This document shows positions 1 to 64,000 of a stretch of DNA of 64,000 nucleotides, piece by piece. How positions within the stretch are numbered: position 1 is the stretch's first letter; each line of letters begins with the position of its first letter. Both the position numbers and the translations under genes were made by a program. Below the pieces are notes generated by a model. That model did no database searches. It saw only the letters and a list, made by a program, of their open reading frames with translations, and was not told the DNA's origin. The stretch comes from a virus. The stretch is taken from IMG/VR virus record IMGVR_UViG_3300043540_000321, positions 1 to 64,000 of that record. One strand, 5' to 3'.

Positions 1-67
1 CTAAGGTCGTCCCAAGGATCTGGAACTTGAGGTGTGGATGTCATAAGTTTCGAGTTGTAGCGAACTA

Positions 68-99
68 AAGAAAGCAGGGCTCCGGAGCCCTGCTTTCTT
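68..99. terminator. Bidirectional Rho-independent terminator
   Basis: Seen: a perfect 16-bp inverted repeat (AAGAAAGCAGGGCTCC and its complement) with no spacer, flanked by A-rich sequence on the left and T-rich sequence on the right. It can form a GC-rich stem followed by U-rich RNA in either direction. It lies about 100 bp past the stop of the minus-strand gene at 199-927 and probably ends that transcript, and perhaps one arriving from the left edge. Confidence 0.75.
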
Positions 100-198
100 A
101 TTTGGTCATCGTTTCAGGATGGGGGGTCTTTGAGGACTTGGCACAACTAAACCGGGAGTAGCCGGCTGATAGGAGTAGCAAAACCACTACTATCCAAA

Positions 199-927
199 TT
201 AGCCAAACTCTTTTCTTCTTTCCGCCTCTTCTAAAGGGGCGGTTGACCCGACCTTTAGTTTTGATAGTTCTTCGTGAGCTTGTGCGTGTCCACGCGCAGC
301 CCCCGATAGAGTACGAACGTAAATCTCGTTTGCTACTGCCCTCTCTACATCGTCTCCGAGTCCTCGGATGGCCCCCTTGAGTCCAGAATTAGCCTTAAAA
401 AGATTAGACCTCAAAGCTTTCAAATTAGCCTCTAGGACTTCTGCTTCCTCTATGGCTACGATTTCTCGAGTCTCGTCTACAAAACGATGAAGAACAATAG
501 AGGTTCTGGGCTCAACAACTTCAGCCGTAATGACCTCAGTTGACTTTTGAGACTTAATAGCGTCGAGTTCTTGATTCGCTACGCCATGCTTCTTCCAAAC
601 AAGTTCTGCATAGGTTTGGACATCCATTAAAGGAGCCTTGTCACTGCCTAACTTGCCGGTGTAATTAAGGAGTTCTTGCATTTGCTCGAACCCCCATTGA
701 GTGAAGGTGCCGTCAGGATTTTGTATGCGGTCGGGGCACCAGTAAAAAATCTCAACGAGAGTTTTCCTTTGTTGCTTTACCCAACTAGGAGAACGCTGAG
801 GGTTAAGGGAGCTGGCAGTCTTAGAGATAGAGTAAGACCCCATATCACCAGACTCAGGTTCAGAATTAGCCTTCCGCTGCAAAGGGCGATTAATATTTTC
901 TGCATCAGCAGAGGATGACTTAGACAA
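199..927 (-). CDS. Hypothetical protein next to the partition locus
   Basis: A 242-aa protein that I do not recognise. The first ~45 residues are Ser/Asn-rich and look disordered. A compact segment with aromatic residues (around FYWCPDRIQNPDG) follows at about 55-105, and the rest is charged and helical, ending Lys/Glu-rich. There is no signal peptide or membrane segment. The TTG start at 927 is chosen because an AGGAG ribosome-binding site lies about 9 nt upstream. The gene is minus strand like parA and the parB-like gene, but it is separated from them by a strong terminator and by the repeat-rich region 949-1150, so it probably has its own regulated promoter. A role in maintenance or copy control is inferred from position only. 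Confidence 0.6.
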   Translation of the reverse strand: MSKSSSADAENINRPLQRKANSEPESGDMGSYSISKTASSLNPQRSPSWVKQQRKTLVEIFYWCPDRIQNPDGTFTQWGFEQMQELLNYTGKLGSDKAPLMDVQTYAELVWKKHGVANQELDAIKSQKSTEVITAEVVEPRTSIVLHRFVDETREIVAIEEAEVLEANLKALRSNLFKANSGLKGAIRGLGDDVERAVANEIYVRTLSGAARGHAQAHEELSKLKVGSTAPLEEAERRKEFG

Positions 928-948
928 TCTAGATTTCTCCTCTCAGAT

Positions 949-1150
949 TAGCTACTAGGTCACTGGCTAGGCTACTGGCTAGGTCAGTGACCAGCCAGTC
1001 GAAAAGTAATCGTTTGACTGGTTGTAAACACTTTAGCTTACGCCTTTAATTTTGACAAACTTCACGCAAACCCTCTTTCTATAACGGTTCTAAAAACTTA
1101 TAAGGTCGGTCGTTAAACGACAAGTTGGCTGCCACCTAGCCACTGGCCAG
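949..1150. promoter_or_regulatory. Repeat-rich putative operator/promoter region
   Basis: This is the non-coding stretch between a minus gene that starts at 927 and the terminator of the parB-like gene. It holds TGGCTAGG at 964-971 and 976-983, the same motif inverted (CCTAGCCA) at 1135-1142, overlapping inverted copies of GGTCACTGG, and a perfect 13-bp palindrome GTCGTTAAACGAC at 1109-1121. Repeats just upstream of a start codon usually bind a regulator or a partition/replication protein; which applies here cannot be read from the sequence. I saw no gene in 928-1176. Confidence 0.45.
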
Positions 1151-1176
1151 GTGGTGATCAGGTTACTTAAAGAAAA

Positions 1177-1214
1177 AGAAGAGGGGGAGCGATCGCGATC
1201 GCTCCCCCTCTTCT
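1177..1214 (-). terminator. Rho-independent terminator of the par operon
   Basis: A perfect 38-bp palindrome with no loop. Its centre is two overlapping HIP1 octamers (GCGATCGC), and its arms continue as AAGAAGAGGGGGA and the complement. Read on the minus strand it is followed by a U-rich tract (TTTTTCT), and it begins 21 bp after the stop of the gene at 1235-2788. HIP1 sequence serving as the core of a terminator stem is unusual. Confidence 0.8.
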
Positions 1215-1234
1215 ATGGATGAGACCTAACTAGC

Positions 1235-2788
1235 TCAGCGTCCGATCAACGTGAACGCTGAGTCCACACCGCACTTTAGAACAGCCTCTCGGACGTAATC
1301 ATGCACCTCGAATTGGGAATTTCTATCGGTAATCAGATGGACGAAGGTGTCCGTTGGATTGATAAACCGCTGTAAGTAGTACTCAATGCTGTTCTCAATG
1401 CCCGCGGGGGACCCGAAGTTCATCCGCATGGCGTCTGCAATCTTAGATTTCTGAGCGGCCGTCGGGTTGTTCAACAGGTCCTCGATAGCCCTATTCATCG
1501 CGTGTTGATACTCTTCCGACTCCAGGTCGAGGCCCTCAATCTTAAAGTCATCAATTAAGCCTCGGATCAGTCTCAGAGGCGGTTTGTAGGACATCGATAG
1601 AAGAACATGACTGGAGGCATGAGTAGCCCGCCCAACTATTCTTGGTGAGTATCCAGGCTGGCGACGAATGGTGTACGTCCAGCCCACATGGAAAGGGTCT
1701 AGCTGAGGACCAACGAACTGAATGTTCTGTTGCCCGCATACAGCCAATAGCACGCCGCCGTCCTTCATCCTTGGGTAGAGTATCTCAGCGAGGACCTTGT
1801 AGTCCACTAGAGACGCTTTCCCTAAGGGCATTTCAGCGAAGCAAAGGTCTACAGAATCCAGGGGCAGGTCAGAGAGCAGTTTAGACCACTTACCAGAGAA
1901 GGTTTCTACCCGCTGGTGGGCTACAGAGACTACTTCTGCTTCGAGGATTTCTTCCTCTTTTCTCCTTCGCTCATCCTCCCTTGGACGATTGAGCGCCTCC
2001 TTCACAGTGAGTCCTTTCAAGAGGTGCGGAGCGACCTCTAGCTGCCGTCTGACAGGGAGTTTCGCTAGTCGGCTGAGTTCTGTTCTATCCTCGGCCAGGT
2101 CCGTGCTGATTAAGAGTTGCTGAACTTCTTTCGGGAGACCCGCCGCCTCCATCTGGTGCTGGCGGTACCTCTCCACAATGTCACCGGCTCGCTTGCGGTC
2201 TACCTTCTCGCCTACCTCAGCCAGGGCCAGTATTTCATGCACGGCTCCGCTTGGAACGTCACCCCTGGAGAGGTTATACAAAGTAGACAGAGGAAGCTTT
2301 TCAAGCTCCTCTGGAGTATACTTCTCAGCCATTTGGGCCACGTTGACCCAGTTGTTCGCCGTATCGTAGCTGATGTGACCCTCAAACTCTTCCTGTACCC
2401 ACTTCATATAGGTTCGATTCGGAAGTTTCTCTCGCACTCGGAGGAACCATCTCCCTATCCGAATAATGCCGACAAGGGTCCGCTTGAATTCCTGTTTGAT
2501 CTCGCGAGCAGCCTCTAATGCAAGGGTCTGCGTTGCTTTATCTTTGATTTCAGAGTAGTTGAACCGTAGGGGTTCGAGCTCAGCGATCGCACTGTCTGGA
2601 GCGACAACCAGGGCGTTCTTGATACTTCTCCGGCGACCACTCGTTGTAGCCGTCTCTTTGCCTGGGGTGCTTGAGGTTACTGCCTTCTTTGTAGTGTTCG
2701 AGGTTGCCGCTTTTGCTGTCGTCTTAGTGCTTGCTTTTGCTGTCGTCTTAGTCTGCTTTTCAGCAGGTCGAGTGCGTCTTGTCGCCAT
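1235..2788 (-). CDS. ParB-position protein: DUF3102-like plus decayed methyltransferase-like domain
   Basis: 517 aa, 57 bp downstream of parA in the same orientation, where a centromere-binding ParB would normally be. Residues 1-60 are a Lys/Thr/Ala-rich low-complexity tail that probably touches DNA. Residues ~95-170 resemble DUF3102 (IGRWFLRVREKLPN, then a WV..AQMAEKY helix). Residues ~205-280 are helical and Leu/Arg-rich, in the place of a ParB helix-turn-helix. Residues ~300-410 have the strand order of an N4/N6 DNA methyltransferase around motif IV, but the DPPY position reads AEMPLG and a LYPRMKDGGVLLAV strand follows, so methylation is unlikely. Known: DUF3102 proteins occur on plasmids and phages, often near ParA. 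Inferred: this is the DNA-binding partner of ParA. The boundary between the helical part and the methyltransferase-like part is approximate. Confidence 0.65.
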   Translation of the reverse strand: MATRRTRPAEKQTKTTAKASTKTTAKAATSNTTKKAVTSSTPGKETATTSGRRRSIKNALVVAPDSAIAELEPLRFNYSEIKDKATQTLALEAAREIKQEFKRTLVGIIRIGRWFLRVREKLPNRTYMKWVQEEFEGHISYDTANNWVNVAQMAEKYTPEELEKLPLSTLYNLSRGDVPSGAVHEILALAEVGEKVDRKRAGDIVERYRQHQMEAAGLPKEVQQLLISTDLAEDRTELSRLAKLPVRRQLEVAPHLLKGLTVKEALNRPREDERRRKEEEILEAEVVSVAHQRVETFSGKWSKLLSDLPLDSVDLCFAEMPLGKASLVDYKVLAEILYPRMKDGGVLLAVCGQQNIQFVGPQLDPFHVGWTYTIRRQPGYSPRIVGRATHASSHVLLSMSYKPPLRLIRGLIDDFKIEGLDLESEEYQHAMNRAIEDLLNNPTAAQKSKIADAMRMNFGSPAGIENSIEYYLQRFINPTDTFVHLITDRNSQFEVHDYVREAVLKCGVDSAFTLIGR

Positions 2789-2845
2789 ACGGTTACAGAT
2801 TACTTTAATAAAATGTGAGTCACACAGGGCACGTTGCGATAAACC

Positions 2846-3622
2846 TCACCGGTGCAAATTCTCGACCCGATCGAGGTATTCATTGACCAAATTAACATAA
2901 GCGACCGAAACTGGCGCACTTCGGTACCGAAAAATGGACTGTCCACGGGCTGTTGCATTCACCTGACGACGGCTGTAAGGGATGACGGTTTCAAACACCA
3001 GGTCGCCCAGAGCCTCGCGCACATCGGTAATAGATGCCTGTGTAGACGGGCTGTTCGGTCGCTCTACCAAGGTGAGCACAATGCCAAGTACCTGTCCGAT
3101 CGGGTAACTCAACATCTCTCTTAAAGAAGAGAGGCGATCGAGCAATGTGATCACTCCCTCCTCACTGAGGTAGCGCAGTTGGACAGGGACGAGCAGGTTT
3201 TGCGAAGCGACCAGGGCGTTGATGGGTAAGAGAGAAAGAGAAGCTGGAGAGTCGATGAGGATATAGTCGAACTGTTCAAATAAAGGCTCCAAAGCCTGTT
3301 TCAGGACTACTTCCTTGCTTGGATGACCCAGGAGTAGGGCATCGAAGAAGATAAGGTCGGGACTGGCAAAGATAATCGATAGGTTTTCAGTAGGCGTTTG
3401 CTGGACAGCCTCCACGATCGGCATCCCTCGAAACACGTCCATCAGTGTCGGCGTGAGTTGAAGGCGACTGTACCCCATCGCTAACGCCGCGTTCGCCTGA
3501 AAGTCGCAGTCAACAATTAAGGTTCGATAGCCCTTCATTGCTATTCCCTGGCCCAAGGCGATACAGGTAGTAGTCTTACCGACGCCACCTTTAGCGTTGA
3601 CGATCGCAGTTATGTGAGGCAT
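2846..3622 (-). CDS. parA: ParA-family partition ATPase
   Basis: 258 aa, a typical length for the short ParA class without an N-terminal DNA-binding domain. The deviant Walker A motif KGGVGKTTT is at residues 11-19, the A' region is LIVDCDFQANAA, and the Walker B strand is YILIDSPASLSLL. ParA proteins bind the nucleoid as ATP dimers and are released by a ParB-type partner, which moves plasmid copies apart. It is transcribed first, followed by the 517-aa ParB-position protein, and about 23 copies of a heptamer lie directly upstream as a candidate centromere and operator. Chromosome-type ParA is unlikely given this context. The ATG at 3622 begins exactly at the conserved first beta strand. Confidence 0.92.
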   Translation of the reverse strand: MPHITAIVNAKGGVGKTTTCIALGQGIAMKGYRTLIVDCDFQANAALAMGYSRLQLTPTLMDVFRGMPIVEAVQQTPTENLSIIFASPDLIFFDALLLGHPSKEVVLKQALEPLFEQFDYILIDSPASLSLLPINALVASQNLLVPVQLRYLSEEGVITLLDRLSSLREMLSYPIGQVLGIVLTLVERPNSPSTQASITDVREALGDLVFETVIPYSRRQVNATARGQSIFRYRSAPVSVAYVNLVNEYLDRVENLHR

Positions 3623-3681
3623 ATTGGTTCAGACCAAGCGTAAGGGGCTAGACCCCCTTTGCTGCCTGGGTTTTTGTGATA

Positions 3682-4120
3682 CTGTTAGTGAAATGTTAGT
3701 GGATTTGTTAGTCCACTAACATTCAAATGTTAGTGGACTAACATCTGACCACGATTTACTAACATTTCACAAACACCCGACTAACATCTGACCACGATTT
3801 ACTAACAGTTGAATGTTATCGAACTGATGTACTATGTTAGGCGTTAGTAAATTTGCCAAAAAGCGTTAGTCGTGGAAATGTTAGTACGAACATTTGGATG
3901 TTAGTCCACTAACATTTCCACTAACATCGGCTGAAACCCCTGAAACTTCGTGACTAACATGTTAGTTGGATGTTAGTCCGAGAGCCCAAAATCCACTAAC
4001 ATTTGCCTGAAAGTTCGCACTAACATTTTTACTAACACCCCCAACTAACACGAGAATTGGGCGTTTGAGCCTCCCAGCCTTAAAAATCTAAAGATAAACT
4101 GGGGAAAAGTGGATGTTAGT
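3682..4120. repeat. Iteron-like array of TGTTAGT/ACTAACA
   Basis: In the 582-bp gap between the divergent genes at 3622 and 4205 I counted 11 copies of TTAGT in TGTTAGT-like context and 12 of the complement ACTAA in ACTAACA-like context. Several are arranged as short inverted pairs, such as GTTAGTCCACTAAC. Spacing is irregular (about 10-35 bp), most copies lie in 3682-4050, and a last copy is at about 4112. There is no unique spacer pattern, so it is not CRISPR. Such arrays are typical of plasmid origins (iterons) or of parS/parC centromeres that double as parA operators. Any promoter for the plus operon at 4205 would lie at its right end. No gene is visible here. Confidence 0.8.
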
Positions 4121-4204
4121 TCTGCAAAATTCTTTCTTAAGAATAAAAATTACATTGATTAAGTCCATGAGCGAAGGAAAATGTAGAAGTTTTTTCTTTA
4201 TTCA

Positions 4205-4942
4205 ATGAGAGATTTCAAGAGGTCGCTACCTCAGAAAATTTTTATCCTCGTCATTACGGGGTCTACTGCCTTCATATTTACTGCTGCAATCACCGGTCTC
4301 TGGTCGGCGGCAAAAGACGCTGGCGCTATTAAGCCGGGCTTTAGGTTCGGCACCTTCGCCACGATCGTGGGCGTGTCCGGACTTGCCTCTCTGGTGACGT
4401 ATGGCGGTCTGATGCTTGACGAGGAGATGCGTCGGCGGGCAGCGATCGCAGAGGAAGAAGAGGAGCTGGCGAGAGAGCGGGAGAGGATGCGTCAATACTC
4501 TTATCCGCAACCGTATCCTCCGTCCTACCCGCCTCAACCTCCCCTCTACCCTCAGCCTGACCCTGCTCTAGCGGAGGCACTCAACAATTTACAGTTGGCC
4601 GATGTTGATTCCTTGTCTTATACACCGCCTCAGCGTCAGCCTCAGCCTCAGCCCCAACTTCGTCCTCCTTCGAGTAAAGAACCAACGGTGGGTCTCGACC
4701 TTGACTTTAGTCACCTTCGAGAACAACCTCCTTCTAGACCACCTGGGATAAGAAGAACCTCTGGTCTGGTTCCTCCTCGATTTGCAGATGAGGCACCACA
4801 AGTTGAGCCTCCCCAGTCAGGTACAACTTCGGAAACCGAGGAGGATTTTTGGGCAGACTCGCCTCTAGGAGTTCAACCTCAGGAGACAAACCCTCCTAAA
4901 ACCGAATCGAAGGCGAGCTATTTGGATAACTTGGGTCTCTAG
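4205..4942 (+). CDS. Pro-rich membrane protein with two N-terminal TM segments
   Basis: 245 aa, first gene of the plus-strand membrane/secreted operon. Two hydrophobic helices lie at about residues 10-32 and 47-68, followed by a highly charged coiled-coil-like stretch (Glu/Arg-rich, ~74-96), then a long Pro/Gln/Tyr-rich disordered tail with PYPPSYPPQPP and repeated QPQ. The hairpin-in-membrane layout with a large soluble tail is like scaffold or channel subunits of secretion and conjugation machines, but I recognise no family. No clear ribosome-binding site precedes the ATG. The next gene starts 14 bp downstream after a strong AAGGAGG. Confidence 0.7.
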   Translation: MRDFKRSLPQKIFILVITGSTAFIFTAAITGLWSAAKDAGAIKPGFRFGTFATIVGVSGLASLVTYGGLMLDEEMRRRAAIAEEEEELARERERMRQYSYPQPYPPSYPPQPPLYPQPDPALAEALNNLQLADVDSLSYTPPQRQPQPQPQLRPPSSKEPTVGLDLDFSHLREQPPSRPPGIRRTSGLVPPRFADEAPQVEPPQSGTTSETEEDFWADSPLGVQPQETNPPKTESKASYLDNLGL

Positions 4943-4956
4943 TCAAGGAGGAAACT

Positions 4957-5673
4957 ATGGAGCTGGAATCAGAGTTCCAAAAACCCGGTGGGTACAGAGC
5001 AAAACTAAAGTTCACGGGTAACGTGGACGAGTTTCACGCGGTCTATACCTCAAACAACTACTATATCCACACAACTTCCTTGCCGCCGGTTCAGTTCTTC
5101 CAAACCATGCACCAGCCGATTCAGATTGCTCCGGCAGCTCCGCATACGGTGAACAACAATAACTTGTTGTTGCCGGGACAGGAGTATGCTTACACACTGC
5201 CATCGGCACCACTCCCTGCGTTACCTCCAGCTCCTACCCAGCCTTCCAACTACTGGTCTCAGACAGTAGACACATCGGCGCACACTCTAAACGGTCTACA
5301 GAGAACGTTGCAGGGTATCAACAGTCCCTCTAATCAAGGAGGTGGGTTTTCGAAATTCATTCGGGGACTGTTCAGCAAGAAGGAGAAAGACCCGCTCGCT
5401 CAATACCAGGCGATGTTGGCACAAGTCAATGGCCAGAAGGCAGGAGGGGGTTTTAATCATAAGATGCTGATCTACGCTGTTGACGCACTACTCGTGATAA
5501 TGGCTCTCTATGTTGTGTTCAGTCCTTCGGGACAGAACCAGATTAAAAATTATCTGAGGCCGCTTACTAACCTTGTTAACCCTTCCTCTGTGGAGGGGAG
5601 CAAGTCGCAGGTAAGACCTCAGGTAAAACCTCAGGTAAAACCTGGTCCTATGGAAGATCCCAACAAAGTGTAA
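4957..5673 (+). CDS. Pro-rich single-TM protein
   Basis: 238 aa with the ATG 8 nt after AAGGAGG, the best ribosome-binding site of this operon. The N-terminal ~60 residues look folded (GYRAKLKFTGNVDEFHAVY), followed by a Pro/Ala-rich linker. A single hydrophobic helix (LIYAVDALLVIMALYVVF) lies at about 170-188, and a short tail with three copies of a QVKP-like unit ends the protein. The DNA of that tail is a 12-bp tandem repeat at about 5606-5645. It resembles its neighbours at 4205 and 5678 in composition and layout, which suggests three membrane subunits made together with the FtsK-like ATPase. Family not recognised. Confidence 0.65.
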   Translation: MELESEFQKPGGYRAKLKFTGNVDEFHAVYTSNNYYIHTTSLPPVQFFQTMHQPIQIAPAAPHTVNNNNLLLPGQEYAYTLPSAPLPALPPAPTQPSNYWSQTVDTSAHTLNGLQRTLQGINSPSNQGGGFSKFIRGLFSKKEKDPLAQYQAMLAQVNGQKAGGGFNHKMLIYAVDALLVIMALYVVFSPSGQNQIKNYLRPLTNLVNPSSVEGSKSQVRPQVKPQVKPGPMEDPNKV

Positions 5674-5677
5674 GTCA

Positions 5678-6334
5678 ATGACTCAATTCGACAGAGAGGA
5701 CTTTGAGTCCCTTCTCCAAAAGACGATTAACGCAACTGTAGTCCATGAGGGTGAAGAAGTGACAACGGGCTATGAGAATTTCCCGCGCCCGCCCCACCCC
5801 TCATCACCTCATAAGGCAGAAGCTGGGAAGTCCGGCTATACTCAATCTCGGCACACTCAGTCTCATCCGTCTTCGCGTCCGACTCCCCAACCAGCCCGAC
5901 CGCAGCCTTCGACATCTCCGAGGGGGTCTCAATCCACTGGTTTTCCAAAACAAGGTGGGTTAGGATTAGAGAATAGCCAGTCTCAACCTGAGAGGAGGGA
6001 CTCTCCATCTGAGAAAACCCCTTTTTGGGGTCGTTTCCAGAGAGGTCAGGGTAGTCCTTCTGAGAAAGGAGAGGCGTCTAAACCCGCATCTGCGAAAAAG
6101 AGCTGGAAAACTTTAATAAAGAAATGGCAGTCTCATTTAGGGGACTTGAGTGTAACCTTCCTGGCTTGTCATTTCATTGCCCACCTATTCCACCTGTTTT
6201 TGAGACCGGGGCCTTACGGCTACCTTCTCGATTTCAGACTCTTGATAGTGGTTGCTGCGATAGGAGGAATTCTTCAGCAAAAACAGGTGGTCACGATAGC
6301 GATCTGCCTCCTACTTAGTTTTCTGATGTTTTAA
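5678..6334 (+). CDS. Pro/Ser-rich C-terminal membrane protein
   Basis: 218 aa. Residues ~1-125 are Ser/Pro/His/Gln-rich and appear disordered. A basic segment (KKSWKTLIKKWQ) leads into about two C-terminal hydrophobic helices (~155-175 and ~185-216) that end the protein. It follows its neighbour by 4 bp and precedes the FtsK-like ATPase by 5 bp, so the four genes are tightly coupled. The TTTAATAAAG at 6112 is one of many copies of the over-represented octamer. No known family is recognised. The tail-anchored layout would leave the disordered part in the cytoplasm beside the ATPase (inference). Confidence 0.62.
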   Translation: MTQFDREDFESLLQKTINATVVHEGEEVTTGYENFPRPPHPSSPHKAEAGKSGYTQSRHTQSHPSSRPTPQPARPQPSTSPRGSQSTGFPKQGGLGLENSQSQPERRDSPSEKTPFWGRFQRGQGSPSEKGEASKPASAKKSWKTLIKKWQSHLGDLSVTFLACHFIAHLFHLFLRPGPYGYLLDFRLLIVVAAIGGILQQKQVVTIAICLLLSFLMF

Positions 6335-6339
6335 CGAGT

Positions 6340-8511
6340 ATGCAACTAACTGGCCTCCCGAATAAGGAGGTAATCAACCACCAAATTGAGCGAATCAAGA
6401 AGCTCAGCATTAATAACCGGGAGGTGTTGCGCGACCTCGGCACCATAATAATCCCGAATTTTGAGAAGTGGTTACCATTCATCGATGAGATGAAATTAGG
6501 CATATCTGCTCGAGAGGTCAAACAACTTCTGGCTACGCAGTTTTGTCTTCGTGTCTTGATAGACACTCAAGGAAAACCACCCGACGATCCCGCCGTCAAA
6601 GAAGGTCTAAAGCTATGGATAGACTGGGTGAACCACTGGCAAGTTGGGGATTCCAAAGAGCAAATCCTAAGAGACGCGCACACTATTATGCAGGCCGCAG
6701 CACCTACTTCTAACTCGACTTCCTTCGCTAACTCACCTCGAACTGCCCCCACAGCCAGTTCGGGACCGAGCGAGCCGTCAGCATCATCTCAGTTGACTCG
6801 TGCGAATCCGACGGCGGTAGTCCGACGGCCAGTTGAGACTCAAGTTATCAAGACTATCGGTCGGAACACTCTTCTTAAAGGAGAGATGGTCGAGCAGGCC
6901 TACAGTTCGATTGGAAAGATCGAGTTCCTTCCAGAAGACTCATCTGACCGGGGGCTTAGGCATGACCGCCTACGTTTTAAGAAGCCGTTAACGGTCACTT
7001 TTGCCGCCTGTAAAAAGGTGCTGCAGGAGGTGATCAGTCACGCCGGAGTGGACCCTGAAACGGAGATACTCTTCAGGGCGTTGGCGAACAACCAGTTCGA
7101 CCTGCACATTCCCAGGCCGCCGGAGCAGTGGAAGATTCTCAGCTACACGGATTTCTTACACGCAGGATGGGATAAGTCGAAGTCGACTTTGGGCTCCTAT
7201 CTCTCTCGGAGATTTTTTGTTCCGCCGCATGAGCCTCCTCGAGTCCCGGTCGGGGTGAACCTGGATATGGAAGAGGTGGCTATCCGGTTTAGTACGGGTG
7301 TGTTTATCACTGGGAAACCAAACCAGGGTAAATCCGAGCTGGTGAAATCCATCCTGATGACCCTGGCGATCGGATTCCAACCGAACTATCTATGGTGGGT
7401 AGGCGCGGACTGGAAAGACGGGGCCTTACTCGATAAGTTCTCTTGCCTTCCTAGCTGTGTGCAACCGATCGCCAAGTCGGAAAAGGAAGCCCAGGAGCTC
7501 ATGAAGTGGTTGAAGGCTCAGTTCAAAAGGAGGGAGCGACTTCTCGACCCCTATAAGAAATATGGTGTTGAGAACATTTGTCACTACAACAAACTGCCGG
7601 ATGTTGAACCCATGCCCTGGCTGCTCCTCTTCTGGGAAGAGCTGGCTCGAGGTCGTGAAGTCTTAGGAGAGACTCAAGACGAGTTTCTCCGTTCGGTCTG
7701 TCAATACTGGCGGTATATCGGGATTATTCCCGTCGCCACCACCCAGTATCCCTCTCAGAATATATCTGGCTCTGGACCCGGTATGCGTTCTGCCTATGGG
7801 ACAAAGGTTGCCTTCAAAAATGATGAGGGAGCTAAACTCCTATTTGGTGAAAGTAGCATTCACGCTAAGTACGCTCAGGCTCTCAACGGACCTGGGGACT
7901 GTATAGTCGTAGGTGACGATAGCTTCGATCGTTGCCAGACATTCTTTGTCGAGCCAGAAATCTTGCTGCAGATTATCGATGCGATATCTCAGCGTGATGC
8001 TGACTATTCCCTACCAGAGCTCGCTCTGATTGGACCAGAAGAAGAGGAACGAGCGGTGGCTTCGGACCCTTCTTCGCCAGCCTCCTCGGAATCGGAACCG
8101 GATCGGGAGGAAGTGCTGGCTATGAGTACGAGTTACCAGGAAGAGACTATTACGGAAACGGACGAGAGCGATCTCTCGGACCTGCCCAATAATATGCTCG
8201 ACATGGTACGAAGGTTTCAGGATTACAACAGATTGATGCAACTGGATGCCGACCTGAAGAAGGAAGGTAAGCCAGGCGTCACTCAAAACCATAAATTGGC
8301 TATGCTGGTCGGAGACTATCTCTATCCAAAAGGAGACCCCCGGCGTGGAGTGTACCAGGGATGGTTATCTGTTGATGAATTTAAGAACCTTGACAAATCC
8401 GATCCGAGATTAAAGGTGTCTAAGGGAGGTCGTTACTTAGATAACGCGAAGCTCCGCTTGGAGGAGATTATCCAGAAAGTCTCCGGGGTAAACCAGCCTG
8501 TGGCTTGCTAA
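6340..8511 (+). CDS. FtsK/HerA-superfamily DNA-translocase-like ATPase
   Basis: 723 aa. An N-terminal helical domain is followed by a Ser/Pro linker (~125-165), a mixed alpha/beta region, and a P-loop ATPase core. Walker A is GKPNQGKSE at ~325, Walker B is PWLLLFWEEL at ~430, and a later segment (ALNGPGDCIVVGDDSFDRCQ) matches the end of the FtsK motor domain where the ring contacts DNA. Residues ~620-723 form a C-terminal accessory domain. There is no TM segment, unlike FtsK, but three small membrane proteins are encoded immediately upstream and could anchor it. Known motors of this superfamily pump DNA or protein through a membrane or pack DNA. Whether this one serves conjugation-like transfer, segregation or another secretion role is not settled. 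Confidence 0.8.
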   Translation: MQLTGLPNKEVINHQIERIKKLSINNREVLRDLGTIIIPNFEKWLPFIDEMKLGISAREVKQLLATQFCLRVLIDTQGKPPDDPAVKEGLKLWIDWVNHWQVGDSKEQILRDAHTIMQAAAPTSNSTSFANSPRTAPTASSGPSEPSASSQLTRANPTAVVRRPVETQVIKTIGRNTLLKGEMVEQAYSSIGKIEFLPEDSSDRGLRHDRLRFKKPLTVTFAACKKVLQEVISHAGVDPETEILFRALANNQFDLHIPRPPEQWKILSYTDFLHAGWDKSKSTLGSYLSRRFFVPPHEPPRVPVGVNLDMEEVAIRFSTGVFITGKPNQGKSELVKSILMTLAIGFQPNYLWWVGADWKDGALLDKFSCLPSCVQPIAKSEKEAQELMKWLKAQFKRRERLLDPYKKYGVENICHYNKLPDVEPMPWLLLFWEELARGREVLGETQDEFLRSVCQYWRYIGIIPVATTQYPSQNISGSGPGMRSAYGTKVAFKNDEGAKLLFGESSIHAKYAQALNGPGDCIVVGDDSFDRCQTFFVEPEILLQIIDAISQRDADYSLPELALIGPEEEERAVASDPSSPASSESEPDREEVLAMSTSYQEETITETDESDLSDLPNNMLDMVRRFQDYNRLMQLDADLKKEGKPGVTQNHKLAMLVGDYLYPKGDPRRGVYQGWLSVDEFKNLDKSDPRLKVSKGGRYLDNAKLRLEEIIQKVSGVNQPVAC

Positions 8512-8514
8512 CCT

Positions 8515-9384
8515 GTGTTATTTCGACTGCTTGCAGTAGCGATTATCTTATTCTCAGTAAAAGGTCAGTTGATGAAGGTGTTGGTTGGTCTGAGATCTCT
8601 CTCAGCCTCCGCACCTTCAGTTGTATCCATACCCGAAAAGCCGAAGGTGACAGACCCGCGCAAAGTCAGTGTTCAAGTCAGAGTTCAAACCATCACTGAA
8701 GACCGCGCAAGGTATAGTTTCGGGTCTGGAACTTTTATTAAACCCAATATTGTGCTGACCAACGCGCATGTGACCCAACCGTCAGGGGATGGTACGGTGT
8801 CCATCAATTTGGACAGCGATCCAACTGTTCCGCCCCTGGTTGGAAAAATTATTAAACAAGTGAAGTCGCCTGACCAGGAGGAAGGAACAGACCTGGCCCT
8901 GGTCCAGGTAGAAGGAAACCATCCTTACATAGATCTCTGCTCAGAGCTTCCACCTGTCGGTCTAGTGATGAAGATCCTGGGACATCCGAGAGGGTCAAGA
9001 GATGTTGTAGAGACCGCAGCGGTTGCGGCGATCGTCAAGCCCACTTTTCTGGAACTGAATCTGAAGCTCAAACGGTTTTATCCCGTCCAACCGGGCAATA
9101 GTGGAGGACCTCTGCTTCAGGGAGATTCAGATTCTGGTTACTGCCAGGCCGGAGTCGTCAGCCAAGTAGATACACGCCCAGGTTATCCTCGCCCCAATAT
9201 ACAGCGGGTGCGAGCGCAGTCCATCAAACAGATCAAGAAGTTTTTAGATACGTTTTACAGTCGCCCTTTTTCATGGCATGACAAAAAGGCGGCGGAGAAA
9301 GTTCTTAGACCTATAGAAGGACTTCCATCGGAGTTGGTATCAGTAGCCTGTTTGTTCGCATGGAATCAAAGGGATCGGGTGTAG
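8515..9384 (+). CDS. Secreted trypsin-fold serine protease
   Basis: 289 aa, GTG start 3 bp after the previous stop. A hydrophobic N-terminus (LLAVAIILFSV) looks like a signal peptide or anchor. The catalytic triad can be read: His85 in TNAHV, Asp126 in GTDLALV and Ser196 in PGNSGGP, the pattern of the S1C/HtrA-like group. No PDZ domain follows, and the chain ends about 90 residues after the Ser. HtrA-like proteases act in the periplasm on unfolded or specific proteins. Here it sits in an operon of membrane and exported proteins after the FtsK-like ATPase, so a role in maturing that envelope machine or in the host envelope is plausible. Confidence 0.88.
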   Translation: MLFRLLAVAIILFSVKGQLMKVLVGLRSLSASAPSVVSIPEKPKVTDPRKVSVQVRVQTITEDRARYSFGSGTFIKPNIVLTNAHVTQPSGDGTVSINLDSDPTVPPLVGKIIKQVKSPDQEEGTDLALVQVEGNHPYIDLCSELPPVGLVMKILGHPRGSRDVVETAAVAAIVKPTFLELNLKLKRFYPVQPGNSGGPLLQGDSDSGYCQAGVVSQVDTRPGYPRPNIQRVRAQSIKQIKKFLDTFYSRPFSWHDKKAAEKVLRPIEGLPSELVSVACLFAWNQRDRV

Positions 9385-9427
9385 TCAATGAAGCGCACCG
9401 TTAAGTGTTCACAAAAGGGAAACTAAG

Positions 9428-10105
9428 ATGTCGAATTTTACTGAAGAGAAAAAGCTTGCCACTACGCTCGAAGAGGCTCGCGAGTGTTGCCGTCGTCTCC
9501 TCTCACTGGGTAGCTTTTATCTGGCTGAGGACAAAGATTTTGACTGTGTTAGCTATCTAGAACCCGGCCGAGTCCAAGACCTAAGTGATGATGAACTGAG
9601 GAGAGTCTGGTTCTCGCCCAATGGATTCGATAAGACGATTGTCGGTCGCAGCAATTCTCGAGTTCTGGAAAAACTTTTCTGGAGCGACATTTACGATAAT
9701 CCTGTTTTGGGAACCTGCTTCCGAGTTTATTTTATGTCGCTTGGGATTATAGAGGTTCTCGAAAGTCTGGCCGATTATCCTCTCCTCGATGAGGATGTAT
9801 ATCATGAGGAGATGGCTGAAGCTCAAGAAGAACTCTGGAATGACTGGCTTAAAAGTGAAGTAGTCTCGGAGATTGAGGACTTTCTTAGAAAGGAGTATGG
9901 AGCGTCCTACGTCGAGGTCGACTATAGATGCGGTGATGAGGAGGAGTTCTTCAAACTATTCTGGGAAAAGCTGAACGAGACCGGTGGCGAGTGGGTTGAA
10001 GAGCAAGATGGACTGTCTTGTCGCGGCTATACTGAGGCAGCTAGAGCCTTCGCACTTAAAGAATTGATGCCGATAGGACTCTCGGTTTTCTTCGAAGGAC
10101 AGTAA
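9428..10105 (+). CDS. Acidic hypothetical protein
   Basis: 225 aa, strongly acidic (runs of Glu/Asp) with aromatic residues and no signal peptide or membrane helix, in contrast to all its neighbours. The ATG follows AAGGGAAACTAAG, a reasonable ribosome-binding site, after a 43-bp gap. Acidic cytoplasmic proteins of this size on mobile elements are sometimes DNA mimics or chaperones, but nothing specific can be seen. The next gene starts 2 bp after the stop. Family not recognised. Confidence 0.6.
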   Translation: MSNFTEEKKLATTLEEARECCRRLLSLGSFYLAEDKDFDCVSYLEPGRVQDLSDDELRRVWFSPNGFDKTIVGRSNSRVLEKLFWSDIYDNPVLGTCFRVYFMSLGIIEVLESLADYPLLDEDVYHEEMAEAQEELWNDWLKSEVVSEIEDFLRKEYGASYVEVDYRCGDEEEFFKLFWEKLNETGGEWVEEQDGLSCRGYTEAARAFALKELMPIGLSVFFEGQ

Positions 10106-10106
10106 G

Positions 10107-10724
10107 ATGTTGGGCATTCTATTCAGACTGGGGGCTGTGGGTATCATCCTTTTCCTCTGCTGGGGAACGATCCGATCCGCTCTGGCCCCCTTCTTTACGC
10201 AACCTGCAAATATCAGCTCAAAGATTATTGAGATCCGAAAGCGGTCCGAGCTGGCGACGGCATCTACGACCTCTCGCGTGACCGTGCAGGAAGAGCATCA
10301 GTCCACGAATACCGTGGCCAATGCTTTAGACTCCCTGGGTTTTCGCACCGGGCGGTCGCGTATCTCCCTGTCCGTTAACGTAACCGTAAAGGCGGGGGTC
10401 AATCTGGAAAAGGCAGAGGTTCAGGGGAACACGATCGTGCTGCCCTCTCCTCAGATCCTGGATGCGTTCGTCGACACCAAGACGATAAGTGTGGGTTGGG
10501 TCGAGAAAGGTGTGCTGGCGGATGAGACACATAAGCTGACTCTTCCGGCACAAAATGAGGCGCGTGCCCAGGGCATTGTCGATGCTTGCACCAACAATGT
10601 CTTAGGAAAGGCGGAAGAACAAGCTCTATCCACCGTCCGTAGACTCGTACCAGAAGCTGTTGTTAAAGTAGAGAAAGGTCAGAACAGTACTTGCAGAAAA
10701 GTCAATAGTTCTACCGAAGATTAA
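10107..10724 (+). CDS. DUF4230-family membrane-anchored protein
   Basis: 205 aa. One N-terminal helix (LGAVGIILFLCWGTI) is followed by an extracytoplasmic domain. The pattern fits DUF4230: a Thr/Val-rich strand (TTSRVTVQEEH), then VKAGVNLEKAEVQGN, the conserved LPSPQILDAFVD, and a C-terminal helix with spaced Ala residues. Known: DUF4230 proteins are widespread in bacteria, membrane-anchored, and of unknown biochemical role. Its start overlaps the previous gene's end closely (2-bp gap), so it belongs to the operon. Confidence 0.72.
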   Translation: MLGILFRLGAVGIILFLCWGTIRSALAPFFTQPANISSKIIEIRKRSELATASTTSRVTVQEEHQSTNTVANALDSLGFRTGRSRISLSVNVTVKAGVNLEKAEVQGNTIVLPSPQILDAFVDTKTISVGWVEKGVLADETHKLTLPAQNEARAQGIVDACTNNVLGKAEEQALSTVRRLVPEAVVKVEKGQNSTCRKVNSSTED

Positions 10725-10748
10725 CTCAGTAGCTAGTTTTTATTAAAA

Positions 10749-11231
10749 ATGATTCAGCTCGAATGGTTGCCGACCGGATGGCGGCAGACTCTTTTCCTCA
10801 CATCGATGCTCACTTTTGGACTGGGGATTACCCTGGTCCTCAACTGGAACCTGGGGTTTATCATCGCGGTCACCACGATTGGGATTCTCACCCACTCATT
10901 AATGACTCACCGGCAGCACCAGTTACTCCTAACGGAGTGTCAGCTCCTCCGCTCTGAGCTGGTGTATGTGCAGGAACAACGAGTGAACTCGAACGGGATA
11001 TTGGAGGAGTGGACAGAGAAAGCGATCGCAAAGGATAAACAGGGGCGAGTCACTTGTCAGTACTGTAACTCGAAGATGCCTTTGCTGGAGTCATATCCTT
11101 TTGATCCGCATCTACACCTCAAGACTAAGGGAATGCCCTGTCTAGTTCCGATCGCCCGGTCTTATTTTTGTCGAATAGACATGGTACCTCCCCACATATG
11201 GGAGCATCACATGGAGAAGAAAAAGGTCTGA
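10749..11231 (+). CDS. Two-TM protein with CxxC motif
   Basis: 160 aa. Two hydrophobic helices span about residues 14-50, followed by a helical stretch and a C-terminal domain with CQYC, plus Cys and His residues (HLHL, later C and C) that could bind zinc. It follows a TTTTTATTAAAAA sequence containing the genome's frequent octamer, and no clear ribosome-binding site is present. The downstream gene begins 3 bp after its stop. Family not recognised. The zinc-ribbon idea rests only on the CxxC and later Cys residues. Confidence 0.6.
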   Translation: MIQLEWLPTGWRQTLFLTSMLTFGLGITLVLNWNLGFIIAVTTIGILTHSLMTHRQHQLLLTECQLLRSELVYVQEQRVNSNGILEEWTEKAIAKDKQGRVTCQYCNSKMPLLESYPFDPHLHLKTKGMPCLVPIARSYFCRIDMVPPHIWEHHMEKKKV

Positions 11232-11233
11232 AG

Positions 11234-12010
11234 ATGGCGATCGCTCGGAGGGTCAGCCTCCTTCTAATACTCTTCGCAGTCATCTCCGGTGGAGGCGCGG
11301 CGGTTAATAAAAAAGGGAGTAGTAAACCACAACCTCAGTTTGACCTCGCTGCAGCGATCGCCTCTTATATAGATAGGACTTACAAACCGAAAGGTTATCA
11401 GCTCCCCAGAGGAGAGAACCAGTATACAGTGGTGTACGTTGCGGGTATGAATGCCGACGGCACCTTGAACAACAACGAGCCGAATAGGTACAACGATCGG
11501 AGAATTCTGCTAACATTTGCTCAGGGTAAACCTCAAATTGCCGGGAACTGGCAGGCGACAGTCAGCCCAGGCTCAGTCTATGAAAATCCTCGTCTCGCCT
11601 ATACCCAGTTCGGACTTTTCCCCCAAGCCTACCGAATAGGCATACATGGGATGGTGTGTCCTCATGAAGCCTTGGTTCAGGTCAAGCCAATTATTGTGGC
11701 TCGAGGTCCAAACCAGCAAGGTGAGTATACCAACACCCGGATCGGGAAGAGGCGCGACGAAGGGGTGTTCGCTATCAACCAGCATGGTCCCTGTAAGGAC
11801 TCCGACACGGTTGATGGTTCGTCGGAAGGATGCTTAGTCGCTCGAAGAATGTCGGAGCATCGACAATTTATGTCTATGTTAAAGACAGATATTCGATATA
11901 AGACCAGTCCGGTCGGCCCGCCCATTCACTCAGGTGACCCTCCGTATCGTACGTTCGCCTGGGATCTCATAATTATTAGCGGGCAGAAACTTTTGGAGTC
12001 CACGAAGTAG
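11234..12010 (+). CDS. Secreted protein with HG..SxGC motif (L,D-transpeptidase-like?)
   Basis: 258 aa counted from the ATG at 11234; a longer frame upstream overlaps the previous gene and is rejected. The N-terminus (RRVSLLLILFAVISGGGAA) is a convincing signal peptide. The C-terminal half has GVFAINQHG and, about 15 residues later, SSEGCLVARR. A His followed by Ser-x-Gly-Cys recalls the active site of YkuD-type L,D-transpeptidases and of some phage proteins that act on peptidoglycan, but the surrounding sequence is divergent. If the motif is real, this enzyme would edit the cell wall, which suits an operon for an envelope-spanning machine. Assignment to the family is uncertain. Confidence 0.6.
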   Translation: MAIARRVSLLLILFAVISGGGAAVNKKGSSKPQPQFDLAAAIASYIDRTYKPKGYQLPRGENQYTVVYVAGMNADGTLNNNEPNRYNDRRILLTFAQGKPQIAGNWQATVSPGSVYENPRLAYTQFGLFPQAYRIGIHGMVCPHEALVQVKPIIVARGPNQQGEYTNTRIGKRRDEGVFAINQHGPCKDSDTVDGSSEGCLVARRMSEHRQFMSMLKTDIRYKTSPVGPPIHSGDPPYRTFAWDLIIISGQKLLESTK

Positions 12011-12012
12011 CC

Positions 12013-12534
12013 ATGAAACTTTTTCTAACGATAATCTTAGTCGGGGGTATTGGAGCCGGAATTTATAAAGCGGCGACTCCTTCTTCTGCATCTACTAACC
12101 CCAGCCCAGCCTCAGTTACTCAGTCGAGTCCTGAGTCAACTGCTAACGAGGTCGTCATTCAAGGTGAGGAACCAAAAGTCGCAAGGGTTGAGTATCCATC
12201 GGGCGGGGAGAAGTCTGATAAAGCTCCTTGCCGTGACCTTGGAACCGGTGACACCGTGGTCATTATTGAGACGAGCACTCCTGACCGAGTAAAGTTGGCG
12301 GAGCAAGTTATCGCCGAGCACAACTTGAAAGGAACATACTGTGCCTCTCAAAGAACAGGGCGGACGGTATGGATGTCTGAGCAGGTTGAGGGTGCAACCT
12401 CAATGGATCGAGCTAAGAATTCTGTTCCGATATTCGACTACTTCCGGTCAGTTGGGCTTGTCTCGCCTGTTAACCTATCTAGGGGAGCCAATCAAGCAGA
12501 GCGCCCGACGAACTGGTCAGGAACCCAGCCCTAA
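12013..12534 (+). CDS. Secreted hypothetical protein
   Basis: 173 aa with an N-terminal hydrophobic segment (FLTIILVGGIGAGIY), a Ser/Pro/Thr-rich linker to about residue 50, and a small folded domain with two Cys residues that could pair across the envelope. It starts 2 bp after its upstream partner, is the last gene of the plus-strand operon, and is followed directly by the iscB element, which may have cut the operon off from further genes. Family not recognised. Confidence 0.58.
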   Translation: MKLFLTIILVGGIGAGIYKAATPSSASTNPSPASVTQSSPESTANEVVIQGEEPKVARVEYPSGGEKSDKAPCRDLGTGDTVVIIETSTPDRVKLAEQVIAEHNLKGTYCASQRTGRTVWMSEQVEGATSMDRAKNSVPIFDYFRSVGLVSPVNLSRGANQAERPTNWSGTQP

Positions 12535-12539
12535 AGGAC

Positions 12540-12770
12540 TGAGCTTGTAGACTCCCCGACGCTTAGGCGCGGGTACAAACCAAGCTATTCTGACCAGCCT
12601 AAGGCTTTCGAGGTCTACGTTTTTTGAGTCACGACACCCTGGAATGCGACGCTAGTTCCTTGCTCTGTCATCTGCAATTAAACAGTCTTAAGGTCACTGA
12701 GACAGTGTTGCAGGTCTAAAAAGCTCTTAAAACATTGGCGAAGCGAACATTACTTTTAGGAACCAACGCA
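12540..12770 (+). ncRNA. Putative omega RNA of the iscB element
   Basis: The ~230 bp without a gene upstream of iscB contain several hairpin-capable stretches, including CCCCGACGCTTAGGCGCGGG at about 12553 and a run around ACTGAGACAGTGTTGCAGG near 12696. Known: IscB nucleases use a structured guide RNA (omega RNA) of about 200-300 nt encoded just upstream of their gene, with the guide at its 5' end. Position and length fit. If so, the guide would be read from the sequence near 12520-12545 at the element's left end. I have not folded it. Confidence 0.45.
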
Positions 12771-12773
12771 ACC

Positions 12774-14055
12774 ATGTTGAAACCCAATTTTGTTTTCGTG
12801 CTAGACACCAATCACAAACCGCTCACACCTTGCAAGCCTTCAATGGCGCGTAAGTTGCTGAAGGCTGGAAAAGCGGCGGTGTTTAGACGATTCCTGTTCA
12901 CCATCATCCTTAAAAAGGAGGTAGACGCTACGCCAGAACCGATTGAACTCAAATTAGATCCCGGTTCCAAAGTTACGGGAATCGCTCTCAAGCAAGGCAG
13001 TAAAGTTTTTTTTGGTGCAGAACTCACCCATCGCGGTCAAGCCATCAAAGCGAGTCTAGAATCACGCCGCTCATTGCGACGAGGTAGACGCGCTAGACAG
13101 ACTCGCTATCGTCAAGCCCGGTTTCTCAATCGGACTCGTCCTAAAGGTTGGTTAGCGCCTAGCCTTCAACATCGAGTCGAAACAACCCTAACTTGGGTGA
13201 ACAAATTCATCAAACTTGCACCCATCGGTTCCATCGTTCAAGAATTGGTACGCTTTGATTTACAGCAGGTTGAGAACCCTTGAAATCTCAGGGATTGAAT
13301 ATCAGCAAGGTGAACTCGCGGGGTATGAGGTCAGAGAATATCTGCTCAACAAGTGGGATAGAAAATGCGCTTACTGCGGTGCTGAAAACATTCCGCTTCA
13401 AGTGGAGCATATTCACCCAAAAGTCAAAGGTGGCTCTAACCGCATCTCTAATCTGTGTCTGGCTTGTGATGACTGCAATCAGAAAAAAGGCACTCAGGAC
13501 ATCAAAGCTTTTCTAGCCAAAAAGCCTGATCTTTTGAAACAGATTTTGAGTCAAGCAAAACGCCCTCTCAAAGATGCAGCGGCGGTCAATTCAACCCGAT
13601 GGGCATTGTTCAATCGACTGAAAGAAACAGGTCTACCTGTCAGTACGGGGTCAGGAGGTCTAACCAAGTTCAATCGGACTCGTCTAGAACTGCCTAAAAC
13701 TCACTGGCTAGATGCGGCTTGTGTCGGTCAAGTTAACAAGTTGGAAGTGTTGACTAATCAACCGTTACTGATTAAAGCAACGGGTCACGGGTCGCGTCAA
13801 AGGTGCCGCACTGACAAGTTTGACTTTCCCAGTCGATACGTGCCCCGATTCAAGTTTGTTCAAGGCTTTCAGACAGGCGACATTGTGAAAGCTATTGTCA
13901 CATCTGGCAAGAAAGTTGGTGAATATGTCGGACGGGTTGCGGTTCGTTCTAGCGGCTCGTTCAACATTTCCGACAAGTCGGGATTGGTTCAAGGCATCAG
14001 CTACAAATACTGCAAATCTATTCACAAAAAGGGCGGTTACTCGTATGGCTTTTGA
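12774..14055 (+). pseudogene. iscB: iscB, RNA-guided HNH/RuvC nuclease, broken by one frameshift
   Basis: The reading frame from the ATG at 12774 gives the N-terminal PLMP-like domain, RuvC-I (KLDPGSKVTGIAL), the Arg-rich bridge helix (SRRSLRRGRRARQ) and RuvC-II (VQELVRFD). It stops at TGA 13281-13283. One base over, the frame continues as EISGIEYQQ, the HNH domain (CAYC..VEHIHP..CNQKKG), RuvC-III (HWLDAACVG) and a complete C-terminus to 14055. Removing one T at 13280/13281 restores a full IscB of about 427 aa with all catalytic residues. IscB is the ancestor-type relative of Cas9. Either this copy is dead or the frame is a sequencing or assembly error; programmed frameshifting is less likely. 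The 3' end overlaps the next gene by 11 bp. No tnpA is adjacent. Confidence 0.88.
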
Positions 14056-14800
14056 TGTAAGTGAGTACGAGCTCGCTCTCGAAAACCTGAAGACTGTTCG
14101 AAAAACAGTCGATGTATTAGTCCAAAGTTGTATTCTGAATAGTATTGCCGACCCTCGCTATACAGGCGTCAGAGAAGTCATTGATCAAATCCTGGCGACC
14201 GTTGTATGGCCTGGAGAACTCCAGCCCAAGATGTGTGTTGGGCTGCATCACTGGTTGATACAGAGAGACCCTGAGATTGCGGCACAATTCGCTAGATTAG
14301 GACAGCTATTAGAGCAATATGAAAACCAGATTAGGACTGTCGAGCTGCCGACTCCATCAGAACGATTGACTTCCCTGGTGCGAGAAAAGTTACAAGCAGA
14401 AATCGCCGTCCGCCAGACCGTAAGAAACTCTTTGGGATTTTTTAACTTTATGTCATCAACAGATGAGAAAGCTCTTGAGCTATTAGATGCTGCCCGTGAG
14501 GTTATCAACGCTCAGTTGAGGATTTGGATTCTGGCTTCTATGGCAGACTCCAGGTATGACGGAGTGGGGCAAATATTAGAGGAAGTCTTAGCGACTATTA
14601 GGTTCCCAGGAGAGGTCCATCCGACGATGTGCGAACGCCTCTACGCCTACTTTCATCAATATGGAATGTACGAGGACGCTAGGAAGGCACACGAGATGGG
14701 GTCCCGCCTGAAGGAAGTTGAGGATGCTGTGACACAGTCCTTTCTTGCTCGACAACAACAAGAAAGACAGAACAGGAAAAAGATATTGGGGATTTTCTAA
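14045..14800 (+). CDS. Hypothetical protein with an internal domain duplication
   Basis: 251 aa from the ATG at 14045, which lies inside the iscB 3' end. Two related domains are visible. Residues ~15-100 contain ADPRYTGVREVIDQILATVV and WPGELQPKMC, and residues ~150-240 contain ADSRYDGVGQILEEVLATI and FPGEVHPTMC. The units are helical, about 90 residues each, and joined by a charged linker. The C-terminus is Gln/Arg-rich. The function is unknown; such repeats usually make protein-protein contacts. It is the first of a short series of cytoplasmic genes, and the next gene overlaps its stop by 1 bp (ATGA). Confidence 0.65.
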   Translation: MAFDVSEYELALENLKTVRKTVDVLVQSCILNSIADPRYTGVREVIDQILATVVWPGELQPKMCVGLHHWLIQRDPEIAAQFARLGQLLEQYENQIRTVELPTPSERLTSLVREKLQAEIAVRQTVRNSLGFFNFMSSTDEKALELLDAAREVINAQLRIWILASMADSRYDGVGQILEEVLATIRFPGEVHPTMCERLYAYFHQYGMYEDARKAHEMGSRLKEVEDAVTQSFLARQQQERQNRKKILGIF

Positions 14801-15357
14801 TGAGTCAGGGTGTTTTCTACTATCAGGACGGGATACTGTTCATCCAAGCGGATAAGCAGGAGTTAGATGATATCCAACTAATCCTGCCTGACGAAGAGCA
14901 GATGTTCACTCGGTTCCACGAGCGGGATACTAAGCCCCTGAAAAGGATTTTCGATCGAGCGCTAGAGCAGTATGTAACTTGTACTGGACAGGAGAAGGAT
15001 GCCAATCCTCTGTGGTTAAAGATTCTCGATCAGGTCAGTCCAAAAGCGGGATTCGTCTTCTGGAATACCGCTCACTATAAGATGAGCGACTACCTCCAGC
15101 GAGCACTGTTTCCGATGCCAACCGAAGTGCTGACCGCTGTTCTCTTTGTGAACTCCAGTCCACAGACCCGAGTCACATTCGAGAGGCAGGAACTCTATTT
15201 GACGGGTGAAGAAGGCTGGCTGGTCGTGGCCCCGACTGGACTAACCCACTATCAGAAGTGGACCTTAGATCAGAAGGAGTCGAAAGCGATCGCCACCTTC
15301 TATCACTCCGATACCATTCCATCTCTATTGGTAGATGATTTATGGACTCGCTCCTAA
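14800..15357 (+). CDS. Hypothetical protein
   Basis: 185 aa, translationally coupled to the gene before (ATGA overlap) and overlapping the gene after by 16 bp. It is mixed alpha/beta with several Trp residues, no signal peptide and no membrane segment. I recognise no family. The tight coupling suggests that its product works with the duplicated-domain protein upstream and the AP2-like protein downstream. Confidence 0.58.
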   Translation: MSQGVFYYQDGILFIQADKQELDDIQLILPDEEQMFTRFHERDTKPLKRIFDRALEQYVTCTGQEKDANPLWLKILDQVSPKAGFVFWNTAHYKMSDYLQRALFPMPTEVLTAVLFVNSSPQTRVTFERQELYLTGEEGWLVVAPTGLTHYQKWTLDQKESKAIATFYHSDTIPSLLVDDLWTRS

Positions 15358-15935
15358 AAGCCATTGCTTTGCATAGGGCAAAAGTTATTGAAAGAGAGGC
15401 TGCCGCAGAGAGGGCGTTTGACCTTCTGCGGCAGTTTTGTACGAGTATAGGAGTTCCAACGGACGACAAAACGTTGGAACTCGTTCTTAAAGTTCTGGAG
15501 GCGACTGCCGTCAAAGACATTCCTGTCCTGGCACCCTCCACTGAAACTGTTGAAGTTGAGTACGAGTCTGTCTCAGAACCAGACCCTCTGCCTGGGGTTT
15601 ACCATCGGGCAGACCGGAATACCTGGTCGGTCCGACCTCGCATCGGTAAGAAGCGCGTCCACCTGGCGACCTATCACTCGGTCGAGGAGGCGAATGCCGC
15701 AATGGAGGGATTCTTGATGGCGTATGATTACGCGGCTGAGATCTATGCAGAGACTCAAGAATCTCAACCAAACCCAACGCCAGACCCAACGCCTGTACCA
15801 GCATCTTCAAAAAAGGATAGCTCTCGTAGTAAGAGCAAACCAACCAGCACGCCCACTCTTGACCCCCATACGGGCAAGTGGATGCTGGGTGGTAAAGCGT
15901 ACGATAGCTACCCACTTAACGGGAAGAAAAGTTGA
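15342..15935 (+). CDS. Protein with AP2-like DNA-binding domain
   Basis: 197 aa. An N-terminal helical part (~1-55) and an acidic linker are followed at about 85-130 by GVYHRADRNTWSVRPRIG and a second strand KRVHLATYHSVEEANAA with the closing helix. This is the three-strand-plus-helix pattern of AP2-like domains found in phage HNH endonucleases and integrases. No HNH or integrase motif is attached here. The Ser/Lys/Pro-rich tail ends with a small Gly/Trp motif (GKWMLGGKAYD). It probably binds DNA, and since the genes around it are small regulators, a regulatory role is inferred. Confidence 0.68.
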   Translation: MDSLLKAIALHRAKVIEREAAAERAFDLLRQFCTSIGVPTDDKTLELVLKVLEATAVKDIPVLAPSTETVEVEYESVSEPDPLPGVYHRADRNTWSVRPRIGKKRVHLATYHSVEEANAAMEGFLMAYDYAAEIYAETQESQPNPTPDPTPVPASSKKDSSRSKSKPTSTPTLDPHTGKWMLGGKAYDSYPLNGKKS

Positions 15936-15995
15936 CGATCGGGCGCGAAATTAATAAACTTTTTAATAAATCACGACCCGGTTCTGGAGCTAAAG

Positions 15996-16910
15996 ATGAC
16001 CGCTAAAAAGCCATTTATACGATCTGTTAGCGTGGACGAGCCTGTCTGGAGACAATTCGAGGCTCTGTGCAATTCTAGTGGAAAGAGTCGAGCCACAAAT
16101 TTATTAATTTATCTCGTCACATTAGGCTACATCGATATTCAAGAGGGAGGGTCTCGCCTCCAGATCCCAGGGATTGTTGATGTGTTCTACAACGAGGCGA
16201 AGCAAGTCGTTGCAGAGGAGAGCACTTCGGGTGAGTTCGGAGAAACCCAGTCTCAGAGACTACTTCAGCTTATGGAGCAGAACAGAGACCTCTGCGAGGA
16301 ACTTAAAGAGGCTCAAAAACGCATCGAAGAGCTGAATAATCTGCTCTTTGAGTCCGATACGAACTCAAGTTTCCAGGCTGAGACCGAACCCGAAAATGTC
16401 GAACCGTTCAAACAGACTGAACTTTTAGAAACACCGACCGAACGTGCGGATATAGATCCAGAACTCGGTGCCAGCGGTCATGCCGTCATAGCCCAACAAG
16501 CTCGTCTAATTGATGGGTTAAAGAGAGTGATCCTCGCTCAGCAACAACAGCTCGCTGAGGCAAGAGCTCATCGAGTGGAAGTTGCGACTAATGGGCACCG
16601 TCATCCCGAAACAGTGGATGCTTCTACTCCTTCTACTCCTTCTACTAACGAGCCTGAGACATGGGAGCCTGCCGAAGGATTCTCTCTACCTCTACAGCTT
16701 GAAGGAGAGCGTCCTGTTATTCCAGCAAGTGAGGAGTTCATGATTGTTCAGAACCTGGCACAGCTATTGGACCAAATGCCTAATGGAGAAGCGTTTGAAT
16801 CACTCATCCAGCAAGCATTCACCGAGGCTGTTAATGAAGATCCAGTTACGGTCAGCCTTAACCCCCCTCTAGCTGAAGTCAGGGAGCTGGCGACGCCACT
16901 TACGGTTTGA
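15996..16910 (+). CDS. Ribbon-helix-like/coiled-coil protein
   Basis: 304 aa. Residues ~5-50 (RSVSVDEPVWRQFEALCNSS, then a second helix) resemble a ribbon-helix-helix DNA-binding unit. The middle (~85-115 and ~170-200) is coiled-coil, separated by acidic and Ser/Thr-rich linkers that include a 9-bp DNA repeat (CTTCTACTC, about 16620-16647). The C-terminus is helical. The 60-bp gap upstream contains two TTAATAAA copies 4 bp apart at 15951 and 15963 but no clear promoter. It overlaps the next small gene by 4 bp. A DNA-binding or architectural role is inferred. Confidence 0.6.
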   Translation: MTAKKPFIRSVSVDEPVWRQFEALCNSSGKSRATNLLIYLVTLGYIDIQEGGSRLQIPGIVDVFYNEAKQVVAEESTSGEFGETQSQRLLQLMEQNRDLCEELKEAQKRIEELNNLLFESDTNSSFQAETEPENVEPFKQTELLETPTERADIDPELGASGHAVIAQQARLIDGLKRVILAQQQQLAEARAHRVEVATNGHRHPETVDASTPSTPSTNEPETWEPAEGFSLPLQLEGERPVIPASEEFMIVQNLAQLLDQMPNGEAFESLIQQAFTEAVNEDPVTVSLNPPLAEVRELATPLTV

Positions 16911-17116
16911 CCATGAAGAACTACGAAGAAAGACCTAAGGTATTCACTGTCTTTATTCGAGAGGTTGTCATCACCAAGGTGAGAGTGGGTGCCACGTCTC
17001 AGGAGGAAGCCCTTGAGTTAGCCGAGAGGGGTGTGGGACAGCGATCGCCCACTCCAGACTTCACTTACCTCGAGCATCCAATCTATTGGAGAGTGATAGA
17101 GGAAGCTGATATCTAG
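16907..17116 (+). CDS. Small hypothetical protein
   Basis: 69 aa, with a 4-bp ATGA overlap with its upstream gene and a stop that overlaps the stop of the convergent tail-fibre gene. Two beta strands (VFTVFIREVVITKVRVG) and a helix rich in Glu and Ala form a compact fold. This is a common shape for small cyanobacterial proteins that bind partners, but no family is recognised. Confidence 0.55.
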   Translation: MTMKNYEERPKVFTVFIREVVITKVRVGATSQEEALELAERGVGQRSPTPDFTYLEHPIYWRVIEEADI

Positions 17117-19245
17117 GTCTTGATGATAAACAACACCCGACCGTGCTTCGGTATGGTGTTGATCGGCGTGCCGGAGCCTGTGTTCTGAAGCAGGATACCT
17201 GTACCGGACGAGTTGATACCCACACCGGTCGTTCCACTGACCACTGAGAGACCTGTGTATCCCAGGTTCACTCCAATGCCTGATGTAGCGGCGTTAGTCG
17301 GATACCGAAGGAAGTTAGGGGCGATCCATGCCGCCGGTCCGTCTACAGCCGGCGGAACTCCTCCTTGAATTACAGTCCCAGAGGTGGAACTGGTATACAC
17401 AGCCCACGAGTCCCACGTATGTTGGTGTCCTGGGTCTGACACGCCATGCACATGTCCTGGGTCAGAAACGTTATGGGTATGCCCGGTGTCCCGAATGGTA
17501 TGAGTATGTCCTGTGTCTGTAACAGCGTGGCTGTGAGCAGGAAGATTTGAGATCGATAGTGTGGTTGTGTTCGAGCCACCTGTAACCCCAACGGCGGCGG
17601 AGCCTGACGACCCAACCAAAGTACTGTCTGCCAGGTTGGGCAAGTTAAAGTTGCCTCCCGACCCGCCCCAGGTTGTTCCGATCGCGGCGTACAAGTTAGG
17701 GTAGGCGGCTGCACTGAGGGACCGTCCGTCACAGGGGAGGTACCCACTGGGCACGTTCGCGGCGACCCCACCGAACGGCAAGATGACTCCGGGAGGGAAT
17801 GTAGCGTTAGCCGCCAGAGCGGAGTTGACGTAGGCTGTGGTGGCTACGTTCTGACTGTTGTCTCCGGTGATTGGAGTCGGAGCTGTCACTGTTCCGACGA
17901 AGGCAGCCCCACTCAAACTTGCCTTCTGCGCCAGGAGGTTATCGACCGAGGTCTTCAAGTAGACAACCGGGTTCGAGGCTGTTTGGTCAATCTTGACCAG
18001 ACCAAACAGAGTGGGAGTTGCGATCGCCAGAGCATTCACGATGTTCTGGTTCACCAACCCCTGCACAAATGCAGTGCTGGCTGCGTTCTGACTGTTGTCG
18101 GTCAAGGCGACAGTCGGCACTGTAATACCTGCTGTGAATGTCGTAGGCCCGCTAACTGTCGCATTATTCGACACAACAAGAGGGCCACTGATGGTGGTGT
18201 TGCCAGCGGCCGCCAGCGGTCCTTGAGTATTCAAGGACCCGTTTGTCTGTACGTTGCCTGTGAAGGTTAGGTTGTTCGGAACAGTAAGAGCATCGTAGAC
18301 GGCAGCAGACATTCCAACTGGGACAGCCGCTGGGTCTACAGTGGCAACGGACGAGAAGTCAGAGTGTAGAACGACACCTGTAAGTTGTCCGTTGTAGATA
18401 ATACTGCTGGAGGACAGGCTACAGTTCGAGCGACCCAACACCTCCAGGAAATTAATAAAACTGGCTCCCGCGCAGGGGCATTGAAGAGGAAGTCCAGTCG
18501 CCCGGGTGGACACTTTAATAATGGATGAGTTATTGCCCTGAATATGGCAGCGCCCGGTTCCTCCAACCGTGTAGCCCTGCAAGATATTCAGGTGAGACTC
18601 ATCCAGAGTGATATGAGAGGTCTGAATCGTGTTATCGGTCGGACCGATCGAGTTGAAAGTTACGTTCCCCAGGTAGATTAACCCGCGCCTCAGAGCTGAG
18701 ACGAACGCTACACCACCTGTGTTGGTGTTCAAGGTGTTGGTCGCGAAGACAATATCATGGAGTTCAACTCGAGCATTGTCTTGAACTCGCAGACAGTACG
18801 GCGAGGTGGCTACATTCAAAGTCCAGGTGACCTGTCCGGACTGACCGGCTGTCCTCTGAAAAACGAAGTGAGCGTACTGCCCACCGTACGACAGGGGCGG
18901 GGTGCCTATAATGACAGAGTCCGTGTACTGACCCGGCGACAGATTAATAATAATCTGCTGGTTAGTGATATTAAAGCTGTAGGCAAGAGTGACTGCCGCA
19001 GCTATAGTTTTAAGAGGATTATTCGAGTTGAGTCCTGACGACGTGTCATTTCCACTCGGAGAGACATAGATATTCAGCGGAGAAGTAACGCGAGGTATGG
19101 CACTTCCAGAGAGAACGGCCATGTTTGCGTTGAACTTTTGGAAACAAGAGCGAAACGGATCGCCTGTGCCGTCATCGGGTGCATTTCCGATGTTGATTTG
19201 CTGAAGACTCTGACTTCCGAAAGGAAGATTAGGTAGGTTAACCAT
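17113..19245 (-). CDS. Tail fibre: beta-helix region plus tail-collar domain
   Basis: 710 aa, minus strand, isolated between plus genes. The N-terminus (INIGNAPDDGTGDPFRSCF) is the common fibre start motif. Residues ~50-330 hold a right-handed beta-helix type sequence starting IYVSPSGNDTSSGLNSNNP, like surface-binding or pectate-lyase folds. A linker with two copies of a DNSQN..STAFV-like motif (~380 and ~465) recalls fibre repeats. Residues ~490-600 form a phage tail-collar domain (GYLPCDGRSLSAAAYPNLY, then GNFNLPNLAD). It contains a ladder of five G-H-x-H units spaced 7 residues apart, and H-x-H pairs can bind metal as in T4 short tail fibres. The C-terminus is Gly-rich. It probably binds the host surface. 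Confidence 0.85.
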   Translation of the reverse strand: MVNLPNLPFGSQSLQQINIGNAPDDGTGDPFRSCFQKFNANMAVLSGSAIPRVTSPLNIYVSPSGNDTSSGLNSNNPLKTIAAAVTLAYSFNITNQQIIINLSPGQYTDSVIIGTPPLSYGGQYAHFVFQRTAGQSGQVTWTLNVATSPYCLRVQDNARVELHDIVFATNTLNTNTGGVAFVSALRRGLIYLGNVTFNSIGPTDNTIQTSHITLDESHLNILQGYTVGGTGRCHIQGNNSSIIKVSTRATGLPLQCPCAGASFINFLEVLGRSNCSLSSSSIIYNGQLTGVVLHSDFSSVATVDPAAVPVGMSAAVYDALTVPNNLTFTGNVQTNGSLNTQGPLAAAGNTTISGPLVVSNNATVSGPTTFTAGITVPTVALTDNSQNAASTAFVQGLVNQNIVNALAIATPTLFGLVKIDQTASNPVVYLKTSVDNLLAQKASLSGAAFVGTVTAPTPITGDNSQNVATTAYVNSALAANATFPPGVILPFGGVAANVPSGYLPCDGRSLSAAAYPNLYAAIGTTWGGSGGNFNLPNLADSTLVGSSGSAAVGVTGGSNTTTLSISNLPAHSHAVTDTGHTHTIRDTGHTHNVSDPGHVHGVSDPGHQHTWDSWAVYTSSTSGTVIQGGVPPAVDGPAAWIAPNFLRYPTNAATSGIGVNLGYTGLSVVSGTTGVGINSSGTGILLQNTGSGTPINTIPKHGRVLFIIKT

Positions 19246-19341
19246 GCGGGCAGCAGAACTCTAACTGCCATGCTAGATACGACAGTTGCTACAAAAGTAG
19301 CCACGTTAAAACATTGAACTACTAAGTACCGAGGGATTTTT

Positions 19342-19656
19342 ATGAGCAACATCACTAATCTGAGAGAACTTACCCTGGATCAGTTGCTGGCGAAGCGGCA
19401 AGAGATTATCAGTGAATATCGCGATGCTCTGAGCACGGTTGACATGGCTATCGGCAACAAGCTGGAGCAATTCCAGCTTGACTTGGCTGAAGCGAACCGT
19501 CGAGTGCAAGAGTACCTGGATTTGATTGCCACCCCAGCGGTCCCGGAGGTAGAAGTACCTGAGCTGGGTGATGCAGAAGCGATCGTCAAAGAAGTTTTGG
19601 GAGGAGGGGTCGATGTGTCACGAACCCCACCGCATGGCGGATGGGGCTTGAAATAG
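19342..19656 (+). CDS. Small helical hypothetical protein
   Basis: 104 aa, single gene between two minus-strand genes. Residues ~10-65 form one long amphipathic helix (LAKRQEIISEYRDAL onward), followed by a Pro/Glu/Val-rich tail. The ATG is preceded by GAGGGATTTTT. The gene has its own short upstream region (19246-19341) with a small hairpin (GCTAC and complement) and is followed by a 7-bp stem hairpin. The layout, a short solitary gene with its own signals, suggests independent expression. Function unknown. Confidence 0.55.
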   Translation: MSNITNLRELTLDQLLAKRQEIISEYRDALSTVDMAIGNKLEQFQLDLAEANRRVQEYLDLIATPAVPEVEVPELGDAEAIVKEVLGGGVDVSRTPPHGGWGLK

Positions 19657-19681
19657 CCAGATTTCGAGCGTAAGTCTGGCT
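19655..19681 (+). terminator. Weak hairpin after the small gene
   Basis: A 7-bp perfect stem (AGCCAGA and complement) with a 13-nt loop overlaps the stop of the preceding gene. No strong U-run follows, so it may be an attenuator or RNA-stabilising hairpin rather than a good terminator. Confidence 0.35.
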
Positions 19682-19737
19682 AGTATCTTGAAATCTCTTA
19701 TCCCTGAGGTGGTGGATTAAACGACAAGGGTAGAAGA

Positions 19738-20895
19738 CTAAACCACAACAATAGGGGCGAAGGTGTTGAATCCATACTTGGAGTCAATCACTAGAAACCC
19801 CTGCTGTGGTCGCTCACTTGAGCAGCCAGTATGAACCGAATAGGCACTCGGACCGATAAGGGAACCATTCGTCAGGTGGTTCCCCCCATAGCCTAAGGTG
19901 TGAAAATGCCCGAGCACATCCAGATTAGCCACTCTCTGGGTGTTGACTCGGGCAATAAATTTATTAAGGGGGATAGTGATTCCTCCGACGCCGCCGCCGA
20001 ATTTCACACGATCGCCGTGATGGAATCTCAATACCTGATCGTAGACGCGCAAGTAGGTGAAGTAGCCCTCGGTGATATGCCATTCAAGCTCTGGAATGTC
20101 CTTCTCCAGAAATCGGTACATCATCCACTCATAAGAGTTCTTCGCTCCGGTGTTAAACCGAATCTTCTTCGTAGTCCGTCCGTGATTGCCGTAGGAGCAG
20201 ACGACTTTGAACGATTCGAAGGACAGGTTGGATTGTAGAAAACGCAGTCCTGACGCTATCAGTTTCTGACAGAACAGCACCTCCTGAACCGGAGACATGG
20301 AGTTGGACTCCTCTAACTCTTCGTGGATATACCCGGTGATCAGGTCTCCGCCCAACCAGAGGACGATGTGCTTGATGGGTATCGCTCGGTCTTCCTTTTT
20401 TATTAAATCTAGAGCGTTCTGAAAATACCGTTCCGATCGTGCCCGAGCGATATCCGGATTGTATTCGTTGAGGTCATTGACAATGTCCGGCTCGACCGTC
20501 TCACCAACGTGCCAATCACTGGCAAGGATGAGAGCAGTAGCTTCCCGTCCATTTGGGTTCGCAGGCGCGATCGTGTTAACATCCAGGATGGTTTCTTCCA
20601 TGTTGGATGTAAACGCACTGCGCTTTTCGTGTAGCTCAAGCTCACTATTCAAGTGCTTGATTAAACGAGTCTGTTCTTGAATCTTGGTCGTCTTCTTGTC
20701 GAGTTGGCGGAGTAACTTAGCCATCTCAGTTAGAGGAGGCTCATTCAGGTACAGCGTGTCGTCTACGACATGAGCACCGACAGACAACGACAGGTCCAGA
20801 ATTGCTCCAGGAGAGATCTCTAGTCTGTCCGACAACTCACCTATAGAGATAGGCCCACTCTCTTGGAGTGACTCTAGGATGATGTCAGTTAGCAT
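19738..20895 (-). CDS. Metallophosphoesterase with N-terminal winged helix
   Basis: 385 aa. Residues ~1-55 look like a winged helix-turn-helix (ISIGELSDRLEISPGAILDL), followed by a short coiled coil (~60-90). The calcineurin-like phosphoesterase core shows its metal ligands in order: SDWHVG (D and H), WLGGDL, CSYGNHGR, RFHHGD and LGHFH. Known relatives act on DNA (SbcD/Mre11-like), on nucleotides or on phosphoproteins. The helix-turn-helix at the front favours nucleic acid as substrate. It runs opposite to the glycosyltransferase gene, with which it shares a 101-bp divergent promoter region. The stop (complement read) is at 19738. Confidence 0.82.
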   Translation of the reverse strand: MLTDIILESLQESGPISIGELSDRLEISPGAILDLSLSVGAHVVDDTLYLNEPPLTEMAKLLRQLDKKTTKIQEQTRLIKHLNSELELHEKRSAFTSNMEETILDVNTIAPANPNGREATALILASDWHVGETVEPDIVNDLNEYNPDIARARSERYFQNALDLIKKEDRAIPIKHIVLWLGGDLITGYIHEELEESNSMSPVQEVLFCQKLIASGLRFLQSNLSFESFKVVCSYGNHGRTTKKIRFNTGAKNSYEWMMYRFLEKDIPELEWHITEGYFTYLRVYDQVLRFHHGDRVKFGGGVGGITIPLNKFIARVNTQRVANLDVLGHFHTLGYGGNHLTNGSLIGPSAYSVHTGCSSERPQQGFLVIDSKYGFNTFAPIVVV

Positions 20896-22022
20896 GAAAA
20901 AAGTCTGGTAATGTTCTCGTCGCTACGAGATGCCCTATCTTCAGCTAACTCAACTTTCGTAACGATCAGGTATCCAAAAAAAGGTACGAAGTTCCTATGA
21001 AACTTTCTTCCAAGTCCAGCGGTAAAGCCTTTAAGCCTCGAGCCAAGTCCAGTCTTGATACTCGACAGGCATTCGACCAAGCAATAGCCTTTCAACAAGC
21101 AGGTCAGTTGACGGAAGCCGAGCAGCTCTGTAGACAGATCTTGCGACAAGAGCCTCAAAATATCCACGCATTAAACTTGTTGGGCATTGTTGCTTGTCAG
21201 TTTGGTCGATTCATGGAGGGGATTGACTTTTATCGGCGAGCCTTGGAAGTGAAGCCAGGATTTATCGGTGCAAGAGGTAATCTTGCCCTGGCTTTGGAGA
21301 AATGGGGCGGGCAGATGATGGACGAGGCTGAAGTCATCTTTAATCAGATCATTACTTACGAGCCTCAGGACATTAAATCTTACGAGAACTTGAGTACTCT
21401 CCTGCTGGAGCGAGGTCATCTAAACAAAGCTCTACACTATCTCTACGCTGGATTGCAAGTGCAACCGAACAACCCCACTCTCCTTAACAACATTGGTACG
21501 GTGCTGCATGAGCAAGGTAAGTACGAACAGGCGGCGACCTACCATCGTAGAGCGTTAGAGGTTCAACCTGGTATGGCCAGTGCCATTGTTGGGTTGGCTC
21601 TAAGCTCACAAGTCCAGGGAGAGTTTGAGGAAGCAATCGAACTTTTCAACCAGGCGGTACGTTCCGAACCCCACAATGTCGTAGCTCACTACAACAGGGC
21701 TTTACTGCATCTGATGTTGGGGAACTATAAAGAGGGGTTCGAAGATTACGAGTGGAGGTTCCTAACAAAGGACTTTACACCCTGTCCCTTCGAACAGCCA
21801 ATGTGGGACGGCAGCGACCTGAACGGACGAACTCTGGTTCTGCACGGAGAGCAGGGAATGGGAGACACTATCCAGTTCATTCGCTACGCTGCGATCGCTA
21901 CTCAGAAAGGCGGGCGCGTCATTCTTACCTGCCACGAGCCTTTAATAGGTAGACGGGAAATCCCCGGTCTTCTATAAGCCGGGGATGAGAGGCGCGGCAA
22001 TGAAGCGGAGCGGAGTTGCCAA

Positions 22023-22439
22023 CTAGATTGCCGGGGAGTCCTGATTCTGAATGTACTGCTTCAATACTTCAATCGGAGCCCCGCCAGTAGACGCAACAAA
22101 GTATTGTTCACCCCAAAGTACATTCTTCCAGTAGAACTTGCTCAGTTCTTCGGCAAACTCTTTTCTCAGGATCCGGCTAGAGGCTGACTTGAGGCTACCC
22201 ATCAGGCTTGAGATGTTGTTGTCTGGATGCAGATCAATCAAGAGATGAATATGGTTAGCTTCTGCCCCGCACTCCTCAAGGGTGCATTTTCGCGCTTCCA
22301 GCACTCGCGTAAAGATCTCCTCTAGCCGTTTGACCATTGCCGCATTGAAAACGTGCTTACGGTATTTAGGGACAAAAAAGACGTGCAAGTGAATTGAGAA
22401 AACGCAATGTGAAGCTTTTCTATAGGTAGTCTTAGACAT
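22023..22439 (-). CDS. tnpA: IS200/IS605 transposase TnpA (HUH Y1)
   Basis: 138 aa, the full usual length. The HUH motif that holds the metal is NHIHLLID (~63-70), and the catalytic Tyr lies in the C-terminal helix LKQYIQNQ (~125-132). Known: TnpA dimers nick the element next to its end hairpins and join single-stranded circles. It reads divergently from tnpB with 24 bp between the starts. Both catalytic residues are present, so it should be active. Confidence 0.93.
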   Translation of the reverse strand: MSKTTYRKASHCVFSIHLHVFFVPKYRKHVFNAAMVKRLEEIFTRVLEARKCTLEECGAEANHIHLLIDLHPDNNISSLMGSLKSASSRILRKEFAEELSKFYWKNVLWGEQYFVASTGGAPIEVLKQYIQNQDSPAI

Positions 22440-22463
22440 GACAACTCAAGCTACAATAACCTC

Positions 22464-23756
22464 ATGATTGTAACCCGCAGAATCACTTTCAGGCTGTATC
22501 CGAAAGTTGCTCAAGAGCGCAAGCTGTATGAGTGGCGACGGTTGCATTGCTATCTCTACAACTCTGCCTTGGCAGACAGGAAGGATAGCTATCAAAAGCT
22601 TGGCAAGTCTGTAGGTTACTTCGAACAACAGAACCGACTGCCTGAGTTCAAAACAGTGTGGACTGAGTTCAAGGCACTTGGTTCGCAGGCGTTGCAAGCC
22701 ACACTCAAACGGGTTGATTTTGCGTTTCAGCGCTTCTTCAAAGGTTTGGGTGGCTATCCTCGGGTTCAGTCGATTCGCAACTATTCAGGCTGGACTTACC
22801 CCGCGACAAGTGGCTGGAAGGCTCACACAACGGGCGACAACGGGTATCTGGAACTGTCTAATCTCGGGCAAATCCAGATGCGCGGCAAAGCGCGAACATG
22901 GGGCACTCCGACTACTTGCACCATCGTTTATCGACACGGCAAGTGGTATGCCTCCATCACGGTCAAGTGTGAGCCGAAGCGAAAGACTGAAGACGGTGCT
23001 GTAGGGCTTGATTTTGGCACGCTGACGGCAATTGCCGTGAGTGATGGTCAGAAGATTGAGAACCCCCGCTATCTGGCTGCTGCTCAGGCAAAGGTTAGGC
23101 AGGCATCAAAGCAAAAACGGCGGAAGCGAGCCCCCAATCGCAAACTCAAAATTAAGGGTTCGCGTCGCTGGAAGAAAGCTCAACAGCGAGTGTCAAAGCT
23201 TGTCCGCAAGGCAGCGAGACAGCGCACAGATTGGGCGCATAAACGCACGGCAGAGATCGTGAGCTACAACAGCCTCGTCGTGACGGAAAAACTCAATATC
23301 AAAGGCATGACCAGCAAAGCCAAAAAAGGGAAGCGCAAACGCCAAAAGACTGGTTTGAACCGCTCCATCCTGGATGTGGGCTGGGGCATGATGCGCGGGA
23401 TGTTGCAATACAAAGAAGCGGAGGCGAACGGGGTTTACCTAGAAGCACCGACGCAGCAACTCAAGCCCTCGCAGCGCTGCCCTGAATGCTGGCAAGTCAA
23501 ACCAAAGACTCTGGGGGAGCGTATTCACGACTGTCCCTGTGGTTGCACAGAGGATCGAGATGTTGCGTCCGCTAGAGTTTGCCTAATTTGGGCAAAGGGG
23601 TTAGGAACTAGCCTCTTGGACGCTGATCAGTCCGGCTCTACCAAAAGCCCCAAACACGCTGGAGGCTTTCGGCAACTGGCTGAAACGAAGCGTCAAAAAC
23701 TCCGCAATCTAGAGGACTCCGGGTTAGAAACCCCGTCCTCCTATGAGGCGGGGTAG
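22464..23756 (+). CDS. tnpB: TnpB RNA-guided nuclease of IS200/IS605
   Basis: 430 aa. The N-terminal helical part starts RRITFRLYPK. The RuvC acidic residues are present: Asp in VGLDFGTLTAIAV, Glu in VVTEKLNIKGM and Asp in EDRDVASARV. The zinc finger is CPEC...CPCGC between the second and third acidic motifs. An Arg/Lys-rich bridge (KQKRRKRAPNRK) is present. Known: TnpB cuts DNA with a guide RNA made from the right end of the element and helps the IS persist at its site. The guide would come from about 23640-23762 plus the flank. The gene looks intact and its stop lies within the right-end hairpin. Confidence 0.93.
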   Translation: MIVTRRITFRLYPKVAQERKLYEWRRLHCYLYNSALADRKDSYQKLGKSVGYFEQQNRLPEFKTVWTEFKALGSQALQATLKRVDFAFQRFFKGLGGYPRVQSIRNYSGWTYPATSGWKAHTTGDNGYLELSNLGQIQMRGKARTWGTPTTCTIVYRHGKWYASITVKCEPKRKTEDGAVGLDFGTLTAIAVSDGQKIENPRYLAAAQAKVRQASKQKRRKRAPNRKLKIKGSRRWKKAQQRVSKLVRKAARQRTDWAHKRTAEIVSYNSLVVTEKLNIKGMTSKAKKGKRKRQKTGLNRSILDVGWGMMRGMLQYKEAEANGVYLEAPTQQLKPSQRCPECWQVKPKTLGERIHDCPCGCTEDRDVASARVCLIWAKGLGTSLLDADQSGSTKSPKHAGGFRQLAETKRQKLRNLEDSGLETPSSYEAG

Positions 23757-24412
23757 TTCATTAAAACTGCTCTCGACCATCTCAGGTATTGACCAAGTGA
23801 TTCCCTTGAACTACCCGTTGCCCCACTTCGATACCTACGCCCCGCTGATGAGTCTGCCGCGTATTCTGGGGACCACGATAGATACTGTACCCAACCATGT
23901 ACCTTACCTATCGGTTCCAGCGACCGCCTCACTTAAACAGTTAGAAGCTCCAGCACATACTCGACTGAAAGTTGGTATTGTCTGGGCGGGAGGAGTCCTG
24001 TACAAGCACAACGAGAGTCGTTCTTGCTCGCTGAGGCACTTTGAGCCTTTGTTCGAAGTGCCTGGAGTTGCGTTCTACAGCCTGCAAAAGGGAGTTCAGC
24101 GGGATGAGTTAAACTTGCTCGGATGGGAGGGCTGGGTACCTGATCTGGGACAGGACTTTAAGTCCCTGTCCGATACAACCGCCGCGATCGCACAGCTCAA
24201 CCTGCTGATCACCGTGGACACGGTGACTGCCCACCTGGCAGGTGCGATGGGCAAACCTGTATGGACACTGCTCTCTAACCCGGCTGATTGGCGCTGGATA
24301 GTAGGGAGGGAGGATAGCCCCTGGTACCCCACTATGCGTTTATTCAGGCAGCAAGAACCCGGTGATTGGGCAGGCGTGATTCAGCGAGTCAAAGAAGAGC
24401 TGAGGGACTTGG

Positions 24413-25105
24413 TCAAGCTGCCTTTAGAGCCTCCGCCCTACGAAGAATCTCTCGAAGTAAAGGATGTCGCTGGATATCCTCATCCGTGAGATGGATGACG
24501 TCTACGCCCTGAATTCCTTCGAGAAGTCGTGCGGCGTAGAGGATTCCATTACGGCCCTCAACATCCACTTGTTGAGGGTCGCCATTAATAACAACCTTCG
24601 ATCCTGACCCCATTCGAGTCAGGATTGTGATGATCATTTCCTCTGTCATGTTTTGAGATTCTTCGACTAGAATTCCAGTATTGAGGAAGGTTCGCCCTCG
24701 AAGATAGGAGACAGGAAGAGTTTCGATACATTTATTCTCGATGTAATAGCGAAGCTCTGTTCCGGTACACATTTGTGCCAGGTTGTCGACGATCGGACCC
24801 ATAAAGGGGGCCATCTTATCTCGAAATTCCCCAGGCAGAGCGCCGAGATGCTCATCGTTTGTATCAACAGCCAAGCGAACACAGACAATCTTTTCGAGCT
24901 TTCGAGTCTTGAGATGTTCCAACAGCGTTTGTATACTCAAACAGGTTTTTCCTGTTCCGGCTGGACCCGCGACAACTGTTATGGGGTTGTTCCAAATGCT
25001 TGCAACTAAGCGCTTCTGGCCAGGGGTTTTAGGACTGAATCGAGTACTGGTATCTGACAGACTACTCGGTTTGGTCATAGTCAACTTCCTGCTAGTTTTG
25101 TCCAC
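24413..25105 (-). CDS. phoH: PhoH-like ATPase
   Basis: 230 aa. The C-terminal PhoH domain has Walker A GPAGTGKT at ~40-47, the ILVEESQNM Walker B and the NGDPQQVDV sensor strand. Known: PhoH-like genes are common in cyanophages and other marine and freshwater phages. The cellular form has been linked to RNA processing and phosphate stress, but the phage role is unproven. Minus strand; it converges with the interrupted glycosyltransferase gene and overlaps its last 77 bp. It starts 15 bp from the divergent gene at 25120. Confidence 0.9.
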   Translation of the reverse strand: MDKTSRKLTMTKPSSLSDTSTRFSPKTPGQKRLVASIWNNPITVVAGPAGTGKTCLSIQTLLEHLKTRKLEKIVCVRLAVDTNDEHLGALPGEFRDKMAPFMGPIVDNLAQMCTGTELRYYIENKCIETLPVSYLRGRTFLNTGILVEESQNMTEEMIITILTRMGSGSKVVINGDPQQVDVEGRNGILYAARLLEGIQGVDVIHLTDEDIQRHPLLREILRRAEALKAA

Positions 25106-25119
25106 TATATTCAGAAAGA

Positions 25120-25821
25120 ATGTCCAATATGTTCCCGACTCCGGTCGAGATTCCAGATAAGATCCAAAATCCTTTGGTCCTCAGGGACTATCTACTTAAA
25201 GCAATTAAGGCTAACCGGCAGACTCTTTTGTATCGTCCTGACCTGGTTACTTCTGTAACCTGGCCTAAAGGGTATAACGGCATCATTAATATCCCGGACC
25301 ACTCTGACGTTCGTTACTCATACGCCCGCACCAGTGAGCTACTTAATAAATTTATTGAGAAACTGACCATCATCAACAGATATGACATTCCTCTGCCCGA
25401 GGGAGTGACGATGTTTACAGCTCTCACCTGGTTCGATCGCTTAGACCAACACGGGCACCCTGGGCACAGAGTTAATCTTGAGGTGGCTCTGGTCGCCTGG
25501 CTATCTTCAGATGAGTTCCGGTGGCATTCACTCTATCCTTTCTGCCCAGAAGACCTATCGTACGGGCTGGTAAGACAGTATTACAGTCCTGTAATAGACA
25601 CCGCTCTATTTTTCATTGGACTTCCCTGGCAAGACATTGACATCAAGAGCTTTTTTCTCTCCGAAGACTTACCCACAGACCTTGAGGAGCTACAAAGTTT
25701 TTATCAAGTTCTTACGGTCAGTAAGAATAAGTGTAATAAGTTTCTTGAAGCGATGGGAACCGAGGAAGTTAATCTGTGTGAAGAAGCTGCCCGTTTAGCG
25801 TTGAGGCGTCTCAGCGCATGA
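25120..25821 (+). CDS. Hypothetical protein
   Basis: 233 aa, divergent from phoH with a very short shared upstream region. It is globular, with many Pro and aromatic residues (MFTALTWFDRLDQHGHPGH in the middle), a helical C-terminus, and neither signal peptide nor membrane segment. No family is recognised. It ends in front of a clear hairpin shared with the convergent gene. Confidence 0.58.
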   Translation: MSNMFPTPVEIPDKIQNPLVLRDYLLKAIKANRQTLLYRPDLVTSVTWPKGYNGIINIPDHSDVRYSYARTSELLNKFIEKLTIINRYDIPLPEGVTMFTALTWFDRLDQHGHPGHRVNLEVALVAWLSSDEFRWHSLYPFCPEDLSYGLVRQYYSPVIDTALFFIGLPWQDIDIKSFFLSEDLPTDLEELQSFYQVLTVSKNKCNKFLEAMGTEEVNLCEEAARLALRRLSA

Positions 25822-25828
25822 TAGGTCT

Positions 25829-25860
25829 CCTTACGTTCTCAAAGTGCTGAGAACGTAAGG
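25829..25860. terminator. Hairpin between convergent genes
   Basis: Perfect 13-bp stem (CCTTACGTTCTCA and complement) with a 6-nt loop. It sits between a plus gene ending at 25821 and a minus gene whose stop codon (25839-25841) lies inside the stem. No strong T-run follows, so it probably blocks read-through in both directions only moderately. Confidence 0.5.
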
Positions 25861-26366
25861 GTTACGTGGGTTGGAGTGAGGATTGCATTTGTGGTTTTAA
25901 TCTTCAACTGATCTATATCTAGACCAGACGGGTTCACCCAAAGTAGGTATTGACTGGCTATGCCGATCCATACGTCAACCTGGTTGAAGTTTGTAAAGGA
26001 GACATCAACAGGAGCATTTGCTTTAACACAAATGAGAGCAACCTGTTGTAGGGTAGGCAGAGATACAATGGTTGTCGTTGAGGGGGGAATAACCAGGTTC
26101 GTTTGCTCCTGATTGTTCACGGGGATAGAGACGATAGAGTACTTTGAGACTATCTCATCACCAACTCCAGCTCCGGCTGCGTCGATGGATTGAATTTGCG
26201 AGGAGATTGATAGTAGGTAGGACATAGGAGTATAAGGCTCCAGAGTGGCACTACTATCATGCCCTTTGAACCATTTGATAAAGTACGCAAGCAGGTCATC
26301 CACCGGTCTGATACCGCCCGTTAATCTTTGCGTGTTGTACACTAGATGGGCTTGTATAATGGACAA
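25839..26366 (-). CDS. Beta-rich hypothetical, likely virion-related
   Basis: 175 aa, Ser/Thr/Val-rich in its second half, with strand-like alternation (NLVIPPSTTTIVSL, VSFTNFNQVDVWIGI) and no signal peptide. It shares the minus orientation with the tail genes at 17113, 49659 and beyond. The start is a TTG at 26366 that overlaps by 8 bp the ATG of the divergent resolvase-like gene at 26359, and a TATAAT lies in between at 26355-26360. A structural role is inferred from composition and strand only. Confidence 0.5.
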   Translation of the reverse strand: MSIIQAHLVYNTQRLTGGIRPVDDLLAYFIKWFKGHDSSATLEPYTPMSYLLSISSQIQSIDAAGAGVGDEIVSKYSIVSIPVNNQEQTNLVIPPSTTTIVSLPTLQQVALICVKANAPVDVSFTNFNQVDVWIGIASQYLLWVNPSGLDIDQLKIKTTNAILTPTHVTLTFSAL

Positions 26367-26913
26367 CTGTCCGAACGACTTTTATCTCAATTGTAAAAAT
26401 TCAGGGCGCAAGTGCAAGATCTGCGCGGCTGGTTTTAGGAAGAACGGGAGATTATTTTACGACCCCGTAGATGATTTAGGGTTGCATCCAATTCAAAAAC
26501 AACCCGAACTTGACAAGGGCACTGACCAGGCACAGGCAGAGAAAACCGAAAATCAGAAGCAGCAGAGCCGCTATATTAAAGGCGGTTTCCGAAACGAACG
26601 TAAAACTCTTCGGAGAATTCGTCGTAAGGTCTCTCCATCTGTAATCCGTCCGACTCTTCGGTCTGGTGCTGTTCATGGAGACGGTGATTATTATCTTCTC
26701 CAAGGGATTTTGCGAGGGGATGCCAAACGTCGGTTCAAAGCCAAAAGTTTCACCCTGAAATGGGAGGAATACGCCAAGCGCGGAGTGATCAACCACTGGT
26801 ACATCACTATCGAGCGGGATGGAATTGAACATACGGTTGTCGTCCTAACAGAGCGAGCCTTTGTAGACCTACTGAACCTTTTACCGAACGGCCCTCAAGA
26901 AGATTATTTATGA
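26359..26913 (+). CDS. Putative PD-(D/E)XK nuclease (Holliday-junction resolvase-like)
   Basis: 184 aa from the ATG at 26359; a longer frame overlaps the opposite gene and is not preferred. The N-terminus has four Cys residues (NCPNDFYLNC..CKIC) that may bind zinc. The core reads GAVHGDGDYYL and then LRGDAKRRFKAKSFTLKWEEY, an Asp followed by D-x-K on the next strand and a helix, as in archaeal-type (Hjc-like) resolvases. It is the first gene of the replication operon, directly before RecA, which suits a role in resolving recombination joints. The family is inferred from the motif alone. Confidence 0.58.
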   Translation: MDNCPNDFYLNCKNSGRKCKICAAGFRKNGRLFYDPVDDLGLHPIQKQPELDKGTDQAQAEKTENQKQQSRYIKGGFRNERKTLRRIRRKVSPSVIRPTLRSGAVHGDGDYYLLQGILRGDAKRRFKAKSFTLKWEEYAKRGVINHWYITIERDGIEHTVVVLTERAFVDLLNLLPNGPQEDYL

Positions 26914-27293
26914 ACGAGCAAGAATGGATCGAGAGTTTTAAGCAATTTGGGCTAACCGGGCAGGATACCTCTGCTGAAGACACTCTTCTAAAATTATTTT
27001 CCGATATTGTCGCCATTACCTATAGGGGGTCAGAAGGGTCTAAAGAGCAGGCAATCAACACTGCGCTGAACATTGCGGAGGTTTTGCACGCTGAAGTAGA
27101 CCTGACGATGACTCGCTCATTTTTTGATGGGGTTGCCGAATGGGCGCAACTGCTTCAAGATCGGTTGCCCCAATTGAGCGGAAAACAGTGTACCGAGATT
27201 GTTATGCTACGACTTAGCTTACTACAAGAGCAGGCTCGTTCCCTCCTCTACGAATACTCAACTGACTTAAGAGGCAAAGACATCGATGTCTGA
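26910..27293 (+). CDS. Hypothetical protein upstream of recA
   Basis: 127 aa, with an ATGA overlap with the resolvase-like gene and an 8-bp overlap with recA. It is all-helical and contains no clear motif. Translational coupling on both sides suggests an accessory recombination or replication role. Family not recognised. Confidence 0.55.
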   Translation: MNEQEWIESFKQFGLTGQDTSAEDTLLKLFSDIVAITYRGSEGSKEQAINTALNIAEVLHAEVDLTMTRSFFDGVAEWAQLLQDRLPQLSGKQCTEIVMLRLSLLQEQARSLLYEYSTDLRGKDIDV

Positions 27294-28305
27294 AACAATG
27301 GAAGAGCTTCAGTCGAGGCTCAAGGACGAATTCGATATTGAATTCGGCGATTATTCTTATTTAGAAACGTTGCCTACTCGTTTACCGAACTTGGACCGGA
27401 TCATGGGGGGAGGAATCCCTCTCGGACGACAGTTAGAAATATTCGGACCGTCAGGTTCAGGTAAAACCACCCTCGCTTTGTATGTCATGAGCCTGGCGCA
27501 GGAGCGAGGGTGGCCGACGGCTTATTTAGATTATGAACATCGACTCGACCCCAATCGCGATGCAATCAAACGGGCGAAATGTCAGCCTAACTTTTTCTAT
27601 TTCGATAAAGTTAAAGACCGAGACTTCATCACCGCAGAGGATGGAGTCAACTTCTTAAGGGCATTTCTTCCTACTAAGGACGGAACTCCTCGAGTTGCCA
27701 TAATAGACTCTCTCGCCGCATTTAAGCCAAGGTGCTCCTTCGAACGAGACATCGGAGATTCAGAGCAGCCGGGTCTCCAGGCTCGGTTCATGAGTCAGTA
27801 CATGCCGATGATCGGAGGTATCGTCAAATACAACCGCAGTATTTTGATCTGGATCAACCAACTTCGAAACAAGATAGGTGGGTATGGTAACCCAGAGGTG
27901 ACTCCAGGCGGTATGGCCACTCCTTACTATCAGACTCTCCGACTCCGCATCTCCAGAACGGAGATTATTAAAAATGAGGAAGACGGAGGCATCCGTTCCC
28001 GAATAGAGCTCATTAAAAGTTCGACTTCTAGAAGTCACCAGAGCTGTGAGATTAGTATCCGAGACAGTGGCATTGACCTACGCTCTGCTTTGTTCGAGGA
28101 GCTGAAAGTTCGAGAAGTCATTAGGTTGGGTGGAAGTTACTATAACTTCGCTCCTCAATATAGTGAGCTGGCGCAATCTTTGGGACTGGAAGTTGACCCC
28201 AAGAAAGGGATGGCTCGAATCGGGCAGGGAGAGAAGTCCGTCATGAAACTTTTATCCGACTCGGATGTTTTTGATAAGCTGTATGAAACAGTTTTGAACA
28301 CTTAA
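27286..28305 (+). CDS. recA: RecA/UvsX-family recombinase
   Basis: 339 aa. Walker A GPSGSGKT is at 54-61, Walker B VAIIDSLAAF is at ~140-150, and the DNA-loop region follows with ILIWINQLRNKIGGYGNPEVTPGG. It has the short N-terminal helix and shorter C-terminus of phage-type RecA rather than the full bacterial layout. It forms filaments on single-stranded DNA and drives strand exchange and recombination-dependent replication. It lies four genes after the start of the replication operon and is followed after 4 bp by a small gene and then by polymerase. Confidence 0.9.
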   Translation: MSETMEELQSRLKDEFDIEFGDYSYLETLPTRLPNLDRIMGGGIPLGRQLEIFGPSGSGKTTLALYVMSLAQERGWPTAYLDYEHRLDPNRDAIKRAKCQPNFFYFDKVKDRDFITAEDGVNFLRAFLPTKDGTPRVAIIDSLAAFKPRCSFERDIGDSEQPGLQARFMSQYMPMIGGIVKYNRSILIWINQLRNKIGGYGNPEVTPGGMATPYYQTLRLRISRTEIIKNEEDGGIRSRIELIKSSTSRSHQSCEISIRDSGIDLRSALFEELKVREVIRLGGSYYNFAPQYSELAQSLGLEVDPKKGMARIGQGEKSVMKLLSDSDVFDKLYETVLNT

Positions 28306-28309
28306 AAGT

Positions 28310-28627
28310 ATGGAGCTCAAACAAAGAATCCCTCCTGAAATCGCTCAACTGCCTCTGGAAAAGTTCTACGAACATGTCCTGGCAGCAGAGCGGAGAGCGA
28401 AGGAGGCCGTCGATATGTCTACGGAAATGGTTGAGTCAATCCTCCGCCAGAATCAAGAGGCCACCATGCGCTGGCAGGATGCTATGAAGCTCCGGTTGAT
28501 GGTCGAGGACTATATTACGTTTTTGCAATCACCGGACACCTCCGCTGAGTCTCAGACCACCTATCACTTCTCCTATACCGCCGACTCTACCCAGCAAATT
28601 CCTTACGGAAGTACAAGCGACGAATGA
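28310..28627 (+). CDS. Small hypothetical protein
   Basis: 105 aa, helical in its first 75 residues (YEHVLAAERRAKEAVDM onward), then Ser/Thr-rich. It lies between recA and the polymerase N-terminal gene with a 4-bp overlap to the latter, so it is coupled to DNA synthesis genes. No family recognised. Confidence 0.55.
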   Translation: MELKQRIPPEIAQLPLEKFYEHVLAAERRAKEAVDMSTEMVESILRQNQEATMRWQDAMKLRLMVEDYITFLQSPDTSAESQTTYHFSYTADSTQQIPYGSTSDE

Positions 28628-29994
28628 TTGACTTTGTTTATTTGAAAGAGCCTGAGGAGTATCTTCGGGCTCTTTCTTACTTAGAACCCGAACCTGACCC
28701 AGCATGTGACGTAGAAACTCACGTCCTCCAGAAGTGGAGAGGTCGTGGTGGGTCTGCTCTTGACCCCCACACCGGTCGCATCAGTCTGCTGACTCTAAAG
28801 GGAAGGGGTACAGTGCCCCACATATTTGACATCCTCGAGCTGGAGAGACGGGATTACGATCGCCGTCCCATGTACGAGTACCTGCGGTCGCGGAAGAAAC
28901 TCCTTTTATTTCAGAGTCAATTTGACCTGAAGTTTCTCTTTCGTCACTACGGTGTGTTCCTCCGAAACGCCTGGGACGTTCGTCTCATGGCAAAATTAAT
29001 AGGGAACGCCACCGGTTCCAAATACGCCCGACAGATGGGACATACCCTTGCCGACGTGTCGCGGGATTGGTTGGATGTCCACGTCTTCGGTAAGGGCAGC
29101 GAGCAGGTATCGGACTGGTACCCTCGCCCTCTGACGCAAGAGAAGTTGCAGTACGCCGCCTCCGACGTAATGTACTTACACGACCTGCACGATATGATGC
29201 TCCCGGTCATCATCAATCCCCTCCCAGTCTCTCCTCTGAATCCCAACGGAGCAGACGATAAAAACTATGGGCTGGGGATGGCGAGGACGCTCGACCTGGA
29301 AATGAAAATGTGCTCCGTTGCCGCCGAGATGGAGTACAACGGGCTGCCGGTCTCGGCTGCTCTATTGGAAGACATCCAACGAGCCATAAAAGATGAAGAG
29401 ACCCTCTCTGGACGGCTGTACGAGGTAGCGTCGGAACTCTGTGAGATCTTAGGACTGCCAACCGAACCCTGTCTCTGGACGGAGGATCGGATTCCATCGG
29501 ACGCGGCGTTTAAGACGTTGAACAACCCTGTGAAGCTGAAGATTTTAATAAATCAGCACACCAGGCTGAACCTCGATAGCTCGCAGACTCAATTGCTGAC
29601 TCGACTGTTAGACCTGTTAGCTCAGATAGAAGAGAAGGGTGAACCGGACTTCGTCGATGATGATGAGCAGGCAGTCTACGGAACGATCGCTAACATCGAA
29701 GAGTCCGTGGCACTGGCGATGAGCAAAACCTGCTCGTTAATCGTGGAGTATAAAAAACTCCAGAAGTTATACTCGATGGACTTGCGATCGTATGTAAACC
29801 CTTGCACAGGTTGTATTCATAGCCATCTGGACATGTTGGGGGCGGCTACTGGACGCTCCAGTGGGTCAAACCCAAATCCTCAAAACATTTCCGCCCGGAC
29901 GTATATCGAGATCGAGCGTCCGTTTAATGATCTATTTCCCAGCTCAGCGAATTATGACCAACTCTTACCCGACTGGAACCCCTTCGCAGCCTAG
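28624..29994 (+). CDS. polA: DNA polymerase I, N-terminal half (3'-5' exonuclease and start of polymerase domain)
   Basis: 456 aa. The DnaQ-type proofreading exonuclease has all motifs: CDVETH (Exo I, D-x-E at 29-31), FQSQFDLKFL (Exo II) and YAASDVMYLHDL (Exo III). It is followed by thumb helices and the first conserved polymerase stretch AATGRSSGSNPNPQNISART. It then diverges and stops at 29994, before motif A. The missing part is found in the gene at 31644, 1.65 kb downstream. There is no 5'-3' exonuclease domain. The two products must assemble to make an active polymerase, since motif A and the O helix are in the second gene. It has an ATGA overlap with its upstream gene. Confidence 0.9.
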   Translation: MIDFVYLKEPEEYLRALSYLEPEPDPACDVETHVLQKWRGRGGSALDPHTGRISLLTLKGRGTVPHIFDILELERRDYDRRPMYEYLRSRKKLLLFQSQFDLKFLFRHYGVFLRNAWDVRLMAKLIGNATGSKYARQMGHTLADVSRDWLDVHVFGKGSEQVSDWYPRPLTQEKLQYAASDVMYLHDLHDMMLPVIINPLPVSPLNPNGADDKNYGLGMARTLDLEMKMCSVAAEMEYNGLPVSAALLEDIQRAIKDEETLSGRLYEVASELCEILGLPTEPCLWTEDRIPSDAAFKTLNNPVKLKILINQHTRLNLDSSQTQLLTRLLDLLAQIEEKGEPDFVDDDEQAVYGTIANIEESVALAMSKTCSLIVEYKKLQKLYSMDLRSYVNPCTGCIHSHLDMLGAATGRSSGSNPNPQNISARTYIEIERPFNDLFPSSANYDQLLPDWNPFAA

Positions 29995-30133
29995 CGACAT
30001 CGTCTGCGACCTGGGAGACCTAAAGTTACATCTCATGGACAAGATTCAACTTCTGACCCTAAAACGAGCATTAGCTCACCTGATTGAGAAAATCGACGCG
30101 GAGTTAGATAAACATGACACACCACATTCTTAA
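29954..30133 (+). CDS. Small hypothetical protein in the polymerase gap
   Basis: 59 aa from the ATG at 29954, overlapping the end of the polymerase N-terminal gene by 41 bp. It is mostly one amphipathic helix (LLTLKRALAHLIEKIDAEL). It also overlaps the next gene by 20 bp. It could be a peptide involved in joining the polymerase halves, but this is speculation; an alternative is a chance frame. A moderate coding signal comes only from its fit between neighbours. Confidence 0.4.
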   Translation: MTNSYPTGTPSQPSDIVCDLGDLKLHLMDKIQLLTLKRALAHLIEKIDAELDKHDTPHS

Positions 30134-30422
30134 GACGCATCCCGAACCCTTTGAAGCCTTATGGAGCCGGGTGAAACCCTTTGAGTTCAGAAGAAACGAC
30201 AGAGATTTTCAGGTTGGCGACTCCTTTGTCTTGAAGGAGTTTGTGCCGGACCTGGTTCCAGATGAAATCGGCGGGTGCTTTACCGGACGGTCTATCTTTG
30301 GAACCATCCCTTATGTTCTGAAGGAAGGGTATGGAATCCCAGAGGGATACTGCATATTCACCGTCAAAGAAGTCGGTAGAACGCTTAGAGAACCACTTGG
30401 AGTCGATGAAACCTTTAATTAA
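30114..30422 (+). CDS. DUF3850/ASCH-like protein
   Basis: 102 aa. The pattern LKTHPEPFEALWSRVKPFEFRRNDR followed by FQVGDSFVLKEF matches DUF3850, a PUA/ASCH-type RNA- or nucleotide-binding fold common on phages and conjugative elements. It overlaps the Dam-like gene by 17 bp. Its target is unknown. It belongs to the cassette that splits the polymerase gene. Confidence 0.8.
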   Translation: MTHHILKTHPEPFEALWSRVKPFEFRRNDRDFQVGDSFVLKEFVPDLVPDEIGGCFTGRSIFGTIPYVLKEGYGIPEGYCIFTVKEVGRTLREPLGVDETFN

Positions 30423-31194
30423 ATCAGCCGGCGGCAAAAGCTGGTTGGCTCCCAAAATTAAGCAGATTTATCTTGAACGGTTCGATGGATATCGAGTCGT
30501 CGAACCGTTCGCGGGTGGTGCGGCGGTGACGTTTGAGATACTGCCTAAACACGCTTTATTAAATGACGTCAACCAGGCAATTATTAATCTCTATACCTGG
30601 GTCTCTACAGGAATTCCCTTTAACCCAGAGTACTTTGTCTGTGAGAAAGACCATTTCTATAGGATGCGGCAGGAATTTAACAAGGGATTTATCAAGGGAG
30701 ACCCCTGGTCGCACAGGTCAGCTCAACTCTTCTACTTTTTGAATAAAACCTGCTTCAACGGCCTGACCCGGTTCAATGCTAAGGGAGAGTTTAACGTTCC
30801 TTTTGGCAAGTACAAGTCTGTGAACTATCGTCTGGACGAGCTGCCGTACTATGCCGGAGTGATGGGACGGTGGAGCTTCACCCAAATGCACTTTGCAGAT
30901 CTCCTGCTGGCAAACGGGCGTGAAGACGACTTCACTTACTGCGACCCACCTTACGACGATGGGTTTGTGCAGTACTCGAAAGACGGGTTCTCCTGGGAAG
31001 AGCAGGTTGAACTGGTCGAAAGGCTGAAGGTTCTACCCGGTCCAGTTATCGCATCAAACAAAGCCACCGATCGGATTCTCGACCTCTACGCCAATGCAGG
31101 GTTCGAGATTGAGTTGTTGGATGCTCCAAGAGCGATCAGTTGCAAGGGCGATCGCACGCCGGTGAGGGAAATGTTTGCCACGAGGAACCTGTGA
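30406..31194 (+). CDS. dam: DNA adenine methyltransferase (Dam/D12 class)
   Basis: 262 aa from the ATG at 30406. Motif X/I is EPFAGGAAV near residue 33, and the catalytic motif IV YCDPPYDDG lies near residue 180; between them is the FLNKTCFNGLTRFN stretch typical of D12-class N6-adenine enzymes that include Dam (GATC). It is intact. Cyanobacteria methylate GATC inside HIP1 sites, and this enzyme may do the same to protect the phage DNA or time replication; GATC specificity is not proven. It is the largest gene of the cassette between the two polymerase genes. Confidence 0.88.
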   Translation: MKPLIKSAGGKSWLAPKIKQIYLERFDGYRVVEPFAGGAAVTFEILPKHALLNDVNQAIINLYTWVSTGIPFNPEYFVCEKDHFYRMRQEFNKGFIKGDPWSHRSAQLFYFLNKTCFNGLTRFNAKGEFNVPFGKYKSVNYRLDELPYYAGVMGRWSFTQMHFADLLLANGREDDFTYCDPPYDDGFVQYSKDGFSWEEQVELVERLKVLPGPVIASNKATDRILDLYANAGFEIELLDAPRAISCKGDRTPVREMFATRNL

Positions 31195-31433
31195 GTAAAA
31201 CCTTAGAAGACTTGTTAGTCAAAAAAAGTATGCCGGAGATTCTGGTTCTCTTTAGAGAGGCAGAGACTTATCGGGAGTCCGGCGGGTTGCCGGAGGATTC
31301 TAAGATCCGAGAGCTGGCGCACCAGATTTTCTATCCAGTTAACGCTCTTCAACTAACGGCTGTCTGCAATGAGATCTATCGACAACTGGCGATCGAGGCA
31401 GTCACCTACTTCAAGCGACAGTCCCAGGTATGA
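31191..31433 (+). CDS. Small hypothetical protein
   Basis: 80 aa with a GTG start at 31191 that overlaps the Dam stop codon, and an ATGA overlap with the next gene. All-helical, no motif. It is part of the cassette splitting the polymerase gene. Family not recognised; the tight coupling is the main evidence. Confidence 0.5.
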   Translation: MSKTLEDLLVKKSMPEILVLFREAETYRESGGLPEDSKIRELAHQIFYPVNALQLTAVCNEIYRQLAIEAVTYFKRQSQV

Positions 31434-31675
31434 GTAGAGGGTTCTCTAAACCGACCAAGTTTGAAATTATCCTCCTCGTAGCATTTGAGGAGGGAATCCT
31501 TCTTCTGCCGTACCACGCGGTCAGGAATTTTATGACTTCCAGCCAGACTCGCACGACTCTGGAGTCCTTAGAGAAAAGGGGCTGGGTTGTTAACGCATCT
31601 CCGTATCGCTTGACAGATAGAGGGAAGGAGGCTCGGAGTCGGTATGTCAACTCCAACAATAGACGCCGTCGTTAA
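31430..31675 (+). CDS. Winged-helix-like small protein
   Basis: 81 aa. Segments FEIILLVAFEEG, TLESLEKRGWV and YRLTDRGKEA have the pattern of a MarR/PadR-type winged helix (third helix plus wing ending in LTDRG). The basic C-terminus overlaps the start of the polymerase C-terminal gene by 32 bp. It may regulate the cassette or bind DNA beside the polymerase. The fold is inferred from pattern. Confidence 0.52.
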   Translation: MSRGFSKPTKFEIILLVAFEEGILLLPYHAVRNFMTSSQTRTTLESLEKRGWVVNASPYRLTDRGKEARSRYVNSNNRRRR

Positions 31676-32651
31676 GATCGGTCTTCGGTCTCACGACGGC
31701 AAACCAAAGCCAGGTATTACTATGCGTCAGGCGTTTGTGGCTCCTGACGACTGGGCAGTATTAAGTTGCGACTACGGTAACCAAGAACTATACATTGCTG
31801 CCTTCGAGTCGAAAGATACGGCGATGTTGAAGGCGTTCAGTGACTCGAAGACTCTGCCTCTTCTAGATGCCTCTGGACAACCTATGTTCAAAGACGGCCA
31901 GCAGATCTTCTACCCAAACCCGCACGCGGATTTGCACTGTCTGACTGCCGTGTTTTGCTGTTTCCCGCGACTGTTTGAGGGAAGACCCGAGTATGAGTGG
32001 GTTCGCATCTCCAAAGATGAGACCCTGATCGTTCAGAAAGGGTGTGCCCGGGATTACGGGAAAAAGACAAACTTCGGAATCGCGTACATGCAGACCGCCC
32101 AAGCAATGGCGCAACTGAACTATGTGCGTGAGGAAGAGTGTGCTCAGTGGATTAAGGCTCACCAATCGCTCTATCCTGAATTTCATGCCTGGGCTCAGGA
32201 AAAGGCTGGGTTCTCGAATGCGAGAGGCTGGGTCGAGAACTCCCTGGGTCGAATCCGCTGGACGGCGGAAGATAACGCGAAGAAGGCTGGAGCATCCCCG
32301 GCCCGATCGGGTGTAAACCACTGCATCCAATCGATGGCAGCGGAGCAAGCTAAGCTCGCGCTGTGGAAAATCTCTGAGCGTCTTGAAAAAGAACCTCTGG
32401 CATTCCGACCCAAATTATCCATGCTCGTTCATGATGAGATCATCGTGATCGTTCCAGGAAAACTCATCTTGGATGAGACGAAGTGCATGTACGACGGTGT
32501 GACCTTTGTACCTGTCTATCGTCCAGACGAAGATGTTAAATACTGGGCTAAAGAACTCCAGACGTTAATGGAGGAGGCTCAAGCTGAGACCTTCAACTGG
32601 GAATTGCCGGGTAAAGCGGACCCTTCTACCTCCAGATTCTGGGCGCATTAG
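31644..32651 (+). CDS. polA: DNA polymerase I, C-terminal half (palm and fingers)
   Basis: 335 aa. After ~28 unfamiliar residues the family-A sequence resumes at MRQAFVAPDDWAVLSCDYG (motif A, with Asp), continues to the O helix RDYGKKTNFGIAYM (motif B, Arg/Lys/Phe present) and ends with LVHDEIIV (motif C, His-Asp-Glu). So all catalytic polymerase residues lie here and the proofreading exonuclease lies in the gene at 28624. The motif B loop has a Met where Gly is usual. The start at 31644 overlaps the winged-helix gene, and the true start could be a little further in. The stop is followed by a hairpin. Confidence 0.9.
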   Translation: MSTPTIDAVVKIGLRSHDGKPKPGITMRQAFVAPDDWAVLSCDYGNQELYIAAFESKDTAMLKAFSDSKTLPLLDASGQPMFKDGQQIFYPNPHADLHCLTAVFCCFPRLFEGRPEYEWVRISKDETLIVQKGCARDYGKKTNFGIAYMQTAQAMAQLNYVREEECAQWIKAHQSLYPEFHAWAQEKAGFSNARGWVENSLGRIRWTAEDNAKKAGASPARSGVNHCIQSMAAEQAKLALWKISERLEKEPLAFRPKLSMLVHDEIIVIVPGKLILDETKCMYDGVTFVPVYRPDEDVKYWAKELQTLMEEAQAETFNWELPGKADPSTSRFWAH

Positions 32652-32682
32652 CCGTTTCTCCGTCCTTTCAAATGAGTACTTG

Positions 32683-32730
32683 AGGCTCTCCTTTAGTCGC
32701 AATACTGGAGGGAGAGCCTACTTCCTTTTT
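32683..32730 (+). terminator. Hairpin after the polymerase C-terminal gene
   Basis: A 9-bp perfect stem (AGGCTCTCC and complement) with a 19-nt loop, followed by CTTCCTTTTT just before the ATG at 32731. It could end part of the operon transcript, or it could hide the translation start of the next gene. Moderately supported. Confidence 0.4.
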
Positions 32731-33570
32731 ATGTCTCCATCCACTTCTACTCCACAAAGTCCGCCAGCAGAGTCTGGAGTTAAACCTGTCCAAACCACCC
32801 AGGCTCAAAATCTAACAACCACTCAGGCACATCCGGAGAACAAAGTTACGACTGATATTAAAGAGACGTTGTCTTCGATCGAAGGCTACCTCATTCTTAT
32901 CGGTCTGTTGATTATTGCTGGGGCAATTCAGAGGTTTCTGATACCTTTGCTCCAAAGATGGCTAAGTCAACCGCTGCATCCGTTTAAGCACGACATGAAG
33001 ATAGCTCAGATGCTGAGCTTCCTCCTGGGACGGGCGGGTGAAGATGCCATTCGTATCGTCATGTACGAGTTCCACAACGGAGATATTACAGGGTCTGGTC
33101 GGCACTATAATCGAATCTCCATCACGAATGAAGAAGGGGTGCCTAAGGCTGCGCCTTTCTTCAAGGAGTACCAGAGTGCTCCAGTTGGGATTTTTAATAA
33201 ATCGATCGAGTCCTGTTTTAATAATGACCTGTTCAGGAACGAGGCCAATGTTCAGGACCTTGGAGAGCACGGAAAGATGCTTCAGGTCTATGGTGTAGTT
33301 CAGGTGGCTCAGTATCTCATCTACCAAGACCCTGTATACTACGGAATCCTGGAGATTCATTATGAGTCTGATGAATCTATTCCAGTATCCTTAAAGGAAG
33401 ATATGGAAGAGGTGGCGCTGCGGATCAGACATACCATGCAGACGGCAAACGCAAGTCTGTGGAATGCTATCTTTCAGCAATTCCGAAACACGTCTCTGCA
33501 ACAACAAGCCTCTTCTCTATCTAACGTTAACAACAGCAATATACCTCCACCTTCGTTCCCTCAGAAATGA
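32731..33570 (+). CDS. Single-TM protein with GAF-like domain
   Basis: 279 aa from the ATG at 32731; a TTG 51 bp upstream is also possible but would lie inside the hairpin. A Thr/Pro-rich N-terminus is followed by one long hydrophobic helix (YLILIGLLIIAGAI) at about 55-75, then a domain with VMYEFHNGDITGSGRHYNR and TNEEGV, similar to GAF-like sensor or adaptor domains found in phages. A predicted helical tail follows. It overlaps the next gene by 4 bp. A role as a membrane anchor for the replication complex is possible but not shown. Confidence 0.6.
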   Translation: MSPSTSTPQSPPAESGVKPVQTTQAQNLTTTQAHPENKVTTDIKETLSSIEGYLILIGLLIIAGAIQRFLIPLLQRWLSQPLHPFKHDMKIAQMLSFLLGRAGEDAIRIVMYEFHNGDITGSGRHYNRISITNEEGVPKAAPFFKEYQSAPVGIFNKSIESCFNNDLFRNEANVQDLGEHGKMLQVYGVVQVAQYLIYQDPVYYGILEIHYESDESIPVSLKEDMEEVALRIRHTMQTANASLWNAIFQQFRNTSLQQQASSLSNVNNSNIPPPSFPQK

Positions 33571-34166
33571 TCGAAAAGTCGTTTGGTCGCCTATTCACTA
33601 TCCGGAAATGGGTTCGAGACCCTCAATGGATTCTCGACCATCATCCCCAGGTCTATCTTTCAAGTCAGATTGGAAAGATAGAGACCGCCCTGTACCTGTC
33701 CGAAGAGCAGACTGTTACCCTACAGGTATCCTCACACCGGGACTTGTTATTCGTGCTGGACTGCAACAGAGGTAATTACAGCCTGCGGATTCCAATCGGG
33801 AACCTCGTTTATTCAAACGAGACCTCGTCTGGGTTCCTCTATGGGATTTTCTCGGACATCGATCGCATTAACTACAATGCGAAAAGAGGGAAGGTAGCAA
33901 TAGCACCTAACTCTTTAGGGCCGGGACTACTCATCGTCTATGTTGTCGAACTGAACCTGTGGCAAAGGTCTCGAAAGAGTGCCTTTACTCGGCTGATGGA
34001 CAACTTACGGTATGAGGTCAACATGATCCTGAACCCGAAGCTGGCGGAAATCTTTCAGGAAAGGGATAGTTATCAGACGATGCTTTCCGAATTCAATCTA
34101 GGAGAGATTGAAAAGTTACCTCCGTTACATGACGACGGAGAGGACGACCTAAACTCACTTGCTTGA
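33567..34166 (+). CDS. Hypothetical protein
   Basis: 199 aa, mixed alpha/beta, with an N-terminal basic stretch and an acidic C-terminus that ends in a run of Asp/Glu. It is coupled to both neighbours by 4-bp overlaps. No family is recognised. It sits between the TM protein and the sliding clamp. Confidence 0.58.
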   Translation: MIEKSFGRLFTIRKWVRDPQWILDHHPQVYLSSQIGKIETALYLSEEQTVTLQVSSHRDLLFVLDCNRGNYSLRIPIGNLVYSNETSSGFLYGIFSDIDRINYNAKRGKVAIAPNSLGPGLLIVYVVELNLWQRSRKSAFTRLMDNLRYEVNMILNPKLAEIFQERDSYQTMLSEFNLGEIEKLPPLHDDGEDDLNSLA

Positions 34167-35500
34167 TATGTTCGATGACTATACGTTTCGCGCAAGCACT
34201 CAACCTTAAAGGCCTGTTGGCAAAGGTCTATAGTTATTCTCCAGATGAGATTTTGACCGCAACGAGTTGTGTGCTTTTAAGACAACTCGCATTTAATAAA
34301 ACCCAACTGACCTCTATAGAGCCTCGCCGAGCTATTTTTCGACGAGAGTTCATCCACCAAGGCGCAGATGAGGGAGGCATGGAAGGGATCGAGCTCCTGA
34401 TTGACCAGAAGGAGTTGAAAGAGCGTCTAGACAGATTGGTTGCTGGAAACACTGGGAGCTTAACACTCAAGACCGAGCGGGGTCGGCTGGTTCTAAAGGC
34501 TGACTATTACGTGTCGGCAAGCGGAGCTGAGCGCCAGCGGGCGAGCAGTACCATCCGTCAGTACCCTGGACCGACATCCGACTTTGGACCCCTGATTGAT
34601 TTTGAGGGAGACTCTATTGTTTCGGTGTCTGCAGACGAATTTAACCAGGCTGTCTTCCTCTTAGATTCCTTCGCAGGTCTTTCTAATGAGAAACCTTTCG
34701 AAGGGGATGCGGCAAACACCTTGGCCCTAGTCGAAATCGATCGCGACCGCCTGACGTTGTCTGCATCCTTCAAGTCCGCCTACTTAGCATACGCTCAACT
34801 ATCCATCCCTGTCTGCGCCAATAACTTGACCGCCCCTATGAAGTTCGCGATCGAGGGCCGGCAGCTCAAACGTCTGTCCGGACTGGGCGGCTCTAAAGAT
34901 TTGGTCGATGTCTACATCACAAAGGATGGAGACGATGAAGAGGCCGGAGAAGAGTGGGTCACTTTTGCAGGTCCAGCGGGGTCGACCAGTCTCAGAATGT
35001 ACCCATTGAATGTTCGTTTGCGACAGGATACCGTCTTGTTTAACGACCATCCGGACCTGAGCAGTTATGCTACCCGACTTCCTTCTATTGACGAGATGGT
35101 CTCGGCTGTGATTATTCAACAGCCTTCTAATTCCGACCCTCAGCAGGACCTACTCCTTATGGAGAAGTCTGGGCAGATGGTCGTTCTTCAATCTGGGAAA
35201 GTCGGTGACTTTGACCAGGCGGTCGCCCCTTTCGACCCAGTTAACTCTGAGGGTAGTTGGGCACCGGTACTGATCAACAGTAAGACGCTTCTGTCGTCTC
35301 TGAAACTGGTTAAGACCTACTTGGGCCGATTAAAAATTCAGTCCGCTAATGCCGTAATGAACCAGAAGATCTTAACCTTTAAGAAGGGAGGAAAGTCCTG
35401 GGTTCTCTACGTCAAGCCAGCGATGATGGATGGAATCGAACTCAATTTCCTTCTGCAATGTTCCCTAGCCACACCTGACCAAATCAACACAGACGAATAA
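34163..35500 (+). CDS. Putative DNA sliding clamp (DnaN-like)
   Basis: 445 aa. Length and secondary structure suggest three clamp-type domains. Recurrent patterns are LTLKTERGRLVLKA, LVEIDRDRLTLSASFKSAYLAYAQ and the final VLINSKTLLSSLKLV followed by a strand-rich end, as in bacterial beta clamps (where the second reads a..ATD..rla). Sequence similarity is weak. The position between a polymerase and a DnaX-like clamp loader (38653) supports this strongly. A TTG start overlaps the previous stop; an ATG 12 bp later is an alternative. It also overlaps the MazG-like gene by 1 bp. Confidence 0.6.
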   Translation: MICSMTIRFAQALNLKGLLAKVYSYSPDEILTATSCVLLRQLAFNKTQLTSIEPRRAIFRREFIHQGADEGGMEGIELLIDQKELKERLDRLVAGNTGSLTLKTERGRLVLKADYYVSASGAERQRASSTIRQYPGPTSDFGPLIDFEGDSIVSVSADEFNQAVFLLDSFAGLSNEKPFEGDAANTLALVEIDRDRLTLSASFKSAYLAYAQLSIPVCANNLTAPMKFAIEGRQLKRLSGLGGSKDLVDVYITKDGDDEEAGEEWVTFAGPAGSTSLRMYPLNVRLRQDTVLFNDHPDLSSYATRLPSIDEMVSAVIIQQPSNSDPQQDLLLMEKSGQMVVLQSGKVGDFDQAVAPFDPVNSEGSWAPVLINSKTLLSSLKLVKTYLGRLKIQSANAVMNQKILTFKKGGKSWVLYVKPAMMDGIELNFLLQCSLATPDQINTDE

Positions 35501-35766
35501 TGCCACTCATCCATAAAGGACTCGTAAAACTTTTAGAGGAAGCAGGCGAGCTTCAGCAGATTGTTGCGAAGAAGATTAGCTACATGGACACGGATATCCA
35601 TCCCGACGGGAAGGGAAGCTTAAAGGAAAGGATGGAAGACGAGATCGCCGATCTCCTAGCCGCGACTGAGTACGTCACGCATCAGTTTAACCTTGACCAG
35701 TTCAGGATTGAAAGTCGAAAGAGAGACAAACTACGAGTCTTCAAGATTTATGCGGGAGAACCCTGA
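35500..35766 (+). CDS. MazG-like nucleotide pyrophosphohydrolase
   Basis: 88 aa, single-domain. The helix-helix pattern KLLEEAGELQQIV and ERMEDEIADLLAATEYV has the EExxE and ExxD acidic ligands of the all-alpha NTP pyrophosphohydrolase family (MazG-like, PRA-PH-like). Such enzymes clean non-canonical nucleotides or, in cyanophages, shift nucleotide pools. It follows the clamp gene directly and is followed by a small overlapping gene. Confidence 0.78.
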   Translation: MPLIHKGLVKLLEEAGELQQIVAKKISYMDTDIHPDGKGSLKERMEDEIADLLAATEYVTHQFNLDQFRIESRKRDKLRVFKIYAGEP

Positions 35767-35962
35767 AAAGTATAAAATTCGGTACCCGTCTTATCTCCCC
35801 TGGAGTAGTCAACAATGGTTGGTCGCCCAGGGGGACGTTCTTTTAAGTGACGAGGACGGGACTCATTACTTAGTCACCCGGGTGTACAAGTCTCCAGTAC
35901 CCGGCGAGAAACCTGTAATCTACGCAAGGGAAATCGAAAGTGACCTGCACGACATACAGTGA
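35750..35962 (+). CDS. Small hypothetical protein
   Basis: 70 aa from the ATG at 35750, which overlaps the end of the MazG-like gene by 17 bp. It contains a beta-rich middle (WLVAQGDVLLSDEDG..YLVTRVY) that looks like a small barrel. Its 3' end overlaps the UDG start by 23 bp. No family is recognised. Confidence 0.5.
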   Translation: MRENPEKYKIRYPSYLPWSSQQWLVAQGDVLLSDEDGTHYLVTRVYKSPVPGEKPVIYAREIESDLHDIQ

Positions 35963-36686
35963 TGGTAGCGATCGCCACCCACTTATTCAGTTCAATCGCG
36001 AATGTAGCGGTTGCAGTTTTAGAAAAGGAAAGGCTGTTGGTGGGGCAGGGCCAGATGACCTGTCTCAGGTGAGACTCATTCTGATATCGGACTACCCCGG
36101 ACACTATGAGTCCGAGGACAACATCCCGTTTGTCTCTAATGATGTCAAGCGTCAGCCTCAGGTTAGTAGAGGAAAGGTCTCCCTTCTGGGGTTCCGCAAT
36201 GCGGGCAGTGCCATCCGATATTATTTGGAGGAGCTGAGGCTGGACACCTTCACAGAGGTCTGGATGACCAACGCGGTCCGATGTGACCCCGAAGGAAAGT
36301 CCATACCGGACAAGCATCTGAAGGCCTGTGTCTCCTCCTGGTTGAGCAACGACTTGCGCGTGCTTGACCAGTATGTTCCTGATGTTCCTATTCTGATAGC
36401 CGGCAGTGTCGCGTTTCGGGCACTTCAGCTCTTGGATGCCCGGTTCAAAAAACTGAAGTTAAGAAACTGCAGGCGGACGAATAACTACAGGCTGGGATTA
36501 CATCCGCTGGTCTTTACATACAATCCGGTTGCAGTTGGGCGATCGGAGATGAGAGTAGAGTCGGACATCGAGCTCGATGCTTACAATCAGTACAAAGTTC
36601 GAGAGGTAAGGACTTTACCTGAGTTGCCAGGCTCTCCAGTCTGGCAGTTCAGACGAGACCTGGGTTATCTGAAGGATCTGCTTTAG
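35940..36686 (+). CDS. Uracil-DNA glycosylase, family 4-like (Fe-S)
   Basis: 248 aa with a GTG start. Four Cys residues match the Fe-S ligands of family 4: CSGC near the N-terminus, one in NAVRCDPEG and one 15 residues on (KACVSSW). Other conserved pieces are present: IPFVS, TNAVRC and VPILIAGSVAFRALQLL. The usual catalytic strand GEAPG reads SDYPG, and the C-terminal HPS motif is changed to YNPV, with an insert of ~25 residues in between. It would remove uracil from DNA, but changes at both active-site motifs make its activity uncertain. It ends the block of overlapping genes from the polymerase on. Confidence 0.75.
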   Translation: MTCTTYSDGSDRHPLIQFNRECSGCSFRKGKAVGGAGPDDLSQVRLILISDYPGHYESEDNIPFVSNDVKRQPQVSRGKVSLLGFRNAGSAIRYYLEELRLDTFTEVWMTNAVRCDPEGKSIPDKHLKACVSSWLSNDLRVLDQYVPDVPILIAGSVAFRALQLLDARFKKLKLRNCRRTNNYRLGLHPLVFTYNPVAVGRSEMRVESDIELDAYNQYKVREVRTLPELPGSPVWQFRRDLGYLKDLL

Positions 36687-36936
36687 GGTCTTGGGGGGGG
36701 GGGGGGGGGAAGTTACTACATTCAAGTCGGATGGTACCTGCCGCTGAGTTGTTATCGAGTGTCAGGTCTATTGGAATATGCCCGGGGTTTTCTTTCATCA
36801 TTTGAACAAAGTAGCCAATGACGCAGTAGATCCCAGTCATATTGCCATAAAGCTCAATTTTTAAGACGCATGAGTTTCCCCCACGCGGTCTAGCTCTGTC
36901 CAAGTCATTCAATTCGCCCACTACTATGACCTCCAT
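36649..36936 (-). CDS. Small hypothetical protein with poly-Pro from a G/C tract
   Basis: 95 aa on the minus strand, overlapping the end of the UDG gene by 38 bp and the start of the helicase gene by 11 bp. A plausible beta-alpha-beta core (VLKIELYGNMTGIYCVIGYFV, then IPIDLTLDNN) is followed by a run of Pro encoded by the homopolymer at 36693-36709. It is in the only gap of more than 200 bp in the operon and on the opposite strand. The G/C tract lies near its 3' end, so a change of one base would alter only the last ~20 residues. I find it more likely real than not. Confidence 0.42.
   Translation of the reverse strand: MEVIVVGELNDLDRARPRGGNSCVLKIELYGNMTGIYCVIGYFVQMMKENPGHIPIDLTLDNNSAAGTIRLECSNFPPPPPQDPKADPSDNPGLV
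36693..36709. repeat. Homopolymer of 17 G
   Basis: An uninterrupted run of 17 G on the plus strand at the end of the minus-strand ORF at 36649. In a genome of about 50% GC it is by far the longest homopolymer in the window. It may vary in length by slipped-strand replication or sequencing error, so the exact count is uncertain. Confidence 0.9.
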
Positions 36937-38653
36937 TATTTACAGCGAGTCATCCGAAAGAGTTTTAGACGAGGAATTTCTAAAGAATGACACTTGTTTA
37001 TGGATTCCCCGTCCTATATCAGACCTAAATACGGCTGACTTAACAAACGGTCTCAATAGTTTAGACCTTGAGAGGAAAACGCGAGCGTTATACGAGCAGA
37101 CTCTTAAGGAGAATCCCTTCCTTAAAAAGAGACCTTACCAGTTTGAATACGCAGCTCTATACGCAAGTCGCAGAAAAAATATCTGCGCGGGAGCCCCAGG
37201 GATTGGAAAAACCTTGATTGCTGGTCTGACCATCGCATCGGTCTATCCAGACATCAAAAAATCCAGACCTGGTAGAGTTCATGTCATTGTTCCTTCCGTT
37301 GCTTCGGCTAGAGTTCGATGGGCTGTTGACCTTGAACGAATTCCTGCATTAGCGGGGCTCATTCAAGTGATTGACTCAGAAAAAGCAGTCATAGAATCAA
37401 CAGCGCCCGTCTGGGTATATCACATGGACTTGATGAAAAGGCAGTCCAAGTTATTAAAAACAACTCGTAGGTCATTCAGCCGGTTGGCGTTCAAGTTACA
37501 CCGTTTACCTTCGTTCCTGATTGTAGATGAAATTCATAACTTCAAGAAAGGGTCGAAGAGGACACAACATCTCAATTTCATACGAAGACACGCTAAAAGG
37601 GTTCTAGCCCTGTCTGGTACATTATCGGACGGAGACCTACAAGATGTTTCTGACCTGTGCCAGTTAGTATACGGAAACATATGGAATTACTCGTCTAAAG
37701 ACTTTGTCAGAGAGTTCGGGACCAAGACTCAAGTCCAAACGAACTACATGCTCGGAGAGGTAGACCTGGATGATGATGTACCAAAACGCTATCTCGCGCA
37801 TCTATCTGTGGGTAGGCTTCGCCCTTACTACGATGCTGTTTCTCCTTTTATCCACAGAGCGACGTTAGACGACCCCAATATCCGGTGGTGCGTCGACCTT
37901 CCAAAGCTTCTCCCAATAGAAGTCCATGCAGTTCAGATGGACCCAGAGCACGCCGAAGTCTACAGACGAGCTCTTCATCAACACTTCGACGAGATGGAGA
38001 GACTATTACAGTATCCAGATGGGCAGGGCGTTCGAGCGAAAGCGTTCTCTCTTATCCATCGATTAATGAAGGTCTCAAACGCCAAGGACTCCGCGAAGGC
38101 TCGCGAGTGCCTCAATATTGTTCGGGAGGTTATTCGGCGTGGGGAGAAGGCCGTCGTCTTCACTGAATTTATAGACCCAGGTCGACACTTAAAAGAGCTA
38201 TTCAAGAGAGAACTGGGACAGGCTGTCGTGAGGATATATGCCGAAGACGACCTGGAAGAACCCAGACGTTTAAGCGGAGAGGAGAGGGTCGATCGGATTG
38301 ACCGTTTCATGTATGATCCATCCTGCACGGCCGGAATATTCTCCCGCCGTCTGACTGGTGAAAGTATCGATCTGACATCTGCGTCTACATCGGTCTTCCA
38401 CGACTTACCGTGGGAGGCCAAGCGATTTAACCAGGCCGTATCGAGGGTTTACCGCCCGGGTTCAGTAGCTAACGAAGTGCATACTCATGTGACCTGTCAT
38501 GCAGGTACGGTGGATGTTCATGTATGGTCTCTGCTACTGGAGAAGATCCGCTCGTCTCGTCTTCTTCTTGATTATGATGTAGAACAAGGATTGGAAGTCG
38601 GACAAATCGACCCCTTGCAAGTTCTAGCCCGTATTGTGCATCAGGAAAGATAA
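36926..38653 (+). CDS. SF2 (SNF2-like) DNA helicase/ATPase
   Basis: 575 aa. Motif I GAPGIGKT is at 89-96, motif II VDEIHNF at ~200, motif III ALSGTLSDG at ~230 and motif VI QAVSRVYRPGS at ~515, with the full helicase C-terminal half. The R-P-Y-Q pair (RPYQFEYAALYA) before motif I and the late GSVANEVHTHVTCHAGTVD resemble the SNF2-type branch used by phages to move along DNA. It overlaps the clamp-loader gene by 1 bp, so both belong to the same translation unit. Inferred role: replication or recombination. Confidence 0.88.
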   Translation: MTSIIYSESSERVLDEEFLKNDTCLWIPRPISDLNTADLTNGLNSLDLERKTRALYEQTLKENPFLKKRPYQFEYAALYASRRKNICAGAPGIGKTLIAGLTIASVYPDIKKSRPGRVHVIVPSVASARVRWAVDLERIPALAGLIQVIDSEKAVIESTAPVWVYHMDLMKRQSKLLKTTRRSFSRLAFKLHRLPSFLIVDEIHNFKKGSKRTQHLNFIRRHAKRVLALSGTLSDGDLQDVSDLCQLVYGNIWNYSSKDFVREFGTKTQVQTNYMLGEVDLDDDVPKRYLAHLSVGRLRPYYDAVSPFIHRATLDDPNIRWCVDLPKLLPIEVHAVQMDPEHAEVYRRALHQHFDEMERLLQYPDGQGVRAKAFSLIHRLMKVSNAKDSAKARECLNIVREVIRRGEKAVVFTEFIDPGRHLKELFKRELGQAVVRIYAEDDLEEPRRLSGEERVDRIDRFMYDPSCTAGIFSRRLTGESIDLTSASTSVFHDLPWEAKRFNQAVSRVYRPGSVANEVHTHVTCHAGTVDVHVWSLLLEKIRSSRLLLDYDVEQGLEVGQIDPLQVLARIVHQER

Positions 38654-39762
38654 TGTCCAATCTTGCATTGCAACTCGACCCTCAATATTGGAGGGATTTT
38701 AAGTTTCACAGTAGAGAAGCCAAACGCCTCCGCCATTTCTTAGAGGGAAACCCCTCAGATTTCCCCCCGGCGATCACGGTATCTGGATTTACAGGTACAG
38801 GAAAGGGTGCAGCCGTCCGCTTATTTCTTCGTGCTGCCCTGTGTCCCAACAGGAAGACCGGAGAGAGCGAATTATGTGGAGAGTGCGAGGTCTGCCGGTC
38901 AGACCCGAGAACCAGCAACCCCACCGGGAATTGGTTCTGGGTTCAACGAGGTCAAGATGCCACGCTGGCTGAGCAGTTTAAGAAAGTGATCGCGGAGGCA
39001 TTCCGTCCTCCTAACGGTTTCGCGGCTGATCATCTGAACCGTAAGTTCGTTGTTTTTGACGAGCTGCAAAGTGTACCTCGCGATCGCCTTCAGGACTTAT
39101 TGTTCTACCCTGAGCTCCCCTGCGTGATAGAGCGAACGAAAGTTACCTTCATCTTTATAACGATGGAGGAGGAGAGAGTCGATCCAACGACGCTGAAAGC
39201 TCTTGTCGATAGGACGTTTTATATGCGGTTCCGCCAGCTCCAGGACCACGAGATTGCCTCTTATATCCAGGAGAAATTTCCAAGTATGCCGGACGAGTCC
39301 GTCGAGTTAATAACGAAGCGGGCCGGAGGAAGTATTCGCAGCGCCCTGGCGGCGATCGACTCCTGCAAGATAGACGACCCCTATTTCCATCCAGTCAGCG
39401 TGGCGGAAACACTCTACTATGCCACTCGAGTCGAGAGACTGAAGCTGTATGAGATGCTCAGGATGTGTCGTTTCAATGCGAACTACTACCGAGAAATTAA
39501 TGAGTGGTGGAAACAGAATAGCGGCAGCATTGACCCCCACCAGTTAATTCAGCAGATCTTCTCCGATATCGATAAGGCTATGTGCAACCATCCTCATCAG
39601 GATCACCTGTTTGCAAAGGATATCCTCTATCGATATCTCACATCGACCGCTCCGTTGCGACCCCTCGATGTGTTGAAAATGCTGGCAGGCAAAGACCTCG
39701 CCGAGCCAGATGACCTTTCCCCGGAGACACCGAATGGTTATCAGCGAGTCTTCTCTCAATAG
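38653..39762 (+). CDS. DnaX/gamma-like clamp loader ATPase
   Basis: 369 aa. Walker A GFTGTGKG is at 45-52, four zinc ligands C64, C75, C78 and C81 follow as in bacterial gamma/tau, Walker B is VFDELQSV, and a conserved helical C-terminal lid contains GGSIRSALAAID. The Ser-Arg-Cys motif typical of gamma is replaced by DRT. It would load the clamp (34163). The terminal ~70 residues overlap the next gene by 29 bp. This gives the phage its own clamp loader. Confidence 0.85.
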   Translation: MSNLALQLDPQYWRDFKFHSREAKRLRHFLEGNPSDFPPAITVSGFTGTGKGAAVRLFLRAALCPNRKTGESELCGECEVCRSDPRTSNPTGNWFWVQRGQDATLAEQFKKVIAEAFRPPNGFAADHLNRKFVVFDELQSVPRDRLQDLLFYPELPCVIERTKVTFIFITMEEERVDPTTLKALVDRTFYMRFRQLQDHEIASYIQEKFPSMPDESVELITKRAGGSIRSALAAIDSCKIDDPYFHPVSVAETLYYATRVERLKLYEMLRMCRFNANYYREINEWWKQNSGSIDPHQLIQQIFSDIDKAMCNHPHQDHLFAKDILYRYLTSTAPLRPLDVLKMLAGKDLAEPDDLSPETPNGYQRVFSQ

Positions 39763-40615
39763 CCTTTTGTCTCAAGTTGAGACAGGTAAGACTTATGTTG
39801 TGAAAGGAGCTCCACATCGACTGTACTGGATGCTCCGAAACGAGCCAAAGGTAGAGTTTCTGTGGAAGGTGAGTTTTCAAACGATGAAGGAGCATGTAGA
39901 GGGAGGGTTCTTCCCAGAGCCTAAGACCTACATTGCAATTCCTAACGAGCCTTTTCCAAAGGGGTTCAAGATGAACCCACGGCCCGAGTATCGCGTCTTT
40001 ATTCTGTGCAGCCCCTTTGATACTTTGGAGGGACCCCAGGAGAAGTTATATAAATGCGGGCTTCCTCAGATCGACTTGACTAAAGTCGACTGGGATAAAG
40101 AAAAGGGGAGTTTAATAAAAGATGCGCGGTGGCAACGGCTGGCGATCGACTTCGATGACTTATTCAGGCTGGAGTTTCAAGTGAAACTCCCAGACCCATT
40201 GGATTACAATGTGTATGACGATGTCGGAGAGAAGACTGCCGTTGAGTTAGTAGAGGCTCTCCATCGCCCAGATGCCGTTAAGGTCTGGTCATCCATACCC
40301 AGACGGTTAATTTACCCCCTTTTTCTTCCACACGAGCCAGAGAAGTCGATCCTGTACGCCACTTTGGTGACCGGGTCGAAGAAGTATAATACCTACGCGA
40401 TGTGCCCGCCGCTGTGGGTTTATTTAGAGGCTTTCCTCGGTCGCTACTCCACCTTAGAAGCCACAGCTTCCATGTTTGCGACCTGGGTTAGAGCGGCAAG
40501 TACCATACTTGCGACCGAAAGATGCCCTGGGTTTTATCCCAAGATTTATAAAGGGAAGACCTATTGGTCGTTTACCCCTTCGAACGAAGCTCATCAATTC
40601 GCAATCAACTACTGA
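39734..40615 (+). CDS. Hypothetical protein
   Basis: 293 aa from the ATG at 39734 inside the clamp-loader 3' end (29-bp overlap). It is globular, Pro/aromatic-rich, with no clear motif, signal peptide or TM segment. It lies between clamp loader and the abundant-looking 470-aa frame at 40564, so it likely acts in replication. No family recognised. Confidence 0.6.
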   Translation: MVISESSLNSLLSQVETGKTYVVKGAPHRLYWMLRNEPKVEFLWKVSFQTMKEHVEGGFFPEPKTYIAIPNEPFPKGFKMNPRPEYRVFILCSPFDTLEGPQEKLYKCGLPQIDLTKVDWDKEKGSLIKDARWQRLAIDFDDLFRLEFQVKLPDPLDYNVYDDVGEKTAVELVEALHRPDAVKVWSSIPRRLIYPLFLPHEPEKSILYATLVTGSKKYNTYAMCPPLWVYLEAFLGRYSTLEATASMFATWVRAASTILATERCPGFYPKIYKGKTYWSFTPSNEAHQFAINY

Positions 40616-40620
40616 CTGAA

Positions 40621-41976
40621 ATGACCAAGAAAAACAACGACTCCAACACTTTACCGGAATCTACCGACCTGACCCAAGCAAAACCCTCGGCTCTGAGTGC
40701 CTTCAGAGGTGTGTCAGGGTTGGGAGTAGAAGTCCAACCGCTAGTCGCGGACGAAGCTCCTAGTGAGCTTCAGTCTCTCGTCCAGAAGATCATTCCGGGT
40801 CAAAACCCGTTCGCCAAGTTTCGCAACTCTCGGGTAGCTCAAGACACCGATATTGCCTGGTGGGCTCCTGGTACCGAGCTGGTTGAGCTCAAGGACGTAC
40901 TGGCGATTCGAGGGATTATCCTTCGCTCGGCCTCTGGTCTCAAGCATTACCTCAATGGACCTAACCCCAAAGAGGACCGGAAGTTGCTCTGTCAGACCAT
41001 TTCGATGCACCCCTCTGGCTGGAGTGATCCAGTTCACTCTAACGTTCCGTTCCCACGTCCGATTTATGGGGCTCAGGAGTACAACAAGCCCTATGTCCCA
41101 AGTCGAGAGATTCTGGTCTATAACCCCTCGGGGTACCGGGGTCCTTGTGAGGAATGCGTACGCAATGGAACCTACGTTGCGAAGCATCCAGAGGCAAAAG
41201 AGTCTTCAACCTGCGGCGGAGAGACGACTGTTCTATTCCTGGCGTTGGAATTTGGGATTGGCGATATTGACCTGAGTGTGAAGCGGAAAATCGTGCGGCA
41301 GTGGGTTCCGTTCAACGAACTGAAACACTACGACCAGAAAACGCCTCTCTATCCAAAGCCACCCATTATTAATCTGAGTCTGTCGACTTCAGTCGCCAAC
41401 AAAACGACGGCGAAGATTTTAACGGAGCCGAACAGCCCTGTTCCTAAAGAGGCGAAGGTCTGTAAAGCTTTCATCGACTACCTTTACAACAACGGCATCG
41501 TTCAGTCTGTCAAGGGCGAGTTGTACTATCCAGCTATCGTTGAAGTCTGGGCAGCTCAGGCTCCTAAAGAGGAGCAGGTAGCCACCATCAAGTGTATCCC
41601 GGCCTTTAACTTGGTGGAAGTCCTCGACTTGGGCGACCCAGCGTATGCCGAGATGATCGCCTACTACAAGAGTGAGTTTGTAGCCAACGGGGGAGAACTC
41701 GATGAAGAGGGTCGCATCCGAGAGCCCAGACCCTACATCGCGGAGGTGCCCAATATCGAAGGGATTGTTTACGGTCCAGAAGTCGCCGCTGCTGAGAAGT
41801 CAACGGTCGTTGCTACTCCATCGTTCAATCCGTTTACGAATGGAGCTCCTATTCCAGTAACGGCGACTCCTGTACCAGACGAGATGCCGGCTGTAACCGC
41901 TCGGACGCCCCGAGCTAATAACGGTTCGACCAACGGAGACAGTGTTTCCAACGAACCCAACTTGTTCGAAGAGTAA
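40621..41976 (+). CDS. Hypothetical protein, candidate single-stranded-DNA-binding protein
   Basis: 451 aa from the ATG at 40621. A Ser/Thr-rich N-terminus is followed by a globular core with a possible zinc site (C-x2-C and a later Cys in CEEC..STCGG), then a disordered Thr/Pro/Ala-rich tail ending in the acidic NLFEE. A long core plus flexible acidic end is the layout of phage SSBs (gp32-like), and it is the only unassigned gene here followed by a strong terminator, which suggests high expression. No SSB fold signature was identified, so this is inference. Confidence 0.55.
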   Translation: MTKKNNDSNTLPESTDLTQAKPSALSAFRGVSGLGVEVQPLVADEAPSELQSLVQKIIPGQNPFAKFRNSRVAQDTDIAWWAPGTELVELKDVLAIRGIILRSASGLKHYLNGPNPKEDRKLLCQTISMHPSGWSDPVHSNVPFPRPIYGAQEYNKPYVPSREILVYNPSGYRGPCEECVRNGTYVAKHPEAKESSTCGGETTVLFLALEFGIGDIDLSVKRKIVRQWVPFNELKHYDQKTPLYPKPPIINLSLSTSVANKTTAKILTEPNSPVPKEAKVCKAFIDYLYNNGIVQSVKGELYYPAIVEVWAAQAPKEEQVATIKCIPAFNLVEVLDLGDPAYAEMIAYYKSEFVANGGELDEEGRIREPRPYIAEVPNIEGIVYGPEVAAAEKSTVVATPSFNPFTNGAPIPVTATPVPDEMPAVTARTPRANNGSTNGDSVSNEPNLFEE

Positions 41977-41991
41977 ACGTTAATTGCAATG

Positions 41992-42031
41992 ACGAACGGT
42001 TCAAAATCTTGAACCGTTCGTATTTTTTTTC
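41992..42031 (+). terminator. Rho-independent terminator
   Basis: A perfect 13-bp stem (ACGAACGGTTCAA and complement, 4-nt loop AATC) ending at 42021 is followed by ATTTTTTTT. It lies 15 bp past the stop of the 470-codon frame and separates it from the UvsW-like helicase gene. It is the cleanest terminator of the plus-strand region. Confidence 0.85.
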
Positions 42032-42039
42032 AAAGAAAG

Positions 42040-43548
42040 ATGGTCACTATTGAATTTGACGCCTGCCAGGCAATTATTAAAGGGGAGATTCTCGATCCGG
42101 ACACGTCATCAGCCCTCCTCGAAAAATTTACTTATGTCGATAGGTCAGACCTCTTTGCGAAAAAGTATAAGAACCCGAATATTCAACCGAAAGAGACCCG
42201 ATTTTTCAAACCTGGGTCTCCCTTCGCGGGTCATGGTGGGTCACTTCCAACTGGCATCCTCCCATTGGTAGCGGATATCCTCTCAGACAGAGGAATCGGG
42301 TTTCAAATTGTCAATAATGCCCCTCAGATCTTTCCCTCCAGCCCTGATGCTTTCTTAGCCAGGGTGCAAGCTATGGGTAAGTCTCCTCGCCCCTACCAGC
42401 ATGAAGCGACTCAGGCTGCTCTGACCTGGCTGCGAGGAGTTATTAAAATTCCTACGGGTGACGGGAAGACTCTGGTGATGGCCTACTTTATCAGCCATTT
42501 TCCAGAGGCTAAGATAGTTGTCACAGCCGATAGCGTCAACCTGGTGAATCAACTTGTGCGCGAGCTGTCTAACTATCTGGACGAAAATGTTGGGATCTTT
42601 GGGGACGGCAAGAAAATTATTAAAAGAGTCACTGTGATGACGAATGCGTCAGCCTGCAGTAGACATGAGGTCTTGGCGGATGCTGACATTCTTATCTGCG
42701 ATGAGGCTCACCGAGTAGGCCCTAAGCTCTCAAGCACCATCAACAAGTACGCGAAGAAAACAGCAGCCCGAATTGGATTCACAGCAACCGCGCTAAAGGA
42801 CAAAGAAGGACTGTTTCAAACAGCGGCACTGGGGCCTATTATTTATTGGCGAGACGAGACAGAGAGCATCGAAACTGGAACTATGCTCACTCCAGAGTTC
42901 TACGTTATTAGAGTGCCCGACCCAAAGTTGATCTATCCCGATGCTCAAGTGGATAGAAATACAAATGCTGTCTGGTATCCGACTCCAACAGGTAAGCCAG
43001 ATCCTTCTGGCGTTTATGACCTGGCGTTGCATCGGAACCGCGATCGCAACGAGATCATTCTCGATCTCGCCGAGGCATTCTACCGAAGTGATTGGACTTT
43101 TCCGGGTCTAATTATGGTAGAACGAATAGACGCAGGGAACTTCTTCACCTCTGAGCTGGCAAAACGAGGGATTCATGCTCCTTACCTGTACAGCAAGACT
43201 GAAAAGGAGGAACGGGACGTTATCCTCGCGGGCCTCGAGAACTGCACCTTAAAGTTGGCCGTGGGCGGGAGAACCTTTGTCACGGGTTTGGACCTTCCTC
43301 TATCTTTCTGTATTCTTGCGTGTGGAGGTACCAGTTGGGTATCTTACAAGCAGCGGAACGGAAGGTTTCTCCGCTCAAACCGACCAGGTAAGACGAGAGC
43401 GATACTGGTTGACTTCCATGACGAGGAAGAGTTTTATCTAGAGACGGCTTCTGTAAAACGGCAGAAGTTCATGTCAGATTTCTACGGGGTTAACCCAGTA
43501 GAGTTAAAAGTCGAAGTGTTACTTGAACTGCTTCGAAATTTACGGTAG
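42040..43548 (+). CDS. UvsW-like SF2 helicase
   Basis: 502 aa. An N-terminal domain of ~110 residues precedes RPYQHEA, motif I PTGDGKT at 138-144, motif II DEAH at ~227, motif III FTATA and motif VI QRNGRFLR near 448. The layout, with a small extra domain ahead of the RecA-like lobes, resembles T4 UvsW and related phage helicases that unwind branched or D-loop DNA and convert replication modes. It begins just 9 bp after a terminator, so a promoter would be in the terminator region or it relies on read-through. Confidence 0.86.
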   Translation: MVTIEFDACQAIIKGEILDPDTSSALLEKFTYVDRSDLFAKKYKNPNIQPKETRFFKPGSPFAGHGGSLPTGILPLVADILSDRGIGFQIVNNAPQIFPSSPDAFLARVQAMGKSPRPYQHEATQAALTWLRGVIKIPTGDGKTLVMAYFISHFPEAKIVVTADSVNLVNQLVRELSNYLDENVGIFGDGKKIIKRVTVMTNASACSRHEVLADADILICDEAHRVGPKLSSTINKYAKKTAARIGFTATALKDKEGLFQTAALGPIIYWRDETESIETGTMLTPEFYVIRVPDPKLIYPDAQVDRNTNAVWYPTPTGKPDPSGVYDLALHRNRDRNEIILDLAEAFYRSDWTFPGLIMVERIDAGNFFTSELAKRGIHAPYLYSKTEKEERDVILAGLENCTLKLAVGGRTFVTGLDLPLSFCILACGGTSWVSYKQRNGRFLRSNRPGKTRAILVDFHDEEEFYLETASVKRQKFMSDFYGVNPVELKVEVLLELLRNLR

Positions 43549-43608
43549 CTTTTGCACACCGGACTTCGAGTTAACTAGAAACAGAAAACCCGCTCAGGAG
43601 TAACGCTA

Positions 43609-44109
43609 ATGCAGAGTTTGCCTGTCGCGCCTGCGACAGTCAGGTTCTTTATCAGAGAGACCTATATTTCTCTTCTCTACACGCGCTTCCAGAATACTGG
43701 TGCAATTTACTGCCTTTACAGCGATTTTAATAAAGTACTCGAAACAGTCAGCCAACAACTCGAAATCAACTCGGTAGCCCACGTCCTGGACGAATTGAAT
43801 TGGGCAGAAGAAGACACCGAAGATGTTATCAAAGACGTTCTTGAGTCTTTAGAGTATTTACTGCGTACTCAGCTACAGCCACCGCGCAGCAAAGTTGAAT
43901 ATCTGGAACGCTTGAAACGATTCCACTTCAAGTTATTCCAAATTTATGGAGAGAGTATTCCAGACTCCCTCGTTGTTCTAAATCGCCAGTCTTTGGGACT
44001 AGGAGAAAAAATCTCTCAAAGTCTTCGGGTTTCAAAGTCGGATGTTCAACGAGCTATCGAAGAAGCTAAATTGAAAGCCCAATACCCGCAGGAATCTTTA
44101 TGTCTCTAA
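43609..44109 (+). CDS. Hypothetical protein ahead of primase
   Basis: 166 aa, all-helical with a possible N-terminal domain and a helical hairpin, ending in a helix-turn-helix-like stretch (EKISQSLRVSKSDVQRAIE). AGGAG lies 9 nt before the ATG. It overlaps the primase gene by 10 bp, so it may be a helicase/primase loader or accessory factor. No family recognised. Confidence 0.58.
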   Translation: MQSLPVAPATVRFFIRETYISLLYTRFQNTGAIYCLYSDFNKVLETVSQQLEINSVAHVLDELNWAEEDTEDVIKDVLESLEYLLRTQLQPPRSKVEYLERLKRFHFKLFQIYGESIPDSLVVLNRQSLGLGEKISQSLRVSKSDVQRAIEEAKLKAQYPQESLCL

Positions 44110-45278
44110 GTTCTCTCAATGAATCTGCCCGCCAGGCACTCAATTTAACGTTCAAAGAAGGTCGTCAATCCTGTCCATTCTGTGGGGGCAGCGACGACTT
44201 TCGTATTAAGGAAGGTCGATATCACTGTTTTAAGCCGGAGTGTCTTCGATCCGGTCGGTTGGAATATCTCATCTATGACATCCAGGTTGTGCGGGGAGAA
44301 GTCCCTCCCAGAGAGAAAGTCTCTCACCTGGACAAGTTCAAATGGCGGCAGCACATCCAGATTATGGAGAGGGCGATGAACCTCTATGCAGCAGCCGTTG
44401 ATGATACAGCGATCGAGATTCTGAATGAGAGAGGACTGGTCAACGTTCTCGAGCGAGTCACCTTTGGTTATGCTCCGCATGACCATTATCTGAGAGACAA
44501 TGGCATGTCTCTCAAGGAGTTAGAGACTACCAACCTCATTAATGACTACGGGAAAGAGGTATTCAGCGGAAGGATTGTCTTCCCGATCAGTCGCAATGGA
44601 GCCATCGTGCATATGCAGGGGAGAGCGATCGACCCAGAGGCACAAGTCCGGTGGCTATCTATGCGGACACCCGACTCCATCTCTCCGATCAATCGCTACC
44701 TCTATGGGGAAGACTTCTTCTTGAAGCGTAGCTCGATTGAAACGTTGGTTGTCTCGGAGGGGATTTCGGACACGCTCTCTGTGCGAGAGATCCGAGTGCC
44801 CGCTGTTGGAACGTTCGGAGTTGACATTGACTTCTCGACTTTCGGAATATTCGAGCGGGTAGAAACAGCCATTTTCATGTTTGATAATGACGTGTTCCCT
44901 TTAGGAAGTCCTCTCGGAGGTTTATATAAGAGTTGGTCTGCAGCATTTAGAGGGTTACTCGCGTTGCGGAAAAAGTATCCGGCAATGAACATCCTCTGCT
45001 GTCCGCCGCCTCGATCGTATGGAAAGGACAGCAACGACTGGTTGCGGTCTGGCGAGCTGACTCAGGAGTCTTTCCAACAGTGGGTTTACGCGACGAAGCG
45101 CCCTTTAGAAAAGTTCATGATTGAAGAGTTTGGGCATCGGTTAGACTTCCAAACTCTTCTCTTAAAACTTGTTGGAGTAAACGAGCGGGAAGAGGACGTG
45201 TCACTATTAAGGGAGAAGGCTCTAAACATAGAGCCTGACCCTATCCGCTATGCGATGAGACTGATATGTCAATCGTGA
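44100..45278 (+). CDS. dnaG: DnaG-type DNA primase
   Basis: 392 aa, about two thirds of the bacterial length. The zinc domain has C25-x2-C28 and then C43-x4-C48 (slightly wider than usual). The TOPRIM domain shows VVSEGISD (Glu), FMFDND (Asp-x-Asp) and the late SNDW loop. The C-terminal helicase-binding domain of bacterial DnaG is absent or short. It makes RNA primers for lagging-strand synthesis. It overlaps both the gene before it (10 bp) and the RNase-HII-like gene after it (13 bp), an attractive pairing of primer maker and primer remover. Confidence 0.88.
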   Translation: MSLSSLNESARQALNLTFKEGRQSCPFCGGSDDFRIKEGRYHCFKPECLRSGRLEYLIYDIQVVRGEVPPREKVSHLDKFKWRQHIQIMERAMNLYAAAVDDTAIEILNERGLVNVLERVTFGYAPHDHYLRDNGMSLKELETTNLINDYGKEVFSGRIVFPISRNGAIVHMQGRAIDPEAQVRWLSMRTPDSISPINRYLYGEDFFLKRSSIETLVVSEGISDTLSVREIRVPAVGTFGVDIDFSTFGIFERVETAIFMFDNDVFPLGSPLGGLYKSWSAAFRGLLALRKKYPAMNILCCPPPRSYGKDSNDWLRSGELTQESFQQWVYATKRPLEKFMIEEFGHRLDFQTLLLKLVGVNEREEDVSLLREKALNIEPDPIRYAMRLICQS

Positions 45279-46159
45279 TCGCAAGTGCTGGGTCTAAAGC
45301 GTTGGCTGGACCCGTCATCTTGCTTGCTATTCACTTCCTCGAACCTATACCCGACCTGCCAGGTATCGTCTGCCGAAGAGAGGGGAAACGATACCTGGCA
45401 AAGGCTCGTCATGCTGCTCTCTATCCCCAGATTGCATCGATAAATAGGATAGAGTCCGTCCAGTCCTTCGAGCCAGACGAAGTGGACGAGGTGGGTTGTC
45501 TCCAACTCTATTCAGACCACATGGAGCGGCTGTGCTACTACGTTGCTGCAGAGGCTGGTATTCCAACATCAGATATTGTGGCCTGTCTGACGGACAACGA
45601 ACTCCCAGGGTCGACTTTTATTAAGTCCTACCGAGACACTTCTTCAAATGAGGCGATCGTCGCTGGCATGATCGCCTTTGAGTATTTTCGTAAGAGGGTT
45701 CATATCTATGCAGAGAGATACCCTCAGTACGGTTGGGCGTCGAACTCCGGAATGCCATCCCGCGAGCACATGCTTGCCATTATGAAGGATGGCTTGGTGC
45801 CGGGTATTCACAGGTTATCCACTCGAAAAACGTTGGCGAGCTGGTTGCTGAAACAGCTCTGTGACCAGAAAGAAGACTGCAAGGATTACTACCGCTATTT
45901 CCGCAAGGACCCGAAATGGTGGAAGAGACTTTTTGGGAGCAACCCTGGGTTTAACTTTACGTCTCATCTCCCCGCTCGGGAGAGACAGATTTTGGACGTG
46001 ATGACCGTATTTCTAAATCCTAACCACCAAATCTCGTCCTACCCCGACGAGTTCCTCTACACTTGGTTGGAGATGGCTCCAGAGGGAGTACTGAGTGCCG
46101 AGGGTGAACAGAAGTTGAAGGAGCTGCGAGAAAGGTATGGAGGCGAAGGAAAGACTTGA
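45266..46159 (+). CDS. RNase HII-like protein lacking the usual DE pair
   Basis: 297 aa. The N-terminus IASAGSKALAGPVIL aligns with the RNase HII start (VDEVGRGPLVGAV), but the catalytic Asp-Glu pair is replaced by Ala-Ser. The second half keeps NEAIVAGMIAFEYFRKR, YPQYGWASNSGMPSREH and PGIHRLSTR, which follow the family's SIAAASILAKVTRD, PQYGFAQHKGYP and HHRRSF. There is a C-terminal extension of ~100 residues, highly charged. Without the pair the protein cannot cut RNA/DNA hybrids in the known way. It could bind hybrids, or it may be a decayed gene. It is tightly coupled to primase. Confidence 0.72.
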   Translation: MSIVIASAGSKALAGPVILLAIHFLEPIPDLPGIVCRREGKRYLAKARHAALYPQIASINRIESVQSFEPDEVDEVGCLQLYSDHMERLCYYVAAEAGIPTSDIVACLTDNELPGSTFIKSYRDTSSNEAIVAGMIAFEYFRKRVHIYAERYPQYGWASNSGMPSREHMLAIMKDGLVPGIHRLSTRKTLASWLLKQLCDQKEDCKDYYRYFRKDPKWWKRLFGSNPGFNFTSHLPARERQILDVMTVFLNPNHQISSYPDEFLYTWLEMAPEGVLSAEGEQKLKELRERYGGEGKT

Positions 46160-46580
46160 GTTCTTACTGTCAAACGAGCCTGCTCATCTAGATTATTTAC
46201 ATAAGATTCTTCGAATAGACGCACTGGTCTGTCGACTTACTACGAATCAAATTAAAAGAGGAGAGACAGATATCTCCGGGTTCTATACCCTCATGAATTT
46301 AATAACAAATGAATACCGAGCGGTTTCCTTTAGAGAAGGGGCTAGAAAGTTCATTCTTCTGCTGCAAGAGACTAAAGTGTCTTTCAATGACTCAGATGAC
46401 GCTAAGTTGATCTCGCTCGAAAGTGCCCTGGCGATAGCTCATCTGTCGCCGTGGATATTCTTTGATGATGACGCTCGTGTAAGTAAAATTCTGATTGTTT
46501 ACCTCTCAGTTCTTCGTCCAGCCGTGCGTAGTTTGGCCGAGGAATGCCTTAACATAAACACCGACGAAATTCCGTTCTAG
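46137..46580 (+). CDS. Hypothetical protein with SSB-like C-terminal tip
   Basis: 147 aa, all-helical, start inside the previous gene (23-bp overlap). The last residues NTDEIPF mimic the acidic tip of bacterial SSB (D-D-x-I-P-F) that recruits repair proteins, but no OB-fold pattern is visible, so it may be a decoy or an accessory protein. It ends a series of coupled genes and is followed by 140 bp without a gene. Confidence 0.55.
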   Translation: MEAKERLEFLLSNEPAHLDYLHKILRIDALVCRLTTNQIKRGETDISGFYTLMNLITNEYRAVSFREGARKFILLLQETKVSFNDSDDAKLISLESALAIAHLSPWIFFDDDARVSKILIVYLSVLRPAVRSLAEECLNINTDEIPF

Positions 46581-46650
46581 CTCTATAGCGAAGTTCTCTA
46601 AAACCGAATCAAATTGTAGGTGCGACAACGTGCCCAAGAGATAGGAACGA

Positions 46651-46709
46651 AGTGATTTATATCACCTAAGAGGTATACAGATAAGCTAACGTAGATGTAT
46701 GCGTATACT
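46651..46709 (+). promoter_or_regulatory. Putative promoter with CRP-like palindrome
   Basis: A GTGA-N6-TCAC palindrome is at 46652-46665, which fits the core of a CRP/FNR-type site, and a TATACT hexamer at 46704-46709 lies 14 bp before the GTG start at 46721. No good -35 is present, as expected for an activator-dependent promoter. It lies in the 140-bp gap between two coupled gene groups. Low to moderate support. Confidence 0.42.
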
Positions 46710-46720
46710 TCTGGTGCCTT

Positions 46721-47770
46721 GTGAAAACAAGCTTTAGCAAACTAGAGACTTACAGCAAATGCCCCAGGCTATTTGCTAATAAGCATATTCACAAATTGGA
46801 CGTAAAGATTCCTCAGGCGGTTCCTCTGTTAAAAGGTATCTACGTTCATGAAGTCTTAGCGGAAGTATTAAGTCCGACAACCGATAGTACCTGTCCTCAA
46901 ACTGTCTTTGCAACTCTTTTACCAGCGTGGCTGAATACTCAGCACTTAGAGCTAGAGGTAGAACAACTCCTCTTATTCGTGAGAAAGTTCGGAGACTTGA
47001 TTCACCGAACTTTACTTCTTTATAGAGGGCCAGACGCAATCCGCAATAAAGACGGCAGTCCTCCAGAGAAGTTGCAGGACTTTCCACCCGCTCAATGGAA
47101 GACGGCCTTTAAGGAAAGTGGGCTGGCTGAGTTCAAGTATCAACTTGACAGCCAGGCTGCGAGTCAAAACCCAGAATACATTCACATCTCTCTATCTTTC
47201 TTGTTAGGAGAGATCTGGGCGATGACGGCATACTATAGTAAGCCGAAATGGTTGAAAGAAGTCATCGGCGTAGAGATGCCTATCTCTACGGATGAGAGTA
47301 ACGAAGTCATCCTGATCGAGAATGGCGACGATGAAGACGTGATGCTAAGGGCATATATTGACCTGGTTGGCATTACGAAAGACGACCAGACGGTCATCCT
47401 CGACCACAAGACTTCTAAGAAAAAACCTCTTCCTGAAGAGGTTTTGTATCACCCACAGCTCAACTTGTACGCTTGGATTCGGCGGGAGTTGTATGGGAAG
47501 TGGGATGACCTGATTGGAATTTACCACGCCCTATCCGGTGAGTATGTCTTGGCTCAAGTTGACGAAGAAGTTGTGATGGAGAACCTTCATCACTTCAAAC
47601 AACTAGAGAAAATGGCTGAGCTAGGAGACTATCCCCGTAGGCATCCTCTAGAATTTGCCACGCCCTGTATGTACCGCGATTACAAGACTAGACGCATTAA
47701 ATCAACCTGTCCTTATCTCCATGTGTGCTGGCCTCTGTTCTACGAGAGTATCCAGTCTGAGATTCAATAA
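46721..47770 (+). CDS. PD-(D/E)XK nuclease of the RecB/Cas4 type
   Basis: 349 aa with a GTG start. The N-terminus SFSKLETYSKCPRLFA is the standard RecB-nuclease opening with a Cys, and near residue 210-235 come YIDLVGI (Asp) and ILDHKTSK (Asp-x-Lys), then a helix (HPQLNLYAWI) with the conserved Gln. Cys residues near the C-terminus (CMYRD..CPYLHVC) complete a four-Cys set like that binding Fe-S in Cas4/AddB-type enzymes. Acts as an exonuclease in recombination or end processing. Its own promoter is likely just upstream. Confidence 0.85.
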   Translation: MKTSFSKLETYSKCPRLFANKHIHKLDVKIPQAVPLLKGIYVHEVLAEVLSPTTDSTCPQTVFATLLPAWLNTQHLELEVEQLLLFVRKFGDLIHRTLLLYRGPDAIRNKDGSPPEKLQDFPPAQWKTAFKESGLAEFKYQLDSQAASQNPEYIHISLSFLLGEIWAMTAYYSKPKWLKEVIGVEMPISTDESNEVILIENGDDEDVMLRAYIDLVGITKDDQTVILDHKTSKKKPLPEEVLYHPQLNLYAWIRRELYGKWDDLIGIYHALSGEYVLAQVDEEVVMENLHHFKQLEKMAELGDYPRRHPLEFATPCMYRDYKTRRIKSTCPYLHVCWPLFYESIQSEIQ

Positions 47771-47827
47771 GCGGTTTCGTATTGGTTTCGTTCCACCTTA
47801 TTTCAGTACCTTATTCCAGTAAAAGTC

Positions 47828-48613
47828 ATGGGTTCCAAAAAGATTCAGTTGATGAGCGCGAGCCAGGAGGATTTCATTTATGGGATAGTCCATCAGGAAG
47901 GACTTTCCGAGAGTCAAGCTCGGAAAGTTATCCAGCTCCTGATCTCGCAAATAGAACTGGCACTCTATGCGGGCGCAACTGTACAGCTCCCAAGGTTAGG
48001 TAAGTTGTACGTGCGGTACATCCCTGAGCGAAAAGGAATCCACCCCCGGTATCGAAACGACATCCTCATTAAGTCATCCCTGCGCGTATGTTTTGAACAG
48101 GCGCAATCTCTTAAGAGCGAGTTGGAGAAGAAGATCGAACTCTTCGAGGAGATCTTGGAGGAACCCGCTGGCGGAAAGGGTAAGGAGAAAAGTAAGAGAA
48201 AATTCCAGTCGCTATTTCAGGCCCAGTACGGTCAGCCCGTTACTAAGAATAAGGCGGATAGAGAGCGAGCTGAGAACGCCCCTAACATTGTTAGAAGCTC
48301 CTTCCTGCAGTACCTAAGGACTCACTTTGTTTATGGTCTGCCTTGGAAGCATCCAGTTACCGGCACGGAGTTTGACAAAGACCAGGTCGTTCAGAGGTTG
48401 AAAGAGTATTCATCTCTGGACCCTTCCGGATACAAAGTTTTGTGGTATATCTGGACGACTCAGAAGTCCCGAGTGTTTATCGCAGATGCTCTGTCCCTCA
48501 GCACATCTACGGTAAAGAGACGGCAGAACAAGGCCGCGGACACAGTTCTACTCATGCTCTTGCTGCCGGAGCTAAAGCCGGAAAACTTTGAACTGTTCAA
48601 ACAAAGTCTTTGA
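47828..48613 (+). CDS. HU/IHF-like domain fused to a C-terminal HTH
   Basis: 261 aa. Residues ~10-100 match HU: helices (EDFIYGIVHQEGLSESQARK), then VQLPRLGKLYVRYIPERKG and the intercalating-arm equivalent ending near HPRYRND. A coiled, Lys-rich linker follows (100-135). Residues ~185-245 end with SRVFIADALSLSTSTVKRRQ, a helix-turn-helix like sigma-70 region 4 or phage regulators. HU-like proteins bend DNA and the HTH adds site specificity, so it may control late transcription or packaging. It is followed after 3 bp by the next HTH protein. Confidence 0.72.
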   Translation: MGSKKIQLMSASQEDFIYGIVHQEGLSESQARKVIQLLISQIELALYAGATVQLPRLGKLYVRYIPERKGIHPRYRNDILIKSSLRVCFEQAQSLKSELEKKIELFEEILEEPAGGKGKEKSKRKFQSLFQAQYGQPVTKNKADRERAENAPNIVRSSFLQYLRTHFVYGLPWKHPVTGTEFDKDQVVQRLKEYSSLDPSGYKVLWYIWTTQKSRVFIADALSLSTSTVKRRQNKAADTVLLMLLLPELKPENFELFKQSL

Positions 48614-48616
48614 CCT

Positions 48617-49348
48617 ATGGTTACTCCTATTGACCCGACCGAGGTATACGGAGCGCTCGCTCTGATCGAACAGTTTGAAGAGCTCCTCCGCAACCTCGAT
48701 GCCTTTGCAAAGAACCTCCCGCCTGATAAGGCGGAGGAGTTCAAAGTTCATCTGGAGCGGTTCAGGTCTCTGACCGCTCTCATGGATAGCGATGAGGGAG
48801 TTGTCTTCTATTCTGGTAAGCTGAGCGGCAACATGGGCTATCAGTCCACCGTAGAACGCCTCGGTATTGCCTCTGCCATGTTAAGAGAGCGGCAGGCTGG
48901 CAGGACTATTCAAGAGATTGCCAAGATGTTTGGCGTGAATAGAGACACCGCATCTCGATTCTTCAATCTCTACGACAAGGCCAAACCGAAGGAGAAGTTA
49001 CGGATGAACCGTACTTCTATATTCGACACAGCGGCACAGATGGAGGAATTAGCGGTCGCCATTCAGCGTAACATGTCCCGACTGGAGGGTATGAATGACG
49101 ACGTTAACGTGAAGTTCTATGCTGAGCAACGGCAGTTGATCGAGGCAGCCGCCAAGTTCGCCAAAGCGATGGCGGACTATCAGAAATACCAGGAGCTCAT
49201 TCAAGTGGTCAGAGACATTCTGATGGCTGAGATTCCAGAACGTCGAGTCCACATCCTGAAAGTATTCCAGGAGCATGGGTTTATGCCAGCCAGTGGAAGT
49301 AGTTATACCCCACCTAACCTTATAGAAGCGCAGGTTTCAGAATTATGA
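48617..49348 (+). CDS. HTH protein, candidate small terminase subunit
   Basis: 243 aa. An N-terminal helical part (~1-85) and a helix-turn-helix at ~95-125 (TIQEIAKMFGVNRDTASRFF, resolvase-like) are followed by a long helical C-terminus. An HTH in front of an oligomerising helical domain is the plan of small terminase proteins that recognise pac/cos sites. No large terminase is visible in the window to confirm it; a transcription regulator is the alternative. Confidence 0.5.
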   Translation: MVTPIDPTEVYGALALIEQFEELLRNLDAFAKNLPPDKAEEFKVHLERFRSLTALMDSDEGVVFYSGKLSGNMGYQSTVERLGIASAMLRERQAGRTIQEIAKMFGVNRDTASRFFNLYDKAKPKEKLRMNRTSIFDTAAQMEELAVAIQRNMSRLEGMNDDVNVKFYAEQRQLIEAAAKFAKAMADYQKYQELIQVVRDILMAEIPERRVHILKVFQEHGFMPASGSSYTPPNLIEAQVSEL

Positions 49349-49656
49349 GTGTAGATAGATTTCTGTGCCTCCTGACCGCGTCTGAAAAGTTGGAGGCAGA
49401 CGAGTACGCTCGTCGTAGCTATGGTGATGACTGGTTTCACTCGCCCAACGTTGAGTGGGTGTTTGATTTCGGAGACTCCAGAGACAAAGTTACTTATGAA
49501 GAATTAGATAGACTAACCTCCTTAGACTTGGACGATGTCTTGCAAAGATTAATCTATCTGCTAGAGCTGAGCTCCGCCTTTTCTAAAGAGGAGACTGCTC
49601 AAAAGTTATTAAATTTGAGAGGAAAGGGCTATAAAGTCTTTTTCTATGCCATCTGA
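49345..49656 (+). CDS. Small hypothetical protein
   Basis: 103 aa, with an ATGA overlap with the HTH gene. It has an acidic middle and a helical C-terminus. It is the last gene of the plus-strand operon; its stop is 2 bp from the stop of the convergent virion gene at 49659, with only a 6-bp inverted repeat (TGAACT) between. Family not recognised. Confidence 0.55.
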   Translation: MSVDRFLCLLTASEKLEADEYARRSYGDDWFHSPNVEWVFDFGDSRDKVTYEELDRLTSLDLDDVLQRLIYLLELSSAFSKEETAQKLLNLRGKGYKVFFYAI

Positions 49657-49658
49657 AC

Positions 49659-50063
49659 TCAAAGTTCAAACTGAGTCGGGTCTAGACCATGCTCCTGGAG
49701 GACAGTCTTGATCTGAGTGATGTCACTATCTGTAAACGTCACGTTATTTGCAGCCAGAGCGGTCTTAACCGTTGTCCAACCAAACTGAAGGGAGGCTGGG
49801 TTTTTGTCTGTAGTTAACGCCACAATGACCAGCAATAATCCCTTCAAAACATCAAGGCTAGTGCTGGCCCCAACCCAAATCTTCTTGAATGCAGACGTGC
49901 TAAAGAATTTATCCCAGGCCGGGGCGGGTTTAGGCGCTTCTTGTTGAACAAGAGAGTCGAACTCTTCGTTAGTTAGTTCGATCTCTGTGTATCCAGGAAG
50001 GTCTTGTTGAATATTAAAGACACCGTAGGACTGCCCGTCTGGAGTCAAGTACCGATAAGGCAT
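49659..50063 (-). CDS. Hypothetical virion-associated protein
   Basis: 134 aa, last gene of the minus-strand tail operon, 2 bp from its upstream neighbour. It has an acidic N-terminus (GYTEIELTNEEFDSLV), a hydrophobic stretch (VLKGLLLVIVALTT) in the middle that could be a membrane helix, and a helical end. Its hydrophobic helix might suggest a holin-like role; a tail accessory role is equally likely. Confidence 0.52.
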   Translation of the reverse strand: MPYRYLTPDGQSYGVFNIQQDLPGYTEIELTNEEFDSLVQQEAPKPAPAWDKFFSTSAFKKIWVGASTSLDVLKGLLLVIVALTTDKNPASLQFGWTTVKTALAANNVTFTDSDITQIKTVLQEHGLDPTQFEL

Positions 50064-50065
50064 GA

Positions 50066-51058
50066 CTACACTCCGCTATATAAAAGAAAATCACGCCAGC
50101 CGATCGTTTGAAGAACGCTGTAACAAGACGAGCCAAAGTATCCGCCTGCTCGAATCATCCCAATCTGAGCGGAGCTGTTCGTCGCCAGAGTTACCGGAGA
50201 GATAGTTGAAAATCCCCAAGAACCTGGGTAGTAAGACCCAACTGTACCTCGGAAGTTACTGGCATAGGGTATTCCTCCGGGAGTGATTGGGCTGGTGCCG
50301 GGGGTATAAACCGTGATGGCTTGACCGGAACCGCCAGACACATCTAGACCCGGCTCGAAAATCCCTCTGTACTCAACGGTAATGCCCGAAGGAACGCTTA
50401 CAGTGTAAAGGGTCTGAGTCGTCGGAACAGCGACCCCAGCCATATCAACAATGTAAGTGTTGTATTGGAATACATCTCCAAACTGCTTAAAGGGAGTGAT
50501 CGACCCAGCCGCCCGAAGGAAAGAACCGATCCGACGGAAGCTCCAGCCAGTTGGTATATTCGCACCGATAGCAGAGCTATCGAACATCACGTCGACGACA
50601 CCCGTGGTGTCGTTTTGCACCAGAAAGGTGTGCCAGGTCCCGTTGCTAACCGTCCCGACGATGTTTCCTCCGTTTCCGGTTCCAGCAACCCACGCCTGGT
50701 CTAGCCGTTTTGTCATTACCGAGGAGAGGCGAGTCACCCGACGGTAGGTAGCAGTCTGGGTGAGTAGAGCGTAACCGGGCTGAATGTCGATCGCATACGT
50801 TGGGTTCGTCGCATTGTTTCCAAGGGTCAGCCCCTCAGGTAAAGTCGCCTGTAGGTTGTTGCCTAAATTATTCGCAAGTAGATTCCCTTGCAAGACCCAG
50901 GCAGTTCCATTCCAGATCTTTAGGTTAGCCGCCCCTGCCACAGAAGTATCGACCCAGATCAAATTGGGCACTGTGGGCGTGGGCGTCCAGGGGCCAATAA
51001 GTACCGTGGGCTGAAATGGAACGTAAGGGCCGACTGGTCCTGGAAATCTTCCACTCAT
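50066..51058 (-). CDS. Tail fibre-like structural protein
   Basis: 330 aa, Gly/Ser/Thr-rich and beta-rich. The N-terminus contains NLIWVDTSVAGAANLKIWNG with AWV after, a motif at the head of many phage fibre and baseplate wedge proteins (pattern LWxDTS...LkvWNGsaWv). It has no membrane segment. It lies directly before the small gene and after the tape-measure gene, as is usual for tail-tip and fibre proteins in siphoviruses. Confidence 0.72.
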   Translation of the reverse strand: MSGRFPGPVGPYVPFQPTVLIGPWTPTPTVPNLIWVDTSVAGAANLKIWNGTAWVLQGNLLANNLGNNLQATLPEGLTLGNNATNPTYAIDIQPGYALLTQTATYRRVTRLSSVMTKRLDQAWVAGTGNGGNIVGTVSNGTWHTFLVQNDTTGVVDVMFDSSAIGANIPTGWSFRRIGSFLRAAGSITPFKQFGDVFQYNTYIVDMAGVAVPTTQTLYTVSVPSGITVEYRGIFEPGLDVSGGSGQAITVYTPGTSPITPGGIPYASNFRGTVGSYYPGSWGFSTISPVTLATNSSAQIGMIRAGGYFGSSCYSVLQTIGWRDFLLYSGV

Positions 51059-51079
51059 AAAACTAAAACAACAGCAGGG

Positions 51080-51448
51080 TCAAGATGAGGATCTCTGGTA
51101 GACGTAGCCTGAGACATACACGACGTTGGCGATAGATGCCATAACATGAAGCTCTCTCTGTCCGGTCATAAGAACACCGGGCTCAACGAGGATCTTGCCC
51201 TCATTTGGATGCAGCAATCTCATTGAGGATATGGGGGTCGAACTAGACGTAGCCGTGCCCGCCGGGGTGATGAAGGTTGTGATGAGGACATCCTGGTTTG
51301 TAGTATTGACGGCCCACAAAGTCACAAACTGCAGAAGAGAGGCAGAAGACTGGTGAAGCAACTGCGTTGGGTGTGCTGTGGATGTGACTAGAACAGGGTC
51401 TGCGTTTGGGGTCGTAGACCATGCCAAGGGCAAATGGATGACCGTCAT
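51080..51448 (-). CDS. Small beta-rich virion protein
   Basis: 122 aa, predicted beta-sandwich (WAVNTTNQDVLITTFITP, ILVEPGVLMT) with Ser/Thr-rich edges. It is located 63 bp after the tape-measure stop and 21 bp before the fibre-like gene, so it should be a tail-tip or decoration protein. No family recognised. Confidence 0.55.
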   Translation of the reverse strand: MTVIHLPLAWSTTPNADPVLVTSTAHPTQLLHQSSASLLQFVTLWAVNTTNQDVLITTFITPAGTATSSSTPISSMRLLHPNEGKILVEPGVLMTGQRELHVMASIANVVYVSGYVYQRSSS

Positions 51449-51511
51449 GGCGAGCCTTATTAAAAGTTCAACTAAAGTCTAACTACCCCTTCTGTCTCAA
51501 AAGTGATCGAC

Positions 51512-54500
51512 TCAACCTACAGCAGTGATATAGTCACTTTGTTTCGGGAGCCCAGTCGCCGACTCCCACGATTTCAAATACGAGGTTTCGGTAGCCACTC
51601 GAATGACTGTCTTGTTGTCTCGCTGTTCGACTGTGGCGCGGACCTTCGCCTCTTTAATAATTCCATCCTGGGTCTTGTATTGATACTGAGTGTTGGGTCG
51701 AATAGCCACCGCTTGCCGCTTTAACTCATTCAGCCGTTGCTGAGCCGCCTTCACTTTATCTCGAGTGAACTGGACCACTTTTGCGGCGGTTGCGACCGGC
51801 GGGACTGTTGGGTTGGCGGCCAGGGCCAGCAGATGTCGGTCTACTGTTTGTGCCGCTGCCTTAAGTCGAGTCGTCTTCTCCGGCCGCTTCGGTTGATTCT
51901 CATTCGCTTTCTGGGCCGCCTGCCCTAAAGAGGGCTGTGTCGGTTTAGCATAACGAGAGAAGGCTCTCCAGTAGTACTGCAGAAGTTCGGATGCCCGACG
52001 AGTCGGCTGCCCGTAAGGAGCGTCGGGGAAGCTCGCCCAGACCGAGCGAAGCTTTCTCATCGCCACATTAATACGCCCAGCGTCGATGTCCGCCAAAGCT
52101 CCTTGCTGTTGAATCAGCCAGAGCGCGGCCTTATCCTGGCTCGCTGGAGAGAAGTCTTTCAGCCCCAAAGCTTTACGAGCATCATCCCAGGTGAACGACA
52201 TGAACTGATATCGTCCGGCCGCATCTGACCGGATACCACCGCCGCTCATTACAGTACGGGGATGGTCGGCGAAGTTCGAGAACCGACGCCCCGTGAACAT
52301 CACGTTGTAGTCCGCGCCTTCCGAGTAGCCAATCATATCGAGGAAGGCCCGGCGAGCCGCGCTGATGTTTGTCGCTCCCACGTTCCCCTTTCGACTTCCG
52401 AAGTCTCCCGAGACGAGAGCCTTCATGTATCGTTGCAGCAACGCTTCTGAAGTCTCCAGGTGAACGTGGACAGCCGTAGAGGTCTCGCCCGTACTCCCTT
52501 GGATACCCAATCGTTGCCCAAACCTGACCGTCTGTCCGGCCTTCACTTCAATGGTTTTGTTGTGCAGAACTCGAGTGACCGCGCCGGAGGCATCCTGGAT
52601 TTTAATCATGCCGAGTTCCCCTACGAACCCAGCGAAAATGACCTTACCTTCTACCGGAGAGGGTACTGGGACGTTAGTGCTACTCCCCCTGTTCAATTGG
52701 ATGTCGACGACTCGCTGCCCGTTATCGAGATAAGATTTCAGCTTCCCGTGGTCCATCCGATAGCGGACGTATCCCCCCGTCCCCTCCCAGTGAGGACGTA
52801 ATTCTTCGGCACTGCGGGCGATACCTTCTCCATACCGGCGACCTCCGAGAGACCAAACGGTGTAAGGAGTCAAACGCCCCACTCCGTCGACCGAGTCGGT
52901 GAAGGCGGAAGACACTTGGTCTTTAAGGTCAACGAGAGCATTCGAGAGACCTTCTCTCACCTTCGCGGTTGTGTTCATCAATCCTTTCGCTACATTATTG
53001 AGCTTGGTGAGAGCGTCTCGGGCGAACTTCTCGGCGTTCCACCACAGGTTCTTAAACCCATCTCCGACCGATCGCAGCAGCCCCATCAATCCAGTGGATG
53101 CCGGAGGTTCTTTCTTCCGGATCCAGCTATCCCGAGAGGGTTGTGCCCGAATGATTTTCTGTATCTCAGGGTTGGTCAAACCCATGCTTGCCTCATGGAC
53201 GGGCATATAGGATAGACCCTCGCGCTTGGTGTGCCGGAGGTCTTTGGTTCCAAGGAAACTACTGAAGGAACCAGCCAGGCTACCAATTAATAAACCAGCA
53301 CCAATTCCAACGCCAGCCAGCAGCAGGATCGGAGCGGAGACAATACCGGCGGCAACCAACCCGGCAGCAGCAAGACCTCCCAGGACGGCACCTCCGATTC
53401 CACCTAATAGCTGGTTACGGACAACGGTTTTGGCCCCGACTCGGCGGGCGAACGCCTCTGAGCCGAGCTTTTCTCCTATCTTCGAGAAGGTGTAGTCACC
53501 GATGAGGCTACCAGCAATGGCTGCGATCGGACCCGCAAGAGAACCTCCGATGATGCCCCCTCCGAGTGACCCAATACCACCGGTGGTTCTTCGCAGAGCG
53601 ACCTTGTACTCAACCTCACTCCTCGCTGTCTGTGCTTTTTGAACCCCGCTACCAATCCGCCAGATATCGATGATCGGTCCGGCAAATCGCAGAACGTGTC
53701 CGGCCCCTCGAGCTAAAAACCCAGCCGGTTTGGCGAACTTCGCGGCGAGTTCTCCAACCTCAGGTGCAGACTTTCCAAAAACTCTCAGGAAGCGGGCTTG
53801 TGCGGCCTCGCTTGCTCTTGTCAAAGCTCCGGCGTACGTTCGAGAAGCAGAAGTCGCTATTCGGTCCATCAAGGAAGCTGAACCCGATAGCACTCGAACG
53901 TTTGCCGCCGCAAGGTAGCGCTCAGTCAAAGTAGAGACTCGAAATCCAATAGCCTGCCCAGCCTCCTTCGCCAGAGCCGCCTGCTTCAAACCCGGTTCGA
54001 GAATATCCTCAAGGATTGGAACAGCTCCGTAGTCCTTCGCCTCATATCTCATGCGGGCGACTCGTACGGCCTCTTCGGCTCCGCCGACCTGACCGAGGAT
54101 AGATCCGGAGATGTCCCCCAGAACGCCTCCAGAGAAGACCCCCAAAATAGACCCGACCAGGGAACCTTTAGCTCCACCCATCTGGGCGTACGCTTCTTCT
54201 ACATCTGTCAGACTCGAAGTTTTGTTCAGTCGAAGTGCTTTAAGAGCTCCTCCTCCTAAAGTAGTCAGGTCAACGACGGGGGCGATCGCACTGAGAATCC
54301 CCTCTCGGTAGCCGTGTGTCAGGACATACTCGGACATCTTCGGAGCCAGCCGACTCATACGGAGCACAACCTGATCAAGACCTTTCTCCACAGCCTGTCC
54401 AATGAAATGGTTCGCTCGGGTTAGAACTCGTTTCAGCCACCCGAATCCTTTTATTAAATGACTGGGTAGGAGACGAAACTTTTGAGCAATCCCTTCCATG

Positions 54501-57500
54501 TGGTCCAGCGCCCAAGTTGAGACTCGACCGGGGATTGTCTTTGCCGTCTCATAGGCTCCTCGGATCTGATCGAGTGCTTCCTGGCGAAACTTAATGTTCC
54601 AACTGAACCCTTCGAATAGACTTCGCCCAAAGTCCCGAGCCATGCTAAAAGTCTGCCGAATCTGGTCGATAGCCTCCTGTCTGAACTTAATGTTCCAACT
54701 AAATCCATCAAAGAGCCGTCGAGTTAATCCAAGTAGGCCTGTTGGACGGTTCAAAAATTGGAAGGCGCGACGAATCTGGTCGACGGCTTCCGACCGGAAC
54801 TTAATGTTCCAGCTAAACCCGTCAAATAGATGGCGACTTACGTTGAGCATACTTCCAGCCCAATCGCTCGCCCCACTCAACAGCCCTCCTATGAATCGCT
54901 GCGACACGTTAAAAGCTCTTCGGATCTGACTAACAGCTCCTGAGCGAAACTTGATAGACCAGTCCCACCCTTCAAATAAACCTTTGACAAATTGACCCGA
55001 TGCTCGGAAACCTCGACCAATCTGGTCAATCGCATCCTGTCGGAAACGGACTTTCCAGTCCCATCCCTCGAACAGACTGCCCACAAAACTTCGAGAGGTC
55101 TGGAAGGCTCGCCCAATCTGGTTCAGCGCCTCCTGACGAAACTGAACGTTCCAACTGAACCCTTCAAATAATTTTTTAATAAAACCAGTCCCGCCCTGAA
55201 ACAGGTGGAGGTTACTGACCCAACTCCAACTCTCGCTGAGGTACTGAGCCCCTCTCTGCAACATCAACCTAGATGTCTGATACGCCTGTCTCATCTGACG
55301 TATCGCCTCAGGTCGAAGACGAATGTTCCAGTCCCATCCCTGAAATAGACCATGCGCGAAGCGACGAGTCGCATCAAAGGCCCGATGAACTTGTGCAACA
55401 GCATCCGGTCGAAGGCGGATGTTCCAGTCCCATCCTTTTAATAAAAATTGAGTCCCTGAAGCAATAGCCGAGAGTCCAGAGGAGATAACACCCGTCAGGA
55501 CTGGAAGGGCAGAGGCTGCGATCGCCGTCAGTTGACTAACCACTCGTGTTATCTTCGGGCCCGCCTCTGCCAGGTAGCGGAGGGTCTTACTGACTAATGG
55601 GCGGAGAGCCTGCCTAACCCTCCCTGTCAGGAATTGACCGACTGTAGCCTCCTTCTCAAACGATCGGTTCAAGCGAATGTACACAGAGGAAGACTGCATC
55701 GGGTTGTAGACATAATTTCCGTTGTCCAGATCTTTCAGGTCTTGCGCGGAGATCCAGGAGCTCAACCCAAAGAACCCAAACCTCGAGAGTACGCCGACAG
55801 TCAGCCCCGCTGCTAGTCCAGTCCACCAGCGCCCAGAGAAGAACGCGGCAAAATTACCTGCGATCGAGCCAAACATTACACCCATCTGCTCGTCTCTTGC
55901 TTCAGCTAACTCCCGCTGAGCTTGCAGCCGGTTAAACGATCCTCGAATTTTGGCCTGCTGGATAGTCTGAACAGTAGTCTCGAATTTATGAACCGAGTGG
56001 ATGCCCAGCATGAAGTCCAGAGCGACGAAAGCATTCTCTGCGATCGAACCCAGTGACCGGAATCTCTGCTGTTCAGTCAGCAGTCCTCTAAGAGTCTCAC
56101 CCGACCGAGTTTGGATGTCTTCTATCATTCCTCCAATCAGAGGGCGTCCTCTATATCGAACAGGCGGACGAAGACCCTCTTGTGGAGGAAGTGTCTCCAT
56201 CAAAATGCTGTACCGATGAGCAATATCATCTATCCTCGTCTCTCTATCCAACGTGTTGGTCAGACCTTCAAACTGGTCTCGATGAGTCGCTGAGAATGCG
56301 CCCAGAGCGCGGACGTTAGCCGAGATCTCATCCCTCAGCATCTCCTGAAGAATGTCCTGCCCAAACTTAAATTCGTCGAGCGTTCGCATCGCCGAGGACT
56401 TACTGACTCGTTCAACGATGTCCTGCAGCCGGTTGGTCTCAGTTCCCGTTTCATAAGCGATGACCTGCAAGTCATCAATGTTCAGTTTAGGTAGCGTCCT
56501 TTGAAACTCGATCGCGTGGGACATCTCATGGAACGCATCGAAGATAGCTCGGGTCACAGCACTGGGGCGAACGAACTTACCCGCTCTCATCCGACCCAGA
56601 ACACTCTCGGATGCCTTAGACAGGGTTACTGAACCTTCCTGCAGGTTGTACATACCTTCTATCTGGAACGGAGACCCGTCAAAAGATACGGGCGTGCCCG
56701 ACAATGCCGTTCGATTCAATCCCAGGCCCGTTTGAAACTCTTCTTTCAGAGAGACAACGGACTCACGAGCGGCCTGCGATATCGTTGAGCTGACTCGTCC
56801 CCTAAATAGAAGGGAGAAGAGGTCAGGTAACGCTTGGAAGAAACTGAGAGTCTTTTTAACTGAGCTACGGATCATCCGCTGGTTCCGTTGCACCCAATCA
56901 TAAGAGTCCATTGTCATGCCGGTCAGAGAGAGCTGCGTCGTTGGACCGGTGAACAACCCAAATGCCGAACTCAACGCAAAGTTAGCGGCTCCACGCATAG
57001 CTGCGGCGCGAAGACCCTGAGCCCGAGCGATAGATAGTAATTTTGGGAGTTGGGTCAGCGTAGAAAGACTACCGACCAGAGCGGACTGCTTCAGATAGTT
57101 CAGGACTGGGTTCTTGTCTTTACGGCGGTAGTCTCCGAGGGCTAAGTTCTCACCCGCCCAGCCTCCTACAAAACTCCCCAAAGCAGAAGCAATTAAAGCA
57201 GGAAGTGGGCGTTCGACCAAAGACAGAGCAGCAGCTCCGGCGGTGTATCCACCCAACGACATGCCCACCTCCCGGTAGGTCTCTCGATACTCTTTGTAAC
57301 TGCTTCCTCGTCCGAGAGAAGAAAGTCGATAGTCCGTCTGTTGAGCTATCAAGAGCTCCAGACGACTTAAGAGGATCGGCCCGATCGGAACTTTGGGAAG
57401 TGAGGTCATTAGAGTCCCTATGCCTCGGTCTAACCCTCGCCGCATTCCAAATGAGAGAACCTTTTTCAGAGGTTCCATCATCTCTTGGGAAAGACCTATT

Positions 57501-60500
57501 AGGCGACGCAGATATCGATCTAGATTGTCCATCGGGTAATCAGCGCGGGCCGGAATATTATTAATAAATCTAAGAACTGGGTCTGCTTTTGCCCTCGCAG
57601 TCCCGACAGACTCAGAGACGGGTCTGGCAAAAGAGAGGATGCCGGACAGCCAAGAGGCTGCGCGAGTAACCCCACCTACGATGCGGGGTGCGATCGCCTG
57701 GCGTAGACGTGAGGCTGCTCCACGTCCCAATTGAAGGAGAGAAGACATACCTTCCAACCCCCACAGACCCAGGTCGAGAGCGCGGTCAGTTAATGAGTGA
57801 GGGATGGAGAAGGCAGGTAGGTTAATTCTGAACCCTTTAAGCTTCTCCAGAAACGCCAGCTCAGGCAAACTCGGTAGTGGTATGGACCGACTCAGCCTTC
57901 TTCCAGCTCGAAGAGTTGCTGCCAGCAGATTTCGACGAAGTTGTTGGAGAGGGACTGCTAGACGACTGACGGCTCCAGAGAAGGGTTGGATTCTTGCATT
58001 AATAAAACGAGTGGCGTCGTCATGCCAGTCTCCAATAGTATTTCGAACAGTGGAGATGTCCTTCTGTAACTCTTCAAAGGGATTGAGATTTGAGACCGAT
58101 CTGTAGGCTCGAAGAGTTGCCGCCCCGCCGTAAATATGACTCAGGAGGGACAGGTCTACCGGGGGTGGTTGGCGAGCGATCGCCTGTGTCGTCACCAAAA
58201 CGTTGAAAAGAGCCTGCCGACGTTCAAGAGCCATCATCAGCGTACGACTAACGCGAGTTCTATGCAGCGCGAAGTCAGACCAGACTCGCCCACCTGTGCC
58301 GTGGAAATACTTCTTGTAGGCGAGCTTCTCAGATTCGCTGTCCTCAAATCCGATATAGTCTCCGTAGACCAGTTGTTTCTCAATCATCGGGTTGATCCGC
58401 ATGGCGGACTGAAGCGCTTCGACCTGTCGCTTCTTCATCACCATCGTGATGTTGCCCGACATAAAAGGAGACTGCCCGCCGAGAGAAGACTCCGTTCCTT
58501 CGTTAAAACTGAAGTTGCTATAAACGCTCTGAGGCAAGAAGAAACCCTTGACCATTTGAATCGGAATCGGGTCTCTCACCATGCCGAAGGTCTGGTCTTG
58601 AATCAGCGGCCCTGAGATATTTTCAGTAAAGGCTCTCACCGGAGCCGTCAGTATCCGCCCCAGAAAACTGAAGGGGGCCGCCAGGAGATTACCGAGCTGA
58701 CGAACTGGACGCTCAAGTCCCAGCGGTCTGAACACAGAGGCAACTGTCTTAACCGGGAATGCCAGTAGATTCCCCAATCCCTCGACAAGGTTTGTTTCGA
58801 CGGAACGGATAGACCCGGACTTTTGCTTCAGAGCATCAAATGCGACCAGTCCTCCAACAGCCGCCGCCATCGCTAACAAAGGACTGGCCCCAATTCCCAT
58901 TGCTACCTCGGCCAACCCGACGGCAGTCGCCCAGGAAAAACTACTCGATACAAACTGTTCGCCCGCCTTCTGCCTCAGATAAGTCGACTGGGTAGCTCCA
59001 CCCATCATCACACCGGCTGCTTCGATCACCTCATAGGCTGAGCGACCGTTGGCTGTCCACCAGGCGACTCCCGATGCTAACCCTTTGCCAGCCTTTAATG
59101 TCGTCGTGACAGCACCTTCACTCCAGGGACGCTGAACATAGTCGCCCATCTGTCTCCGGACCTCGGACGAGAGCCCCACTTCTGCTCTTGGAGTCCGTTT
59201 GACCGCTCGGATGGTATTTTCAGTGTCTAACCGAGCAATTCGTCCGTAGGCAGACCGCTCTGCTCTCAGGTCATACGTCCCAACGATCGGGCGTTGCAGT
59301 TTGAGAAGAAGGTGTTGAAAGGCTTCGTTCTGCTCCAACGCGACGTTCAATTTCAACGTCGTCTTGAAGGAGTCTATGCCAACAGCCGCCTCTTCATCCA
59401 ATCGTGTCAGCACATCTGTAATGGCTGACTGAGAGAACCCTTCCATCTCTTGTGTGAACAGGTCGATAGCCTGGTTAAGATGCTGGTCACCCGCCCCGAT
59501 GATCGATTGGAAAAGGGTAGTGCCTGGGACAACTTCAACTCGCATCGACTTGTCGATGTGCTTCTGAATGTCCTCAACAAATTGTTGCTTGAACAACTCC
59601 TTCTGGACCTCATCAAGCGGACCCTCGGAGGCTAACTTCACGAGGGAGGCTAACCGCTTGGAGTAGTTCTCTGTGAAAATCTGGTTCAGACCGCTGTGTA
59701 AGCTTCGGTAAGCTTCCGTAATACCGACCGTGATACTCAGCGGAGTTGCTCCGGTGCGGGTAGCTGTCTCCTCAATATCCAAAGGCAACCGGTATAAACC
59801 ACCCAGCGGGTTGAGCTGATCGACCTGGAATGCTGCGGGTCGCCCACTGGGTAGTCTACCTGAAGTGAAAGCGTACCGGGTCAGAGGAGAAACGGGTCTG
59901 CCTCGATTGAGTCGACTCTTGTGAGTCAGCTCCTTCAATTCGTTGTAGGTCTGGGACGCGGCCAGTCCTCCGATCACGCCCACTCCGGCGTAGGCTGCCG
60001 ACGCCAACAGGACAAGTTGGATCGGTATCGTGAGGTACGAGTACCCTTTCAGGGAACTAATGTCGTACCCAATCCGGAGGGCACTGAACCCTTGATTAAC
60101 CGCCCGATGCTTCCACTCCGTTGTGCCGTACCAGGACATGATACTCAGCTCTGGGTCAAGAGCTTTCATTGCTCCTGACTCTAGGTTGTTCTGCTGAATG
60201 GTGAACGTGACATTTTTCAAGAAGCCCATCGGGCGGTATCCGGTGGGAGGTAGTCTGTACCCGGGTATTGCCGAATGTCCCATCAGCCCGAAAGTCATAC
60301 CCTCTTTCATCAGGTCAAACATCAGTTCAGAAGGACGCTGGGCGGCCAGATGTTGCATCAGGAAGTGCCGATACTTAACCGCCCGGATCAGTCCAGTCGA
60401 CTGGCGAGCGGCTTCCAGGTCGTAGCCGGTCAAGTCTCGAATCTCCATGTGCTTCTGCCGAGGCGTAGCTCCACGAACGAGGGCGAGAGCTTCGGCTACA

Positions 60501-63500
60501 GACTGGGGTCTCCGATTAGCGAAGACGTCGATAGTGCGTTTTAATAAATCTTCTGAGACGCGCCCGGCAAGCATGTCATAGCCAGACGCGCTAATGTCAG
60601 TGAAGGCTGAAGCGTATTGAATATATGTGCTGGTGCGCTTGGGTTTGAAGCTCGCTCCAAAAGGGCCGATGGAATTAATAAAGGGGTCTTCCGGGTTGGT
60701 ATAGAAACCCAACGCCTTTGAAAGGTCAATCGTCCCGAAACTCAGAGTTTTAACAAAGCGATTGACTAGACCAATTAGACCGCGAGGGGCGTCTGCCTGC
60801 CGAACTCCGTGCTCCGTCGGTTCGAGTTTGTCTTTCTCGGGCTCAACCCCAGCCAGGAGTCGAATAGTAGGACCAACGAGCGGCACTTTATAGAGAGCCC
60901 GCAATCTATCACTGGAGAATGAGTTAGCGATCGTGAACGCAGCCGCCTTGACGCCGAAAAGAACGGTTCCGGCGATCGCAATACGCGCACTCATCGAACG
61001 GAACTTACCGCCGGGCAGTCTCGCCATTTCCTCTGTCATGTAAAGAGGAGCCTTCTCTTCAAGTCCGCGATACTCTGGACGGGCGTATCTCTCGACAGCC
61101 TCCTGCCATAGAGTCTCGCCGGATGCCTGCGCCAAAAGTCGGCGCGAAGGAACCCACAATTGTCGAGACCCCTCAGCAGAGATTCTCTCCATCCTTTCCA
61201 GGACAGCTCTGATTTCCTGTTCGGCGTGCTCGTTCCTGGCGACTGCCTTGGGAATCCAGCCTTGCACGAGAGATTGTGTATCCACTCCTTTAACTCGGTG
61301 GAACTCAGCCGCCAGGTCCTTAGAACTGGCAAAGACACCTGTTTTATCTAAGAGGAACCCAGTGAGTAGACCGGCTCCTAAAGTTGCTTGGACCTGAACA
61401 AGCGGGTCTTCAAAGTCCTTACCGACATAGTCCCCCTGCGGGTCTGACATCAACCTCGACATCATCAACGCCAAGTAGTACGGCGCGAGCTTTCTAACAA
61501 ACCTGGGTGTTTTGATTTCGGGTATTTTCTCCGTCGCCTCTGTCTTGAATACTGAAAGGGCGCTGGTGACGGTGGAGTGAACCACCGAAGGAGCCAGGCT
61601 GTAAACAGACCGGATCGCCTGGTTAGAGAGCATAGCCGCTCCTCCAATCACAGCTCTTAGAGCTCGTGTGTTCTCCTCTAGGTCAGTGAGGTGCCGGACA
61701 ATAGCTGAGCTGGATTCGTGGGTTCGAAGTAACCTTTGATAGCCCCGAGCGAACCGTTCGGCCCCCATGCTTAGAAGTGTCGTGAGGCCGACGAACTCCA
61801 TACCTTTTTCCATCATGGAGTCTTTGTCGTAGACCAGACCGCTACCAAAAGTGAGGGTGGAGATTCCTCCTCGGATCACACTCATCAACAACTGTCGCCC
61901 CCCGTACTTCCGCTGGAAGTAATAGGGATCGTTGTCGTCAGTCTTCCGGAGTTGAATGGCAAATGGAAGGATAGGCGTAAAACCCAGCCCCAGAGCGTGC
62001 ATGGACTGAAGTCCAATAGAGAGCTGAGCTTTCTTTTTCTGAGTGTCAAAACGAACAACTGCTGGTATCTGAAAGAAGGGAGTGGTAATTTGGGAAACGA
62101 CTGAATAGACTCGATGCCCGCTGCTATCTGGACGAAGATACTGGCGAGCCAAGAACAAACCCATTGCAGAGTTCACATAGTCTCCCATCGATCGAGCCCG
62201 CTCTAGACCTCGAACGGAGAGATACTCGAAGCGAGAGGACAGCATCGCGTCAGTGCTGCCCACTTGAAAACTGCTTTCCCGGTTGTAGGCCAGGTTCAAC
62301 AGATAGGCGGTGCCCATTGCAACGCCTTTGGCGGCAATACCGGCTACGAATGCTCCAACGAGAGCAGCCTGCATATTAAACCGGAGAGCTGTGCGACGCA
62401 TCATCGTCGAAGAGAAGCTCTCCTGCAATGTGCGATAAACCGCCCGGATCTGAGAAGACTTCTCTCGACTGGTAATCACCCGGGTGCTTTCAAGGATGGG
62501 TCCCTCAGCGGCATCTGCAATCTCGCGCTGCCGAGCGGTCAGGTCTTTCTGAAACCCTCTTAGGCTATCCAGCCGATCGATGAACCCACCGGGGCGGTCG
62601 CCCACGTCCACAAAAGAAGGAAGCAGTAACCCGGTGGTCAGTCCAGCCCCCAGTTGAACACCGGCTGTCATCCAGCGGGGCAACACTCCGCTGAACTGAA
62701 ACTTAGCGACCGTTCCATCATCGGTATCGAGAGCTTGCCGCGCTCTGATCTGAGTGATCAGGTTGGCTCCCAGTGGTTTTAATAAAAGGTCGTCCAGAAA
62801 CTGGTCCGCGACGATGATCATCCCAACCGTCGTCAGAGTCCGTCGTACCTGACCGACTCTTCGACCCGCCGGAGTGTCAACCGTTTTATAGGGATTCTCA
62901 GAGGCCGCAAAGGTTACATCGAGAGCGTGAAACGGGCTCTGTTCTAAGAGCTGTCGCTGTTCAACAAGGGTATTTCGATACTCGTGAAAGCGAGAGTCCT
63001 GGAGCAGACCCTCGATCTCAGCCGTCCGACTTTGATACGTTTGGGCGGAGTGCTCGTAGAGTTGAACTAGAGACTCCTCAGCGGTACTGGCCAGAGGAGG
63101 GACTGAGGCCACTGGGGTTTGAACCATCCCTTGAAGCAGACTTCGCTCTATCCGAGCGATCTGCTGTTCATTGCGCCAGGCCTTGACCACCTTCTTGACG
63201 TTCTCAGCCGGACTGGATATGAACTTACCCACGCGCTGATAGAAGTACTCAGTCCATTTGACCGCATCTTCAAAAGACATCATGTCTCGGACGGTCATGT
63301 GGTGCCTGGGGTCAAAGTCTTCCAGACCTAAGACTCTTCGGAGAGGAGGTGTCCAATAGGCGATGTTCGCGGGCAGGAGCGCAGCGACCTCATCGTAACT
63401 GCGTGCGATCTGCCGAACCCTCTCCGTACCCACATTTCTGAAAACAGGAGTGTAAACATTTGGGTTGTCCGGTCGCTGTTGAAACTCGATAAGAGGCATG

Positions 63501-64000
63501 AGACCAACGGTCTCTTCCACCCGCCTGACAGCAGCCTGATACATCCGATGGTGAGAGACCCCGACATCGTAAGGATTGAACAGCTCTAGGAACTGACTGG
63601 TCAGAGACCCAAAGCGGGCAGTGTCGAACCGCCGCATCTGTGTCATCCAGGAAAAGAGCCCTTCTTCAGATAGCTTGATGCTGGTCAGACGACCTTCGTG
63701 CGTCTTAGCTACCCGTGATAGGTCGATCTTGCGAACGTCGTTCTCAATGATGGCCGCATAGAGTTTATCAGCGAAGTTATCGTGGCGAATTTCTGGGTCT
63801 TTGATTACCTCCGAGATAGCTCCGCCGATCGCGTCTCCAAAAGTCAACGATTGAAGACGAGGTAGAGCCTTGGTCAGCTCTGACCCCATCCAATTTCGAG
63901 CGGTAATATCTTGGGGCAGGGTGATCAGTAGATTGAAGTAGTCCGCCTCGAACGCCGCCTTAAGGTACTGTACTGGAAGGTTCACCCCGACATAGAAGGC
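51512..64000 (-). CDS. Giant tape-measure protein with peptidase-like and lysozyme domains (5' end outside window)
   Basis: At least 4157 residues, read from a GTG at 63985; the same frame is open to the window edge, so the true start lies outside. Several hydrophobic segments occur in the first 2100 residues (VVADQFLDD region, AALVGAFVAGIAAKG and others), as in tape measures that enter the membrane. Residues ~2440-2560 hold HEMSHAIE (HExxH, with a Glu ~60 residues on). Residues ~2850-3140 contain eight related modules. Residues ~3715-3850 are M23-like with the final HVHLE, but the first His is lacking. Residues ~3870-4010 form a lambda-R type lysozyme (GYSEG; AAGRYQF). By the 0.15 nm per residue rule, the tail would be about 620 nm or more. 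Tail assembly and cell-wall entry are inferred roles. Confidence 0.9.
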   Translation of the reverse strand, partial: AFYVGVNLPVQYLKAAFEADYFNLLITLPQDITARNWMGSELTKALPRLQSLTFGDAIGGAISEVIKDPEIRHDNFADKLYAAIIENDVRKIDLSRVAKTHEGRLTSIKLSEEGLFSWMTQMRRFDTARFGSLTSQFLELFNPYDVGVSHHRMYQAAVRRVEETVGLMPLIEFQQRPDNPNVYTPVFRNVGTERVRQIARSYDEVAALLPANIAYWTPPLRRVLGLEDFDPRHHMTVRDMMSFEDAVKWTEYFYQRVGKFISSPAENVKKVVKAWRNEQQIARIERSLLQGMVQTPVASVPPLASTAEESLVQLYEHSAQTYQSRTAEIEGLLQDSRFHEYRNTLVEQRQLLEQSPFHALDVTFAASENPYKTVDTPAGRRVGQVRRTLTTVGMIIVADQFLDDLLLKPLGANLITQIRARQALDTDDGTVAKFQFSGVLPRWMTAGVQLGAGLTTGLLLPSFVDVGDRPGGFIDRLDSLRGFQKDLTARQREIADAAEGPILESTRVITSREKSSQIRAVYRTLQESFSSTMMRRTALRFNMQAALVGAFVAGIAAKGVAMGTAYLLNLAYNRESSFQVGSTDAMLSSRFEYLSVRGLERARSMGDYVNSAMGLFLARQYLRPDSSGHRVYSVVSQITTPFFQIPAVVRFDTQKKKAQLSIGLQSMHALGLGFTPILPFAIQLRKTDDNDPYYFQRKYGGRQLLMSVIRGGISTLTFGSGLVYDKDSMMEKGMEFVGLTTLLSMGAERFARGYQRLLRTHESSSAIVRHLTDLEENTRALRAVIGGAAMLSNQAIRSVYSLAPSVVHSTVTSALSVFKTEATEKIPEIKTPRFVRKLAPYYLALMMSRLMSDPQGDYVGKDFEDPLVQVQATLGAGLLTGFLLDKTGVFASSKDLAAEFHRVKGVDTQSLVQGWIPKAVARNEHAEQEIRAVLERMERISAEGSRQLWVPSRRLLAQASGETLWQEAVERYARPEYRGLEEKAPLYMTEEMARLPGGKFRSMSARIAIAGTVLFGVKAAAFTIANSFSSDRLRALYKVPLVGPTIRLLAGVEPEKDKLEPTEHGVRQADAPRGLIGLVNRFVKTLSFGTIDLSKALGFYTNPEDPFINSIGPFGASFKPKRTSTYIQYASAFTDISASGYDMLAGRVSEDLLKRTIDVFANRRPQSVAEALALVRGATPRQKHMEIRDLTGYDLEAARQSTGLIRAVKYRHFLMQHLAAQRPSELMFDLMKEGMTFGLMGHSAIPGYRLPPTGYRPMGFLKNVTFTIQQNNLESGAMKALDPELSIMSWYGTTEWKHRAVNQGFSALRIGYDISSLKGYSYLTIPIQLVLLASAAYAGVGVIGGLAASQTYNELKELTHKSRLNRGRPVSPLTRYAFTSGRLPSGRPAAFQVDQLNPLGGLYRLPLDIEETATRTGATPLSITVGITEAYRSLHSGLNQIFTENYSKRLASLVKLASEGPLDEVQKELFKQQFVEDIQKHIDKSMRVEVVPGTTLFQSIIGAGDQHLNQAIDLFTQEMEGFSQSAITDVLTRLDEEAAVGIDSFKTTLKLNVALEQNEAFQHLLLKLQRPIVGTYDLRAERSAYGRIARLDTENTIRAVKRTPRAEVGLSSEVRRQMGDYVQRPWSEGAVTTTLKAGKGLASGVAWWTANGRSAYEVIEAAGVMMGGATQSTYLRQKAGEQFVSSSFSWATAVGLAEVAMGIGASPLLAMAAAVGGLVAFDALKQKSGSIRSVETNLVEGLGNLLAFPVKTVASVFRPLGLERPVRQLGNLLAAPFSFLGRILTAPVRAFTENISGPLIQDQTFGMVRDPIPIQMVKGFFLPQSVYSNFSFNEGTESSLGGQSPFMSGNITMVMKKRQVEALQSAMRINPMIEKQLVYGDYIGFEDSESEKLAYKKYFHGTGGRVWSDFALHRTRVSRTLMMALERRQALFNVLVTTQAIARQPPPVDLSLLSHIYGGAATLRAYRSVSNLNPFEELQKDISTVRNTIGDWHDDATRFINARIQPFSGAVSRLAVPLQQLRRNLLAATLRAGRRLSRSIPLPSLPELAFLEKLKGFRINLPAFSIPHSLTDRALDLGLWGLEGMSSLLQLGRGAASRLRQAIAPRIVGGVTRAASWLSGILSFARPVSESVGTARAKADPVLRFINNIPARADYPMDNLDRYLRRLIGLSQEMMEPLKKVLSFGMRRGLDRGIGTLMTSLPKVPIGPILLSRLELLIAQQTDYRLSSLGRGSSYKEYRETYREVGMSLGGYTAGAAALSLVERPLPALIASALGSFVGGWAGENLALGDYRRKDKNPVLNYLKQSALVGSLSTLTQLPKLLSIARAQGLRAAAMRGAANFALSSAFGLFTGPTTQLSLTGMTMDSYDWVQRNQRMIRSSVKKTLSFFQALPDLFSLLFRGRVSSTISQAARESVVSLKEEFQTGLGLNRTALSGTPVSFDGSPFQIEGMYNLQEGSVTLSKASESVLGRMRAGKFVRPSAVTRAIFDAFHEMSHAIEFQRTLPKLNIDDLQVIAYETGTETNRLQDIVERVSKSSAMRTLDEFKFGQDILQEMLRDEISANVRALGAFSATHRDQFEGLTNTLDRETRIDDIAHRYSILMETLPPQEGLRPPVRYRGRPLIGGMIEDIQTRSGETLRGLLTEQQRFRSLGSIAENAFVALDFMLGIHSVHKFETTVQTIQQAKIRGSFNRLQAQRELAEARDEQMGVMFGSIAGNFAAFFSGRWWTGLAAGLTVGVLSRFGFFGLSSWISAQDLKDLDNGNYVYNPMQSSSVYIRLNRSFEKEATVGQFLTGRVRQALRPLVSKTLRYLAEAGPKITRVVSQLTAIAASALPVLTGVISSGLSAIASGTQFLLKGWDWNIRLRPDAVAQVHRAFDATRRFAHGLFQGWDWNIRLRPEAIRQMRQAYQTSRLMLQRGAQYLSESWSWVSNLHLFQGGTGFIKKLFEGFSWNVQFRQEALNQIGRAFQTSRSFVGSLFEGWDWKVRFRQDAIDQIGRGFRASGQFVKGLFEGWDWSIKFRSGAVSQIRRAFNVSQRFIGGLLSGASDWAGSMLNVSRHLFDGFSWNIKFRSEAVDQIRRAFQFLNRPTGLLGLTRRLFDGFSWNIKFRQEAIDQIRQTFSMARDFGRSLFEGFSWNIKFRQEALDQIRGAYETAKTIPGRVSTWALDHMEGIAQKFRLLPSHLIKGFGWLKRVLTRANHFIGQAVEKGLDQVVLRMSRLAPKMSEYVLTHGYREGILSAIAPVVDLTTLGGGALKALRLNKTSSLTDVEEAYAQMGGAKGSLVGSILGVFSGGVLGDISGSILGQVGGAEEAVRVARMRYEAKDYGAVPILEDILEPGLKQAALAKEAGQAIGFRVSTLTERYLAAANVRVLSGSASLMDRIATSASRTYAGALTRASEAAQARFLRVFGKSAPEVGELAAKFAKPAGFLARGAGHVLRFAGPIIDIWRIGSGVQKAQTARSEVEYKVALRRTTGGIGSLGGGIIGGSLAGPIAAIAGSLIGDYTFSKIGEKLGSEAFARRVGAKTVVRNQLLGGIGGAVLGGLAAAGLVAAGIVSAPILLLAGVGIGAGLLIGSLAGSFSSFLGTKDLRHTKREGLSYMPVHEASMGLTNPEIQKIIRAQPSRDSWIRKKEPPASTGLMGLLRSVGDGFKNLWWNAEKFARDALTKLNNVAKGLMNTTAKVREGLSNALVDLKDQVSSAFTDSVDGVGRLTPYTVWSLGGRRYGEGIARSAEELRPHWEGTGGYVRYRMDHGKLKSYLDNGQRVVDIQLNRGSSTNVPVPSPVEGKVIFAGFVGELGMIKIQDASGAVTRVLHNKTIEVKAGQTVRFGQRLGIQGSTGETSTAVHVHLETSEALLQRYMKALVSGDFGSRKGNVGATNISAARRAFLDMIGYSEGADYNVMFTGRRFSNFADHPRTVMSGGGIRSDAAGRYQFMSFTWDDARKALGLKDFSPASQDKAALWLIQQQGALADIDAGRINVAMRKLRSVWASFPDAPYGQPTRRASELLQYYWRAFSRYAKPTQPSLGQAAQKANENQPKRPEKTTRLKAAAQTVDRHLLALAANPTVPPVATAAKVVQFTRDKVKAAQQRLNELKRQAVAIRPNTQYQYKTQDGIIKEAKVRATVEQRDNKTVIRVATETSYLKSWESATGLPKQSDYITAVG
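54570..55445 (-). repeat. Eight-copy module within the tape-measure gene
   Basis: The protein repeats the pattern LFEGFSWNIKFRQEALDQI plus RRAF eight times, spaced about 30-50 residues (about 110-150 bp, one larger gap where the copy is separated by GGLLSGASDWAGS). The DNA repeat is imperfect, so the copies are old or diversified. Trp, Gly and Arg are the most conserved. Possible roles are coiling along the tail tube or binding to the tube. No family known. Confidence 0.85.

Follow-up and report, generated by a model that had tools for sequence, protein, structure and literature searches.

A putative ParABS-like partition locus in a phage, with a heptamer array and a DUF3102 protein in the ParB position

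By analogy of architecture, the closest known system to the phage locus described here appears to be ParA-ParT-parS of the Streptomyces plasmid SCP2, a CTP-independent variant of ParABS. ParT is described as a ParB-like protein that lacks the CTPase domain: ParA is activated by its flexible N-terminal peptide, which is accompanied by a long helix, a middle domain of the helix-turn-helix type and a separate C domain that can be swapped for another dimeriser; its parS is given as an 18-bp inverted repeat, which ChIP data place within parT (PMC12260392). The same source reports ParT homologues in 21 cyanobacterial species and assigns 44 of the 45 cases of ParT with a neighbouring parA to Actinomycetota (PMC12260392). 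Chlamydia plasmids are described as having no parB homologue (PMC7846284), and their Pgp6 is expected to act as ParB alongside Pgp5 as ParA (PMC11895440), while UPF0137 is presented as a family including plasmid-encoded virulence proteins (PMC6925127). The delta/omega (ParA/ParB) system of pSM19035 has a heptad parS made of 7-bp repeats in both orientations (PMC9499535). Fusions of ParB-CTPase folds to N6/N4 methyltransferases are reported to be frequent in phages (PMC12704722), and phage scaffolds with ParA and ParB genes have been described from glacial viromes (PMC4490671).

The locus studied here lies in the first 64,000 bp of a viral record of 195,211 bp; this whole 64-kb stretch, which was the DNA analysed, is called the window below. 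The features of the locus are as follows.

1177–1214, minus strand: intrinsic terminator with a 17-bp stem, a 4-nt loop and a T-rich tail, 20 bp past the stop of gene 2
1235–2788, minus strand: gene in the ParB position (gene 2), 517 aa (open reading frame, profile search)
1235–1936, minus strand: C-terminal domain of gene 2, residues 285–517, weakly N6/N4 DNA methyltransferase-like (HHalign)
1871–2143, minus strand: residues 216–306 of gene 2, further helices and a long joining helix, 262–306 (model)
2144–2575, minus strand: DUF3102 domain of gene 2, residues 72–215, all-helical, candidate DNA-binding domain (profile and model)
2576–2788, minus strand: disordered basic tail of gene 2, residues 1–71, candidate ParA-contacting peptide with a putative role (model and composition)
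2846–3622, minus strand: parA, 258 aa, Walker-type partition ATPase with a deviant Walker A (profile searches: AAA_31, 6.5e-43; phrog_164 'ParA-like partition protein', 3e-51)
3683–4120, no strand: array of 21 heptamers in both orientations, proposed centromere and operator (counts, shuffles, record scan)
3706–3721, no strand: 16-bp inverted pair TGTTAGTCCACTAACA (motif search)
3728–3743, no strand: 16-bp inverted pair TGTTAGTGGACTAACA (motif search)
3831–3859, minus strand: promoter-like site within the array, towards parA, 9 of 12 bases
3899–3914, no strand: 16-bp inverted pair TGTTAGTCCACTAACA (motif search)

Gene 2 starts 57 bp after parA on the same (minus) strand, and the strong terminator directly past gene 2 makes the array, parA and gene 2 look like one unit; given this terminator (1214–1177), the minus-strand gene at 199–927 is probably a separate unit. 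Between the terminator and that gene, short motifs (CTGGCTAGG / CTAGCCACTGGCC) form a further small cluster (945–1165). The KGGVGKTT motif sits at the N-terminus of the ParA, which indicates a ParA without the N-terminal HTH domain. Of the components of a canonical type Ia ParABS system, the Walker-type ParA was found and a ParB with an N-terminal CTPase domain was not: an earlier note on this DNA had held that a ParB homologue is absent, and indeed ParB_N (PF02195) has no match by profile search in the 195-kb record, the same search being positive in 10 of 14 control genomes. An ordinary ParB was rejected for want of a PF02195 match. No ribbon-helix-helix match (PF01402) exceeded the cut-off in the record, with one weaker match at position 16023 (E 0.056). 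Together, the gene layout and the protein families point to ParABS-like partition, and we consider it reasonably probable that the locus serves the partition of an extrachromosomal phage, ParB being replaced by a DUF3102 adaptor.

The array itself is well defined. About 23 copies of TGTTAGT had been claimed in front of parA, a figure that counting bears out: positions 3683–4120 hold 21 exact TGTTAGT/ACTAACA heptamers (9 plus, 12 minus), 23 copies if GTTAGT is counted, and 24 GTTAG cores, split 12/12 by strand. The array fills the 582-bp intergenic region (3623–4204) between the divergent parA and the gene at 4205, for which 1000 dinucleotide shuffles gave a mean of 0.16 heptamers and a maximum of 2. 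Just two more exact TGTTAGT copies occur in the rest of the window, and the 195,211-bp record yielded no second heptamer array. Across the whole record, all 14 places with ACTAACA-N(1-30)-ACTAACA pairs fall within 3683–4050, and the 16-bp arrangement TGTTAGT-nn-ACTAACA occurs at three sites, 3706, 3728 and 3899, and nowhere else. The length of these inverted pairs equals the 16 bp given for the canonical ParB parS (PMC12260392).

The array is not a head-to-tail tandem: heptamer orientation is mixed and spacing irregular, with centres 7–78 bp apart and a weak phase of about 10.8 bp (R 0.61; random 95% limit 0.565). Promoter-like sites are no commoner within it than in shuffled sequence. From SCP2, as described, the phage locus differs in having a 21-heptamer array upstream of parA rather than an 18-bp repeat within parT. 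With the pSM19035 centromere, as far as its description goes, the array has in common the short 7-bp repeats in both orientations. However, contiguous heptads are required in pSM19035, whose ParB belongs to the ribbon-helix-helix proteins, whereas the phage heptamers are separated as above and would be served by a DUF3102 adaptor.

A scan of IMG/VR for TGTTAGT arrays elsewhere yielded at least 119 stretches; no relatives of ParA, gene 2 or the third gene were found at E 0.1 in the 119 array loci examined, so the heptamer is no marker of the system. Among the IMG/VR loci, L054 (7762–8211) is a phage gene with an Arc-like ribbon-helix-helix end, in which the repeat region, translated as VSATN, forms inverted TGTTAGT pairs at the DNA level. 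L064 and L091 contain arrays resembling that of L054, the inverted pairs in L064 also being intragenic, and another viral contig (L013, 9094–9209) has four copies of TGTTAGTTAACTAACA between glycosyltransferase-like genes.

Could the array instead be an origin of replication, of the iteron type or a phage ori, to which an initiator binds, with parA as a chance neighbour? We consider this unlikely. An origin would accord with an intergenic, AT-richer region (GC 0.40 against 0.50 across the window) at a divergence of transcription, with the change of sign in AT skew near 4 kb and with the weak 10.8-bp phasing, but iterons are usually direct repeats and the orientation here is mixed (9/12) and the spacing irregular. 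The cumulative GC-skew minimum is moreover weak and near 6 kb, and the array stands directly upstream of a two-gene parA operon.

The second gene was described in the earlier note as a DUF3102-like protein in the ParB position, and profile searches uphold this. The match to DUF3102 (PF11300) in Pfam is weak for full-length gene 2 (E 0.0078) and, for the domain alone (E 0.00095), lies below the curated cut-off (19.8 against 24.4 bits). All 36 members of the alignment match the DUF3102 profile, and relatives in other genomes reach E values down to 2.8e-14, so that the assignment of residues 72–215 to DUF3102 is supported by sequence comparison. UPF0137, which we take to be the family of Pgp6, is matched by 10 of the 36 aligned domains (best 9e-9), and the gene 2 product itself had no UPF0137 match in the profile search. 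Chlamydia Pgp5/Pgp6 and the phage locus both present a ParA without a recognised parB, but phage gene 2 does not match UPF0137, and we know of no methyltransferase part in the Chlamydia pair.

Ahead of the DUF3102 domain, residues 1–70 are predicted to be disordered (pLDDT about 34–43 in the AlphaFold model), and residues 1–71 contain 15 K/R against 4 D/E; a disordered N-terminal peptide like that of ParT is therefore predicted for gene 2. The SCP2 system, as described, and the phage locus, as predicted, have in common a ParA partner, inverted-repeat sites, a long helix, a separate C domain and an adaptor in which no CTPase domain is recognised. The C-terminal domain of gene 2, by contrast, is large and weakly methyltransferase-like, a part that ParT lacks in its description. 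The likeness of gene 2 to ParT thus appears to be one of architecture, not of demonstrated descent. No described system had been thought to share this architecture; SCP2 is a close analogue, although the methyltransferase-like part does not figure in the account of it.

Structure prediction of 1235–2788 and comparison with ParB, as the earlier note had proposed, gave two different pictures. In the first model (pLDDT about 74–96 across residues 72–290), Spo0J ranked first of 239 PDB chains realigned with VIA-align (Z 8.6, 3.2 Å over 114 residues, model residues 82–208), followed by Raf1 (rank 2), Noc (Z 7.5, rank 3) and Noc with its DNA site (Z 7.2, rank 4), although for helical folds a Z below about 13 can be meaningless. 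In the second model, of the DUF3102 domain alone, residues 84–121 form a single continuous helix, and the best ParB-family match is the P1 ParB-DNA complex (Z 3.9, 42 residues, 1.8 Å). No ParB was among the Foldseek matches of either model against the PDB, which were chance helical matches throughout, and a profile comparison of DUF3102 with 19 cyanobacterial ParB proteins was not significant (score 17.8, while the best of 60 column shuffles reached 18.7). We also set aside the matches of the DUF3102 profile to PDB sequences: the two best were designed repeat proteins, and the others, none better than E 0.18, were designed proteins or phosphoribosyltransferases. The possible resemblance of DUF3102 to the DNA-binding domain of ParB/Spo0J/Noc is, on these models, a lead rather than a result.

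The C-terminal domain had been read as a DNA methyltransferase fold with DPPY changed to AEMPLG. Against a profile of seven N6/N4 methyltransferases, residues 285–517 scored 23.4 (HHalign probability 3%), a score equalled by 2 of 200 shuffles and by none of 60 segments of window proteins. AEMPLG does align on DPPY (motif IV), where the catalytic motif is lacking. The identity of the fold is weak: residues 263–517 have no Pfam match at E up to 10, PF01555 (N6_N4 methyltransferase) has none in the record, the last 118 residues show no significant methyltransferase match, with a decayed SAM motif visible by eye alone, and no methyltransferase occurs in the structure-match lists, the model being of low confidence across the C-terminal part. 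A dead methyltransferase is plausible on this alignment, if not proven. That a decayed methyltransferase recognises the DNA, as had also been suggested, has partial support and is doubtful as regards the methyltransferase part: DUF3102 is the better candidate for reading the DNA, and the methyltransferase-like part is more likely a structural relic. The phage fusions described in the literature resemble the proposed architecture of gene 2 in linking a ParB-related module with a DNA methyltransferase; they combine a ParB-CTPase fold with a recognisable methyltransferase, whereas no such fold was found here.

Close relatives of gene 2, its C-terminal part or ParA were not confirmed in viral_contigs, nor were those of a phage helicase and two cyanobacterial DUF3102 proteins; full-length gene 2 relatives were not confirmed in genome_contigs, and the C-terminal part was found in none of 386 cyanobacterial genomes. 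DUF3102 is joined to Dam (E 4.4e-13) in an Anaerolineae MAG (L132), and in 14 cyanobacterial DUF3102 proteins the C-terminal domain is related to N6/N4 methyltransferases (HHalign 94.5%, 64 columns), with DPPY and glycine motifs that look lost by eye. Loci of the family combining DUF3102 with a seemingly decayed methyltransferase are L145, L146, L147, L155, L158–L162, L165, L168, L171, L131 and L142, and L163 has a Dam-like NPPF stretch (by eye). An HHalign match between the DUF3102 and decayed-methyltransferase alignments was discounted, as both had been cut from overlapping protein sets.

ParA lies near DUF3102 at 1 of the 30 cyanobacterial loci inspected within ±1.5 kb, at 1 of 7 loci from genome_contigs and in 2 of 12 plasmid regions. 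In these counts some loci coincide, L126 and L151 for example being one place, and the unannotated plasmid records L125 and L126 were searched for ParA by phmmer alone, which missed the divergent ParA of L128. On one cyanobacterial contig (L166/L180) parA overlaps the DUF3102 gene by 4 bp; the overlapping pair (L180, 317–1790) is accompanied by two copies of a 23-bp palindrome, one of them inside the DUF3102 gene. On Methylorubrum pB146-3, where a portal gene is present as well, ParA-family and DUF3102 genes are one gene apart; the distance is about 2.9 kb in the Anaerolineae MAG, where an FtsK-like gene is also near ParA and the DUF3102-Dam gene, and 2.8 kb in Levilactobacillus pPUL102_3. The majority of DUF3102 genes are not adjacent to ParA. 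Judged by title or abstract, the three papers found to mention DUF3102 do not deal with partition, and no such system was among the matches listed in literature searches.

This scatter bears on a further alternative, to which we give a similarly low probability: that the array is mainly an operator, through which gene 2 regulates parA and the divergent gene at 4205, with ParA used otherwise, for example to interfere with the host nucleoid or division. The many DUF3102 genes far from ParA, the fusion of one of them (L142) to a response-regulator domain and the occupation of a divergent intergenic region would all suit an operator, yet 21 half-sites across 430 bp are many for one, and partition loci are usually laid out in this way, with parA next to the gene of a DNA-binding adaptor and to densely clustered repeats. 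Least probable is binding of the heptamers by a third, unrelated protein such as a ribbon-helix-helix protein, which the inverted TGTTAGT pairs inside genes of L054 and L064 and the Arc-like product of L054 might suggest, but those repeats encode the VSATN peptide repeat and so may reflect coding, and the phage's own record has no ribbon-helix-helix match above the cut-off.

The record carries phage genes for a tail, a DNA polymerase, a UvsX-like recombinase and a helicase. The phage-plasmid lifestyle proposed earlier is plausible, given ParA and the lack of any tyrosine integrase found in the record, but no overlap of the record's ends was detected. The window contains 21 GCGATCGC octamers where base composition predicts 1.0; the octamer is the cyanobacterial HIP1 site, which makes a cyanobacterial host probable. 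Elsewhere in the window, DNA polymerase A (28624–32651) is seemingly split into an exonuclease and polymerase start (28624–29994) and a remainder (31644–32651); the halves are separated by other ORFs spanning about 1.6 kb, possibly an intervening element. An FtsK/SpoIIIE-like ATPase is followed by a trypsin-like protease (6340–9384), an OrfB_IS605/TnpB-like gene has a Cas12f1-like TNB domain (22464–23756), and a single open frame of 4157 aa (51512–63985, minus strand) reaches the window edge.

Under the favoured reading, a ParABS-like partition locus, the gene 2 product would act as a centromere-binding adaptor. Its DUF3102 domain would read TGTTAGT half-sites as dimers at the 16-bp inverted pairs, and the protein would spread or cluster across the array. 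The disordered basic N-terminal tail would touch nucleoid-bound ParA-ATP and stimulate its ATPase, so that the phage DNA would be carried along a ParA gradient and inherited by both daughter cells. Array binding would also repress the parA operon, with a promoter expected in or beside the array, and the dimerisation domain of ParB or ParT would be replaced by the C-terminal domain, probably the relic of a methyltransferase without catalytic activity. The phage would be maintained as a plasmid.

A wider proposal, which we put forward tentatively and regard as rather doubtful, is that DUF3102, with UPF0137, comprises overlooked CTP-independent adaptors of the ParT kind, in which the dimerising clamp is here replaced by a dead methyltransferase, and that such adaptors explain ParA loci without ParB, including those of Chlamydia plasmids. 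If the partition reading holds, DUF3102, a family without an assigned function that was found here in plasmids, phage contigs and cyanobacterial genomes, would gain a testable role, and the CTP-independent branch of ParABS, described in 2025, would be wider. That reading would also hint at the route by which a large and otherwise isolated phage is inherited.

Follow-up and report, generated by a model that had tools for sequence, protein, structure and literature searches.

Ten genes on one strand of a large cyanophage genome form a real operon (4205-12534) around an FtsK-type motor, and this operon and its relatives are a real, undescribed system, because a sister virus and plasmids of cyanobacteria carry related sets. 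By analogy with the TraB and Spd proteins of actinobacteria, the operon is a candidate for a machine, free of any type IV secretion system (T4SS), in which an FtsK-type motor would move double-stranded DNA across the envelope or septum; the probability of this reading is put at roughly 0.4. A preliminary description of the same DNA had proposed an envelope-spanning machine for the movement of DNA or protein. The FtsK motor, the lack of the T4SS markers and defence layouts searched for and the conserved neighbourhood favour such a machine, and the preference for DNA over protein as its cargo is at the level of plausibility.

The operon and its host phage

The window (the whole stretch of DNA that was analysed, 64,000 nt) corresponds to bases 1-64000 of a 195,211-bp IMG/VR record. 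This record encodes a terminase, major head protein, head maturation protease, tail sheath and baseplate wedge, together with ribonucleotide reductase, a Dda-like helicase, NblA, ArdA and M15 peptidases. The terminase shares 34% identity with its counterpart in Microcystis phage Ma-LMM01; no relatives of the major head protein were found. The record is a large contractile-tailed cyanophage, of which the window is part. The setting is thus a tailed phage and no ordinary plasmid, as seen from the terminase, head, sheath, baseplate and NblA genes. A tailed phage with packaging and a tail of its own has no obvious need of a transfer machine, an observation that speaks against transfer. The features of the region are listed below (TM, transmembrane).

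2846..3622, minus strand: ParA-type ATPase, divergent from the operon (Pfam AAA_31, 6.5e-43)
3683..4120, no strand assigned: short-repeat array, consensus ATGTTAGT, in both orientations, with spacings mostly of 10-12 bp or multiples
4205..4942, plus strand: g1, a long Pro-rich tail after two TM segments, with EEDFW close to the C-terminus (TM scan)
4957..5673, plus strand: g2, Pro-rich N-terminal part and one TM segment near the C-terminus (TM scan)
5678..6334, plus strand: g3, Pro-rich N-terminal part and C-terminal TM segments (hhalign)
6340..8511, plus strand: g4, FtsK/SpoIIIE-type motor of 723 aa, no TM segment (FtsK_SpoIIIE, 9.8e-9)
8515..9384, plus strand: g5, trypsin-like serine protease with an N-terminal hydrophobic segment and a GTG start (Trypsin_2, 2.5e-12)
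9428..10105, plus strand: g6, 225 aa, weak match to phrog_3906
10107..10724, plus strand: g7, DUF4230 protein with an N-terminal TM segment (DUF4230, 5.1e-12)
10749..11231, plus strand: g8, two TM segments, then a CxxC-containing domain (Kovacikia homologue)
11234..12010, plus strand: g9, membrane-anchored protein with a predicted L,D-transpeptidase (YkuD) fold (AF2)
12013..12534, plus strand: g10, exported or anchored protein with one N-terminal TM segment (homologues)

The ten plus-strand open reading frames occupy 4205-12534 and are co-directional, with intergenic gaps from g1 to g10 of 14, 4, 5, 3, 43, 1, 24, 2 and 2 bp. A ten-gene run on one strand with gaps of 2-43 bp had been described; the genes and strand stand, and the smallest gap is corrected to 1 bp. 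The three proteins said to have long Pro-rich tails are Pro-rich membrane proteins by prediction, with the order of TM segments followed by tail found only in g1; in g2 and g3 most of the Pro-rich sequence precedes the TM segments. Neither g6 nor g10 was characterised in the preliminary description. A single N-terminal hydrophobic segment is present in each of g5, g7, g9 and g10. A crude codon-usage gene caller omitted g1, g3, g5 and g8. Despite this, g3, g5 and g8 are backed by homologues in other elements, and g1 is a predicted gene from its position and architecture. The arrangement is not a product of chance, since the sister phage and several plasmids repeat it. Near-identical copies of the operon were not found in the viral or genome collections searched.

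The description of g4 as an FtsK-like ATPase without a TM segment of its own agrees with both the profile match and the TM scan. In a PDB profile search, the solved motors nearest to the g4 family are FtsK, EccC/EssC and the coupling ATPase of 6o1w-6o1z (for the family alignment, E 3e-26 for 6o1w and 5e-53 for FtsK, 2ius). The top NCBIfam model for g4 is type VII EssC (2.2e-11), at 42 bits against a curated cut-off of 778. The relationship of the motor to protein-secretion ATPases, EssC and EccC, is also a point against transfer. In its C-terminal part, where TraB-type motors have a DNA-binding domain for recognition of the repeats, g4 has a segment, SKGGR, that aligns to Calothrix motors. The AF2 model of g4, with a pLDDT of only 36, is unusable. 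FtsK proteins of ~870 aa are widespread in cyanobacteria; judged by eye these are RNase-D-like/nuclease/FtsK fusions and no part of this system.

Searches of Pfam, NCBIfam and PDB with the g9 sequence gave no match. An AF2 model built from a 27-sequence alignment has a pLDDT of 85.5. Foldseek matched this model best to proteins that are mostly LD-carboxypeptidases, with weak E-values, and the best VIA match has a Z of 9.6 and an rmsd of 3.5 over 170 residues; the VIA matches listed are L,D-transpeptidases, LD-carboxypeptidases or other YkuD-fold proteins. H138, H184 and C200 are invariant in the g9 family, which is widespread in proteins carrying peptidoglycan-binding domains. C200 is the Cys of the SxGC motif noted earlier for this protein. 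By its modelled fold, g9 is a wall enzyme, which may cut or link peptides.

The remaining assignments of the preliminary description also hold. The exported trypsin-like protease is g5, the DUF4230 protein is g7, and the CxxC protein with two predicted TM segments is g8. The place of g5 is taken in the sister phage by a counterpart (hhalign 88%). On the plasmids searched, g7 has no match. For g8, the Kovacikia homologue (hhalign 87%) keeps the CxxC and the L143 match is weak (hhalign, 25%); a g8 profile found nothing in 386 cyanobacterial genomes, an uninformative result since no positive control rang. Homologues of g10 are present in Kovacikia (30%, 7.6e-10) and in L143 (1.5e-7).

Relatives on phages, plasmids and chromosomes

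One relative is a sister phage, IMGVR_UViG_2510065010_000001 (195,039 bp); 69 of 175 predicted proteins match, and the terminase is 61% identical. At one end it has a run of genes for, in sequence, a 223-aa protein, two-TM, one-TM and C-terminal-TM proteins, FtsK and a trypsin-like protein, followed by a 348-aa protein related to R088 (a protein of the window phage), a two-TM protein and M23. This order agrees with that of the window operon, with the three kinds of TM protein, FtsK and the trypsin-like protease ahead of peptidoglycan hydrolases. The motors of the two phages are 22% identical (E 1.45e-14), and structural proteins are mostly 25-75% identical. Among ten contigs with a related terminase, most of the others being fragments, the motor was found only in the sister phage. 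A search of 386 cyanobacterial genomes for the sister-phage terminase gave a sole match of 28 bp, taken as chance.

Plasmid pA of Kovacikia minuta carries homologues of g4 (26% over 537 aa, E 1.65e-40), g8, g9 (45%) and g10, and TM genes precede FtsK in the same order. This region was rejected as an intact phage relative. L143, a 49-kb IMG/VR contig, has the Kovacikia gene order, with FtsK (28% to g4 over 514 aa, E 1.2e-41), g10- and g8-like genes and M23. A more distant FtsK cluster occurs at ten Nostocales loci, from seven strains or MAGs, on both plasmids and chromosomes. It includes HTH, ~200-aa, TM, LDT-like, M23, lysozyme-like and FtsK proteins, and in several cases a RusA-like gene; the lysozyme-like and RusA-like genes were named by eye, and Pfam gave no match. 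The Cylindrospermopsis siphophages CrV-01T and Cr-LKS4 have HTH, ~216-aa and small TM proteins with FtsK, and their motor shares 35-36% identity with the Nostocales type. Among NCBIfam models, EssC is the best for the Cylindrospermopsis phage motor (1.9e-31); the Nostocales motor scores best to E. coli FtsK.

The membrane proteins are harder to follow by sequence. The position and architecture of g1 are common to its counterparts in the sister phage and Nostocales, whose tails have an acidic-x-W motif resembling EEDFW, and the architecture of g2 is common to other elements. For g1 and g2 the likeness is architectural only, as single-sequence hhalign against the other elements gave no support for homology. 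The sister-phage gene at the position of g3 matches it (hhalign 95%, low-complexity in part), and Kovacikia and L143 also have C-terminal-TM genes (TM scan).

In all five element types examined, an FtsK-type motor adjoins several small membrane proteins. Anchored peptidoglycan enzymes, whether of LDT fold (g9), M23 or lysozyme-like, recur in these runs, and the related sets reside on phages, plasmids and chromosomes. This pattern across the five types makes the gene set a conserved and mobile one that changes fast. The check proposed beforehand was of the gene neighbourhood; it is conserved across phages and plasmids, and neither scattered orthologues nor assignment of the genes to a standard conjugation system, named in advance as the contrary outcomes, was seen.

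Repeat arrays, which the preliminary description did not connect with the operon, are found upstream of some of these operons. In the window, 23 GTTAGT cores lie within ~440 bp between ParA and g1, and TGTTAGT/ACTAACA occurs 21 times in the array and 9 times in the rest of the 195-kb record. The top 6-mer has 23 copies, whereas in 500 shuffles no 6-mer exceeded 9. The Kovacikia pA array has 12 TGTCCA, for the most part at 11-bp spacing, against a shuffle maximum of 7. In L143, where the array is weakest, there are 7 TGTTAC, mostly in 11- or 22-bp steps; as the shuffle maximum is also 7, only the geometry of that array is notable, a point against transfer. The 6-bp repeats of the three arrays differ in sequence and are alike in their ~11-bp phasing. 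The sister phage and the Nostocales stretches tested gave no array, which also weighs against transfer. Possible roles for the array are those of operator, centromere and loading site. Binding of the array by the Kovacikia motor is unsupported, since that motor stops shortly beyond its ATPase domain. The ParA-type ATPase, which falls below the cut-offs of the NCBIfam ParA families and has no match among the sister-phage proteins at E 1e-4, is a possible partner of the operon. Its place beside the array equally suits a partition site, which is a further observation against transfer.

A putative DNA-moving machine and its rivals

As a DNA translocation machine, the operon would work as follows. 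The g4 protein, an FtsK-type motor by family, would form a cytoplasmic ring and pump DNA. The predicted membrane proteins g1-g3 may provide an inner-membrane platform to which g4 docks through the long, flexible Pro-rich segments. Peptidoglycan would be opened locally by g9, consistent with its fold, and by the M23, lysozyme-like and R088-like proteins in relatives, and g5 and g8 perhaps serve the maturation or assembly of envelope parts. Loading would take place on or close to the upstream array, and the motor would drive double-stranded DNA of the element through the envelope or septum, possibly from one cell of a cyanobacterial filament to the next. The broader idea, that phages and plasmids of cyanobacteria share an FtsK-based mover of double-stranded DNA, without T4SS or relaxase, for spread from a cell to its neighbour, for example along a filament, without virions or pili, is doubtful.

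Segregation is the rival nearest to hand, with ParA and the array as a partition site and a motor, held at the membrane by g1-g3, that would drive the resident phage or plasmid genome out of the closing septum into daughter cells as SpoIIIE and FtsK do. The divergent ParA adjoins the array, whose short repeats, running both ways, are what a centromere might have; large plasmids carry related sets, and FtsK genes of Bacillus phages have been discussed in connection with the segregation of genomes into spores (PMC8597652). However, the sister phage lacks a detectable ParA homologue, an array also lies upstream of an operon where a small HTH-like gene replaces ParA after the array, and segregation needs no peptidoglycan hydrolases, protease or CxxC protein. 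This explanation is unlikely. Slightly less likely again is protein secretion, in which an EssC/EccC-like motor exports proteins via a g1-g3 channel with g5 as the processing protease. Some secretion systems also include an exported protease, and EssC is the best NCBIfam model for both g4 and the Cylindrospermopsis phage motor. Against this are the distance of the g4 score from its cut-off, the one motor domain in place of several, the better score of the Nostocales motor to E. coli FtsK, and the fact that no secreted substrate was recognised.

The wall enzymes and many membrane proteins of the operon, the prevalence of the g9 family in proteins with peptidoglycan-binding domains and the further M15 peptidases of the phage would also suit remodelling or sealing of the envelope, whether to exclude superinfection, to time lysis or to control the septal wall in filaments, with FtsK disturbing host division. 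This is improbable: lysis genes make little sense on the plasmids and chromosomes that carry similar sets, and the constant core is the motor, whereas the type of hydrolase varies between elements. Finally, viruses of tecti/cortico-like type with internal membranes use FtsK/HerA-like packaging ATPases (PMC7824862), a precedent for a role of g4 in virion assembly. Such a role is highly improbable in a record with the major head protein, sheath and terminase of tailed phages; it is unneeded because the terminase is present, and plasmids that lack this terminase carry the operon too.

Comparison with known systems

The preliminary description could name no T4SS, conjugation or known defence layout that the operon matched, and the same was found here. 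VirB4 (PF03135, E 0.1) was not detected in the 195-kb record, Kovacikia pA or Calothrix p1, a search of unproven sensitivity in cyanobacteria. Relaxases (MOBV, MOBP) are absent from the window phage and sister phage; relaxases are present on the plasmids with related sets, in other parts of those records. PADLOC recognised no defence gene set, only motor-domain and protease-domain matches and one marginal match. No cyanobacterial FtsK transfer system was found described in the literature searched, which covered few of the subscription journals.

Mycelial actinobacteria are the group for which FtsK-based transfer of double-stranded DNA is described. If mobile elements of cyanobacteria had a comparable machine, it would be a second lineage, in another group with multicellular bacteria. 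If true, it would raise the question of phage spread from cell to cell without lysis, and the gene set would be a marker for recognising undetected mobility of large cyanobacterial plasmids.

In Streptomyces, conjugation uses one FtsK homologue (TraB) and 8-bp TRS repeats at clt, and spreading involves 3-6 diverse Spd proteins (PMC4170104). Such transfer moves double-stranded DNA without a relaxase or T4SS (PMC3158045). TraB with clt/TRS and Spd is the nearest working parallel to the operon, but no claim is made that the operon belongs to that family. Like the actinobacterial systems (pSVH1, pIJ101, pSAM2), the operon combines one FtsK-type motor with small membrane proteins of diverse sequence and a short-repeat array, has no relaxase or T4SS, and has hosts that include multicellular filaments. 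Unlike them, it is carried by a tailed phage in a different phylum and adds peptidoglycan hydrolases, a protease and CxxC proteins, and motor binding of the array is putative.

Type VII EssC/EccC is related by profile through the FtsK_SpoIIIE motor domain. In contrast, g4 has one motor domain and no TM segment, scores far below cut-off, and is accompanied by no recognised substrate or partner genes. The motor domain is likewise shared with FtsK and with the 6o1w-6o1z ATPase ('DNA translocase coupling protein'), which we take to be TcpA-like; there is little similarity beyond the motor, and no T4SS genes are nearby. The FtsK operon of CrV-01T and Cr-LKS4 is similar in having HTH, ~216-aa, small TM and FtsK proteins in one cyanophage run. 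It differs in its siphophage-type tail genes, in a motor nearer to the Nostocales type and in having no hydrolase in the run.

Ends and flanks of the operon

The end of g10, the last gene of the operon, carries a HEARO RNA, which is followed by an IscB-like HNH ORF broken across two frames (window 12735-13283 and 13216-14055).

Window 12516-14055: HEARO RNA (RF02033, 153.8 bits) and split IscB-like HNH ORF

On the other side of the operon, a 517-aa protein with a weak match to DUF3102 is encoded next to ParA (window 1235-2788) and is a candidate for a partner of ParA or a binder of the repeat array. Outside the operon, 25513-26663 of Kovacikia plasmid pA (L009) and 11725-12823 of the 49-kb contig L143 also look alike, apparently having in common genes for an SSB-like protein and one of 190-200 aa. 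Because these flanks look shared too, a larger common element backbone is suggested.

Related proteins inside and outside the operon

In the sister phage, Kovacikia and L143, the operon itself includes a gene for a protein with the motif GHTDxG...NxGxFS, a family for which a Pfam search gave no match. The phage of the window has its member of this family outside the operon (115680-116219 of the whole record, G000; L004:13680-14216).

L122:1090-2136: family member, sister phage
L009:21689-22447: family member, Kovacikia pA

The phage also encodes a 1704-aa FG-GAP repeat protein (G000 169964-175078), which has a homologue (29% over 1228 aa) close to the operon in Kovacikia. Another phage protein, 4700 aa long (G000 51512-65614), matches over its C-terminal part (37% over 142 aa) the lysozyme-like protein that the operon on the Calothrix plasmid encodes.

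Apparent FtsK fusions in cyanobacterial genomes

Many cyanobacterial genomes encode a protein of ~870 aa (whole-genome loci L060-L093), as a rule in single copy per genome; judged by eye, it joins an FtsK motor to a PD-(D/E)XK-like nuclease and an RNase-D-like exonuclease.

Follow-up and report, generated by a model that had tools for sequence, protein, structure and literature searches.

Family-A DNA polymerases that are divided between two phage genes are already known. The Zobellviridae phages MEP401 and MEP402 were published as having split DNA polymerases, with the question of an intron left open by the authors (PMC10580990); in both, an open reading frame (ORF) with the exonuclease and motif 1 is followed by a small ORF and then by an ORF with motifs A, B and C. 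In Microcystis phage Ma-LMM01 (Fukuivirus) the two halves carry the annotations '3'-5' exonuclease' and 'DNA polymerase' and belong to a gp180-gp179-gp178 array, gp178 and gp180 both being expressed in the middle phase (PMC5780444). The polA of Vibrio phage ICP2 is interrupted by an HNH endonuclease gene and annotated as one joined CDS. Among other enzyme families, gp43A and gp43B, the two parts of a split polymerase in T4-like phage 25, purify together and show activity, NrdA of Aeh1 has full activity despite being split, and homing endonucleases are an established cause of split phage genes (PMC2988022), while the split PolB of MIJ3 comes with a split intein (PMC6892783).

The locus described here lies in a window of 64,000 nucleotides, the whole stretch of DNA that we analysed, taken from a 195,211-bp contig of a large virus that is kin to cyanobacterial viruses. 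Its arrangement is that of the split phage PolA of MEP401 and MEP402, but the 77-aa ORF between their halves is unrelated to the genes found here and their break lies about 15 residues nearer motif A. Ma-LMM01 is broken at the same site as the window and both of its halves are transcribed, yet its 51-aa gp179 shows no homology to gene E of the window and its polymerase groups with an undivided relative. ICP2 is likewise broken at this site (QNIS-N, then stop), and differs in the endonuclease and in the annotation. Finally, gp43A-gp43B of phages 25 and 44RR and NrdA of Aeh1 are also essential phage enzymes made as two cooperating chains; unlike the window's, they are a family B polymerase or a ribonucleotide reductase, with a mobile endonuclease or an untranslated spacer where the gene is broken. 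In the limited literature that we searched, neither a single fracture point that is used repeatedly and long inherited with a conserved gene in its gap, nor the enlargement of such a gap by cargo genes like Dam and DUF3850, has been described.

Results

The preliminary description of the window had proposed one family-A polymerase in two genes, with the exonuclease and the first polymerase motif upstream and motifs A, B and C downstream, and both Pfam and a mapping onto Taq polymerase bear this out (Table 1). The N half matches PF01612 (1.2e-14) and positions 29-136 of the PF00476 profile, and the C half matches PF00476 with 7.5e-31; across the whole record this profile is covered at 28-137, 138-183 and 206-344. 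Since coverage stops at 137 and resumes at 138, nothing was lost at the break. On Taq, the N half reaches residue ~588 and the C half begins at ~591. The catalytic residues are all kept, as had been claimed: D29, E31, D101, Y177 and D181 of the exonuclease and T409-G410-R411 of motif 1 in the N half, and D43 and E48 (motif A), R136, K140, F144 and Y148 (motif B) and H263, D264 and E265 (motif C) in the C half. Exo I-III and motifs 1, A, B and C are therefore all represented in this member of family A (PF00476, PF01612). As judged from their sequences, the halves are complementary, complete and intact, and each has its own start codon, the ATG of the C half being preceded, about 14 nt upstream, by the Shine-Dalgarno-like sequence aaggagg. 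AlphaFold predicts a high-confidence palm and fingers fold for the C half alone (pLDDT 87.8, with low confidence at residues 1-23 and 212-215), and the model matches PolI structures with a Foldseek E of 2e-16. A complete second polymerase, which the preliminary description had named as evidence against its reading, was searched for on the 195,211-bp record, and no second family-A polymerase, PolB or PolIII alpha was found; the two-gene enzyme is the only recognisable DNA polymerase on the record.

Table 1. Coordinates of the split polymerase genes, the genes in the gap and the group I introns in polA of relatives
Feature	Record	Position	Strand	Description
N half, family-A DNA polymerase	window	28624..29994	+	456 aa; 3'-5' exonuclease, thumb, motif 1 (TGR)
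Gene A	window	29954..30133	+	59 aa; ORF, no family match; 41-bp overlap with N half
DUF3850 protein	window	30114..30422	+	102 aa; PF12961 1.5e-19
Dam-type adenine methyltransferase	window	30406..31194	+	262 aa; PF02086 1.9e-41
Gene D	window	31191..31433	+	80 aa, GTG start; ORF only
Gene E	window	31430..31675	+	81 aa, winged-helix-like; profile of relatives' E
C half, family-A DNA polymerase	window	31644..32651	+	335 aa; palm and fingers, motifs A, B, C
Group I intron	L008	8157-8401		motif B; Rfam E 1.2e-10
Group I introns	L010	8928-9678, 10638-10831		motifs B and C; Rfam
Group I intron	L011	9868-10185		motif C; Rfam
Group I intron	L019	8720-8961		motif A; Rfam

Five small genes, among them a DUF3850 gene and a Dam-type methylase gene, had been noted in a gap of about 1.65 kb, and they are indeed there: the gap measures 1649 bp and its five genes, the starts of which were refined by reading the sequence, overlap each other and the two halves by 41, 20, 17, 4, 4 and 32 bp in order from the N half to the C half. 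Genes A, D and E matched no family, and no endonuclease was found in the cassette.

Relatives were sought in viral contigs. A scan with the C half alone gave no match, and a scan of genome contigs produced no relative. Alignment-based scans of the viral contigs revealed the same break in four large phages, L008, L010, L011 and L012, in every case directly behind QNIS of motif 1 or the corresponding residues. L008 is 54% identical to this phage in the N half, including the well-conserved tail of 34 residues that follows QNIS, and the other three are 37-40% identical; recurrence of the break at such distances (37-54%) excludes chance. Both halves are kept in every record of this clade, and the N-half and C-half trees place the five phages in the same order, so within the clade the halves have been inherited together. 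An undivided version, for which the preliminary description had suggested a search, exists in L013, L014 and Microcoleus phage My-WqHQDG. Records L028-L031 and L034-L052, in which exonuclease and polymerase are separated at another place, were set aside.

The suggested comparison of the insert among related phages was equally informative, as the gap holds one gene in L010, L011 and L012, two in L008 and five in this phage. In L012 it spans ~204 bp and is entirely coding; an apparent 851-aa open frame in this record was rejected, since several stops close it. The 51-aa ORF of L008 occupies the position corresponding to gene A, and homology between the two is unsupported by phmmer. None of the seven related records tested contains DUF3850. 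Dam is in no relative's gap, and outside the gap there is a partial copy in L008 and none in the other six. The pair in the gap is thus private to this phage and most likely represents later cargo rather than the cause of the split. Hence, of the proposal that the polymerase is split around a five-gene cassette, the five genes stand, whereas the cassette did not make the split, because relatives break alike with only gene E or with two genes. From these smaller gaps and the private DUF3850 and Dam it follows that the break is old and that the cassette most likely grew later.

Gene E adjoins the C half, and is homologous, in all five phages of the clade (5/5), where it is present as a single copy and only at the break. 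A profile built from the relatives' E matched the window's gene E as the sole hit among 1479 ORFs (1.4e-10). The gene is missing from the undivided L013, L014 and My-WqHQDG and from Ma-LMM01 (0/4), and its homology to gp179 of the latter was tested and is unsupported. Its structure model (pLDDT 76) resembles MarR/PadR winged helices with modest confidence, with a best Foldseek E of only 0.036 and many MarR/PadR matches with a probability near 1, and it has no match to any endonuclease. A comparison of L010 with L011 shows purifying selection on the N half, the C half and E (dN/dS 0.126/1.93, 0.177/1.11 and 0.18/1.99).

With E-values of up to 1 admitted, Rfam detected no intron in the window's break, and it placed none in the gaps of L010-L012, all matches with E <= 0.01 in these records lying elsewhere. 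As a positive control, the same search found group I introns (RF00028) in the polA C halves of relatives (Table 1), all of them below the Rfam gathering cut-off, but their E-values are good and they coincide with interruptions of the coding sequence; polA in the window's group is rich in such introns. ORFs inside the L010 introns resemble homing endonucleases by eye.

Splits also occur outside this clade. In Ma-LMM01 and related Microcystis phages the polymerase is broken at the window's site, a gene of 50-51 aa lying between the halves (gap about 120 bp in Ma-LMM01), and this type groups with the undivided My-WqHQDG polymerase. A single split clade among the cyanophages was rejected by the AU test with the joint alignment (p 0.018) and with the N half (p 0.0096), but the C half by itself did not reject it (p 0.385). 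Because the N half and the joint data disfavour a single origin, the Ma-LMM01 split is probably separate, making at least two splits within the cyanophage group as judged from these trees; one split followed by refusion in My-WqHQDG is the less favoured alternative. L032 and ICP2 share the window's site of interruption, which in MEP402 and ctOsX528 lies about 15 residues later, so that, at the level of sequence, phage polA has been broken more than once between motifs 1 and A. In L032, an unrelated phage, the break contains a 190-aa gene (7184-7756) that is nucleotidyltransferase-like by eye.

Discussion

We propose that the replicative polymerase of this phage is very probably a two-chain family-A enzyme, the halves of which would be separately translated and then assemble. 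Both would be co-translated from a single operon of overlapping genes and associate non-covalently, with motif 1 and part of the palm contributed by the N half. A single break, in the ancestor common to this phage, L008 and L010-L012, would account for the clade, and it would have come about along with, or on account of, the winged-helix-like gene E; in the lineage leading to this phage, DUF3850, Dam and gene D would most likely have joined later. The expectation of the preliminary description that the enzyme is active as two chains is supported by the intact residues, purifying selection and joint inheritance. It has direct precedents in the two-chain gp43A/B of phage 25 and NrdA of Aeh1, and the transcription of both halves in Ma-LMM01 agrees with it.

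Several other explanations can perceivably account for the same gene order. A split gene may be a pseudogene, and certain phages rely on the polymerase of the host, so the halves could be remnants of a broken gene, or an exonuclease and an accessory protein only, with the host polymerase doing the work. However, the catalytic residues have been kept across a clade whose members are as little as 37% and at most 54% identical, purifying selection acts on both halves in L010/L011 and no record of the clade has lost either of them, which makes a broken gene very unlikely. If, instead, the halves were exons that a group I or group II intron splices together in cis, with the cassette as the intron's ORFs, the arrangement would recall the C halves of polA in L008, L010, L011 and L019, which group I introns do interrupt, as well as ICP2, whose annotators joined the two halves around the HNH gene. 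Rfam, however, which recognised the introns in those C halves, detects none at the window's break or in the gaps of L010-L012, and the preliminary argument that there is too little non-coding sequence for an intron proves sound and is now backed by this control. The L012 gap is short and all coding and that of Ma-LMM01 is shorter still. The C half moreover starts with its own ATG and Shine-Dalgarno-like sequence, and the N-half tail is conserved as protein past the last shared residue. We therefore regard cis-splicing as highly improbable.

Joining of the halves at the protein level, by trans-splicing through a split intein, is conceivable in so far as such "fractured genes" were reportedly described by Dassa et al. 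in 2009, exist in phages (the split PolB of MIJ3 is an example), and the RecA of L008 carries an intein. Against this, Pfam finds no intein domain in either half, the 34-aa tail and the ~24-aa head before motif A are too short and show no splice motifs by eye, and the cassette is without an endonuclease; a split intein is in our view extremely improbable. The remaining alternative is an addition to the two-chain enzyme rather than a replacement for it, namely that gene E encodes a third subunit bridging or regulating both halves. Its single copy, its occurrence at every break of the clade and in none of the undivided or LMM01-type records, the purifying selection on it and its overlap with the start of the C half all fit such a role. 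However, its modelled fold looks like a DNA-binding winged helix, its position at the break could be mere history, and it is lacking from the splits of the LMM01 type, ICP2 and MEP402, so that we put a third subunit forward tentatively, as an unlikely extension. A bolder view, that the palm between motifs 1 and A is the preferred fracture point of phage PolA, reached independently several times, and that in this cyanophage-related clade an obligate winged-helix-like E holds the broken enzyme together or regulates it, giving a three-subunit replicative PolA, strikes us as distinctly doubtful.

The two-chain enzyme stands in a natural series of one polymerase, from undivided (L013, L014, My-WqHQDG) to split with one, two and five genes in the gap. 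Separate lineages break at or near one place, and polA of the same group gathers group I introns at motifs A, B and C. How cut essential enzymes survive, whether introns or homing genes do the cutting and why cargo gathers at the cut are thus questions that can be tested now. A warning for annotation also follows, since the '3'-5' exonuclease' and 'DNA polymerase' of Ma-LMM01 are halves of one enzyme.

Several further features were observed. The intein-bearing RecA gene of L008 lies at 3534-5606 (690 aa), and the window's own RecA gene (27286-28305, 339 aa) has no intein. In the window, a TnpB/IS605 OrfB-like gene lies between TPR and glycosyltransferase-9-like parts (20997-21977, 22464-23756 and 23743-24489), and these parts look like one interrupted protein. 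An RRXRR-domain ORF (12735-13283) overlaps an HNH ORF in another frame (13216-14055), the two resembling a frameshifted RRXRR-HNH gene. On the minus strand, a single ORF of 4157 aa (51512-63985) probably encodes a giant virion or tape-measure protein.
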